From positions 1,407 through 65,406 of the forward strand of contig NW_002476369.1 of NCBI RefSeq assembly GCF_000189635.1: a stretch of DNA of 64,000 nucleotides, in the 5' to 3' direction. Origin of the DNA: Tetrahymena thermophila SB210 (taxonomy: Eukaryota > Ciliophora > Oligohymenophorea > Hymenostomatida > Tetrahymenidae). Below, piece by piece: positions 1 to 64,000 of the stretch (its first letter is position 1; every line of letters starts with the position of its first letter). The position numbers and the translations under genes are program-made. The notes below the pieces were generated by a model. That model saw only the letters and a list, made by a program, of their open reading frames with translations, searched no databases and was not told where the DNA came from.

Positions 1-1
1 A

Positions 2-3000
2 GAAATCCCTTAATAAGACTATTCATAAGAAAAAATTAATTAGGAACTAAAAAAAAAAGAAAAAAATTACTCTTTAGATTGTTGTATTGGATAAGGTGGT
101 GAGTCCTTAATTTATGAAGATAAAAACAATAAAAATGTAATAATAAAATTAATTCATTTATAAATCAATTAAACTATAGAAAAGCAAAAGAAAATTTTTC
201 ACATCTTAAAAAATGAAAAAAAATTTATATAATTGATTGACCACATAGAAATATATGACAATTTACATATATTTATTCATGAAAAATACTAAAAAAATTT
301 GAATTAAGAGTTAGAAGATTTTGACTAATTAGAAAATAAATTTACAGAGCAAAAATTAATAAAGATGATTTTTGATCTAATCCATGGATTAATAGACTTG
401 CAACATAATAAAATCTTACATCTAGATATAAAACCAAAGAATATTTTAGTTGATTATAGAGGAAACTATATTTATACTGATTTTGGAATTTCTGAAATTT
501 ATTAGGAAGGTAGTAGTATGTAAATTAGAGGTTTTACAAATAAATATTCATCATAAGAATAGAGGAATTAAGATGTAAATAAAATAAGTTATAAATCTGA
601 TGTGTATTCATTAGGATAAACTCTCTTAAAAGTTATAGAGAGATTTAAAGAGCTTAATAGCTAAAGCTAATTGATAGAATTTGCAAAATTTATCAATGAC
701 ATTGAAGACATTGTGAATTAAAGAATGGTCTAAGAAGAAATTGACTAAAGATCTGATTGCTATTAAATTCATTCTCGATTCGTTGATGTGTTATTTAATA
801 TTAAAAGTTAAATAGATGCTACATTTATTAACGAAATAGGGCTTGAAATTAATCGCTATCTTACATCGCATTTATCTGTAAATAAATATCTGAAATTACA
901 ATTCTAAATTTAAATTCTGTTGGATTGGTTAATATTTCTTTCAAATAAATGTTTATATTCTTATAATTAATTATCAATAATAAAATATTTTTAAATTTTA
1001 ACAAATAAAAATTAATTTAATTATAAATATAAAAGTAAAAGGAGGTATCTGACAAATTTATGGTTGAAAAACAAATAAAATAATGGCCAATTGAGGTTAT
1101 CTGTTTTTACTTAAAGTAAAATTTTTTAAAATGATAAAAAATATTTTATAATAATTCTTTAATTAGTTGTAAGCCTACAAAAGATTAATTTGCTAACTTA
1201 ATCAATGAAATAGAATTAAATAGAGAAAAGCCTTCTGAATTAAATATTTATTAGGAGTAAATTTAAATATTTTAATTATAAAATTATATTTTGGACAGAT
1301 TCATCTAAATAAAATAATTTAATTATATTAGAAAAAATATGATTGAAGAAGATATCTTAGATTATTTTAAGAGTTTCTCTAAATAGTTCACAAAAATCAA
1401 AGCATATTTTAAGTATTTGTTAAATAGTAAGTTTAAAATAATTTAAAATTATTCTTAAAATTTACAGTAAAAAAGAATACACGATAGAAAAAAAAAATGG
1501 ATTACAAAACAATTAACTATAACTTCTTTAATAAGGTGATAAATTTAATCTAAATTTGAGGTAATTATCTTAATTAATGATTTTTATTGAAATCAATAAA
1601 TATTCAATTTTTTTAGATATTTAAATTTTAAAATAAAGCTAATTTTTTGCTTTAAATTATTTAGTATTTGTTGTCTAATAAAAAATTATATATTATTTAT
1701 TTTGAAATTAGAAATAAACTACTTTACTATTTTAAATCTTCTGATTAATTTACTTTTTGTATTTATTTGCTAGCTTTCTAGATTATAGGTTTTATTTTTT
1801 TTAATAACTATTTTTAATTTATTTTTAAAGCCAAAATGAGAAGATAAAGGACATTATTTTAGGAAAGTTTAAAAATGCAACTTATTTAAATCTAAATTAA
1901 GAGTAATTTTGTATTTGTTTTTATTCTTTTTTGGAAATTAATTTATTTTTTATTATTTTATTTTATTTTATTTTATATTAAGTGGGGTTGAGTGGTTTTG
2001 AAATTTTTTGGAATTTATTTCTTAATTTTTCTAGCAGAATTTCAATAAGTTTTTATTTAAAATTTGAATGCTAAGTAGCCTTCTTGCTTTTTTTAATTTG
2101 TCAGAATTTATCTAATAAATCTATCTGTGATTTTATTATACTGAATTAGTTTACTTACTCATCACAACACAATTAAAATACTAACGAAAGCCATTGTTTT
2201 TTTACCATCCTTTCTCCTCCATATTTATTTATTTAATTCGTTATTTATTCTTATATTTAAAGATATAATCATATTGGTGATTATGGTGCAAAAGAATTAG
2301 GTACAGGAATAGCCTAGTGCTAGAATATCACAACTTTAACGCTTAATTTAAGGTAAAAAATTAATTTATTGATTGATAAACTAATAATTGAGAATTGATT
2401 ATTTTAAGCTTTTGACTTAGTTATTAGATAATTAAGCCAGCTTGCCATTTACTAACTAACTTGCTTATTTACTTACTAACCAAAAAAAAAATATAACGAA
2501 TTTCTTTACTTACTCATCACAACACAACTAAAATACTAACGAAAGCCTATTTTTTTACCATCCTTTCTCCTCCATATTTATTTATTTAATTCGTTATTTA
2601 TTCTTATATTTAAAGAGGGAATTATATTGGTGATGAGGGTGCAAAATATTTAGGCACAGAAATAGCCTAGTGCAAGAATATCACAACTTTAAGGCTTAAT
2701 TTAAGGTAAAAAATTAATTTATTGATTGATAAACTAATAATTGAGAATTGATTATTTTAAGCTTTTGACTTAGTTATTAGCTAATTGAGCCAACTTGCCA
2801 TTTCTAACTAACTTGCCTATTTACTTACTAACCAAATAAAATATAACGAATTTCTTTACTTACTCAACACAACACAACACAACTAAAATACTAACGAAAG
2901 CCATAGTTTTTTTACCATCCTTTCTCTTTCATATTTATATATTTAATTCGTTATTTATTCTTATATTGAAAGTTCGAATAATATAGGTGCATAGGGTTCA

Positions 3001-6000
3001 AAAGATTTAGGCACAGGAATAGCCTAGTGCAAGAATATCACAACTTTGACGCTTAATGCAGAGTAAAAATTAAATTTATTGATTGATAAACTAATAATTG
3101 AGAATAGATTATTTTAAGCTTTTGACTTAATTATTAGCTAATTAAGCCAGCTTATCATTTGCTAACTAACTTGTTTATTTACTTACTAACCAAATAAAAT
3201 ATAACGAATTTCTTTACTTACTCATCACAACACAACTAAAATAATAACGAAATCCATCGTTTTTTTACTATCCTTTCTCCTCCATATTTATTTATTTAAT
3301 TCGTTATTTATTCTTATATTTAAAGTTCGAATAACATTGGTGCATAGGGTGCAAAAGATTTAGGCACAGGAATAGCCTATTCCCAGAATATCACAACTTT
3401 AACTATTAATTTAAAGTAAAAATTAAATTTATTGATTAATAAACTAATAATTGAGAATTGATTATTTTAAGCTTTTGACTTAGTTATTAGCTAATTAAGC
3501 CAGCTTGTCATTTACTAACTAACTTGCTTATTTACTTACTTACTAACCAAATAAAATATAACGAATTTCTTTACTTACTCATCACAACACAACTAAAATA
3601 CGAACGAAAGTCATCGTTTTTTTACCATCCTTTCTCCTCCATATTTATTTATTTAATTCGTAATTTATTCTTATATTTAAAGTTGGAATAATATTGGTGG
3701 ATAGGGTGCAAGAGATTTAGTCACAGGAATAGCCTAGTGCAAGAATATAACAACTTTGACTTTTAACGTAGAGTAAAAATTAAATTTATTGATTGATAAA
3801 CTAATAATTGAGAATTGATTATTTTAAGCTTTTGACTTAGTTATTAGCTAATTAAGCAACCTTTTCATTTACTAACAAACTTTCTTATTTACTTACTAAC
3901 TAACCAAATAAAATATAACGAATTTCTATACTTAATAATCACAACACAACTAAAATACTAATGAAAGCCATCGTTTTTTTACCATCCTTTCTCCTCCATT
4001 TTTATTTATTTAATTCGTTATTTATTTTTATATTTAAAGTTTGAATAAAATTGGTGCATACGGTGCAAAATATATAAGCACAGGAATAGCCTAGTGCCAG
4101 AATATCACAACTTTAAAGCTCAATTTAAGGTAAAAATTAAATTTATTGATTGATAAACTAATTATTGATAATTGATTATTTTAAGCTTTTGACTTAATTA
4201 TTAGTTAATTAAGCCAGCTTGCCATTTACTTACTAACTTGCTTAATTACTTACTAACCAAAAAAAATATAAAGAATTTCTTTACTTACTCACCACAACAC
4301 AACTAAAATACTAAAGAAAGCCATCTTTTTATGCCATCCTTTCTCCTCTATATTTATTTATTTAATTCGTTATTTATTCTTATATTTAAAGAAGGAATGA
4401 TATTGGTGTATAGGGTGCAAAAGATTTAGGTACAGGAATAGCCTATTGCAAGAATATAACAACTTTAACTCTTAATTTATAGTAAAAATTATATTTATTG
4501 ATTGATAAACTAATAATTGACAATTGATTATTTTAAGCTTTTGACTTAGTTATTAGCTAATTAAGCCAGCTTGTCATTTACTAACTAACTTGTTTATTTA
4601 CTTACTTACCAAATAAAATATAACTAATTTCTTTACTTACTCATCACAACACAACTAAAATACTAAAGAAAGCCAGCCATATTTTTTTACCATCCTTTCT
4701 CCTCCATATTTATTTATTTAATTCGTTATTTATTCTTATATTTAAAGAGGAAATAATATTGGTGCATAGGGTGCAAAAGATTTAGGTACAGGAATAGCCT
4801 ATTGCAAGAATATAACAACTTTAACTCTTAATTTATAGTAAAAATTAAATTTATTGATTGATAAACTAATAATTGACAATTGATTATTTTAAGCTTTTGA
4901 CTTAGTTATTAGCTAATTAAGCCAGCTTGTCATTTACTAACTAACTTGTTTATTTACTTACTAACCAAATAAAATATAACTAATTTCTTTACTTACTGAT
5001 CACAATACAACTAAAATACTAACGAAAGCCATCATTTTTTATCATCCTTTCTCCTCCATATTTATTTATTTATTTAATTCGTTATTTATTGTTATATTTA
5101 AAGTTGGAATAATATTGGTGCATAGGGTGCAAAAGATTTAGGTACAGGAATAGCCTAGTGCAAGAATATCACAACTTTGACGCTTAATGTAGAGTAAAAA
5201 TTAAATTTATTGATTGATAAACTAATAATTGAGGATTGATTATTTTAAGCTTTTGACTTAATTATTAGCTAATTAAGCCAGCTTATCATTTGCTAACTAA
5301 CTTGCCTATTTACTTACTAACCAAATAAAATATAACGAATTTCTATACTTAATAATCACAACACAACTAAAATACTAACGAAAGCCATCGTTTTTTACCA
5401 TCCTTTCTCCTCCATATTTATTTATTTAATTCGTTATTTATTCTTATATTTAAAGTTCGAATAAGATTGGTGCATAGGGTGCAAAAGATTTAGGCACAGG
5501 AATAGCCTTGTGCCAGAATATCACAACTTTGACGCTTAATGTAGAGTAAAAATTAAATTTATTGATTGATAAACTAATAATTGAGGATTGATTATTTTAA
5601 GCTTTTGACTTAGTTATTAGCTAATTAAGCCAGCTAGCCATTTACTAACTAACTTGCTTATTTACTTACTTACTAACCAAATAAAATATAACGAATTTCT
5701 TTATTTACTAAACACAACGCAATTACAATACTAACGAAAGCCATCGTTTTTTACCATACTTTCTCCTCCATATTTATTTATTTAATTCGTTATTTATTCT
5801 TATATTTAAAGAGGGAATTATATTGGTGATGAGGGTGCAAAAGATTTAGGCACAGGAATAGCCTAGTGCCAGAATATCATAACTTTGACACTTAATGTAG
5901 AGTAAAAATTAAATTTATTGATTGATAAACTAATAATTGAGAATTGATTATTTATAGCTTTTGACTTAGTTATTAGCTAATTAAGCCAGCTTGCCATTTA

Positions 6001-8401
6001 CTAACTAACTTGCTTATTTACTTACTTACTAACCAAATAAAATATAACGAATTTCTTTATTTACTAAACACAACGCAATTACAATACTAACGAAAGCCAT
6101 CGTTTTTTACCATACTTTCTCCTCCATATTTATTTATTTAATTCGTTATTTATTCTTATATTTAAAGAGGGAATTATATTGGTGATGAGGGTGCAAAAGA
6201 TTTAGGCACAGGAATAGCCTAGTGCCAGAATATCATAACTTTGACACTTAATGTAGAGTAAAAATTAAATTTATTGATTGATAAACTAATAATTGAGAAT
6301 TGATTATTTATAGCTTTTGACTTAGTTATTAGCTAATTAAGCCAGCTTGCCATTTACTAACTAACTTGCTTATTTACTTACTTACTAACCAAATAAAATA
6401 TAACGAAGTTCTTTACTTACTCATCACAACACAACTAAAATACTAACGAAAGCCATTGTTTTTTTACCATCCTTTCTCCTCCATATTTATTTATTTAATT
6501 CTTTATTTATTCTTATATTTAAAGTTCGAATAAGATTGATGCATAGGGTGCAAAAGATTTAGGCAAAGGAATAGCCTAGTGCAAGAATATCACAACATTG
6601 ACGCTTAATGTAGAGTAAAAATTAAATTTATTGATTGATAAACTAATAATTGAGAATTGATTATTTTAAGCTTTTGAATTAGTTATTAGCTAATTAAGCC
6701 AGCTTGCCATTTACTAACTAACTTTCTTATTTACTTACTTACTAACCAAATAAAATATAACTAATTTCTTTACTTACTTACTCATCACAACACAACTAAA
6801 ATACTAACGAAAGCCATCGTTTTTTACCATCCTTTCTCCTCCATATTTATTTATTTAATTCGTTATTTATTCTTATATTTAAAGATATAATCATATTGGT
6901 GATGAGGGTGCAAAAGATTTAGGCACAGGAATAGCCTTTTGCCAGAATATCACAACTTTAAAGCTCAATTTAGGGTAAAAATTAAATTTATACTAATTTT
7001 ATTGATTTATAAACTAATAAATGAGATTTGATTATTTTAAGCTTTTGACTTAGTTATTAGTTAATTAAGTCAGATTGCCATTTACTAACTAACTTGCTTA
7101 TTTACTTACTAACCAAATAAAATATAACGAATTTCTTTACTTACTCTTCACAACACAACTAAAATACTAACGAAAGCCATCGTTTTTTACCATCCTTTCT
7201 CCTTCATATTTATTTATTTAATTCGTTATTTATTTTTATATTTAAAGAGGGAATAATATTTGTGATGAGGGTGCAAAAGATTTAGGCACAAGAATATCCT
7301 ATTCCCAGAATATCACAACTTTAAAGCTCAATTTAGGGTAAAAATTAAATTTATTGATTGATAAACTAATAAATGAGAATTGATTATTTTAAGCTTTTGA
7401 CTTAATTATTAGCTAATTAAGCCAGCTTGCCATTTACTAACTAACTTGTTTATTTACTTAATTACTTACTAACCAAATAAAATATAACGAATTTCTTTAT
7501 TTACTAAACACAACGCAATTACAATACTAACGAAAGCCATCGTTTTTTACCATCCTTTCTCCTTCATATTTATTTATTTAATTCTTTATTTATTCTTATA
7601 TTTAAAGAGGGAATTATATTCATGATGAGGGTGCAAAAGATTTAGTCCCAGGAATAGCCTTGTGCCAGAATATCACAACTTTGACGCTTAACGTAGAGTA
7701 AAAATTAAATTTATTGATTGATAAACTAATAAATGAGATTTGATTATTTTAAGCTTTTGACTTAGTTATTAGCTAATTAAGCCAGCATGCCATTTACTAA
7801 CTAACTTGCTTATTTACTTACTAACCAAATAAAATATAACGAATTTCTTTACTTACTCTTCACAACACAACTAAAATACTAACGAAAGCCATCATTTTTT
7901 ACCATCCTTTCTCCTTCATATTTATTTATTTAATTCGTTATTTATTCTTATATTTAAAGAGGGAATTATATTGGTGATGAGGGTGCAAAAGATTTAGGCA
8001 CAGGAATAGCCTAGTGCAAGAATATCACAACTTTAAAGCTCAATTTAGGGTAAAAATTAAATTTATTGATTGATAAACTAATAAATGAGAATTGATTATT
8101 TTAAGCTTTTGACTTAATTATTAGCTAATTAAGCCAGCTTGCCATTTACTAACTAACTTGTTTATTTACTTACTAACCAAATAAAATATAACGAATTTCC
8201 TTACTTACTAATTACAACACAACTAAAATACTAACGAAAGCCATCGTTTTTTACCATCCTTTCTCCTTCATATCTATTTATTTAATTCTTTATTTATTCT
8301 TATATTTAAAGAGGGAATTATATTGGTGATGAGGGTGCAAAAGATTTAGGCACAGGAATAGCCTAGTGCAAGAATATCACAACTTTAAAGCTCAATTTAG
8401 G
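2..8401 (+). CDS. Kinase-LRR protein, locus 1 (5' partial, introns inferred)
   Basis: Read with TAA/TAG as Gln. The frame is open from base 2 with no ATG, so the start lies outside the window. A glycine-rich loop (IGQGGESLIYED, from about base 86), a VAIK-like lysine (VIIKLI), a catalytic loop HLDIKPKN at 419 (the usual HRD Arg is Leu) and DFG (TDFGIS) mark a Ser/Thr-type kinase; APE is not clear. The frame moves from phase 2 to phase 1 between about 1100 and 1190 (candidate intron 1116-1183) and again near a run of ten A's at 1488-1497, ending ..FNLNLR before a GTAATT donor at 1561. A 72-nt divergent LRR exon (1831-1902) and eighteen 90-nt LRR exons (2263-8401) follow in compatible phase. 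The kinase may signal from an LRR sensing tail. The 3' end is unresolved, and the frame shifts could be introns, assembly errors or decay. Confidence 0.65.
2263..8401 (+). repeat. LRR exon array 1: 18 intact tandem exon-intron units of ~356 bp
   Basis: Eighteen exons of exactly 90 nt start at 2263, 2616, 2973, 3326, 3683, 4040, 4392, 4748, 5104, 5456, 5812, 6168, 6525, 6885, 7248, 7608, 7960 and 8312. Each follows ..TTAAAG (one ..TTGAAAG) and precedes GTAAAA. The first base completes a codon begun by the previous exon and the last two bases start the next, so every exon is symmetric and interchangeable. None has an in-frame TGA. The repeat reads NNIGDEGAKDLGTGIAQC, then KNITTLTLNL plus one or two variable residues: a ribonuclease-inhibitor-like LRR with the strand at TTLTLNL. 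Variation clusters in the first eight residues (IGDEG or IGAQG) and at the last few. Introns of about 262-273 nt are nearly as conserved as the exons. A 19th unit is truncated at 8666-8684. Confidence 0.9.
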
Positions 8402-8665
8402 GTAAAAATTAAATTTATTGATTGATAAACTAATAATTGAGAATTGATTATTTTAAGCTCTTGACTTGGTTATAAGCTAATTAAGCTAGCTTGTCATTTA
8501 CTAACTAACTTGCTTATTTACTTACTTACTAACAAAAAAAAATATAACGAATTTCTTTACTTACTCATCACAACACAACTAAAATACTAAATAAAAACAA
8601 TCATTTTTTTACTATTATTTCTCCTCCCAATTTATTTATTTAAATCGTTATTCTTATGTTTAAAG

Positions 8666-8684
8666 TTGGAATAATATTGGTGAT
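8666..8684 (+). pseudogene. Truncated 19th LRR exon of array 1
   Basis: After a TTTAAAG acceptor the exon begins like the others (NNIGD) but breaks after 19 nt. It jumps straight to intron sequence (AATAATTGAAAATT..), so the rest of the exon, the donor and about 20 nt of intron are deleted. The next intron copy and the conserved 3' flank follow. The frame stays open past the break until a TGA near 9059, so a read-through terminal exon cannot be excluded. Confidence 0.7.
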
Positions 8685-8699
8685 ATACCAATAATTGAA

Positions 8700-10205
8700 A
8701 ATTTATTTTTTAAGCTTTTGACTTAGTTATTAGCTAATTAAACCAGCTTATCATTTACTAGTTAACTTGCTTATTTATATACTTAATTACTTATTTACTA
8801 ATAAAATAAAACGAATTTCTTTACTTACTCATCATAACACAACTAAAATTCTAACGAAAGCTATTTTTTTTTATAATTCTTTGAATAAAATACACCCATT
8901 TCACACTGTACACATTTTTTAATATAAGTAGCAAATACATATTGGCTATTTTGTAGAGTCACCATTATATTTTTTTTAATGTGTACTTTTATTTCTCGTA
9001 ATATTACTTTAATAAAATAAATGTCTAAAAAAATAAAATTAAAAATAAAAAATATTTGAAGTCTAAATAAAAATAACAAATTTAAATATTTTATTGAAAA
9101 TATATTTTTAATATTAAGATTAAATAATTATAAATAATAAAAAAATTCTAAACTTTCTTCATTATTTATTATAAATTTAAGTCAAATACTAACAACAAAC
9201 CCAATTTTAATATTTTATAATTCATAAATAAATTATATTTTAGCAATACAGTTTATTTATATATGATTATATTATTAGATGCTTTTACGAGTTTATCATA
9301 ACTTCTATCATTTTATTAAAAAATTAATTAAAAAAAATAAAAAAATAATTATATATTCTAAATATCTATGAAAATTATGATTTTTAACTATTCTATTTGA
9401 ATTGCGAACTGTGAGGACGCTCTCTTTCAAAATCCTTAATTTTAATGTGCTAAAATTTGTATAACATTATGTGGATTTAAAATAAATTCCCTTTTTTATA
9501 GTTTTTAGATTTAATTAAAACATAATTAAATTTTTAAAACATAATAATTTTCAATATATTTAAATCTTAAAACTGATAATATAATTATTTCTTTAATAAA
9601 AATTTTTGATTGGTTTAAATTTTATTTGTTGAAATTATAAATTTTAATTTTAAAGTTTAGGTGAATAATAGTGTATTTAATTGAAGAATTAACTCTAACA
9701 ATAATTATAGGCTAAAGTAAAATAATATTAATTAAATTTATAAAAAATTGATTTATTTTAAATAATAAAATAGATAAATATATTTTGAAAATCAACTAAA
9801 AGTTAGATAAGACAATCCAATAATATAATAATTTTATAAATTAAAAAATTTAACTCTTCATAATTATGTCTCATAAAAATATTTATTTACTAATTTTGTT
9901 TTTTTATATATTGATTGATTAATTAGATCATGGTTATTATTTATACTTTGATTTATACCTAAAAATTTTGTTTAAATCCTAACCAAAAGTAAACTATCTT
10001 TGAAAATATTTTATTTTTTAAAAACATGAGCTGATGTGATGAATTTATATAATTTATTATAAATACTGTTATTTGAATCTGGAAATATCACTTTAAATAT
10101 GTCAAACAAAAAAATGTATTTTATATAAATAAAAGGCTGACTGTATATTTAATTATCTATTCACATAATTACTTTCTCACACTAAATTTAATAAAAAATT
10201 ACTAT
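8700..10205. repeat. Duplicated 3' flank, copy 1 (mate at ~22920-24435)
   Basis: From the last array intron onward, about 1.4 kb is co-linear with 22920-24435 with scattered substitutions and small indels. Shared landmarks include AACGAAAGCTA plus a run of nine T's, CACACTGTACACAT, GCAAATACATATTG and TGAATTGCGAACTGTG. Similarity stops near 10205. A short minus-strand ORF (8861-9079) falls here and has a diverged counterpart in the mate. I do not call it a gene, because the similarity follows from the DNA duplication. The gene's true terminal exon may lie within the first 300 bp. Confidence 0.8.
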
Positions 10206-11810
10206 AAAATAATTTTTTTAGCCCTTAATTTATTTATGTGGCTGTTAATTAATGAGGATTTAGAATATTTATCATTTATTTCAAAAATAATTTTTATTTC
10301 AATATGAATTTTATTAAAATCTATGTAAATGAATTTTCTTTCAAAAAAATGAAAAAAAATCCTTATATAATTGTTTTATTTAGAAAATAAAAAAATATTA
10401 ATAAAAATTAATGTTCAATGTGATTAATATTTATAAATGTAAGATAGTGTTACAAAAACCAAATTATTCTTTTTATTATTTGAAATTAATAATTTATTTT
10501 ATGACTTTTAGCTATAGAACTATTGTTTTAGTACATATTCAAGTTGAGAGTAAAAAATTTGCATAAAAAATATTGAGGTTTGAAGATATTCAGTCTATAA
10601 TTTAATGATAATATATATAGATTAGTACGAGAAATGTGAATTATGATTAACAAAATAATATTTATTTGTTAAAATCTTATAATTTAATTAACTTAAATAT
10701 TAAAAAGTGAAGTAAGATTAATTTAATAAAATATACATATTAATATTTACTTTTAAATATTTCTATGTAGTTTTTTTATAAAGAAATTGAAAAAATCCAT
10801 CAAACAGGAATATTTATGAAAAAATTTATTACAAATTTTTTTAAAAAAAGAAATGAAAAAATTTATTGATTTGTTTAAACTGCTATTTGGTTTTGAGAAA
10901 GAAAAAAATAAATAAATTGTAAAAGATGTTAGTATATTGATAAATAAGTTAAGACTTTTTCCTTAAGACTCAATTAATTAATATAGACAGATATTTTAAA
11001 TGAAAGTAAATGAGCTTTTCCATTAATTATTATTCATTAATTAATTGAATTTGTTTTTAAATTTTAGCCTGAAATTTTGTTCAAAAAATGTAATCAAAAA
11101 ATATAAAGAGCCGTAAGAAACTAATCAAAGTACTCAAATGTTTAGCTAATAAATTTCTACCAACTCTATGATATATAGGCTATGCTAAAAACCATAATAC
11201 CTATAACTGGGTAAAGCTTTTAGTATTTAGCTCAACTAGGTATTAATAACAAACTTTGAATTTCTTTGATGTATCAGTATTTTTTAGAATTAGATACTCA
11301 ATTTTTTACTTCTATTAATATATTAAATGAATTTGCCAATTTAAATATTTAAAATAATTTAATTTTTATTTATTTTACACTTACTAATAAGATAAAACAA
11401 TTTTATTTTATTATCTCATGTGGTTTTTTGTTTATAAAATAAAAATAATTATTATTTTTTATTTTAAAATAAATTATGTTTTATTATAATTATTCAATAT
11501 ATTATTTTATTACATTTTTTTATAAAAAATTAATATTATTTTTATTAATTTGCATTAGAATATTTAATGATATAATTTGAGAGATGCTATTATATTTGAA
11601 AACTAATAAAATCTTCATCTTGATTAGGCTTTTTTTTTATCAGCTAAATTAATCGAATTTCTTTGAATTAATCTCTATAAATAGTGATACTCAAAATCTC
11701 TTTTGCATATATTTTTTTCACATAAAAAAAAAACAACTGTTTTTAGTAAAAAAAGCATACCTTACAGCCTACTCTTAAAAAGTTAATAGCCAAGCCAACT
11801 CCTCACCTCA
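10206..11810. other. Gene-poor AT-rich stretch with one coding-like patch
   Basis: Mostly featureless AT-rich DNA. One stretch at about 11069-11266 is open and protein-like with Gln codons (residues such as RAVRNQSKYSNVQL and IIPITGQSFQYLAQLG) after a TTTTAG acceptor-like site. It ends in TGA, and no start codon or partner exon is clear. It may be a remnant or an exon of an unrecognised gene. Confidence 0.35.
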
Positions 11811-14240
11811 ATGGGATAGAATTAATTAAAATCAAAAAAGTCCATAGAATTTTATTAATAATTAGTAAACGGAATATCAGAATAGATCCCCGAGGATTGT
11901 CAGATACAAAAGCATGGTTTGAAAGAAATAATCAAATTGATCCTCAACCAGAAAAAATAATTCTAAAATTTCGAGTACTTAAACAGCGGTGCTTATGCCC
12001 TAGTCTTGAAGGCTCAAAACATTAAGAGTAATCGCATGGTTGCCCTTAAATTCTTAACATGTACTAGCAAAGAGGGTTTGAAAGGCATCGAATCTTTGAA
12101 AAAAGAATATGAATTGCTTCAGAAATTCAGCTAATCTGATTTTTTGGTAAATGTCTATGATTGCTTCTATCTAATGGATGAAGATGTAGAAGTGGATAAA
12201 AATGGAAATAAAAAACCCAAAGAGAAGTCCTTTTTTGTGACGGAAATGGAGCTTTGCGAATGTATTTAAAATATTATTTTTCCTCCATTTTTTTCACCCC
12301 CAATTTTTAAAAAAATATGCATGAAAAAGCTAAAAAAATATAATGCTATTTTATTTTTTACATCATTTATGATTATTGAAGTTCCTCCATTTTAAAAAAG
12401 TCAAATTCATATTTATTTTTTCTAAGTCTTTTTGGATTTGATTACTTTTGAAGTAGAAATAGATTTGTGTTAAGCTAATTTATTTAATTTGGTAGCTAAC
12501 TATAATAGAAATTATTTATTTTATAAAAATTTATTATTTTTAATTTTTTAATTACTCCCCAAAAAAAAGTATCTTTAAATAAATTTCTATTGAATTTTAG
12601 AAGGTTTCTAAATTAAATGTTCTAGAAGATTAGTTAATCGAAATTTTATAATCTATTAACCCCATATTATAATTCTAAATTAAATTTTATAATGCATTTT
12701 TTAATAATTAACAAAATTTTATGAATAAAGTTTTTATAATTTAAATTAAATAAATATCTCATTAATAAATTTTTTAAATAATCATTTTTATTTTTGTCAA
12801 TAAACTTTATTTTTTTAAAATTATTAGAATTATTAAAATATAATAATTTAATTTTTTTAATTTAAATTATTGATTAAAAAATTATATTTTAATGGTTAAT
12901 TAGAATTAATTAATCGAAAATAAATTTTTAGTTAAATTAGATTAAAATTGTTTAATTTAAAAATTAATTAAAATTAAATTTTTAGTACATTAGATTATAA
13001 AATTATAAAATAAAAATTTCAAAATCTAATAAATAAGAAAATTTATTTATTTTTAAGAAGCTTTTATTTATTTTAAATTAAATTAAATTTAATAAAAAAT
13101 AAATTATTTAGTAATATAATGAACAAAATTAGTTTAAATTATCGAATTTAATTGATTATTATTTTTAATTTAGAAAGACTTTTAAATTAAAATATGTTTT
13201 TAAATTTATAGAGAGCAAATTTTAAAAATATTTTTTTTTAATTTAATAACTATTAAAAGATATTTGTTTTAATTTTGTAAATAGAAAATCTTAAACAGCT
13301 CTTCGATTATTTAAGAAACACATAACTTCCATCTCAAGAAATAAAGGAAATAATAGCTATTCAAATGTTAGAAGGATTAAATACCCTCCATACCAAAAAT
13401 ATCATGCACAGAGACATCAAGCCTCATAATTTCCTAGTTTGTCCTTCTCAAACTTATGGATTTACAATCAAAATCTGTAAAAAATTTTATTATTTACAAA
13501 ATTTATCAACTAAAAAAATTATTGATACAAGGTGATTTGGGATTTGCATCTGCAATAACAAAATCGAAAACCCATTACCCATCAAAGGTAAACATCAAAA
13601 TATTATTTAAAATTAATCTTAGATTATTTTAATCTATAGAAAGGAACTGAAGCTTACTTCGCTCCAGAGGTAGAAAATGGAGAATCCAGAATTCAGGTTT
13701 TTAAACAAAACTAATCTTTCAATTTTTAATTTAATTTTAATGTTTAAAGTCGGACCTCTTTTCTCTAGGACTAGTATTACTTGAGCTAGATAATCTAAAT
13801 GTTCTAAATCAAAATTGGATTGGCTTTGAAATAAAAAGAGAGATATATTAAGGAGAAGGAATAGCTTCGAAATATTAGATTGATAGAAATTCTAATATTT
13901 ATAAAATAGTCGAGATTTGCTTAAAACCAAATTATTTGGAAAGGACAACTTCAGGAGACCTACTTTCTGAACTTATTAAACTTCATGGAAAACCACTGAA
14001 ATTCACACTATCATCTATGATATTAGAAGTAATGAAAATATTTACTAATTTTTTTTGGCTAATATAATTAACTAACCATTTAATTCAAAATATTTAATGC
14101 AATGCTAAACTTTGCTTCTTGATAATAAAAGTCAATTTAATAAAATTTTTGATCTTCAGATTGTATTGGAAAATATCGGATCCGAACTGCTCAGCCCTGC
14201 TTGTAATAGAGAATAAACATTAATTATTTTTTTTTATTGA
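11811..14240 (+). CDS. Protein kinase domain A, upstream of the LRR locus 2 kinase
   Basis: Exons 11811-12261, 13285-13476, 13532-13587, 13640-13696, 13750-14028 and 14160 onward join in phase with GT..AG introns; the first intron is unusually long at 1,023 nt. The ATG at 11811 opens the frame. Kinase landmarks in order are the Gly loop LNSGAYALVLKA, the VAIK-like lysine (VALKFL), HRDIKPHN, DLG in place of DFG (IKICDLGFA), APE (YFAPEVENG) and subdomain IX SDLFSLGLVLLELD. All core catalytic residues are present, so it is probably active. If exon 6 is read through, the ORF stops at TGA 14238-14240. If instead a GTAATA donor at 14203 joins 14263, the product continues into kinase B as one two-kinase LRR protein. 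I slightly favour the joined model because kinase B has no convincing start of its own. Confidence 0.75.
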
Positions 14241-14262
14241 TAGGAACAAATTCCGTAGTAAG

Positions 14263-17200
14263 CATAATAAATATTCAATCAAATTAATGAACTTGAAAAA
14301 AAGAAAGTAAAAATATAATAATATTTATATTTTACATTCCAAATAATTAATTTTATGATTTTCATAATAATCTTTTCTAAGCAAACTTAATTTGAGAAGG
14401 ATGCACAAATCTTGATTGATAACACAGATTCAAGAATAATGAAAAGAGATACTAATCAACAATTTACAAAAGTAGAAATTCTATCCAAGTTATTAAAAAG
14501 TCTATATGAAGAAAAGAAATATGCAAAAAATTTCCAAATTCTTAATTTTGGAAGCTTTGGTATGGTATTATCTACTAAAAAAGTTAAGTTCAACAACAAG
14601 GAAATAGTATTAAAAATACAAAAGATAGTAAACGAGCAAGAAATTTAAAATGAAATTAGAATAATGTAATAATTAAAAACACCTTTAGTTGTTTAGCTGT
14701 ATGACAATTATGTCATAGAATAAGCTACAGCACCTGAAAGATATGTGGTTTTTGAATTAGAAAAGTGTTCATGTAAATTTTTAAATAACAATTTATAACA
14801 TTGCAAATATTTTAATTTTTTATTCAATTAAATTTAAGTATTAAATATACCACTTAATGTATTTTAGTACATATTAGGCTAAGATAACCAATAATAAGCT
14901 ACAAATTTATTGTTGAGGTTATAATATCTATAATAATTTTATCATATTATTTATTGTAAAAAAGGCTCACTTTAGGAATATCTAGAAAGATAAGGAAAAG
15001 AAAAAGAGTTTAGTGATGAAGAAAAATTGGATATTGCAATCCAAGTAATTGACTCTGTCAATTATATTCATTGTTTTAATATTATTCATAGAGATATTAA
15101 ACCTGACAATTTTTTGGTTTGTTTGGATGGCAATCAACTTGAAATCAAACTATGTAATTTATCCTGATATTTTTTAATTTTTAAAAACAATTTAATCATT
15201 TTAATATTAGGCGATTTTGGATTATCAGCTTAACTTGAATAAAATTGTGAATAAATTGAAACTTTAGATGTAAGTCATTTTAGTTAATATACAATTAATT
15301 ATCAAGAAATTTTAATATATTTTTAGATGGTAGGAAATTGGGCGTACATGGCACCTGAAATTTTAGCTAAAAATGATGATTAAAATAAGATATACTCTAA
15401 AAAAGTAACTATTGTTATAACTACTTCTTAATATATACAAATAAATTTTTGTTTTAAGTCGGATTCTTATTCAGTTGGCTTACTACTATCTTTGCTTGAC
15501 AATTACTTAATTTTGAAAGAATAAACAGGAGCTACTTTCATGAATATGACTTCAAAATAATATGAAGAGCCTTTCAAAAAATAAAAAATAAATATTAAGG
15601 AAAACACTGAAATATTTAAATTTATTAAACAATTAGTTGTTTGGGAAAGAGTCAAGAGGGATTCTCTTTCTATTATTGTTGAATAGAATTCAAACAAATT
15701 CAAATCAAACTAAAATGATATGAAATAAATTATATCATAACATTATTTAGGTCCTTTAAAAAATGTTGAGGCTATAAACATTGGATCTATTGCTCCATTA
15801 CTTACTTAAAATTAGATTCAAATTTAGGATATCAAGTAAATAAAAATAAATCGTATGGAGAATTTGCATAAAATTAGAGAATTTCAAAATATCGAAATAA
15901 ATTTAAGGTAATTATATTAAAATTAAATATCCACAAATTATTATTTAAGAATTCAAATACAATATTTAATTATTAAAAGTTAAAAACTTTTAAATTAAAG
16001 ATAAAATTATTATCTATTAATACAATCTACAATAAAAAAAATAGACTTTATTATTTAATTAATAATAAAATCTATTGAGGTGATAAGTAAAATTTTCAAA
16101 AATATTTCAAATGCAAAAAATTGCCTATAGTTAAAAAATAATTAAAATAATTTCATAAATATTAAAATATAACCCACCAATTAAAAACTTAATAAAATGA
16201 AAATTGGTAAGTAAAGCTTGATTTTAGATTTACCTTATAAAAATTCTCTCATTGATAATACTGTTTTTAATTTATTAACTTGCTTATTTACTTACTCATC
16301 ACAACACAACTAAAATAATAACAAAAGACAAAGTTTTTTTTACTATCTTTTCTCCTCCATTTTTATTTATTTAATTCGTTATTCTTTCTTATATTAAAGT
16401 GAGAATAACATTGGTGATGAGGGTTCAAAAGAATTATGCACAGGAATAGCATAGTGTAAGAATATCACAACTTTGACGCTTAATTTAAAGTAAAAATTAA
16501 ATTAATTGATTGATTGATAAACTAATAATTGAGAATTGATTATTTTAAGCTTTTGGCTTAGTTATTAGCTAATTAAGCCAGCTTGTCATTTATTAACTAG
16601 CTTGCTTATTTACTTACTAACCAAATAAAATATAACTAATTTTTTACTTATACATCACAACACAACTAAAATATTAATAAAAGCCATCGTTTTTTTACCA
16701 CGCTTTCTCCTCCATATTTATTTATTTAATTCGTTATTTATTCCTATATTTAAAGTAAGAATAATATTGGTGCATTGGGTTCAAAAGAATTAGGCAAAAG
16801 AATAGCAAAGTGCAAAAATATCACAACTTTGATGCTTAATTTAAAGTAAAAATTAAATTTATTGATTGATAAATTAATAATTGAGAATTGATTATTTTAA
16901 GCTTTTGACTTAGTTATTAGCTTGTCATTTATTAACTAACTTGCTTATTTACTTACTAACCAAATAAAATATAACGAATTTATTTATTTACTCATGACAA
17001 CATAACTAAAATACTAACGAAAGCCATCGTTTTTTTACTATACATTCTCCACCATTTTTATTTATTTAATTCGTTATTCTTTCTTATATTTAAAGTGATA
17101 ATAATATTGGTGATGAGGGTACAAAAGATTTAGGCACAGAAATAGCCTAGTGCAATAATATCACAACTTTGACGCTTAATTTAGTGTAAAAATTTAATTT

Positions 17201-20200
17201 ATTGATTGATTGATAAACTAATAATTGAGAATTGATTATTTTAAGCTTTTGACTTAGTTATTAGCTAATTAAGCCAACTTGTCATTTATTAACTAACTTG
17301 CTTATTTACTTACTAACCAAATAAAATATAACTAATTTCTCTACTTACTTATCACAACACAACTAAAATACTAACCAAAGTCATTGTTTTTTTACCATCC
17401 TTTCTCCTCCATATTTATTTATTTAATTCGTTATTTATTCTTATATTTAAAGTAGGAGTAAAATTGGTGCATTGGGTTCAAAACAATTAGGTAAAGGAAT
17501 AGCAAAGTGCAAAAATATCACAACTTTGACGCTTAATTTAAAGTAAAAATTAAATTTATTGATTGATAAATTAATAATTGAGAATTGATTATTTTAAGCT
17601 TTTGACTTAGTTATTAGCTTCTCATTTATTAACTAACTTGCTTATTTACTTACTAACCAAATAAAATATAACTAATTTCTTTACTTATACATCACAACAC
17701 AACTAAAATATTAATAAAAGCCATCATTTTTTTACCATGCTTTCTCCTCCATATTTATTTATTTAATTCGTTATTTATTCCTATATTTAAAGTGAGAATA
17801 ATATTGGTGCATAGGGTGCAAATGATTTAGGCACAGGAATAGCCTAGTGCAAGAATATCACAACTTTGACGCTTAATTTAAAGTAAAAATTAAATTTATT
17901 GATTGATAAATTAATAATTGAGAATTGATTATTTTAAGCATTTGACTTAGTTATTAGCTAATTAAGCCAGCTTGTCATTTATTAACTAACTTGCTTATTT
18001 ACTTACTAACCAAATAAAATATAACGAATTTATTTACTTACTCATCACAACATAACTAAAATACTAATGAAAGCCATCGTTTTTTTACTATAAATTCTCC
18101 TCCATTTTTATTTATTTAATTCGTTATTCTTTCTTATATTTAAAGTGAGAATAACATTGGTGATGAGGGTTCAAAAAATTTAGGTAAAAGTATAACCTTG
18201 TGCAAGAATATCACAACTTTGACGCTTAATTTAAGGTAAAAATTAAATTTATTGATTGATAAACTAATAATTGAGAATTGAAATTGATTATTTAAAGCTT
18301 TTGACTTAGTTATTAGCTAATTAAGCCAGCTTCTCATTTATTAACTAACTTGCTTATTTACTTACTAACCAAATAAAATATACTAATTTCTTTACTTACT
18401 TATCACAAAACAACTAAAATACTAACCAAAGTCATTGTTTTTTTACCATCCTTTCTCCTCCATATTTATTTATTTAATTCGTTATTTATTCTTATATTTA
18501 AAGTCAGAATAATATTGGTGCATTGGGTTCAAAAAAATTAGGCACATAAATAACAGAGTGCAATAATATCACAACTTTGATGCTTAGTTTAAGGTAAAAA
18601 TTTAATTTATTGATTGATAAACTAATAATTGAGAATTTATTATTTTAAGCTTTTGACTTAGTTATTAGCTAATTAAGCCAGCTTGTCATTTAAAACTAAC
18701 TTTCTTATTTACTAACTTACTAACCAAATAAATTATAACAAATTTCTTTACTTACTCATCACAACATAACTAAAATACTAATGAAAGCCATCGTTTTTTT
18801 ACTATCCATTCTCCTCCATTTTTATTTATTTAATTCATTATTCTTTCTTATATTTAAAGTTACAATAATATTGGTGATGAGGGTACAAAAGATTTAGGCA
18901 CAAGAATAGCCTAGTGCAATAATATCACAACTTTGACGCTTAATTTAAGGTAAAAATTAAATTTATTGTTTGATAAACTAATAATTGAGAATTGATTATT
19001 TAAAGCTTTTGACTTATTATTAGCTAATTAAGCCAGCTTGTCATTTATTAACTAGCTTGCTTATTTACTTACTAACCAAATAAAATATAACGAATTTATT
19101 TACTTATTCATCACAATACAACTAAAATAATAACCAAAGTCATTGTTTTTTTACCATCCTTTCTCCTCCATATTTATTTAATTCATTATTTATTCTTATA
19201 TTTAAAGTGATAATAAAATTGGTGCATTATGTGCAAAAGATTTAGGGACAAGTATAGCCTTGTGCAAAAATATCACAACTTTGACTCTTAATTTAAGGTA
19301 AAAATTAAATTTATTGATTGGTAAACAAATAATTGAGAATTTATTAATTTAAAGTTTTTTTGACTTATTTATCAGTCAATTAAGCTAGCTTATCATTTAC
19401 TAACTAAATAACTTGCTTATTTACTTACTTATTTATTTACTAAATAAATAAAAAAAACAAATTTCTTTATTTACTCATCACAACACAACTAAAATACTAA
19501 CTAAAGCCATCATTTTTTTACTATCTTTTTCTCCTCCATATTTATTTATTTAATTCATTATTTATTTTTTATTATATTTAAAGTTACAATAATATTGGTG
19601 ATGAGGGTATAAAAGATTTAGGCACAAATATAGTCTAATGGAAGAATATCACAAATTTGACGCTTAATTTAAAGTAAAAATTAAATTTATTGATTGATAA
19701 ACTAATAATTGAGAATTGATTATTTAAGCTTTTGACTAAGTTATAAGCTAATTAAACCAGCTTATCATTTACTATTTAACTAACTAGCTTATTTAGTTAC
19801 TTACTTATTGAACAAATAAAATATAACGAATTTTTTTACTTACTCATCACAAAGCAACTAAAATACTAACGAAAGCCATCTTTTATTTACAATTCTTTTT
19901 AAATGTTTATTTATTTAATTATTTTATTATCCTTATATTTAAAGGAGCAATAAAATTGGTGTTAAGGGTGTAAAAGATTTAGGAACAAGCATAGCTTTGT
20001 GGAAGTATATCACAGCTTTGACTCTTGATTTACAGTAAAAATTTAATTTATTGATTGATAAACTAATAATTGAGAATTGATTATTTAAGCTTTTGACTTA
20101 TTTATTAGCTAATTAAACAATCTTGCCATTTACTAACTAATATGCTTATTTACTTACTTACGAACCAAATAAAATATAAATAATTTCTTTACTTACTAAT

Positions 20201-22912
20201 CACAAATCAACTAAAATATAAACGAAAGCCATCATTTTTTACTTTCCTTTCTCCTCCATATTTATTTATTGAATTAGTTCATTTTCCTTATATTTAAAGG
20301 TCTAATAATATAGATGCATAGGGTGTAAAAGATTTAGGCACAGGAATAGCCTAGTGCGAGAAAATCACAACTTTGTAATTTATTTTAGAGTAAAAATTTA
20401 ATTTATTGATTGATTCACTAATAATTGAGAATTGATTTTTTAAGCTTTTGACTTAGTTATTAGCTAATTAAACCAGCTTATAATTTACTAACTAACTTGC
20501 TTATTTACTTACTAACCAAATAAAATATAACGAAATTCTTTACTTACTCATCACAACACAACTAAAATAATAACGAAAGCCATCGTTTTTTTACCATCCT
20601 TTCTCCTCCATATTTATTTATTTAATTCATTATTTATAATTATATGTAAAGTTATAATAATATTGGTGATGAGGGTGCAAAAGATTTAGGCACATATGTA
20701 GTCTTATGGAAGAATATCACAAATTTGACGCTTAATTTAAAGTAAAAATTAAATTTATTGATTGATAAACTAATAATTGAGAATTGATTATTTAAGCTTT
20801 TGACTTAGTTATTAGCTAATTAAACCAGCTTATCATTTACTAACTAACTATGTTTCTTATTTACTTACTTAATTACTTACTAACCAAATAAAATATAATG
20901 AATTTCTTTACTTACTCATCACAACACAACTAAAATACTAACGAAAGCCATCGTTTTTTATCATTCTTTCTCCTCCTTATTTATTTAATTATTTCATTTT
21001 CCTTATATTTAAAGGAGCAATAAAATTGGTGAGCTGGGTGTAAAAGATTTAGTAACAGGAATAGCTGAGTAGAAGAAAATCACAACTTTGACGCTTGATT
21101 TAAGGTAATAGATTAATTTATCGATTGATAAACTGATAATTGTGAATTGATTTTTTAAGCTTTTGACTTAGTTATTAGCTAATTAAACTAGCTTATCATT
21201 TACTAACTAACTTGCTTATTTAATTACTTACTTAATTACTTTCTTACTTACTAACCAAATAAATTATAACTAATTTCTTTACTTACTCATGACAACATAA
21301 CTAAAATATTAACGAACTCTATATTTATTTATTTATTTATTTAATTATTTCATTTTATTTAAAGGAGCAATAAATTTGGAGATAATGGTGTAGAAGATTT
21401 AGGAAAAGGAATAGCTAAGTCGGAGAATATCACAACTTTGACGCTTGATTTAAGGTAACAGATTAATTTATCGATTGATAAACTGATAATTTTGAATTGA
21501 TTTTTTAAGCTTTTGACTTAGTTATTAGCTAATTAAACCAGCTTATCATCTACTAACTAACTATGTTTCATATTTTACTTACTTACTAATCAAATAAAAT
21601 ATAACGAATTTCTTTACTTACTCATTACAACACAACTAAAATACTAAAGAAAGCCATCGATTTTTTACCATCCTTTCTCCTCCATATTTATTTATTTAAT
21701 TCGTTATTTATTCTTATATTTAAAGTTTCAATAATATTGGTGATAAGGGTGCAGAATATTTAGGCCCATAAATAGCCAACTGGATAAATATCTCAACTTT
21801 GACGCTGAATTTACAGTAAAAATTTAATTTATTGATTTATTGATAAACTAATAATTGAGAATTGATTTTTTAAGCTTTTGACTTAGTTAGTTATTAGTTA
21901 ATTAAACAATCTTGTCATTTACTAACTAACATACTTATTTAGTTACTTAATAACCAAATAAAATATAACAAATTTCTTTACTTACTCATCACAACACAAC
22001 TAAAATACTAACTAATACCATCGTTTTTTTACCATCCTTTCTTTCTCCTACATATTTATTTATTTAATTCGTTATTTATTCTTATATTTAAAGAGGGAAT
22101 AATATTGATAAGGGTGCATTTTTTTTAGGCACAGGAATATCCTTTAGCAAGAATATCACAACTTTGACTCTAAATTTAGTGTAAAAATAAATTTATTGAT
22201 TGATAAACTAATAATTGAGAAATGATTATTTTAAGCTTTCGAATTAGTTATTTGCTAACTAAATCAGCTTGTCATTTACTAACTAACTAACTTGCTTATT
22301 TATTTACTTACTTACTTAATTTCTAACCTAATGAAATATAGCGAATTTCTTTACTTACTCATTACAAAACAATTAAAATACTAACAAAAGTCATCGTTTT
22401 TTTATCATCCTTTCTCGTTTATATTTATTTATTTAATTAGTTCATTATCCTTATATTTAAAGGGACAATAAAATGAATGATTATGGTGTAAAATATTTAG
22501 CATAAGGAATAGGCTAATGCAAAAATATCACTACTTTGATGCTTGATTTACGGTAAAAAATTAATTTATTGTCTGATATACTAATAATTGAGAATTTATT
22601 TTTAAAGCTTTTGACTTAGTTATTAGCTAATTAAACCAGTTTATCATTTACTAGCTAGCTTGCTTATTTACATACTTAATTACTTACCTACTAACAAAAT
22701 AAAATATAACAAACTTACTCATCACAACACAAATAAAATACTAACGAAAGCCATTGTTTTTTTACAATCCTTTCTCCTCCATATTTATTTATTTAATTCG
22801 TTATTTATTCTTATATTTAAAGTTCGAATAATATTCAAGATGAAGGTGCAAATGATTTAGGCAGAGGAATAGCCTAGTGCCAGAATATCACAACTTTGAT
22901 GCTTGATTTACG
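14263..22912 (+). CDS. Kinase B plus LRR array, locus 2
   Basis: Kinase exons 14263-14306, 14382-14772, 14965-15153, 15211-15269, 15327-15404 and 15459-15907 join in phase. They encode a coiled or linker lead (QQIFNQINELEKKK), Gly loop LNFGSFGMVLS, VLK lysine, HRDIKPDN, DFG (KLCDFGLS), APE (NWAYMAPEIL) and SDSYSVGLLL. The last kinase exon ends ..NIEINLR in the phase that the first LRR exon (16400) needs; nineteen LRR exons follow to 22912. The linker resembles the sequence just before the locus 1 kinase (IPQQ..IN..L.KKK). The first in-frame ATG is 14439, but coding similarity extends upstream, so the start may instead be 11811 via kinase A. A terminal exon within 23090-23205 is possible (TGA near 23201 after NTLTAHCTH), but its acceptor is poor. 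The organisation suggests a cytoplasmic kinase controlled by an LRR ligand or partner surface. Confidence 0.8.
16400..22912 (+). repeat. LRR exon array 2: 19 tandem exon-intron units
   Basis: Exons start at 16400, 16756, 17096, 17453, 17793, 18146, 18504, 18860, 19208, 19584, 19945, 20300, 20652, 21015, 21365, 21726, 22094, 22463 and 22823. All are 90 nt except 22094-22180, which is 87 nt and lacks one Gly codon but stays in frame. No exon contains TGA in frame, and every junction codon avoids TGA. Donors are GTAAAA, or GTAATA/GTAACA at 21105 and 21455. Unit spacing is 340-376 bp. The array is more diverged than array 1, especially units 11-18. The first ten units show a five-unit higher-order order of motifs (GDEGS, GALGS, GDEGT, GAL, then again). 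The repeat family and intron core match array 1. Confidence 0.9.
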
Positions 22913-22919
22913 GTAAAAA

Positions 22920-24435
22920 TTTTAATTTATTGTTTAGTAAACTAATAATTGAGAATTGATTTTTTAAGCTTTTGACTTAGCTTTTAGCTAATTAAACCAG
23001 TTTGTCATTTAATAACTAACTAACTTGTATATTTATTTAATTACTTACTTACAAACAAAATAAAATAAAACGAATTTTTTACTTACTCATCACAACACAA
23101 CTAAAATCCTAACGAAAGCTATTTTTTTTTATAATTCTTTGAATAAAATACACTGACTGCACACTGTACACATTTGTTCAAATAAGTAGCAAATACATAT
23201 TGACTATCTTGTACAGTCACCAATATATTTTTTAAAAATAAAATAAAATAAACATCTAAAAAAATAAAATTAAACTTAAAAAATATTTGAAGTCTAAATA
23301 AAAATAACAAATTTAAAAATTTTATTGGACATATATTTTTAATATTAAGATTAAATAATTATAAATAATACAAAAATTCTAAACTTTCTTCATTATTTAT
23401 TATAAATTTAAGTCAAATACTAACAACAAACCCAATTTTAATATTTTATTAATCATAATTTAATTTCTAATAAAAAAATAAATTATATTTTAGCTATGCA
23501 GCTTATTAATATATGATTATATTATTAGATGATTTTATGAGTTTATCATAACTTCTATCATTTTATTAAAAAATTAATTAAAAAAAATAATTTTACATTT
23601 TTATGATTTTTAACTATTCTGTTTGAATTGCGAACTGTGCGGACTCTCTCTTTCAAAATGCTTAATTTTAATGTACGAAAATTTGTAAATAACATTCTGT
23701 GGACTTAAAATATAAATCCCCTTTTTATAGTTATTAGATTTAATTAAAACATAATTAAATTTTCAAAACATACTAATTTTCAATATATTTAAATAATTAA
23801 AAATTCTTAGTTGTAATCTTAGAACTGATAATATAATTATTTCTTTATTAAAAAATTTTAGATAGATTTAAAATTTTATTTGTTGAAATTATAACTTTTA
23901 ATTTTAAAGTTTAGATGAATAATAGTGTATTTAATTGGAGAATTCACTCTCAAAATAATTATAGAAGGCTGAAGTAAAATAATATTAATTAAAATTTATA
24001 AAAAATTGATTTATTTTAAATAATAAAATAGATAACTATATTTTGAAAATCAACTAAAAGTTAGTTAAGACAATCCTATAATTTAATAATTTTATAAATT
24101 AAAAAGTTTAACTCTTCATAAATATGTCTCATAAAAATATTTATTTACTAATTTTGTTTTTTTATAAATTGATTGATGATCATGTTTTGATTTATACCTA
24201 AAAATTTTGTTTAAATCCTAATCAAAAGTAAACAATCTTTGAAAATATTTTATTTTTAAAAACATAAGCTGATGTGATGAATTTATATAATTTATTACAA
24301 ATACTGTTATTTGAATCTGAAAATATCACTTTAAATATGCCAAACAAAAAAATGTATTATTTTATAAATAAAACGCTGACTGTATATCTAATTATCAATT
24401 CAAATAATTCATTCTCACACTAAATTTTAAAAAAT
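22920..24435. repeat. Duplicated 3' flank, copy 2
   Basis: Mate of 8700-10205, diverging near 24435. The small minus-strand frame at 23119-23310 matches the one in copy 1 only because the DNA is duplicated. Substitutions and indels between the copies show the duplication is not brand new. Confidence 0.8.
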
Positions 24436-25954
24436 TTTAAAAAAAAAATCTAAATTTATAGGCAACTTCTTATAAATACTTAATATTAAAATAAATTATT
24501 GCATTAATTTTAAATTTATTATTTATTTTTTTATAATTTATTTATTAATTATATAGATATTCCAATTAAATTTCAAGTAAAGTACAAGATTAGATTTTTC
24601 ATTGAAATATTTTTAAACAAAAGAGATAAATTAAAATTTCACTAAACTAATATTAAAATAGAATATTGAATATCATTAATATTATTTTATATATTTTTTG
24701 TGAGGATTACTAAAATATGACAATTAAAAAGCTAATTAATTAAGTTTAAAGTAAAATTATTAAATATAAACTTTCAAATTCTTCAATAAAATAATGATGA
24801 GTTAAAGTGAAAACTTACTTAATAAAGATATTTGATTAAAAACTTGGATTTCTTTTTGAAAAATTAAATCTTTGATTTCAAATTTTTTATTTTTTTGTTT
24901 ATTCTGGTCAAAATATATCCTTTCATTTTTTATTTTTTTAAATTTTCTTTTGATTTTTTAAATTATATTTATTATTTTAGTTAATATATGTTTTCTACTC
25001 AAGAAGTAATTATTCAAATACAGCTAATATAAGATAATTATATTTTAAAAATATCCTTCAATAAATCCTCTTTGAGATATTAGAGCAAAAAAATATTCAT
25101 TAAATTATAAGGAAAGATTATGTTAGAATTAAAATGAGAATTGAAAAAGTGATGGGAAAAATAATTAAAAAAATAGACAGTAATGATTTATTTTAATTAA
25201 AATTCATTCTATTTGTTTGATTTTTAAAATTTGTAATTTTTTTAGAGTTGTTAAATGATAAAAATAAATGCTTAATTGAGCTATTTTTTTATTAAAAATG
25301 AATATTTATTACTACAAATATTTTAATATATTGAATATAAAAACTAATAACTAAAAATCTATTCTGAAAAACAATCTAAGGTAAATAGTTGCTTTTATAT
25401 ACAAATAATTAGCTTTATAATTTGCAAAATATTAACAAAAATGAGTTTTATTTAAAAATAAGTATTAATTTATTAATAAAATTCAAAGTTAATATGCAAA
25501 TTTTTTTTATAATAAAGTAAATTACTTCTAAAATTTGCTGGTTAATAACAGAGAAAGGGTTTTTAAGCACTAAACTGATTTTTGTTAATAAAAGGGGAAT
25601 ATTGATCTATAATAAAGACCAATCTTGTTTTTTTATGGTAAAGATGAAGAAAAATTAAAATTGTAAAAGGAATTTTAAAAATAGATGAGAGGGCGGATGT
25701 TTGAATGAAAAGATTTTGAATTGATTTATGATAGAATGCCTAAATGAAAAAAAACTAACTAAAAAACAAGCAAAAAACAAATAAATAAATAGAGAAACAA
25801 ACAAAAAAATAAACAAACAAACAAGCAAAAAAATAAAAGAAAATAATAAATAAACAAATAAGCGCTATCAAAAAATAAATCAAAAATTATATTGATATTA
25901 TATCAAAAACAAAAAATAGAGAAAGGTAATTTGAGATAAAAAGTAAAAAGATTA
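24436..25954. other. Intergenic AT-rich stretch
   Basis: I see no gene. A diverged relative of the 45-nt dispersed motif (see 35964 and 57235) lies at about 24994-25030 (TACTCAAGAAGTAATTATTC..). From 25745 to 25870 the plus strand is purine- and A-rich with AAACAAACAAA-type runs, just upstream of the next gene. Confidence 0.5.
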
Positions 25955-28288
25955 ATGAAGATTAGTAAATAGAGAAAAGCAAGTAAAGGAGTGAAGGAAA
26001 TCTTAGCTTCCTTCTAGCCTTAAAAAGCTAAAAAGATTACAAAGGCTCCAAAAGTGAGCTAAGGGAATGCCTCCAGACCTTCAGCTTCAAAGGCAAGTAA
26101 TAAAAAATAACAACTTTCCATTAATTCTAAATAGGTCTAAAAAAATAAAAAAATCAATAACGATAAAAAAAGAAGTTCTTCTAAGGAAGAAGAAGCAAAA
26201 TAATCACAAAATCTTGCACAACATCGCGAGTAGTCTAAAAAGAATAAGAAGAATGTTGATTTTTTAAATAAATTGAAGGATGTTTCTTCCAAAATTAAAA
26301 AAGCTGCTTCTCTCAAACAAAGATCATAAAATACAAAATAAACAACTTCTCCTAAACAAAGTAAAGCTGCAAAGTAACCCGTTTCTTCTCAAGACAGCTC
26401 TATGAGAAAGTCTAAGAGAGACCCTAAGCCTACATTCAAATTGCTTGAGAACTCTGTTGTCAGTCTCTCTTCAGCCAGCAAGAAAAATTCTTCTGTTTCT
26501 TAAGCTTCTGCTTCTTAATTAAAATAAAACTCTTCCAAAAAGCATGAGAAATAATAAGATTAAAGCAAAAGATCTGTTTCAAAAACAGCAGCAAACAAGG
26601 ATTCTAAATCTAAAAAAACTAGCCAATCAAGAGAACCTAAAGCACCTGCAAATCAAAGAAAACAAAGTTCTAGCAAAAGTGAGCATAACTCAAAGAAAGA
26701 AAGAAATCACAGCAACTCTAAGGAAAGAAAAAGTGATGTTTTTGCTCTTTAATCCCACACTAGATCGAGAAGACAAATCAAACTGACTGAAAAACTTTTG
26801 GATTTGTAATAGTCTACTAAACATAAATCTGACAAGAATGTAGGCTCAAGGGGAAGTTCAAGTACTCAGTCCAAGTCAAAGTCTGCCAATAAACAAGCTA
26901 AGAACACCTCAGTGAGCAGAAGTGCCTTAAAAAAGTAACCTGCTTAGACTTCAAGCTCTTCTGTTGAATAAAAGAAGAAGGTTATTAAATAAGATATTAA
27001 AACCTAATCAAAAGATAGATAACGCTCAACTGATAAATCTGCTCGTAGATTAAAATCTGACGAAAAAAAATCATCACACCCATCAGAAACAAAGAAACTT
27101 CTTGCTAAATCACCAATACAAATCAAAAATAATAAAAAAAGCACTGATAAAAGTTAATCAGCTTCCCACTTAAAACATGAAAGCAAAGGTCACTCAGATG
27201 CTTAGAAGAGATCCTCAAGCAGATCCACTTCATCAAATATCAGAAAGAAATCATCATCAAAGCCTATAAGAGAGTTGACTCCACCTCAAAAAAAGCAAAG
27301 TGTTGTCGCTCAATCAACTACTGAAAAACTATAGCGCTAAAGATAAAGCTCTGCTGTTTCATTGAAAAAAGAATCTAATAAATAGAAAGAAGAAAAGAAG
27401 ACAAAGACTCATCATAGTAGAAATGAATCTAAATCTTCTAAGAGATCTCATTCACCTTTAAACAAATTAGTTAATTAAAAGCACAGCAAGGATGTTTCAA
27501 CAGACTCTCATTCAAAGAAAACAAAGGATGTATCAATTGTTTCTTCCCACTCAAAGAAAAATAAAGATGCCTCAGTAGACTCCAAGATAAACAGTAAATC
27601 ATAAAAAAGTAATACTGATAAAAAATCAATAACTCCTCAAAAGAAATAAAGATAAAATCGTCATCAAGAAAAAGAAAATTCAGCTGAAAGATCTAGGTCT
27701 CCCTTAGTAAATAAAAAGAAAGAATCTCAAAGAAACAAATCTTCTAAAATAGAAAAAGTGATTCACTCTTCCCCATCTAAAAGCGTTTAAGCATCACATA
27801 AAGCTGAAAAATCCCATTCAAAAGAGAAGAGAAGACAATCTAAATCAACAAAAAGATCCTCTTCTGCATCCTCTTCCTCCCACTAAGTCAGCTCAGTATC
27901 TTTCTCTCCCAAAACTAAAAATGTTAGCAATAAACTTTTGAGAATACTTCAAAGCATCGAACAAAGAAGTGCAAGCTCTTCCCAAGGCCCTAAATCTATT
28001 TGGTAAAATAAACAATCTTCCTCTGCAGAAAGAAAGGAAAGCAAATCTTCTACAACCTAATCTACCTCTTTATCACACTCCTCAATAAGCAGCTAATCAG
28101 ATAAACCTAAAAAGAATTTAGAAAGTTACAATAGAATAATTAGTCAACTAGGAATTAAAAAGAGAATATCTAAAAAAAATGATACTTTAAACAGCAACAA
28201 TAAATCTAAGAAAAAACACTTAAAGAAAAGTAAAAAAATAAAAACTAACTCTAAAAACTCAAGCAGCAAGAAATCAATGAAACATTGA
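25955..28288 (+). CDS. Ser/Lys-rich low-complexity protein (777 aa, single exon)
   Basis: The ATG at 25955 opens a 2,334-nt frame ending in TGA 28286-28288, with no intron needed; TAA and TAG occur often as Gln. The product is dominated by Ser, Lys, Arg, Gln and Asn in patterns such as SRSPL, SKKTKDVS and RSRRQIK, giving a strongly basic, disordered chain. Short repeats (SHSKK.KD.S, three times around 27460-27570) are visible. A few less biased patches, such as PKPTFKLLENS and SYNRIISQLGIKKR near the C-terminus, may be folded or interacting segments. I recognise no family. The composition suits a nuclear RNA-processing or chromatin protein, but that is inference. The frame is noticeably richer in G+C than its surroundings. 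Confidence 0.85.
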
Positions 28289-29006
28289 TTAAAGTTTATT
28301 CAATGATTTATCTGAAATTTATTTGGCTTTATTTTGTTTTAATTATTAAGTAAATAAATTAATTTATTAATGGAAATGCTTGACTTTCCATTCTTATTTC
28401 TTAGTAATGAGTGTTATCTATTTATTTCGTTAATTAATTTATCAATATAAACTTAACTAATTCATTATAAAATCATCAGTTTAATTTCAAATCTTACTAC
28501 CTTTTTATTTGTTTACTCCTCTCATCAATCCATCCATTCTTTTAAATCTATATTTTTATACATATATACTGTGTTTTTATACTTTTTTGAATTGTGATTT
28601 ATCAAAAAAATCTATCTATATACTATGTTAAATTAAAAATTTTTTTTTTATTGACAATAGTCTGTTTTTTTATTTATATTGAAAAATTACATTTAAAAAA
28701 ATATTTTAAAAATAAAATTGGAAATTAATTTAGAATTAGCTAACTTAATTTTTAGATTATTTACATAGTTATTTATGTATTATGCATTTACAAAATGGTT
28801 AAATTAAAGATGAATTTAATTAAATAGTTATTAATTATAATTCACTATTTTATTTAATATATTTTAATATAAAAATTTATGAATGAGTATTCATTTTTAT
28901 GAATGAATTTGTGAAAAAATATCAATTAAATTAATGTAATTTGAAATTTTCATCTAATTTGTTTGTTTTTTTTTGTCAGTATTTACAAAAATTATCAATA
29001 AATTGA
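28289..29006. other. Convergent intergenic gap
   Basis: A 718-bp AT-rich spacer between the 3' ends of two converging genes. I see no feature in it other than T- and A-rich runs that could serve 3' end formation on either strand. Confidence 0.5.
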
Positions 29007-32000
29007 TCAAATATTTTGACTTGAAGATTAAATATTGATGACTATTTTATTGTTGTTGTTGTTAGAACTCGAGTCACTTGTGCAAAGACTAAAATCACTT
29101 TTTCTTAGCTTGTTGTTATTATTTAAAAGCATCAACTACTTTTAAGTTTGAATTGGTGAATTTAGTTCTGAGTAAGCTGTGTTTATATCGGTTTGGCGAG
29201 AGAAAATAGGAGAAGTTTAATGACTGCTTGGATATATTTAGAACTAGGCTTTAATTGGAAGCAGTTTTTGTTTGGGGCTTTTAATTAAAGTTGATTGGCT
29301 GTCTCTGAATATGTCTTTAGTGGATTTAGTTGTTTTTGGATTATGGTGAATAGCCTCGTATATCCTTGCATTTTGTTTAGATATTTAGAATTATTTATCT
29401 AATTTTAATTCAGCTTTTTTAGCATTTGAAGCTTGGTATTCTATTTGAAACTTATAAAGATTGCTCTTGTTTGGAGATTTAGAAGAAGAGGGATGATTTT
29501 TTGCAATTGATTTGTTTGCCTGCTTCTAAGGGGTTTTTTGGAATCGTATTTGTTCATTTAAATATTCACTTGATTTCTTTAAAGAGTCTACTTTTTATGG
29601 ATCTAATAATTTTATATTGTTTTAGATAATGCAACTTATACTTCTATAGCTTAGATTGTTATTTTTACAATCAGTTGATTTATGTATGCTGTTTGTATGA
29701 GGAGGATCTGCAGTTAGAGGAGGAATAAAGTTGCTGTTATCAGAAATACCATTTAAAGGTAGATTCATTAAGTCTATCTCGTTCTTTGAGTTTTTTATCA
29801 TTTATATACTGGGTATTTAGTTAAAGGATTTGGAAGGAATTAAATTAGAATTGTTTTGTTGATATAAAATTTATTAGTCATGATTAAGATAAATTGAATT
29901 TTCTATTTTATTATTGTCTAGGGGATTAATTTAAGGACTATTTAAATATATATCAGGAGTATTCTGTTTTGTGTAAGATTGTATCTGATTAGGAATGTAT
30001 TCATTAGAGAATTAAGTATTATATTTATTATTTGTATTGTTATTATATGTCTAGCTGTTCGTTTCGTAGTTTGAAATGAGATTTGCATCATCTTCACCTT
30101 AAATCTTTATTTTGTATGGAAGTTATTCATTTGCTATTTATAAAGAGTTGTAATAAATCTGCTAACTTTGGCTTTTTCCACTTTTTTAATATTGTTTTCT
30201 CATTTGTTGAATTTTATTTTCTTCTTGTTGGTCAGTTTTTATTTCAGTTTAGTCAATTAAGTCGTTGTTGCTTCCTCTAAAATCAATTTAGGATTAAGAA
30301 AGAATGTTGTATTTTGTGCGTCTGTTTTCCTGCTAAGAGTGATTAGTAGGTAAGGTAATTTTGGTTTATGAATTTTATTTAGTTAGATAGATTCGAGACA
30401 TGCTTTTGTGTTTTTTAATTTCTTTTTCATCATCTTCTCCGTCTGGGTTGTCGTATTGTTTTACGAAATTAGGAGGTCTCATGAGAGTTTGTTATAACTT
30501 CAGTTTTTGAAACTTTTCACCTGAAATTTAAGGATTTATCAAAGGTGAAGAATCGTAAGCAGAATTGTTCATTTTATTGAGAGAAGGGAGATGAGTTTTG
30601 CTTAGATTCTTCTCATTTTAGTTGAGAAACACTTGAGATTTATTAATTTTATGCAAAGTTGGAGAATATTCTTGTCCATCAAATTTTTGGAAGCTAGAGA
30701 ATTTTTAGTATTGTTATGATGGTAATAAAGATGAGCGAATTTCTAATTGAGATAAATCAATTTGAGATTTGGAGAAATTCTAAGAAGAAATCATTAAATT
30801 TTTAGTTTCTTTTTTCTTCTGTTTATTGACATGTTATTAAAGCATTTCTAAGAAATGATCTTTTAAAGCGCTTTTATCTTTAGCATTTTAGATTTTAGAC
30901 GGTGATTAAACTCTTGAAGGAGAAAGAGCTTGTTCTTCATCTTCCTTAGAGTTATTGACTTGAATTTCATTTTAACTTTTAATTAAACCCTCTTCTAAAA
31001 AATTAATGTCTGGCTGTGAATTTTCTTTGTATTTTTTCTTTTTCTTAGCTGGATCTTAGCCAGTTTGAATCATTTCTTTTAAATCCGAAAGAGATTGTAA
31101 TTTAAGTTACTACCTTCCCTATTAAGTTCTATAAATCTTTTAGAACTCCGCCTATTTCTTGAAGTCTTTAGGATCATCATAAATAAAATTTTTATAGTTC
31201 ATAATCTATTTTGTAATTGATTCAATTTTTTCTTTCATTCTCTCATTTTTAATAGCTAATCTCTCTTACAAATAGTTCAGAGCTCCTTCTTCATGCATGA
31301 TTCTCAGTTCAAAATCTCTCTTCTTAATTAAAATGCATTAACCCTAAGCACTGTTACAAATAGCAGTGCATTTTCTATAATCAACTCCCTCCATAATCTC
31401 CTCATCACCAAAAAGCTCTGGATTTGTATAAACCGATATCTATATAAATTAAATAAAATAAATTCACAGCTTTTAACATAAATTTAAATTCTCAATTCTC
31501 AATCAAAATAAAAATTTTTATCATTTTTATAGAGTAATTTTTTCATATTAATTTTAAAAATCGTTCTAACAAAAATATAAATTATTGCTAATTTTTGCTA
31601 TTTTTAAATGAAATCTTTTTATTTTTTTTATTTTACTAAACTTTAAAATTTTGCAATTGTTTAAATCATTTTGATTGCTTTTACTAACCATTTTTCAAAT
31701 TTATTTCATATTATGCTCATTCATATTTAAGTTACTCACTTATGGGTGTTTTCAGATTAGAAATTTTTGGATTGAATAAGAATCTTTGTTTTTTAATTGA
31801 TTTACCTAGAATTGCTTTGAAGCCTTTTTGTTGCTACCCATAAGATGTCTGACTTCCTATGAGGATGTCTTGTAAAGGTGATCGCATGAATCGTCTTTAT
31901 AGAATGACTTTTCTAACTATTTATTAAATTACGTTAGATGAAATTATAATAAATAATTAAGAGAAAAAATTAGTTCGCTATTTTGGCAACTCAGTTTTTG

Positions 32001-33658
32001 AGAAAATATATCAAAAATTTTAGTGTAATGCGGGAAGATAAGGAATGTAAAATTTAAACAAACAAATAAACAAGTAATTAAATAAAAAATTAGTTGCTCC
32101 AGTATAAATAAGATATAACTTAATAATCAAAAAGGTTTAAATATCAATTTAAATTAATTTTTAACATTTATTTGCTTGATTAAAAGTTTAAATTTGTTTT
32201 TTGTTCTCCTCCAATTTCATCAAAAAAATTGAAGCTTTGCCAAAATTATTTATAACAATCAAAAAATTTCTGAAGAACATAAAAGATTTCCATGACTTTT
32301 TTTGTTATTTTAATCAAATATTCGCTGTATTAAGAAAATTTGAATTCGTTATTATGAATTAATTTATATTAAAACAAAGGATATTTTTTTGTTTATTGTA
32401 TTGTAAGGAAGACTTACTTACTTATAATTATAAATATATTTGTAAATTAATTGGGGATGGTTCGATTAGTCAATTAATTAATTGATTTATGTATGTATGA
32501 TTGATAATTTAAATAAATAAATGAATGTATCAATGTAAGGAATTGCAAAAAAATAAATAAATTCTTCCTGATAAATCATTTTTGCGCTGATTCAGTTTTC
32601 TTGATTGCTATTTAAAACATAAATTGCTAATGTAAAAAAAGTATTAATTACCACAAACTCTCCAGAAACAATTATGTACACAGCGAGGGGTTCTGATCCT
32701 TCTTTGTAGATTCTGTCCCCCTTTACGAAGTTTACTCGGACGGAATTTAAATAGAGGAGTTTAACTAAATTGAAGTTCCAACCTTTGAAGAAGGGAAGAC
32801 TAGCAAAAAAGCCCATTTCTTTAATAAGTTTTTCTTCCTCTTTTTCCTTTAATATCTCATTAAATTCCTTTTTATCAAGAGTTGCAAAATGGCAATTGGA
32901 ATGACAAATAATACTAGCTAATCTTGGCTTGTTGTTCATCAATGCAAGTTCACCAAATCCAGTTCCTGCATTCAACTCTTTGACACACACTAAATCGTTA
33001 TCTATTTAATTTGTATTTTCTTATTAATTATCTTCACTTTCCTATCTCTTTTTTGGAAGTCTTATATAAACTCCAACAGTCCCTTCTAAAATTAGATAAA
33101 ACTTCGATCCTGTTGTATCTTTTTTACATTATTTAAAATAAAATATTTCAATTACAGCTAAACAAGACTTTATTATTTTTAATGCAAGATTTATTCAAAC
33201 TCTCATTAATTTTATTTATTTAATTCTTTTCTTGCACAAATCGATTTCTAGTTTGCTGAAAAGAATCGATCTAACTCATTATAATTTTAATCTAAAATGC
33301 TATTTTTCAGTCAATAATCAACTTGTTATTTATTTACCTATATGGAAAACTACTTGGTCCTTCTTCATGTACTGATGCTTCATTGAAACGCAACACTTGT
33401 TGTGAACTATATTTAAAATGACAATCTTAATTATGATGTTATCGCTTATTTGTTTGTTCATTACTATCTGTATCTCCACTGTCATTATATTATTTGAAAA
33501 ATTAAATGGATTTGGTCTCGTTTTGCAGTAAAAATATGTCCCTGGGAGTTCTCTTTTGAGGAGGCTTTTGCAGAACTTCTAAGATATTCTAAAAATAAAA
33601 AAATGTTGAAGCGATACATTCAACTTTCTAATCACAAAGTTACATTTATGTGCTGCAT
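29007..33658 (-). CDS. Cyclic nucleotide-binding domain protein
   Basis: Six exons join in phase: 33658-33644, 33588-33338, 33255-33201, 33167-32652, 31916-31806 and 31439-29007 (1,126 aa). The start is set by ATG at 33658 (MQHINNILEVLQKPP). The first cyclic-nucleotide-binding domain has GSKFYLILEGTVGVYI and a phosphate-binding cassette TGFGELALMNNKPRLASI with the Gly-Glu and the Arg expected to grip cyclic phosphate. A second domain runs across the 735-nt intron (KGDRIYKEGSEPLAVYIIV.. to LFGDEEIMEGVDYRKCTAI) and has a less canonical cassette. The remaining ~700 residues are Gln/Asn/Ser-rich and disordered. There is no kinase or channel domain, so it is probably a cAMP- or cGMP-responsive adaptor. 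Intron 33200-33168 is only 33 nt and is needed to skip an in-frame TGA. Confidence 0.85.
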
Positions 33659-35293
33659 CTACTTTCTATTTTTTAATAAAGTCTATTAATCTCTATGTGT
33701 TTTTCTACTTTTTTGAAAAATATTAATAAATTGGCAGCCTTACTCTTTCTAAATTATTTTATGAAAAAAAAGCTGATTTTTTTTTTTTACACTAAATTGA
33801 TTGATTTTATATTAATTTCTATCAACCAGCCATTAATATTTATTTATTTATTAGCACAACTCTCAATATAAAAAGCGAATTTTGATAAAAACCCACTCAT
33901 AGACTTAAAATCTAATCCTATTTTAACTCTTAACTCCATATTTTTTTCATCTGTATAAAATAATGCTAAATAAGAATATTTATTTATTGCTTTACATTTT
34001 ATATTTCCTCATTTTTCACTGATTGATTCATTCTCTTTCTTCCTTTTTCTTTCATTAATATACTATTTATCTATTCAAAACATTAAGATACTTCATGGAT
34101 ACTTTTAATTTGATCCTTACATAAATTATATAACAAAAATATTAATTAATTAATTTCTTTATTTAGATACCAAAAAAAAGTAAAAAGAAAGAAATAAATA
34201 AATTATTATTTAAGAATGACTTATTAAGAATTACTTGTTGTTACTAAAATCATCTTAATCAAAGCGAGATTTGAAATAGTACAATTCAATTTTTAAGTAT
34301 CCTATTTTTATTATAATATACAGTAAAAAATTTACTTTAAACAAACTCTGATTATTGTAAACGCCAAAAAAACTAACCAAAACAATTAATTTAATATCAA
34401 AAAAACTTATAATAGCAATAAAAATTTTCATTGAGATTATTCATTTTATTGCTATTTTAACCAACAAGTTTTTAAATAGATTATTATTTTCATTTTAAAA
34501 TTATATTGTAGAATATTTACTCTATTTAGTGAATTAAAAGATCATTAAATATATTTGTTGATGATTTCTTATAGATACCTATTTAAAGCCGTGTAAGGGC
34601 ATTTATAATTTAGAATTCAGAAGTAATAAAATTTATATTTGCATCTTCTTATTTTAAAAGCTATTTTTGGGATTTAAGCTTGCTAGTTTTATTTTCATCT
34701 TTGTATTATTTGTTTGAGTGATGCGCTATTTATTTAGAGTATTTTATATTAATTATAAAATACTACATTGAATCTTTGAAAGTATGCCTAAATTGCATTC
34801 ATTAATATAGTTGATTTAAAACTACTAAATAAGTCAATTATATTTAATTACTAAAATTTAAATTCAATTAATTCATTTTTTAGCTTAGCTAAGCCAGTAG
34901 AAACAAGAAGCTAAAGTAATAAGATTTTATTGAATAAAATATATAATAAAAATCATATGTGCAGCATAAATCAATTTTTTAGTTGGATCAGGAATATTCA
35001 ATTTTCATATAAATTTTGCCCTTTATCCAACATAAAAGGTTTTTATAAAAATGAATTTAAAATTTAATTATTTAGTTTATTATCTTTTTATTTGATTTAT
35101 TTTTCTTTCTAATTTTTATTCTACTTGTGTTTTTTTTTTCTATCTTTCTAAATTTAACTCATTTTTTTATTTTCAAATTTTTCTTTTGTTATCATTAATT
35201 AATTCATTTCTTGTTATTTCATATTTTTCTTCATTTTATCCTTCTAACTAACTAATTAATTTATTATTTACTTTTTCTTAAATATTTAAAAAG
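33659..35293. other. Gene-poor stretch upstream of the orphan LRR exon
   Basis: AT-rich DNA between the minus-strand cyclic-nucleotide protein start and an isolated LRR exon. I see no supportable gene. The last ~130 bp are pyrimidine-rich and contain CTAACTAACTAATT before AAATATTTAAAAAG, which resembles an intron 3' end. Confidence 0.45.
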
Positions 35294-35383
35294 AGAAAAT
35301 AAAATTGGTGATGAAGGTTTATTAGGCTTAGCTTCTGCTTTAGCAAATTGCACTAACATCTCTAATCTGACACTTATTCTTCG
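35294..35383 (+). pseudogene. Orphan 90-nt LRR exon
   Basis: Exactly 90 nt between an ..AAAAAG acceptor and a GTAAAA donor, in the same phase as the array exons. It reads ENKIGDEGLLGLASALAN followed by CTNISNLTLILR: same family, but many codons differ from both arrays. I found no neighbouring LRR exon or kinase within about 1 kb on this strand. It is either a relic of a lost LRR gene or one exon of a gene whose others I cannot recognise. Confidence 0.7.
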
Positions 35384-36149
35384 GTAAAAATAGTTTATTT
35401 GTTTTGGTTTGTGATATTTTTATTTATTAAAATAAATTAAAACAAAAAAAACACTCTTAATTTGTTTGTCTACTTTTATTTGATTTATTTTTATTTTATG
35501 CTACATTTTGTTTTATTATTTTTAAATATAATTTATAAATTAAAAATTTTATTTATTTTATTTTTTTAGTATTTTACTTTCATTTAATATAATATAAAAG
35601 TAAAAACGAAATCAATAAATCATAATAATTGAAAGTAAAAAGAAGATGTCTTAAATCAAAAAGATTAGTTCTCTTTACAATAAATTATTGAATAAATATT
35701 TAATATTTGAATAATAGAAAATAATATGTTTTATAATATATTAATTTGTATTTTTCGATAATTTAACTTAAAATATTTATAGATTTATTATTATTTTTAT
35801 ATTTAAAATTAATTTTCCACCATACATATATAAAGTAAAGTGTAGAATCTGTCTCAGCAAAAAAATAAAAAAATATTTATCCTAACCTCTCCAATTGACG
35901 AAACAAACCTGTTTCAAAACTTTTTTTTTATTTATTTTAATTTTTTTATATTATTCTACTATGTCTATATTTCTAACTCAAGAAATAATTTTCTGAAAAT
36001 AGCTATATAACTAAAGATAAATTTTTTTTTTTATTAATTTTAAGTGATAAAAAGTGGATATGATTATTAAAAATATTTACAAAATTATTATTTATTTTAT
36101 TATAAAAGAATACAATTAAGAATTTAAATATAACAAAAAGATAAGATAA
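35384..36149. other. Intergenic, contains dispersed 45-nt motif
   Basis: AT-rich spacer after the orphan exon and beyond the 3' end of the minus-strand gene. No gene is supported. It holds one copy of the shared motif at 35964-36008. Confidence 0.5.
35964..36008 (+). repeat. Dispersed 45-nt motif, copy 1
   Basis: Begins TCTATATTTCTAACTCAAGA and ends TTTCTGAAAATAGCTATAT. It differs by a single base (A versus G in CTCAAGA/CTCGAGA) from 57235-57279, 21 kb away, although the flanking DNA is unrelated apart from T-richness. Confidence 0.7.
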
Positions 36150-39100
36150 TCAAATAGATAAATTTTAAATGATTTCTTATAAATTTAATAAGTTAAACAG
36201 TTTCACAATTATTTTTATGGTTTTAGATTTATTCAACTAATGTGAAACAATCAACATTTTTAAAATGGAGACAGTAGTTCCAACTGCAACAAAATCAACT
36301 GCAACCATGATGAAAAATGATGTTATTTTATTATTTGAAGAGGGAGCACTCTGTCCACTGACTATAGACAAGATTACATAATAGTAAAATAAACAAAGGA
36401 TTATCATAGAAAATGTAGAGACATACTTTCCAATTTTTTTGATTTTGTGTGTTAATTTGATAATTCCTAGACTGACTTGCAAAACAATTGAATTCAATAT
36501 AGAAACCATAATCATTTAAGCTTCATTATACTGTTGGCTAAATATAGTCGATATACTTAAACAGTGAATCATTCTGATATAAAAAATAGTGAATCTTATT
36601 GACCTTGATAATACTTTATCATATAAAAAGAATATGCTGAAGAAATCATGGAAAACTAAAACTCTTATCATTATTGGATAGCTCATATACTTTTCAATAG
36701 TTAGTTAATTCTCTTTTTCTTTTTTCTCTTCTTCAGAGTTTTTATTAGAATTTTTTTAGTTAATTTCATCTGTAATTATTTATTCGTCTTGTGATTTTTT
36801 CTAAGTTATTTCATTATTTTATAAGATTTATTCATTTGATATGTTTGAAGTTAATTTAAAAGCTGTTTCTTTGTTTGCATTTTTATTTTATTCTGTGTTA
36901 ATTGATAAAAAGCTTTTTTTGTCTATTTGATTGCTAGTTAGATTTGGTTCTTTGTTAGTTTAGATATTTATATTGTTTAAATTCTGTGATAAATTATCTA
37001 ATTTTGATTATTATTTAATCCTTAAAGTATCATCTTACAATAAATTTTTAGATACTGAAGATATCTTAAGACCATGAAAATTTTTATAACTTTCAGCCTA
37101 TTTTTGTTGATCTTTTTATAACTCAAAATCTGACAAAGAAACTGATCGCTTTGATTAAAGTTATCTACTAAATTTCTTTGATATAGCTTCATTAACTTGA
37201 TCCAACTGTTGATGATTTTGAAGTTATTGTATCATCAATGGCTACTGTTGTGGAGTTTGTTATTGGTTTATTGAAATATAGGACTGCCTTTAGAATTCAT
37301 CTTAGTGGTTTTAGTCGTTTATGGGGGAAACTCTTGACGAAGCTTTGTAAAATTTAATTCCTCCTTAATATTTTTTATCTAGAAAATTTCCATAAAAATA
37401 AAGTCCAAATTAAACAAGAGTCAAAGTGCTCAAAAACCAAAAAATTGCAAATTTATAAAAATCTGAAAAATTGCTTATGTTTTCAAATCCTTAAGAGCTG
37501 AATGCTGTTTTTAGGTTTTTGTTATCTAAAAGTGAACTTAAATCATCTATGATTGTTGTAGGATTCTATTTCTCGCAGTAACAATAGTATCCATTGATAA
37601 TTTTGTTTTTTAAAGTTTCACATCCTGAAGTTGACCATGAAGTTTTTTATTGTTAAATGCAAGACATGTTACTGTTGTTTTATGAGGTTTTAGCATTAGG
37701 GAATTTAAGCACAATAGATGCATTTAAAGCTTAATTAGCATTTGTATTTTTATTTGTAATGTTAGGCTGAATTACTTGATTGTAAGATATTTTTAGTGTA
37801 GGGTCTGCTTGTTGAAGCTATTAAGTGTAATTTTTAAATTCAGGGGTTTCTTTGTAAGGATTTTAAGAAAAAACTAAATTAGCTGCATTATAAATATTTG
37901 TTTAATTTGAAGGAGGATTACTGTATATTTGCATGTATTATTAAAGATTTTTATCAGTAATTAATTAGCAATCTAAGTTAATCAGATTTCCAGAGAGTTA
38001 TATTCCACCTTAGTTTGGAAGGGTTTAGTCGTTGAGTTGATTACAAATTGAGTTTGAAATGTTAATCTAAGTTGGCAACAAATTATAAGATATGTTTTAT
38101 GTAGTTGAATTGATTATTTTAAAAGAATCTACTAAATTTTATAGTTAAATATTGTTGTCTTTAGCTAATTAGTTAGTTAAGGGTTATTTTTATAGTTGTT
38201 TATTCACTTAATCTAAAACACTTGAAACTTATGTGTCAGATTAAGCTGGTAAAGAAGATTGCAGTTAAGATATCACTTTGTTTGAGTAAGTGTACAAAAA
38301 CGAAGACTTAGGCAGCAAGTTAGTCTGAGCTATTAGTTACTCTATGATCAATATTTTCCTTTAGTTAACAGATGATAAATTGAATAGAGGATTGCTTTTT
38401 GATATTTATTCACCTATAACTGATAAATTCAAAACTATTTATGAAGTTGGTTACTTTATATTCTTGGAATTAAGAGAATTATCAATAATGTTTAATAAAG
38501 TTTATTCATCACAATTAAGTGGAGAAACTTGAACTTATACTGTGCTGTTAAAAACACCTAACTTAGAATCAATTGCTTATGCCATTATTGTAATTTTTCC
38601 TTCAGGAAGGAAAGTATATTTCTCATTAATAATAGTTTAATCTAAAATTTACCTTCTTTTAATTATCTTTGGGTTTTATACTTCTGAATTTAAATCGTCT
38701 TAGCTAATGTAGTAGAAAAACTAGTAAGTAATAGGTAAATTATCAGAGCTGCAACCAACCATTTTTATGTAAAAATTAGTAATAAGAGCTTCGCCAGTTG
38801 AAGGAGTAACACTCAATAAACAATTATTAGGAGGTAGATTCACATTCAAGTTAATTATAGACATGCTTGGCATCAAATAAACTGGATTATAAACAGTGAA
38901 TCTTAACTAAACTATTTTGTTAGAAGATTGAACATTAGAAAAATAATCCCAAATTCTAAGTTTGACTTCGTAGAAATCAAATTTAATAACTCCTTGCACA
39001 TCATCATCATATATTATAGCTCCAGCATATGTGAGAATATCAGATGAGACATTAGCACCATAAATTAATTTAACTGTGATGTCCTCATTTAAATTTACTG

Positions 39101-42100
39101 TTTCAAGCTATGATGGGTTTGAAAATATAACAGTCAAAGGAGGTAAGTCAAATTCTGAAAAACTTATTAACACACTTGATTAGCTCTTTCGTGAATCTTT
39201 AGTACCTATTAAAGTGAAATTTAGAGTTTGATAAGCCTAAAATATTTTCCCTGGAACAGTAATTGATAATCCAGTTTACTGAATAGTATAAACTTATTAT
39301 TTTTAGTTATAACATTGGTAATCTCCCTTATTTACCACAATAGATTGACAAGACCATAATAAATTAATATCCTAAGCAGCTGTCTAATCTTAAAGCTCAA
39401 AATCTTAAGCTATTCCCTAAAGGAGAAGAGGTTACTTATAATTAACAAGCTAAGTAGATCCCCCTTGTACCTTGATAAATAAATTTGTGAGCTAAGGTTA
39501 GATTTATAAGTTATTCTAAGCACTCAAAGTCTGATCACTACTTAAAATTGCTATAAACTATCAAAAAATATTAAAATAAATAAATAAATGTTTAAATCTA
39601 TTATTACATTTAAATCTAAAACACTGCTGATAGGAATCTAATATGGTTATATATCAACCTAAATTTATGCGTCAGAGAAAGATTAGTAACTTTAATTTAA
39701 TGTAGGCATTGTTTAAGACTACAATGAAATGTTTAAGGGTTCTATAAACATATTAGGCCCATTCTGATCACACGTTTACACATAAAACGAATAAAAAACA
39801 GATAGACTGTTATATCTATTATTTATTTATTTAAATAATTTTCATTCATTTATTTATTTAAATAATTCATTCATTATTTATTAATTAATTAATTTGTTAT
39901 TTTTAAAAGGTAAAAAATTAATTTTTTAGTAAAGCAAAAAATATTTTTTTAAAAAAAGTTAAATATTTTTGAAAAGCAGCTAGAAAGAATTTGCAGTAAT
40001 TATTTAATATTTTAAAAAAGAGGTAGTTAAATATAATTGAATTATAATATGAAATAAATAATACCTGAAAATTGGAGGATATTAACTTTGAATTGTAGAT
40101 ATAACTACCTGTTTAAGTTTATTATACTGTGTTACAAATTTTTAAGTGTCTTACCAACTAACTTTAAGAGAATATGAGAATTACATAGTTATTAAAGAAC
40201 TTGGTGGTATTAGATATTTTTCTATGATTAGTGTTTAACTTTTTTAAGTATTTGCTGTTTGAATGATTTAATCTACCTTAGATTAAATTGAGGCATCCAG
40301 CAGTGGCTCCACTTCAATGCTCCATTATAAAGAAAGGAATCCTCTTTGTGCATCATTTTATGGTTAAACACTGAATTATATGTCATTACATGTATTTTAA
40401 ATTTAATCATATTAAAAATCTAAATAAGGATTCTAATTTCTGAACTAAGAAACTTTCAGTAAATAGAATGTATCTATAAATGTACTGGAACTTACCTAGT
40501 AAGATAAAATTCCATTAACTAGAGAAATCTCATCATTTTCTTTTATTATTGAGTCATTACCTATTAGCAATATTAATTACAATTTTAGGTAAATAACAAC
40601 ATTTTTAAATATTTAAATAAATAAATACTTAATGTGACTACAATGAAAGATAAAACTATTTTGCAGGTGGCAGTTTTACCAATATCGCTAAGTGTTGGGT
40701 TTTTAAAAATTTAATTGCATTATAAATTAGTTATAGGCTATAAATTCACACCAAAATCAATTTTCAAAGTAGGAGTTTTATTATCTAGAATAGCTTGTAA
40801 AACAGCTACATTATTGTAACTGCATTCAAAATAAAGATCTCTAATATCAGCAGTGTTTCTACATACGCACTTCCCATTACTTATTTGTCTGGTTCCATAA
40901 CAGTCTAAGCAAGTATTTTAATTGTTGTATGGACAAGATTTACAGGTTTAATAGCAAGTTTAACATTCTGGAACTATGTATTGTTTGCACTGTACGCATT
41001 CGAAATTGGATAATTACTTTTAATAATTATTTGGACACCATTGATAGCAATAGCTACCTAAACTAAACCAGTTTGTTAGACAACTTGTGCAATTACTCTC
41101 TAAAGCCCTTGAACATGATTGGCAAGTGGGATCACATTAGTTGCAATTACCGTTAGAGTCTAAAAAGTATCCTAAACTTGGACAAGTGCACTAAAATGTT
41201 GATGAATTAAAAGTAAATGGACTAATGCAAGTTTTACAGTTTTAAGGACCAGTGCATTCTAAGCAGTTAGTCATACAATTTTAGCACTAAAAGCTTGAGT
41301 CTCTGTATTGGTTGGAATTACATTTAGGCAGACATTTTAAAGCTAAATCAACGAATTCATATCCGTCTTTGCAAACTGTGCAATCTTAACCAGTAGTGCA
41401 AGACAAACAATCTTGAACACAGTTTTTACATGTCTAGGATTAGCTATATTAATCAGGTAGAGTGGCATATTGATTTGGAGCACATTTTATTTTACAATAT
41501 TTCAGATTAGTTGTTGGATTGTTATCTATGTAATAACTGGTCGATAAGCAAGTTTTACAATTTTGATTGTTATCACATGAAGAACAATTTAATGGGCACT
41601 TTTTAGATCAAAAAAATAAGATTTATTGAGTTAATTAATTTCAACAAAATGCAAGTATAAATTCAGTTTTTAGTTGATAAATGAATGAATGGTTGTTTAC
41701 TTAATAATTGGCATAGACAGTTACGTAACTCACTGATTAAACTGATACTAGCTCATCAGTACTGCAAACCATAGTGAATTCAATGTTATTATAATCAAAA
41801 TTAGTCACTCCGCTAAACGAGTATTTATAATTGAAAGTGTAATAATTGCATCCAGAAACAGGACTAAATGTATCGATTTGTAGCTATTGAGTTAAAGTGT
41901 TAACACCATCTGATAACTCAATTGAGTTGTAGTTTAACTTTTAAGGTGCAGAAGCATAGTAAAAGATGTAAGAAATGCTTATTTCTTTTATTTATTGTCT
42001 AAAAAAAGAACTTTAAATCAAATTATCCTTAATGAAATACTTACTAAGCTGATAATGAAAGTCTTATTCTACTAGTTCCTCTTCCTTGTTTATGTCCTAT

Positions 42101-42439
42101 AGTGTTAAATTACTAATCGCAGTCTGTTACAACTCTTATAGGCTGGTTAAATCCATAGTCGCTAACTTATTAGCTTGTATATTCTCCCATCGTTTGAAGA
42201 AGACATCCATAATCTAATTAAGAACAATAAGTAAACAATTCATACATATATGATGAAAAAACATACTTTAATAGCCCGTCTACTATATAAATGACTAATC
42301 AGTACAAATTTGCTCAGCTTTAACGAGTAAATATGTAACTAATAAAAAAAATTAAAATCAATTTATGTTTGAAAAGCTCAAAAAAAATTAACTTACTTGT
42401 AAAAAATTGATAAAGCCTTCTAATTATTTATTAACTCAT
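36150..42439 (-). CDS. Polycystin-like surface protein: cysteine-rich, REJ-like, GPS-like, membrane helices
   Basis: ATG at 42439 starts a signal-peptide-like N-terminus (RRLYQFF then ITYLLVKA). First exons are 42439-42397, 42338-42267, 42213-42045, 41998-41701 and 41598 downward. From about 41598 to 40860 come furin-like cysteine repeats (CPLNCSSCDNNQNCKTC, NCVQDCLSCTTGQDC). A long REJ/PKD-like ectodomain follows (FLSLQWSIEVEP near 40300; LLWSCQSIVVNKGDYQC near 39320; PPNNCLLSVTPSTGEALI near 38820). At 37670-37574 a GPS-like motif (SWSTSGCETLKN..YYCYCEKQ) precedes a helix at about 37490-37390. A charged loop of about 230 residues leads to more hydrophobic segments (36700-36237), and TGA lies at 36150-36152. 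The His-Leu-Ser/Thr cleavage triad is absent, so self-cleavage is unlikely. Likely a plasma-membrane or ciliary sensor or adhesion protein; middle exon edges are not fully resolved. Confidence 0.8.
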
Positions 42440-42961
42440 GATTCTTGTGGATTTTAACGTTGTAATTCTTATTAAATTAATAATTAAGAATCTAATAATT
42501 TATTTAGGTCAAAAATTCAATAAATCTATCGATCTGTTTTTATTCATACGATTTCTAGTAACCAGAATTAAAATTCAAAACCAAAAAATTCACATACATA
42601 CATACATACAGCCCAAAATAAATTAAAATTAAAATTTGATTTTTCAAGCTATTGTTTTTGTAAATCTTTAATCTAAAAAATCCGATTTCTGTCTGAACAA
42701 TAAAACAAAAGCGTTTTAACTAAACGTTCTATTACTTTAACGAAAATTTTTTTTAATTATTTGCATAACTCAATTTATTTTTTCTAAAAAATTAATTTTT
42801 TCATATGCAACAAATTATAGAAGCAATCTGATTTTTTTTCTAGTTGTTTTCATTAAATTTTGTCTAACATTTCTAATGTTTGTTTTCAATTTTCTTGCAT
42901 TTTTTTTTAATTTGCAAAAAGCTCTTTTTGGGATTCCTAAATTATGATAAATTTTACAATT

Positions 42962-43430
42962 AAATAATTTGATTAGCAAAATGCTTGTATCTATCTAATT
43001 GGATAGCAAACAAATATATAGAAAGTAAAATTGAGAATAAATCTAAAGAGCGAGGATGTTACTTATAAAAATTAAAGCAATTTCTATATAATTATTCTAA
43101 ATTAATTTGATCAAAAATAATATTTTTACTCATTTTTATTTTAAAATGGAATAATTTGAAGTAAAAAAAGATACAAATTGAATCGCCAACAAATAATTTC
43201 ATTAGCAAAATGCTTGTATCTAACTAATTTGATAACAAAGAAATATATTGAAAATATAATTGAGAATAAATCTAAAGAGCGAGGATGTTATTTATAAAAA
43301 TTCTTCATAATAAAGCAATTTCTATATAATTATTCTAAATTACTTTGATCAATAAAAAATATTTTGATTTATTTTTATTTTAAAATGGAATAATTTGAAG
43401 TAAAGAAAGATACAAATTGAATCACCAAAT
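42962..43430. repeat. Tandem duplication, ~230-240 bp x 2
   Basis: Copies at about 42962-43189 and 43191-43430 share landmarks such as AGCAAAATGCTTGTATCTA, AAAGAGCGAGGATGTTA and GATACAAATTGAATC. Copy 2 carries a small insertion (TTCTTCATAA) after ATAAAAA. Confidence 0.8.
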
Positions 43431-43675
43431 TTCAATTAAAAACAATCGATTATTAATTTTAAAGACAGTGTAAAAGAATCTATTAATAACTTTTTGTTTT
43501 GCATTACTAACTGAATTTATCTCACCTATTTTGATTTATTTATTTTATTTACAGTAATTAATCAAATTAATTGATTTCAGGCTGTCTTAATATTAAATAA
43601 TTAATTCACTCATGTATTTATTTTCTTCCTCCTTTTTAAACTAATTACAAACTTATTTACCAATTATTTTTTTAT

Positions 43676-43679
43676 ATAT

Positions 43680-43714
<35 letters not shown>

Positions 43715-43720
43715 TATTTA
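43676..43720. repeat. (TTTA)n microsatellite
   Basis: About ten tandem TTTA units. Similar short tracts occur at 44667-44695, 53280-53298 and 57660-57740. Confidence 0.8.
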
Positions 43721-44240
43721 GTGATGCGATCAACTAAAATAACGAATCCAAAGGCAATTAATATCAACAAAAATAATATATTTTGCATAAATTAATTAGG
43801 ATAAAGAACTTATCTTATTATAACTAGCATGTAAATTGTTTTAACTTTGATAAATCCTTCTAAATATAATCAATGAAAAATATCAATTAATAAAGTATTA
43901 AATAAGTTTACTCACAAATAAACGAATAGATAAATAAAATATGAACATAATTTAGGAAGAAATTAAAATAAATATAGCAATTTACAATTTCAAAACATTA
44001 AAGTTGTTTGTTATACTTACTTACTTACTTGACTTGAAATTTAAATGATTCTTTATTTTATTTAATACATTTGTATCTATTAATTTCTTCATAAACAAAC
44101 AAAATATTAGATTAATATAGTAAGTAAATAATATATTATTTTTTAAACTTATACATTAAACCTTACTTTTATTTTATTTATTATTCAATTAAAATTAAAT
44201 TACTTATTTATTTATTTATTTTGAAAATTGTTTTATTTAT

Positions 44241-45135
44241 TATATTTTTATTTATAGTTTTCAACTGAAATTGAAGCCATTTAAAAATAATAAAAAAATA
44301 TATTTAATTTTTAAGAAATATTAAAATCTTAAATTTTAATGATATTTTAAAGAAATTTATTTATTTAATTTCAAAATATTTTCATTTAATTTATAAATCA
44401 AACTAAAGAAATCAAATTTTAACTTACAATATTTTCAACTATTAGACTTAATTGCACAATATTTGTCGCGAAAACAATAGGTGAGAGGTGAGTTACATAC
44501 AGCTATTATTTATTTATAAAATCAATCAGATATAACGACAGTAAAATTTATTGTTTATTATTTATTACTTATTTGATCAATTTTGAAAGAGATTTTCAAT
44601 TCTAAAAATTAGATTTATATTTCTTGAATTTTACATAGCTTATTAAATTGGATGATTGTAAGTAAAATGTTTATTTATTTATTTATTTATTTATTATATT
44701 TTTATAGTTTTCAACTGAAATAGAAGCCATTTAAAAATAATATAAATATAAAAAATATATTTAATTTTCTAGAAATATTAAAATCTTAAATTATCAATAT
44801 TAAATTTTAATGATATTTTAAAGAAATTTATTTATTTAATTTCAAAATATTTTCATTAAATTTATAAATCAAACTAAAGAAATCAAATTTTAACTTACAA
44901 TATTATCAACTATTAGATTTAATTGCCCAATATTTGTCGCGAAAACAATAGGTGAGTTACATTCAGCTATTATTATTTATTTATAAAATCAATCAGATAT
45001 AATAAGGACAGTAAAATTTATTGTTTATTATTTATTACTCATTTATTTGATCAATTTTGAAAGAGATTTTCAATTAATTTTAAAAAATTAGATTTATATT
45101 TCTTGAATTTTACTTAAATTGGATGATTGTAAGTT
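44241..45135. repeat. Tandem duplication, ~430 bp x 2
   Basis: Copies at about 44241-44670 and 44694-45135 share TTTTCAACTGAAAT.GAAGCC, TTGTCGCGAAAACAATAGGT and CAATCAGATATAA. They differ by short indels; for example GAGAGGTGAG in copy 1 reads GAG in copy 2. Confidence 0.8.
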
Positions 45136-45733
45136 AAATATTTGTTTTAATAAGCATTTTTACAGATAATTACATATTTAGTTAGTTTAATAGTATAATT
45201 ATTTCTAATTACCTATATCTAAAAAATTAAAGTTAATAAACAAATCATAGATGTGTTATTTTAATTAAGGTCCCCGTATTTTTTTATTGGTTTTACTAAA
45301 TCTACAATAAATTAAACCACTCTATTTCAAAAAATAATATAAACTGATTTATTTTTCTATTATAATGTAATTCATTGATTATTAGATATAAAATTTATTT
45401 CATTAAATTTAATAAAAAAATATGCATATATACTAATGGTAATTAAGCTATACAAAAATTAGAATTGGAAAATTAAGCTACCTAAATACTGATTAAAACA
45501 AAAAGAGATAAATAAATATATGTCAAGATGGATAAGTTTATAGATATTTAGAAAAATCAGATAAATATGTTAAAATTTTAATAGAAAAATTAAAGCCTTT
45601 TATTAGTAAATATGGTAAATAGGTATAGATATAGATAAGATTATAGTTTCATAGATAAATAGATAAATAAATAAATAATTTGTGTGAATGAATGAATCGT
45701 TTATTTGAGATAGTATATTTTTTTATAGGATTA

Positions 45734-46891
45734 ACAAAAATTATTTGAATTTTAACCTTAAAAGAGAAACAAAATAAATTCAATAAAATAGAATTTATAT
45801 ATAAGTGATTTATTTCATGGCCACTTTGATTTGATCAAAAAAATAAATGTGGAATAAATATTATTATAAATTTTAACTTATTTTCATTAATTTTTAATTT
45901 GAATTTTTTTCAAGCAAAGGATATTATGTATTTATTTATGCTCTCATTTATAAAATTAAGCTTTAGAAGTTATTAATTTTTACATATTTAAATAATAAAT
46001 AGTAGGTTTTAAAAAATAAATAAAAATTTATCATCTGTTTCTTTAATAAATTGATTGATTGCTTGTATTTTTAAATTTAATTTTTAAGAAATTTTATTAC
46101 TGTTTATCACGTTTTAGAATAAATTTACAATATAAATGCCAATTACTAAAGGGAAAAAATTATTTTAATTATCTTTTTAGGAGAATTTATTTATATTTTA
46201 TTTTAAATGTAGAAATAATTTTAAGTTTTACCTTGAAAGATTGATTCTACTTAAAAAGCTAAATGTCGAATAGTGTACCAACAAAGCACTTATTTATTTT
46301 TGATTTATTTAAAAACTTCAAAAATTATTTGAATTTTAACCTTAAAAGAGAAACAAAATAAATTCAATAAAATATAATTTATATTTAAGTGATTTATTTC
46401 ATGGCCACTTTGATTTGATCAAAAAAATAAATGTGGAATAAATATTATTATAAATTTTAACTTATTTTCATTAATTTTTAATTTGAATTTTTTTAAGCAA
46501 AGGATATTATGTATTTATGCTCTCATTTATAAAATTAAGCTTTAGAAGTTATTAATTTTTACATATTTAAATAATAAATAGTAGGTTTTAAAAAATAAAT
46601 AAAAATGTATCATCTGTTTCTTTAATAAATTGATTGATTTAATTTAATTTTTAAGAAATTTTATTAACTGTTTATCACATTTTAGTGTAAATTTACAATA
46701 TAAATATCAATTACTAAAGGGAAAAAAATTATTTTAATTATCTTTTTAGATAATTTATTTATATTTTATTTTAAATGTAGAAATAATTTTAACTTTTACC
46801 TTGAAAGATTGATTCTACTTAAAAAGCTAAATGTCGAATAGCGTATCAACCAAGCACTTATTTATTTTTGATTGATTTAAAAACTTCAAAA
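45734..46891. repeat. Tandem duplication, ~580 bp x 2
   Basis: Copies at about 45734-46319 and 46320-46891 share TTAACCTTAAAAGAGAAAC, TTTCATGGCCACTTTGATTT and AAAAGCTAAATGTCGAATAG, with few substitutions and small deletions in copy 2. Short open frames inside are not conserved as protein, so I see no gene. Confidence 0.85.
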
Positions 46892-49530
46892 TTTATAGAT
46901 ATCAGCTTTTATTAATACATATAATAAAGAAGAATAAAAGAATTTGTATTTATTTATTTATTGATTTCCGCCCTTCAATTTAACTCAGTTCTTTCATAAT
47001 TTATTTGATCTATTTAATCAAAAATCTATGAATGAAAATATATATGAGTGAGGAGAAAATTAATAAATATTTAATTAGTAAATAATAAATTATGAAAGAA
47101 TTAAAAATGCAAATCTGATTAAAGATATATTTTAAATACATTTCAATGTATATTTTTTAATAACTAAATTTCTATATTAATTATTTTTGGTTAATTTGAA
47201 TTCGATTATATTTAAATTCACGATTAATTTAATACAAAGTAAGCAATATTAGTTAGTTATTAACTATCAAGCATGTTTAGTAGAATATATTAAATAGAGA
47301 CAGACAGACATATTTTCTAAGCAAACAATTCAAAATTATTTTGTCAATGCCCAAAATTTCTTATTTTAACTAGAAATAAATATGAAAATGAATGAGAATT
47401 GATTTGCAAATATGAGTTACTTATGAAATTTATTGTTAATATTCTTTATTCAAATATGAATTGGTTTATGGTTAGATTAATAGTAAAAATATGACTAAAA
47501 AATTAGCAAAACATCCAAATAATGAAGAAGGAAACAACATAATTCATTTTAATTTTTTATACAAATTAATTATTATTTCTATAGAGATAATCAAGCTTAC
47601 TTTTCGTCTAGAGAAAAATATTTTAAATTGTATTTTAGAAAAGATGTGTCAAATTTGATAGCAATTAGCAAATGCGGAATTACTAAAATAAATTATGAAT
47701 TTCAAAACTAATAAAAAATAAAAATAAAGCAAAGTAGCCCTTTTTTAGATAAATTTTCAGATTAATTAAGCTTTAATTAGAAAAAGAAGTACTTTCTAAA
47801 AAATAATTCTGTTATGCGTATTTTTTTTTCCATTTATATATTTATAGAGATATATGTAAGAAGTGCAAAAAGATAAAAATGATATTTAGAATATAAAAAT
47901 ATAATTAATAAATAAATGGTTTTTATAGATGAAAATCAGTACATTTAATAAATTGGATCAAATATTTTAAATTTTCTAAAAAAGAAGATTGTAATGAATT
48001 GCTTTGTTAAAAAGATAGATAAATAAATAAATAGATAGATAGGAAGATACTATAAGATCATTTTTGTTAGTTTTTTAATTATTTTACAGTTAATGTTATT
48101 GGTTAATTTCTTTATCAGATATTATAATTGAACTTTTTTTTATCAAAAATATAAATTAAATTATTTAAAAAAAATTGTATTCACAAATAAGTAAACTAGT
48201 AATTAATAGCAAAAAAACCAAACAAACAAGCAAAATCTATTAATCAATTAAAATACTTCAAAATTAATGTAATTAGAATCTAATTTGCTTGAGGATTAAT
48301 TAATCAATTTGTATAAAATAAATGTTTGTTCTTTTTGCATTGTTTTGAAAAGATAGATTATGTTATGATTTCTTTACAAATATTATTTTAAATAAATAAT
48401 TAATTATTTTATAAATCAAAATATTCTATTTTTTGTATAATAAAATCACATAAAATATTTTTTATTAGTCCTATTTTGTTTTATACTTAGTTGCGATCAT
48501 TAAAATCTCTTTTTATTTTTTCGAGATTCATTTCTATATTTATTTTATCTATTAAAGTAATTTATAATACATAAAGCATATTGAGAGTGCGAACTCACTA
48601 AACAAACTAACTAGTTACTTTTTCAATTCCATGCTTTACTGAAATAGCCTGATTTTTTTATTATTATATTTATAAAACTTGGCTTTGAATAGTATATTTC
48701 TAATACATAATTTCCTTAATACTCTCTTTTAAAATGCTTACAAGTGGTACTATATGAATAAATATTTTATTCTAAACTATCTTAAATTTAAGAATGTGTT
48801 AAAATATATTTTATTTTATTTTTGATTGCTAAGTAGATAAAAAGAATGCAAGACAATTTAAGTTATCAAGTCTTGAAATTTAAAAGAAAATATCAAGTTG
48901 ATGATTCAGGATAATAATGTTTAAAAGAATAAAAATATTTTTATTGAAAAAAATAATGAAAGATTAATATTTATTAAATAATTCTTTAAGAAAATTAAAA
49001 TCTATTATAAATCTTAATTCAATTTAAGGATAATTGATCGATGAGCGTCTATTTGAAATGAATGATCAAGATTTCAAATCTGTTTAATAAATGAATGAAA
49101 AGTGGATAGATAAAAAAATCATTAATTAATTAATAAATAAATAAGTAATTTCTTCTAGATAGATAGATAGATAGATATCTATCAGTTGATGAATAAATAT
49201 ATTTTTAACCTCTGAAATAGAAAAATTGTGAATTATTTCTGGCTTTTAAACATAAAGCAAGAGATTTGGGAATAGATATGATTTTTTTGATGTTTTATGA
49301 GAAAGGCTTTTATTTGGTTATGATAGACATTTAATTAATTCTGATATTTTGAATATCACTGTTTCTGAGCAGAAAAAAATAAATTGAGTATTTTTAAATA
49401 AAATGAATTAAAGATTGAGAATTTAATAACTCTATTGCTTATCCTCGAAAGAGAGCTTCATCAGCACCAATCAATATTTACTTGACTTGTTTGTAGTTTT
49501 AGCTTTATTTTTTAAAATATAAAACAAAAA

Positions 49531-52500
49531 ATGAATTTAAAAGCTAAAAAGGATACAATTTTTGAAGAATAATTATTTGATTAAAGGTAATTTATCAGAA
49601 AGATGCCAGAATATATAGAAAAATTGATAGATAAGAACTAGCATTTAATAGAATATCTGTTAATAATTAGCTAGAAGAATCTATAGATATTGCGTTAAAA
49701 ATAAAATAAGAAATACTCAAATTTTATAAAAAATAAAAACAAAAATAAAATTTTAAACCTAAAAATATTATAATTAATGAAACTGCAACTATAGTTAGAA
49801 GAAGTAAGAAAAGTTAAATTATTGTAGAGTTTTGCCTTACTTAATTTTATATTTATATTTTAATAAATTTAAAGTTTCTTGCTGTAAATCAAATCTAATG
49901 CACAGAAATCTCTCTAAAGTTAAAGTATGAAATTTAATCAATGCCCTTCAAAATGATAATAATATTATACAATTTATAGTTAATCATCGACCAATAAAAC
50001 TAATTTGAATGAATTGGCAAGAAAATGGAAAGATTATCAAAATATCTAAGTCTTAAACCTTTCTTTAGCGTATTATTTATTTTCATAAGTATTCTACAAA
50101 TCACAATTCTTTTATTTCAATTCAAATACAGCTCTACTCAAATTAATGAAGAAGACACTTTTGTTTTAGCTTCTGGAATCGCAATCTTATAAAATCTAAT
50201 CTCTTTAGAAATTTCTATATAGTAAACATGTTTTAATATTTATTTTATTTTATTCATTAATTTGAAGAAGGTAATCGCTCAAAAAAATATAAAAACTATA
50301 ATGATTTTTTCATTATTAGTAGTAAAAAAGCTATTTATTTTAATTATTTTATTGAACTGTTCCCTCCTTTTTAGTAAATAAAGAATGCAGTATATTTGTA
50401 AATTAGAAATAAAGCAAATACATTTAAATAAAAGAAGATATAATAACTTACTTAATGATTTTATTTATGATATTTTCCTTCTTTCAAAATGACCTAAAAA
50501 TTTAAAAATAATTTTTTTAAAAATTATTCTAATTTTAATTTAAAATAAATAGGTTTAATAACATAGGTCCTTAAGGCGCTTTTTTATTATCTACTGCTTT
50601 AAATAAGTTCGAAAATCTTTAGGAACTAAGCATTTTCTTGCAGTAATTTTAATTAAAAAAATTATGATTAATAATTATTTGGAAAACTAAAAGCTAAAAT
50701 GAAATTGGGGATTTAGGTGTTATTGGCTTATCCGCAGGACTAAGAAACTGTTCAAAGCTAAATAAATTAACACTTGGATTGAGGTAAAAATTTAGTTTTT
50801 AATTAAATCTTTTTAAATATAATTTTAATTAATTCTAATAAAAGCTAAAATTCTATTGGAAATAAGGGAGTTTCTCATTTATTCTCATCTTTATCATAGT
50901 GCTGTCATCTTCAAAATTTAGGTGTCTATTTAAAGTAATTTAATAATTATTTTATGAAAATAAGGTTTATTATAAATTATGTTAATTAATTGCAAAGCTC
51001 AAATAACATTGAAGATGAAGGATTATGCAATTTATAATATCTTTCCTCATGCTAATAACTCAAATAGCTTATTATATTCCTTGAGTAATATTTTATTTCA
51101 TTTAATCAAAAAAATAATGCTTTATATATAAAATAGCAATAACTAAATTGGTTCATAAAAAGATGATGCTTCTAATCTCTCTTTAGCAATCATTAAGATA
51201 AAAAGCCTTTAGCAGCTGAATCTATCTATCGCGTATAAATTATAAAAGTCAACTTAAAAATTTTAATTTCTTGTTTAGTAAAAATAAAGTAGGTCCTCAA
51301 ATTATATAATAATTATCCGCTGCTGTGAGAATGAATCAGAGCATTAATACTTTAGAATTAAATTTGAAGTAATTCATTCAATTCAAAAATATTTTAAAAT
51401 AAATTTAAATATTATTGAAATTAAACAGTGATAACTTGATTGGAGATGAAGGAGTGGAAAATATGGCAATAGAAATGGCTAAATGGGAAAATATCCAAAA
51501 TCTAGAATTGCATTTAAGGTAATTTAAAAAATTAATCTAGCTTAAAATATCATTTTAAATAATAAAAATATATAGCTTTAATGGTTTAATAAATAAATCA
51601 GTTTTATGTTTATCACAATCACTTGGAAAATAAGAAAAGCTTGAAAACTTGCTGGTGTCTTTACAGTATTTATACTAGAATTTAAATAAGAGATAATTTA
51701 ATTTGAATTATATTTAATAATAAAAAAGAGATAATTATATTGAAGATGACTCACTTTTAGAAATGGGAAAACAATTAAATAAACTTTAAAATTTAAAATG
51801 TTTGAATCTTTAGTTAAAGTAAAATTAATTAATTAATCAATCATTTTGGTTACTTTTTTTAATAATTATTTTTTAATAAATTAAAAGTAATGGTAGATTA
51901 TGCGATTTGATAAAGCAAATAAGCTTAAATGACAATATTTAGGTGCTAAATTTATCATCTTGGTAATTCATTCTTATAGTTTATAATGTGTTAATCATTT
52001 TTTATTATAGCTCAGATTTAATTGAAGATATAGCTTTGAATGATATTGGAAAGGAACTAAAGAAATTCAAGCATTTATAATATTTGACAATACAGTTTAT
52101 GTAATAAAAATATTAGAAATAATAAGAAAGTAACATGTATAAAAATAATAAATAGATCAGATGAAATAACAGATCAAGGTGTTCAAAACTTAGTGAGAGA
52201 AATTAGCTAATGCAATAATTTACATGATCTTTCTATTCTAATAATGTAAAAAATATTTATTGTTTTTAACTTAGAATTAATTAAGTATCTTTAAATGTTA
52301 ACAGATCTGATTCGATAGAAGGACAATAACTAAGACAATTATCAAATTAATTTAGCAATTTAAAGAATCTTAGATGCTTAGATTTTTAGCTAGTGTAAGA
52401 TTTTTTGATTACTTAGTATAGTACTAGTTTTTTACATTTTGTATAAATTAATTAATTAATAAATAAATAGATCAAATAATTTTGATTATCTGAGCTGTGA

Positions 52501-52561
52501 CCAATTAATCAAAGACTTAAAAAAAATAGATGGCTTAATACTTTTGAAGTACTCCTTTTGA
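49531..52561 (+). CDS. Compact LRR protein with mostly 90-nt exons
   Basis: Proposed start exons are 49531-49586 and 49619-49924. LRR exons follow: 49980-50069, 50132-50221, 50553-50642, 50694-50783, 50845-50934, 50998-51084, 51137-51232, 51279-51368, 51429-51518, 51576-51665, 51729-51818, 51888-51962, 52011-52100, 52156-52245, 52305-52394, and a last exon 52471-52561 ending in TGA. Most are exactly 90 nt (others 75, 87, 96) and all keep the same phase, one LRR each (e.g. NEIGDLGVIGLSAGLRN; NLIGDEGVENMAIEMAK). Introns are short, about 45-75 nt except 50222-50552. Unlike the arrays, exons and introns are well diverged, so this is an older, stable relative. No kinase domain precedes it; the N-terminal ~120 residues are charged and Gln-rich. 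The 32-nt first intron and the start are the weakest parts. Confidence 0.8.
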
Positions 52562-54338
52562 GTTACATTGCTAATTAATTAATTAATTAATATACCCTCT
52601 GATCGATCAACTCTATAAAAATAACTCTCCTAAAGATATTTATTACTAAAATCTACAAAAAAATATATATTTTTTCTAATAAAATGATATCTTAAAATAT
52701 TTATACTTTACTAATCAAAACCACCCTCTAAATAAAATATCACCTATAAAATATTAAAGAACTTAATTAATAATTATTAAAATCTAATTAATGAATGAAT
52801 AATAATTACCGTTTTCCTTATCAAAAAATAATTAGTTTAGTGAATTTACAGTTAAATAATAATATTAAAATTAATAAAATGTATTTTATTTTATATATAA
52901 ATAAATAGTTAAAAAATTGTAAACTAATTTTTTATTTTAGATACTAATTTAATAACTGATCATTATTTTATAAATAAAACTTAATTACTCATGTGCTTAT
53001 AAAGCTTGCGCATATATAAAATATGCGAAATTTAAATTTAAAGTATTTTTTGTGAAAAAAATTAATTAACCAAATCAAGACATTTTTTGTAAAATATATT
53101 TAATCCTAAATTTTATAAGCAAGAAAATAAATAAATAAATAGCATACATATATTATTTTATCTTTAAAATTATATTTTTTGAACTATGATCCTATCAAAA
53201 AAAATTGGATAGCTCCCTTTTTTTTCTTTTTGATTAATAGAACAATTCCAGAATATTTTATAATTAATTAAATACTTTTATTTATTTATTTATTTATAAT
53301 AATTTAATTATTAAATGGCTGGGCTTGTAAAAAAAGAGTTGAATTTAAGTATAATATTGTGTTTTTAAATAATAAGTATCATTTTTTCTGATATGATTTA
53401 ATAACAAACTGCGCGCGTAAGTATGTGCTAAATAATTAATTAAATAATTTCATAAATATTATTTTAATAAAAATTAATATTTGTATTTAATTGAATAAAT
53501 TAGAGTAAAAATATTATGATTTGTTTTTAATTTATCTAAAGATGATATGAACTTTATATGATTGTTTGTTACTCTAAACGGTATTGAAATTTATTATTAT
53601 TTAAAATATTTATTATTATAAATAGAAAAAGGGTTTATGTTTGAATAAAATAAATAAAGATATTTGGTTAAGGTTGAATTAATTAATTTTTTTTTGAAGA
53701 TTTAAACAAAATAAAATATGAAGTAATTGATTTGTAATTCGTTTGTTATTGATCAATTAAGCTTTTTATAATTTTTTCAAACGATAAATTTTGTTTTTTA
53801 TTTTCAATTAGAGAATCTAAAAGAAATTTCTCTTGTATAGTTTTAAAAACTTAAAATTTATTACTTCTTTCTAATATTTGAATGTATTAAAATTGCGTAA
53901 GTGGAGAATATTTTATTTTTAGCAGGATCCAACTGTATATCTTAGATTACCTCTACGGTTTTAATTTTAGATCTAAATATTTGAAGATTTGATGAAGTGT
54001 AACAAGATGATGGCTTCAAGCTTGAAAATATTTTAGAAGAAAAACAAACTTACTTACTTACTTAGTTATTTATAGATTATTTCCAGATGATTTTAGGAAG
54101 GAAGAGGAAAATAAGCAAAACTAAAATATATCAGTTTGTTTGTTAAAATGAAATAGAGATTGATGAATTCTGTGCGATTACATCTTGCATTAAACTAAAA
54201 AAAGGTGTAATTGATATATTGAAAGAAATACAAATTATCTAATTAATAATTTCGATAAACAAACAATTAAAACAATATAAGCAATTAGTAAAATAAAGAA
54301 GTAAGTAGAATATCTTCTTAGAAAAAACTAAAATAAAT
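52562..54338. other. Intergenic AT-rich stretch
   Basis: I see no gene. Features are limited to a TTTA run near 53280 and AT-rich homopolymers. The last few hundred bases, slightly less AT-rich, should hold the promoter and leader of the transporter gene. Confidence 0.45.
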
Positions 54339-56638
54339 ATGCAAGGATAGGTTGATAGAGGTTAAATAAACACCTCCGATTTAAAAATATCCAGCACATC
54401 ACAACAAGATCAAAATGAAGGAATGATGAAAGGCAGCAAGTGTCCAGTTTTGAACCAGATTAGTATTTTTTGGAATCACATTCTTCTTTAAGAAGGAATT
54501 ACTTTGAAGAATTACTTAGGATTGTTGCTGCATTACTTTCTTTTAGCATTTATATTTGTTACAGCAGAATCCCTTCAGCCAATGTTGATTTAATAAGAAG
54601 TAATTTATTGATTTAATTGGTCATTTTATTAACATTTTTCTTTGATAGTTTAACATTGAAAAGAAAGATCAAGGATCATAAAATGCTAATTTATTGTTAG
54701 CTGATATCATTACTAAGATAATATTTGCTCCTATTATGGGAGTAGTTTGTGATAAATTTGGAAGGAGAATTACTTTATTTTATGGCATTTGTATTGTTAC
54801 ACTAGCTTTATGCTTGATGCCTCTCAGCAATAACATTTATCCAACTTATCTTTTGATTAGAATTTTATATGCTCACGGAGCTATTACAATCTCTATTATT
54901 CCTTTGCTAGCTGATTATGTTACAAATACAACAAAAGTAAACTAAATATCCATTATAAACTATTAGATAATCTAAATCATTTGACTAATTCTTCATTTTT
55001 ATCAAATTATAGGGAAAAGGAGCTGCAGTTAATGTCATTTTAGCTAGTCTTGGAGCAGTTGCTTCTGTAGAAATAATAAATAATGGGTTGTAAAATTCAA
55101 TGAATGTAAAAGGTATCTATTGGCTCATTTCTTCATGCTACTTCCTAATTGGAGCTTTAATGTGTTATTTAATAAAGAGCGGAGTTTACTATATAGGTAA
55201 ATAAATAAATAAACATTCATCTTTAAATAAAATTCTATTTCATCTAATATAAATTGATAGTCAAATTATAATATTTAATAATTGTTTATAAATAATGTTT
55301 AGATAAAGAAAAAGCAGTTGTTGAAAAAAGAGGTTTTATTTAAATGATTAAAATAGGTGTTCGCTCTGCTAAAAATCCATGGATATTAATTGGATACGTT
55401 ACTAATTTCCTAGCTAGAGGTGATAGCATTCTTCTCACATTGTTTTTAGTCCTTTGGTCTAATCACGTAATTAATTATAACAAAAAAATAAATATATATC
55501 ATAGTTTATCATATTAACAAATTAATGTATTTATTTAGTATATCGAAGACTATGATGAGGCTAATATTAAAGCTGCCACTATGTCTGGTATATCCTACAC
55601 TGTCATTTTAGTTTTCAGTATCTTTTATGGAATATTTTTAGAAAAGACTTCTAAATACTTAACTCATTTAATAATGTTTGTTCTCACAATGTTAGGTAAA
55701 GCTATATATATTTATAAATTAAAATAAGAAAAATCTTCATTAGCTTACTTACCTCTACTTCAAATAAATCAAACAAAGAAAATTTAAAAAAAGATATCTT
55801 TTAAGCATTTAATCACAAATCACAATAAATTTCTCCATAGTTAAAAATCTTTTGTCTGTTGACTGCCTGTCTGTCTGGCTTAATTAAAAAAATTATATTT
55901 TTTCATAAACCATCTTCTCAATTTCCTTTTTCAATATTAATCCCCCTTTTTGATCTAATAATTTCTCCTCTTAACAGAAAAAAAATCCCCTCTAAATAGA
56001 AAAAAGTTATTGCCATTCTAATAAATCCTCGCAATAGGAAAAAAAATTTTATTTAATTTAAAAAGAATTTTGAATTATTTAAATTATGAAAACTTTGAAA
56101 TGAATAAATTTTGAATTCAATTAAAATGATTTTACTAAAAAAATTATAATTTTCTTTAAAATAATATTTGATTGAAAAAATAAATAAATAAATTTTAGGA
56201 TGCTTTATGATGATTGGAGCGACAAGCGGTCCTAACAACTGGTATTCATATTTGACAATTTGCATTTTAGGATCTGGTATGAGTGGACTCTATACTTCTT
56301 CTTAATACTTAATTAATAAATACTCTGAAGCTAACCACAGAGGATATATCACTGGTTTAGCCAGTTTGGTTAGTGTACTAGGTATTTTTATTTGTGCTGT
56401 TATCGGTGGGTATCTTTTCGATCACTGGACAATAGTAAATACATACATATTAAAATTATTTTAGGCTTAAATTAAAAATAAATTAATTACTTTTTAAAAG
56501 ATCGCACCATTCATTCTGTTCGGAATAATGAGCTCTATTGGCATTGTCATTTTAATTATTGTATGGATCTTTGAAAACAAGAAATAATCTGATGGATATA
56601 TTGAGTAAGAAAATACAGAATTAAATTATATATAATGA
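54339..56638 (+). CDS. Major facilitator superfamily transporter
   Basis: Seven exons join perfectly in phase: 54339-54599, 54649-54936, 55013-55196, 55303-55466, 55539-55695, 56199-56434 and 56501-56638, giving 475 aa and ending in TGA. The N-terminal ~45 residues are polar, followed by a first helix (YFLLAFIFVTAESL). The signature loop between helices 2 and 3, GVVCDKFGRR, is the MFS motif A. About 12 hydrophobic segments follow, with a helix-7-like region starting NPWILIGYVTNFLARGD and a last helix SSIGIVILIIVWIF before a short acidic tail. An alternating-access carrier for a small molecule at a cell membrane is expected; the substrate cannot be told from the sequence. Intron 5 is long at 503 nt. 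Confidence 0.92.
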
Positions 56639-57934
56639 AGTAATATTTATATATTTATAATATATTTATATATAATAAGAATTAAAGATTGAATGAACCT
56701 TTGTTGATCCATCCATCGATTGGTTGATTTATTGATTTATTTATTAATTGATTAGTAGTCAGTTTTTTAATAAATTCATTAATAGACTAACTAACTAGTT
56801 GATTAATCAACTCATTTGTTGACTAATCAAAATTTGATTGTGAAGTACTTTATTCAAAAGAAGGTATTTTAAATAAACAAACAAACATAATACACATAAA
56901 AACACACACACACACATACACACAAACATATATTACATCCAAACAATTATAATACTTATATTTAATTATTTTAATTCTTTAAACAATTTTTACTAACTAT
57001 TTTTGTTTTCATATTTGCATATAATTTATTCACGATTTAATTCAATAAATTTTACATTCTCATGCTCTAAAAAATAAATATTATATAAATATAAATAAAT
57101 AAATGTATTGCTTATCTAGAAAACATAACCTACTTTTTAGAATTGTTTTTATCAAATTTTAACAAATTTTTGTTTTTTTAATTTATTTTATTTTTTTTAA
57201 TATTATATTAAATAATATTTCTTATTTTACTAAGTCTATATTTCTAACTCGAGAAATAATTTTCTGAAAATAGCTATATTTATTGTTTTATATTTTTAGT
57301 AACCAAAGCAGGTATTAATTAAGTGAAATAATTTAAATCAAATTAAATAACTAATATAATTTTTTTTTTAATATAAAATATATTTAATTTTAGTTTGAGC
57401 ATTTTCAACTAAATATAATTGCAAGTTTTTTTTTTATTTAATTAAAGATTGATTAATAATAAAATAATTATCTGTCTGTCTTGTGCATAAATGAGTATAT
57501 TTATGAATGAATGAATAAATGGATAGATAAAATGGGTAAACAAAATTAAGGATAATAGAATACGGAAAAATGTTGTAATTAGTTAGTTAATTAATTATAT
57601 TTATTAATTATTTTTACATTAAGATAAATATTCACTTATTGTTTGAAATTCTATTTATAAATATATTTATTTATTTATTGATTGGTTTATTTATTTATTT
57701 ATTTATTTATATTATTATTTATTTATTTATTTATTTGTTGTTTTATATTTTGTCATGCTACCAAAGCAAAGCATTAAATAATTAATTATTTGAAATGGTT
57801 TAATCATCAATTAATTTAGTTAATTATTTTTTATTATTATTAATGCTTATTTTTTTTGAAAAACATTTTTTTTATTTAGTTAAATAATTTGCTAAATATT
57901 TATTAATATTTTGCTTCATTAAAATTATTCTAAT
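56639..57934. other. Convergent intergenic spacer
   Basis: AT-rich spacer between the 3' ends of the transporter and VPS13-like genes. It contains a CACACACACAC tract near 56905, copy 2 of the 45-nt dispersed motif, and TTTA repeats at 57660-57740. No gene seen. Confidence 0.5.
57235..57279 (+). repeat. Dispersed 45-nt motif, copy 2
   Basis: Matches 35964-36008 at 44 of 45 positions (CTCGAGA here, CTCAAGA there). Both copies lie in gene-free spacers near gene 3' ends and are preceded by T-rich DNA. Confidence 0.7.
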
Positions 57935-60900
57935 TCAATCTAGTTTTACTTCAAATTATGGAATCCTTTAAAGACTTTAGTATTTAATTATTTGATCTAA
58001 TAGTAACTGAGCTCTTTCTTTGCTTTCATATTTCAAATAAATGTCGAATTTCTATCTAACACATACTTTCTTAACTGGTACATGCATTTTTATTTTCATT
58101 TTTTTGCTAGATTCATCATATTTTATTTTTTTTATTTTATGCAACATTATCTTCTTATAAGCAATTGAACTGTGTTTCTATTTTAATCCAAAAAATTTTA
58201 ATTAAAAACATTTTATCAATAAAATAAATAATAAATTTTTCTTGAAAATATTGCAAATAAAAAATTCAATTATGAAAATGATGAAAAGAAATAAATGATT
58301 GAAAATAATAAAAATGAAAGTAAAAGAGAATATTTAATTTACTTTAACATAGACAATTCTGATATCTGAAAGTATAATTTGTGATTCAATATTTTTCTTT
58401 TTTAGCTTTTTTATGATGAGTTCATCAAAGAAGAGAATTGTTTCGTGTTCAAATATTTTTAATTTATATCTTTTTATTATATCAATTCCTATAGCTGCTT
58501 TGAATTCATAAGGGATAAGCTATTTGTTGTCTCCAAATTATCTGATTGGTCTACTTCTAGTATCCATTATGTGTTCTTCATATTATGCCGTGTTTTGCAG
58601 TCCCTATTTTATGTTAAAACGAAATTTTAGATGGATAAATGAATAGATCTCATGTTTGTTTTAAGTTTACCTGAATAATTGTTGTGATTAAGTCGTACAT
58701 TGCAACTGTAGGACGAATAACAAGCGATACTGCAGCCTAATAGAGACCTAAAAAGAATCCTAAAATACCACCATGTTTTGCTTCAGAGACAGGTCTTCTA
58801 AATATTCCTGTTAGAGTTTGCCATAAGTCAATAAAAAAGTTCTTCAAACCAATAATGACTCCTTCTTTGACATTTTTGATAGTTCTATTCAATCTAATCT
58901 ATCTGCTATGAATATATTGCTTATGCAGAGTAAAACTAGCTAACAATTTCATGATAGTACCAATAATCTATAATAAAAAAAATAAAATAAAATTTTAAAT
59001 AATAATTAAATGCTTTGAGTAGTACTTTGTTGATTGTCTTGTAAACACCTGAAATACTGCTTGAGATCAAATTCACAGCTCCAATAGCGAATTTTTCACC
59101 AAATTTATAACCACTCTTGCCTTTGACAAGCGCATAGAAAGGCTAGTAAAGCATATCAACGACACTTGTTCCTATAAAAAAAGATGTATCATTAATTAAT
59201 TTTGCTTGAATAATTTATTAAATTACCTAAATTTTCAATGAGAGAAACAGGACTTCCAAGGAAATCAAATGATCCCAAAAGTTTGTAAAGTTGTCTCATA
59301 AATTGCTAACTAAAATGTTTAGTTATTCTCGTAAAAATGTCCTTAATAGACCCAAATATATGAGTCATAAGAAGCTAGCTCAACTTAATTTTAGCTTAAT
59401 CAATACTAGCTAAAGTCAAACCGAAATCTCCTATTATATTTTTAGTTGAAGCAGTCAAAGAATGTCCAGGAGAGCTTCTAAAAGTAAAACAAATATCAAT
59501 AGGTTCTACTCTCAAATTCTTAATATAATTTAAAATCTAATTATTGCCATTCTAATTTTCAAGAGCCATAGACAATCTATCTTCAATATCTTCAAATTTG
59601 AATATCCTCAATTCAGTAAAACTATCTGAGTTATTTTTTATCGAAATAATATTTCTGACCTAATTATTTTATTAAAAAAACAAACAAAAAATTAAATTAA
59701 TTTATAAAAATCAAAAATTAAATAAAAATTATAAAAAATGCAAAAGAAATAAAATAATTTATAAAAAATAGCAATAGAAAAAGCAAATTTATAATAAAAA
59801 ATATTTCATTAGAAATTCCCAAAATAAATCTTAAAAAAAGTAAATTTATTCTAAAAAATAAGCATTTTAATTTTTAAAAAATTTAGAAGACAATAAAGTG
59901 AATTTATCAAATACCAAAAATTAAATAAATGATAAATAATGGAAAAGAAGTAATCTAATAATTAATTAATAAAAAATATTTGATAAGAAATTCCTACAAA
60001 AGTTAATTAAATTTGCAATAAAAATAGGCAAATTTATTTATAAAAATAAACACTTTTTTTATTTTTTAAAACAAATTTTTTGTTTATTTAAGGAAAAATG
60101 CATTGAGAGTTTTTAATTTTTGAAAAAAAGATGAAAATTATTGAAAAATAATAAAATTATTAATGAAGTTTTACTTAATTGAAGTAAGAGATAGCAGTGT
60201 CGAGAATGTGATCGTCAATTCTGATTTCTATTGTGTCTACGTAAAAACTTGTTTGGTGGATATATGAAACTAATTTGTTCTTCTTATTTTTGTTTTAATT
60301 ATTCTTTTAGACATGATTCTTCCATAACACTGAGATGATAAAGAATGGATCTCCTGTTTTTCTTTTGGTTGGAGCAAGGATAACTGGAAATTGTGTATTT
60401 TCTATTTAGTTGTTAATGATGATTGAGTCTATTTGCAGAGACAGTAAGGCTCTCTGATTAGCAAATATTCTTTGATTGACTTCTGGTTCGTTGTTTATCA
60501 AGCTCTCTATTAAATTAGATAAAATTTAATTATTTTTACTTGTGCTTTTAAATTAATTTTACGCTGATTTTGATTTTAGGTCACACTGATCATTTAATTA
60601 TCTTTCATCATAGGATTTGTAGTATTATTATTTTGAAGATTGTTTGCCAGGGTGTTTTATATTTATGTGTTTGCTATCAGAGAGTTTTGGTTAGGAGTAG
60701 GAGCATTATTATTTAAGAAGTTTGGATTGTTGTCGATGTCATCCAATATATTTTTCCTTATTTTATCTTCCTACTCATTACTCAGTGAATAGATCAAATT
60801 TAAATTTTTAAAAGAGATTTGCAGAATTTCTTTGGGAATGTTGTCAATAAAAGAGATACCAACTGTGTTTGTTATTTTAAATATAAATGTCGTTTGAGCT

Positions 60901-63900
60901 TTATCTTGCTCCTAATTATCTTCTTCATCATTTTCTAACAACATCTTATCATTATTCATATCTCCTTGTTTGTTTTCGTTATTTTAATTCATTTCATCCT
61001 CGTATTTTACTTAATAAAAGCACAAAACCTTTTTAAAAACAAAATCATAAATAAAATACCCTCCCGAGTTAATTTAAATTTATTTACCTTTGTCCTTTCC
61101 ATAGGCTCAATTTTAAATTACACCAAATCTGGCGTAGTAAGAAGAATTGCTCTCCACAAGTACTCAGTCCACTCTTTTGCTTCTTTTTCTGAAATAGCTT
61201 CAAAGTAAAAGTGTTGATTACCTTTAATCATTAAAAACTGTTAATCCCTAACATCTTCTATATTAGCTCCCTTTAAATAAGTAAAATAACATCAATCAAC
61301 ATTTAACAAAATAAAAAATCAATTAATGATAAAATGAGTTTATTCTAAATTACCTTCAAGTTAATAACTTCTCCAGATACTTCTTTTTTCTCATCATAAA
61401 CTTTCATTTTCTATTAAAATACATCCAAAATAATAAATTTAGTTGTATACTGGTCCACTGCCTTAAATTTTAGACGAATCTTTCCTTTTTTGTACAAGAA
61501 CTTTTTATTTATAGCTTTCTATTTTATTTAAATAATATTTATTTTATTATTTACTTTAAAAAATGACTGTGTGTGCAAATATTTATTTTATTAACAAAAA
61601 ATAATAAATAATTAATTCTTTTTTTTCAAACTAAAATCATTTATTTTTGTTTTGTTTTAATATGAAAAAATAGATTAATTATTTGAGTCAATTCACTAAT
61701 TTGGTTATTTATTTAAATAATTATAAGAAGACATCGACAGAATCATAAATTAGTTTGCTTTTCTAAATAGCTAAAATAATATTTTATTCACTTATTTTAT
61801 GATCGTCTATTTAGAAACTCCTTAAAATCCATAATTTATTTGTTTAAGTATTAATTTACTCTGATAATTTTTTCCATATTTAACCATACATACTTTTATC
61901 ATTTTCTGTTTATTTTAGTTTTTAATTAAAAAAATAATTTTCATTCTTTCATTCATTATTTATTTATTTATTTGCATGCTTGATTGCTTTTTTCATTATT
62001 TTTTTTTAATTGTTTGTTTATTTACTTGCTTGAGTCTTTGTCTATTTAAAATTCATTTCTATTTTTGTATGCTTGCTTGTTAAAAGATTAATTAAAAGAT
62101 ATTTGTAATTTTACTTATTGACCCAGATAAATTCTTTATCAAAAATTTCGTTTGTTGAATTAAAAATTCGTTAAAAATTAGATTTTTTAATTTGTGATAT
62201 TTTATTTGCAAGAATAAAAATATTTAGCAATAATATAAGTTATTTTTTTTATTACCTTTTTATTAAGCTCGTCTGCAGACTCTCTGATTTTAATAGGAGG
62301 ATAGTCTTTGATTTTATCAATATTGTAATAGACGGTTTCGTTCTCAATTTCAACTCCTAAAATATGGTCATTCTCCACAACCCATTCATCCCAAGTAAAT
62401 CTTTTTATGATGAGAATACATAAGGAAATGAATAAATTTTAATAACAATTACTTCTTTTTTTCTCCAGGATATAGAACTTGAGTCGATATTTGTCTCATT
62501 TCTTGCTTTTTTCTTCTTAGACACCAAAGATTTTTTGTTTCCTGAATATGCTGCCCATAGTAGATTTCGTGCTTTGTTTAGTTTTCTATGAAGAATGGAG
62601 GATTCATTTTATCTTCATTCATAATTGTGACAATAAAAATATTATCTTCGAGCTAAGTGCTTATTTTGAGGTATTGAATTTCTTCGTCTCCTCCTTGTTG
62701 AACATCTTGATCAAATTTTATTTTCACCGCAATATCTCCAACCTTTGATTTTAAACATTTCATAAAAAATTATTTCTTTAAATCATCATAGTAAATTAAT
62801 TTTGTTACTTTATCAATTCTAAACTTGTTTGTAGTTGTATTTTTAAACTCTTGAACTGTGTCTTCATTTAATCTCTAACCCAACAATTGAATTATGCATT
62901 CTTAAGGAAGTTTGTAATCTGACCAATAGAAAGTCTTGACACTCACTTTACTATTTTCATATTTCCCTTCTAATTAGCAGCATTCTTTCAACACGTCCTT
63001 ATAGTTAGATTTGTTTTATTTCAAGATAATATCATAGCTAGATTCATTTCTTATCATATATCTAGGAGTTATGCAAATAATTTTAGATCTGCTCCAAAAC
63101 CCAGGAGCACTTTCTATCGTTATACCAAATTCAAATTAATTTCTGTAATCAGATTTCTATTTTTAAAACATTTAATCCATATTCAATTCCACTTAAATAA
63201 CTAAAAATAATTTTTACTTTATCCTAAATGATAAAAATGCCATCAGCTGCTTGTAAAGAAATAGGCTAGGACCAATTAGCGCTATCTCTATCTTTTCTAC
63301 CCTTAGGACACAACCCAATTTGTATCTATTTATTAAAAATTTAGTTAAATAATAATTTATCAAATAAACAATTTAAAATAAATAATTTTCATTGATTTAT
63401 TGAGTTGATTTAAAAATGAATTAAAAATAAATTTAATAAATGAATTACTTTGTTCATTGTCTTTGAGGTCGAAAACATTCTCAATTGCTTTAAGTTTTGA
63501 ATTTCTTCTTCATTTCTATTAGATAATTTTTATGAGATTTTTAATTTTTAAATAAGTTTTTACTCTGAAATAGTATGTCTCTTGCTTTCCTTTTCGCTTC
63601 TTTGAATAGGATTTCCGTTCTCATCCAAGATGTTTTCAATTTTGTTTTGGCTTTTTATTGGCTTCATGTAAGAGTCAATTTTAGCATCATTATTGTTGAT
63701 TCTTTTTATTGATTTAAATATTTGATTATTTCTTGAATAAAATATTTTATATTTACTCAAAAATAGATGGACGCTTTTTCTAGCTACTGCCAGCTCCTTA
63801 AATGCTATTGTGATTCCTGTCTTTCCTATTAAAGAAATTATCCTCGTCTTCATCTTAATGGGAATCAATATTAGTAGTGAGTCCGAATTCTCTAATTTTA

Positions 63901-64000
63901 ATTTCTTTATAACCACTGTTGTTTAATATTAAGTAAGGGCAAAAGAGAACGATTTCTCTGCTCTTTTCGCTCAGCTTGACAACATCTAAGTATAAAATAA
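57935..64000 (-). CDS. VPS13-family lipid-transfer protein, C-terminal part (5' partial)
   Basis: The gene runs off the right edge, so the N-terminal chorein and bridge regions are outside. The first visible exon reads DVVKLSEKSREIVLFCPYLI then LNNSGYKEIKI, the start of an SHR-BD/VAB-type region. It continues with FGITIESAPGFWSRSKI, CITPRYMIRNESS (63120-63040) and LTWDEWVVENDHILGVEIEN (62400-62330). An internal PH domain lies at about 61520-61130 (KKFLYKKGKIRLKFKAV to KEWTEYLWRAIL). After VDTIEIRIDDHILDTAISYF, the VPS13 C-terminal block covers about 59560-58640 (DFGLTLASIDQAKI, AKHGGILGFFLGLYQA). A final PH-like region ends ..IPQFEVKLD at TGA 57935-57937. The family makes rod-like bridges that move phospholipids at membrane contact sites. 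Several introns interrupt the gene, including a 25-nt candidate at 63756-63732. Confidence 0.85.

Follow-up and report, generated by a model that had tools for sequence, protein, structure and literature searches.

Results

Two kinase-LRR loci in the window

The window, the whole stretch of 64,000 nucleotides of Tetrahymena thermophila SB210 (contig NW_002476369.1) that was analysed, carries two loci in which a kinase region is joined to a tandem array of LRR exons (Table 1). Positions 1000-24500 were scanned in three phases for LRR-like, TGA-free stretches of 60-129 nt lying between AG and GT(A/G). The scan gave 37 exon clusters, 18 in locus 1 and 19 in locus 2. Thirty-six of the exons were 90 nt long, the sole exception being the 87-nt exon at 22094-22180, and all 37 had a phase-2 candidate with common splice sites. 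Alternative AG/GT candidates were present in many clusters, and the 90-nt candidate was the one with the common acceptor (ending in aaag) and donor (starting with gtaa). The LRR exons contained no TGA in 1072 codons versus 20.7 expected at the intron rate. Since the absence of TGA was a condition of the scan itself, this zero counts only because the series of units was complete, with none missing. Consecutive exons were spaced 340-376 bp apart throughout both arrays, the introns measured 250-286 nt (mean 266), and the other two frames of the exons held 49 and 29 TGA. TRF reported a period of 356 with 18.4 copies and 91% matches at 2143-8685, and a period of 340 with 8.8 copies and 84% matches at 16284-19352.

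Table 1. Features of the two loci (window positions)
Feature	Position	Strand	Remarks
Locus 1 protein kinase domain	83..802	+	Pfam PF00069, E 1.8e-21; HLD replaces HRD
Locus 1 array	2263..8401	+	18 LRR exons, each exactly 90 nt long and in phase 2; mean intron length 266 nt
Locus 1 recent tandem duplication of one unit	5637..6407	+	415 bp identical at offset 356
Locus 1 3' flank	8757..10120	+	85% similar to 3' flank of locus 2
Locus 2 kinase domain A	11811-12261, 13285-13476, 13532-13587, 13640-13696, 13750-14028	+	HRD, DLG, APE present; span 11811..14028, start codon a guess
Locus 2 linker exon	14244-14306	+	
Locus 2 kinase domain B	14382-14772, 14965-15153, 15211-15269, 15327-15404, 15459-15907	+	HRD, DFG, APE present
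Locus 2 array	16400..22912	+	19 LRR exons (18 of 90 nt, one 87 nt), all in phase 2; mean intron length 267 nt
Locus 2 3' flank	23015..24358	+	paralogous to 3' flank of locus 1

The sequence-only reading had proposed this arrangement of 37 phase-symmetric exons (18 plus 19), with one 87-nt exception, one phase and no TGA, in tandem units of about 356 bp joined to kinases. The scan, the TRF periods together with the exon spacing, and the Pfam kinase matches bore it out. That reading had also placed the LRRs in front of the kinase; the actual order is the reverse, with the kinase N-terminal (5') and the LRRs C-terminal (3'). A search of the window against Rfam at gathering scores returned 0 matches, and a known structured RNA as the cause of intron conservation was rejected on this ground.

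In locus 1, the open frame 2-1339 matched PF00069 over its residues 28-267. The readable part contained one kinase domain; the gene is cut off at its 5' end by the start of the window, upstream of which the contig has 1406 positions of N. The joined LRR exons of this locus matched Pfam LRR_6 (E 4e-43). The exact 415-bp copies within its array start at 5637 and 5993, and a truncated exon remnant lies 3' of the array at about 8666-8686.

Locus 2 was modelled as 30 exons and 1323 codons without a stop, encoding two kinase domains and 19 LRRs in 1323 aa. The junction phases fit, with the final kinase-B exon closing in phase 2. An interruption of kinase A by TGA was considered and rejected, in that the stop came from an apparent exon at 14160. 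The stretch between 14028 and 14244 was read as an intron because its flanking splice sites recur in the paralog alignment, where all 13 rows had the acceptor before 14244 and 8 of 13 aligned at the donor following 14028. Pfam (E up to 0.001) found only kinase-type and LRR families in the model. No hydrophobic segment of membrane length was found in it, the highest 19-residue hydropathy mean being 1.16.

Paralogs share the tandem-kinase layout and vary in unit number

Kinase A lay upstream of kinase B in all 12 fetched paralogs, and the aligned kinase-B exons were free of TGA in 13 of 13 genes. Among the paralogs, 3 to 36 LRR exons were found per array, counts that include arrays ending at contig or stretch ends. 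The variable unit number and the unit duplication claimed earlier were thus both found, the former among these partly cut-off arrays and the latter in locus 1. Stretches longer than 500 bases similar to the locus-1 3' flank lay in at least 14 further places besides locus 2 among the matches listed (39 of 60 candidates scored). In C419, a relative of the locus-1 kinase, all exons seen in the 4 kb that were read were degenerate and irregular.

LRR exons diverge more than their introns

In kinase B (13 genes, 78 pairs), intron divergence was 0.151 versus 0.109 for exons, introns exceeded exons in 74 of the 78 pairs, and dN/dS was 0.37. Judged by these alignments, kinase B is under constraint. The LRR arrays showed the opposite relation. 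Exon divergence exceeded intron divergence in 14 of the 15 arrays that had at least three usable units, the exception being the five-unit array C261a (0.91, no exon excess). In a pairwise-alignment version with indel events counted against introns, exons were ahead in 114 of 120 unit pairs of locus 1, in 102 of 105 of locus 2 and in 65 of 69 disjoint pairs (sign test 3e-15), and alignment gaps were rejected as the source of the contrast. Base composition was rejected as well, as the excess persisted in both A/T-majority and G/C-majority columns.

The exon and the intron of a unit were also uncoupled: the nearest partner by exon was the nearest by intron in only 16 of 163 units. Synonymous divergence of the LRR exons was 2-3 times the intron divergence (0.049 versus 0.019), and the factor was 5 among the five pairs that were closest. 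Because exon pS itself lies above intron divergence, part of the contrast reflects intron homogenisation or old exons. A donor search for exchanged tracts had a mixed outcome, with 23 of 34 tracts matched and 11 of 34 unmatched in the sampled exons.

Overall LRR dN/dS was close to 1 (0.87 and 1.18 in the two window arrays, 1.03 over all pairs). Taken as a whole, LRR exons diverged by 0.176 between arrays versus 0.151 for kinase introns and 0.205 for kinase pS. By this comparison they are about neutral, and only strand positions stand out.

Amino-acid divergence in close pairs is concentrated at predicted strand positions

We compared strand and scaffold positions in the closest set, 12 disjoint pairs with introns differing by 3% or less, 11 of which came from outside the window. 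The strand positions were codons 28, 30, 1, and 3; codon 26, in the strand set of the all-pairs analysis, was dropped here. Strand pN was 0.261, which is 5.4 times exon pS (3.1-11.4) and 13.7 times intron divergence; the 11 non-window pairs alone gave 5.2 times exon pS (2.7-11.0). Codons 30 and 1 had the top pN in 8 of 8 subsets examined and also ranked first in entropy across 188 exons (3.49 and 3.30); codons 6 and 7, not in the strand, ranked as high in pN as codon 28. Codons 4, 16, 22, and 25 were near-invariant, with entropy of 0.13 or less. The strand and scaffold sets were fixed after the entropies and the pair listing had been viewed, and the low scaffold value (0.08) is therefore partly a matter of choice.

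Synonymous change was also raised in strand codons. Measured against their own synonymous sites, the strand ratio was 4.1 in the 12 closest pairs, with only 1.5 synonymous changes; it was 1.9, 1.6, and 1.5 in wider sets of 27, 45, and 69 pairs, and 0.90 when all 9453 pairs were taken and codon 26 was counted in. The diversified recognition surface proposed by the sequence-only reading is supported by site-specific divergence at the strand face, with a same-codon ratio of 1.5-1.9 in wider sets. The neutral exon divergence that the same reading had named as speaking against it was seen for whole exons (dN/dS about 1), but not in the split between strand and scaffold.

Discussion

The gene class is not new. 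Tandem 90-bp LRR exons with phase-2 introns, units of about 347 bp and kinase (PK) fusions were described in Tetrahymena by Xiong et al. 2019 (PMC6564038), who proposed exon shuffling and an immune-like recognition role, published eight CRS consensus repeats for these genes, and stressed gene-wide purifying selection, with Ka/Ks about 0.4 in young LRR genes. Both loci resemble their group III genes in 90-bp tandem exons (36 of the 37 here), phase-2 introns at either end (37 of 37, the locus-2 model junctions agreeing), units of about 350 bp with nucleotide-level repeats, variable unit number, PK fusion, long introns (a peak of about 257 bp in that report), and occurrence in Tetrahymena with the ciliate code. 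A telomerase stretch from the same genome matched PDB 2r4g, the T. thermophila protein, at 101 of 102 aligned residues, with the single mismatch at the edge of the alignment. What is newly added is the divergence test for diversification of the repeats; the tandem-kinase layout, exon-over-intron divergence and positive selection were not found in the main-text sections of PMC6564038 consulted.

By sequence alone, the repeats fit an RI-like LRR fold (LxxLxLxxNxI with a G..A..L helical part; Pfam LRR_6). The register LxLxxNxI of 10 of the 18 locus-1 repeats, used as query, agreed with RI-type LRRs in PDB, the top match being a ribonuclease inhibitor-like protein (E 8.5e-18). In plants, LRR receptor-like kinases and NLRs also couple an LRR recognition surface to a signalling part, and they change fast at the xxLxLxx residues. 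The Tetrahymena loci differ from these in that the kinase precedes the LRR, an arrangement closer to that of NLRs, and in having one exon per LRR. A plant-type receptor kinase, with N-terminal extracellular LRR, membrane segment and C-terminal kinase, was rejected because the domain order and the hydropathy do not fit; an NLR with central NB-ARC or NACHT was rejected on the Pfam families of the locus-2 model. A cell-surface receptor is not indicated by that model, which lacks an evident membrane segment, and the proteins of both loci are probably intracellular. Lamprey variable lymphocyte receptors are similar in their LRR modules, with a fixed scaffold and variable strand residues; they are assembled somatically from cassettes, whereas the Tetrahymena variety resides in the genome.

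The divergence pattern supports germline diversification of a predicted recognition surface joined to conserved kinases. We consider it fairly probable that this kinase-LRR family combines germline module exchange with selection on the strand face, and that it likely forms a sensor repertoire. Both loci would be young members of the 90-bp-exon genes, with an exon plus its intron serving as one exchangeable module of 30 residues. Germline unequal crossing-over and gene conversion would insert, delete and swap modules and make the introns alike, as suggested by the tandem identity and the exon/intron uncoupling. Amino-acid differences at outward-facing strand residues may be kept and favoured by selection, to judge from the divergence pattern. 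The most variable residue is encoded across the exon-exon junction, and module rearrangement can therefore also change it. Molecules of prey or parasites, or self/non-self molecules, might be the varied targets that the varied faces bind, with signalling via the conserved kinases.

Intron homogenisation alone, in which conversion evens introns and selection merely protects existing exon differences with no push for new amino acids, would account for exon pS above intron divergence and for the synonymous change raised in strand codons. It has a parallel in gibbon L/M opsins, where exons are described as diverging more than introns, conversion homogenising the introns and selection resisting it in the exons (PMC3213168); those are two genes with few tuning sites, whereas here there are many short modules and a surface-wide pattern. 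We regard it as rather unlikely, in that strand pN is 3- to 5-fold above exon pS in close pairs and 1.5- to 4-fold above its own synonymous sites. Another view is that of a neutral exon-shuffling family, whose arrays expand and contract through unequal crossing-over, with exon variety as a by-product that has no role in recognition. Tandem identity, variable unit number, common 3' flanks and the overall dN/dS agree with it, but the frame is intact in every unit of both window arrays, kinase B is constrained, codons 4, 16, 22, and 25 show next to no variation, strand codons rise above pS in close pairs, and this scaffold/strand split already counts against it; neutrality is accordingly an unlikely account.

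Exon-targeted hypermutation or templated segment exchange, in the germline or in macronuclear development, would explain why differences cluster beside near-identical introns, and 23 of the 34 tracts (three or more differences each) had at least one variant in another sampled exon. Mutation alone, however, would not spare conserved codons next to changed ones, and the 11 unmatched tracts come from a sample holding part of the genome's exons only; we hold this to be highly improbable. The same low standing applies to combinatorial alternative splicing, with many isoforms per gene from phase-symmetric exons. Exon skipping would be tolerated, every module being in frame and of phase 2, but the splice sites are near-uniform with no evident exon classes, and the word 'alternative' occurs once in the main text of PMC6564038, on another subject.

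Beyond the favoured reading of module exchange and strand selection lies a bolder one, which we think very unlikely. A receptor repertoire of some two dozen kinase-LRR genes, or more, would be under pressure to alter its binding residues one module at a time, with the junction-coded hypervariable residue rewritable by rearrangement; RNA exon choice or rearrangement of many-copy macronuclear arrays would multiply the variety within a cell lineage, giving anticipatory recognition in a protist.

For Xiong et al. 2019 (PMC6564038), the recognition role of the LRR expansion was a suggestion only, argued from purifying selection. The pattern reported here consists of a constrained kinase, a frozen scaffold, a fast strand face and uniform introns. 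Patterns of this kind are displayed by plant and animal receptor families. Now that specific genes and residues have been named, together with roughly two dozen tandem-kinase candidates, the targets of these LRR genes become a testable question in a genetic model ciliate.

LRR exon arrays and kinase domains of the two loci

The coding frames of the window, read over positions 1-29000, were open only when TAA and TAG were read through. The search for LRR exons ran through three phases and admitted AG...GT(A/G) stretches 60-129 nt long that contained no TGA. This three-phase scan returned 37 exons, each with a phase-2 candidate, 36 of them 90 nt and one 87 nt long, and confirmed exactly the 18 and 19 exons counted in the sequence-only reading. 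Exon starts were 340-376 bp apart and no unit was missing from either array; the lack of TGA (0 of 1072 codons versus 20.7 expected at the intron rate) was therefore meaningful despite the TGA-free condition. In the locus 1 array, 415 bp are repeated exactly at an offset of 356, which shows that a unit was duplicated recently.

Features of the window
Feature	Position	Strand	Description
Kinase frame, locus 1	2-1339		Pfam kinase, residues 28-267, E 1.8e-21
LRR array, locus 1	2263-8401		18 exons, AG...GT(A/G) scan
LRR array, locus 2	16400-22912		19 exons, AG...GT(A/G) scan
Lysine- and serine-rich open frame	25748-28288	+	846 codons; without Pfam hits (E up to 0.1)
Single LRR stretch	35294	+	90 nt, phase 2, complete LRR pattern, not in array
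REJ-domain frame	36152-39560	-	Large open frame, Pfam E 4.8e-29
Cysteine-rich frame	40456-41607		Adjoins REJ-domain frame
Repeat	44325-45181		471-bp unit, 1.8 copies, 85%; no named gene
Second LRR gene	50132-52394	+	Older-looking; 11 LRR-like stretches of 90 nt in phase 2, scoring 7-9 out of 9 on the pattern; 7 of 10 spacings 141-153 bp (introns 51-63 nt)
VPS13 adaptor-binding domain, fragment	62388-63453	-	Pfam E 6.9e-13

At locus 1 the kinase frame precedes the array, with an intervening stretch at ~800-2263, and their order and strand suggest a kinase-LRR fusion. Contig bases 1-1406 read N, so the N-terminus of this gene is missing from the readable sequence. Splice sites at both loci were taken from sequence rather than RNA. 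The locus 2 model comprises 30 exons and 1323 codons, contains no stop and runs through two kinase domains (A and B) into 19 LRRs. Its exons join in frame, and kinase B ends in phase 2, the phase needed by the LRR exons. A membrane segment was not evident in this model (highest 19-residue hydropathy mean 1.16). Continued reading beyond the last LRR exon would run into a TGA 13 codons further on at locus 2, and 15 codons further on at locus 1.

LRR genes with 90-bp exons are known from ten Tetrahymena species, and T. thermophila has 1,874 LRR genes, 934 of them in group III (Xiong et al. 2019, PMC6564038). The same work described PK fusions (S36A) and put forward exon shuffling, a possible role in recognition and a link to REP retrotransposons. 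Both loci are members of this known kind, and the second LRR gene fits the older group II as described there. Within the literature searched, what the present analysis adds to the class is the site-specific divergence, together with the tandem-kinase family.

A family of tandem-kinase LRR genes

Family searches covered the genome holding the window (101.0 Mb, 445 contigs), which lies at C168:1407-65406. A telomerase stretch from this genome was identical to PDB 2r4g, a T. thermophila structure, at 101 of 102 aligned residues and differed at the first one alone. The kinase-B N-lobe gave 49 matches, among them 24 near-full-length ones (starting at residue 1-3 and reaching 107, at least 63% identity, the window's own included). 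Comparison of two match lists placed LRR exon matches no more than ~5 kb downstream on the same strand at no fewer than 20 of these 24 places, with 150 of 3383 candidates scored in the LRR exon search; the places without LRR exons among the matches listed were on contigs C211, C34, C96 (C96:25384) and C190. Twelve of the 23 paralogs were compared together with their surrounding sequence, and all 12 also had kinase A. In one of them, C211, no LRR exon was seen, and the contig stops a short way past the kinase. Under the criteria of phase 2, length divisible by three and an LRR score of at least 10, the paralog stretches and the window held 191 LRR exons (188 of 90 nt), with 3 to 36 per array, some arrays being cut by contig or stretch ends.

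Among 124 matches, the nearest relatives of the locus 1 kinase were on C195 (76%), where the 4 kb read held at least 10 regular LRR exons, and C419 (63%), where 4 kb held seven degenerate and irregular ones. A 1.36-kb 3' flank common to both window loci (85%) was also found at a minimum of 14 further places over >500 bases.

Exons diverge more than their introns

Mean pairwise divergence was 0.154 in exons versus 0.058 in introns at locus 1 and 0.225 versus 0.109 at locus 2 (17 units each). The excess persisted in A/T-majority columns (0.131 versus 0.033; 0.167 versus 0.064) and in G/C-majority columns (0.198 versus 0.139; 0.335 versus 0.262). Across the family, 138 units with both flanking introns clean gave 9453 pairs, and exons exceeded introns in 93.8% of them when pairs were aligned separately and each indel was counted as one change. 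The same held in 65 of 69 disjoint pairs, with indels counted as changes, and in 14 of the 15 arrays with at least three usable units (16 arrays in all), the sole array not above 1 being C261a (ratio 0.91). In the kinase-B control (13 genes, with C24 and C211 truncated in the alignment), introns exceeded exons in 74 of 78 pairs, dN/dS was 0.37 and TGA was absent. The nearest partner by exon was the nearest by intron in 16 of 163 units, exon and intron distances correlated at 0.30 and 0.28, and the histories of exons and introns thus look uncoupled.

Replacement changes concentrate on the LRR strand

Entropy, calculated from 188 exons (from 170 in the case of the junction codon), was highest at codons 30 (3.49), 1 (3.30), 28 (2.41) and 7 (2.33), and lowest at codons 16, 22 and 25 (0.05). 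Codons 28, 30, 1 and 3 are the x positions of LxLxxNxI, a register backed by PDB ribonuclease-inhibitor-like matches; from LRR structures, we take them to point outward on the strand. The intron splits codon 30, leaving two bases in one exon and one in the next. There were 130 distinct strand motifs among 170. For replacement divergence, codons 30 and 1 ranked top in 8 of 8 subsets, and codons 6 and 7, directly after the strand, ranked alongside codon 28.

In 12 disjoint pairs with introns no more than 3% apart, replacement divergence (pN) was 0.261 at strand positions, 0.004 at conserved scaffold positions and 0.048 elsewhere, with exon synonymous divergence (pS) at 0.049 and introns at 0.019. 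The strand and scaffold sets were chosen after the entropies and the pair listing had been seen, and codon 26, part of the strand set in the entropy analysis, was left out here. The ratio of strand pN to exon pS was 5.4 (3.1-11.4, bootstrap over pairs), and 5.2 (2.7-11.0, 11 pairs) without the window arrays. At wider intron limits it was 4.1 (5%, 27 pairs), 3.4 (8%, 45 pairs) and 3.0 (69 pairs). With the synonymous sites of the strand codons themselves as the reference, the ratio was 4.1 in the 12 closest pairs, which held only 1.5 synonymous changes, and 1.9, 1.6 and 1.5 in 27, 45 and 69 pairs.

Probable selection on the strand face

Strand pN above pS beside a frozen scaffold is most simply accounted for by selection on the amino acids of the strand face. 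Exon pS was 2-3 times the intron rate and synonymous change was also raised in strand codons, which implies that the introns were homogenised as well, or that exon differences were protected. The LRR arrays resemble in this respect the gibbon opsins, for which intron homogenisation or protected exon differences are reported (PMC3213168). With kinase introns and kinase pS as the yardstick, the LRR exons as a whole were about neutral, and the strand sites alone exceeded it.

Xiong et al. (PMC6564038) stressed purifying selection and gave a median Ka/Ks of ~0.4 for young LRR genes, which contrasts with our strand-site result but is compatible with the constrained kinase and scaffold. No further report on selection in the 90-bp-exon family was found in the open-licence PMC literature, as incompletely covered here. 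The sequence-only reading had placed a diversified LRR recognition surface in front of a kinase: strand pN above pS supports the diversified surface, whereas the proposed order was not borne out, the kinases preceding the LRRs at locus 2. The published guess on a recognition role now has a residue-level signal that is open to test.
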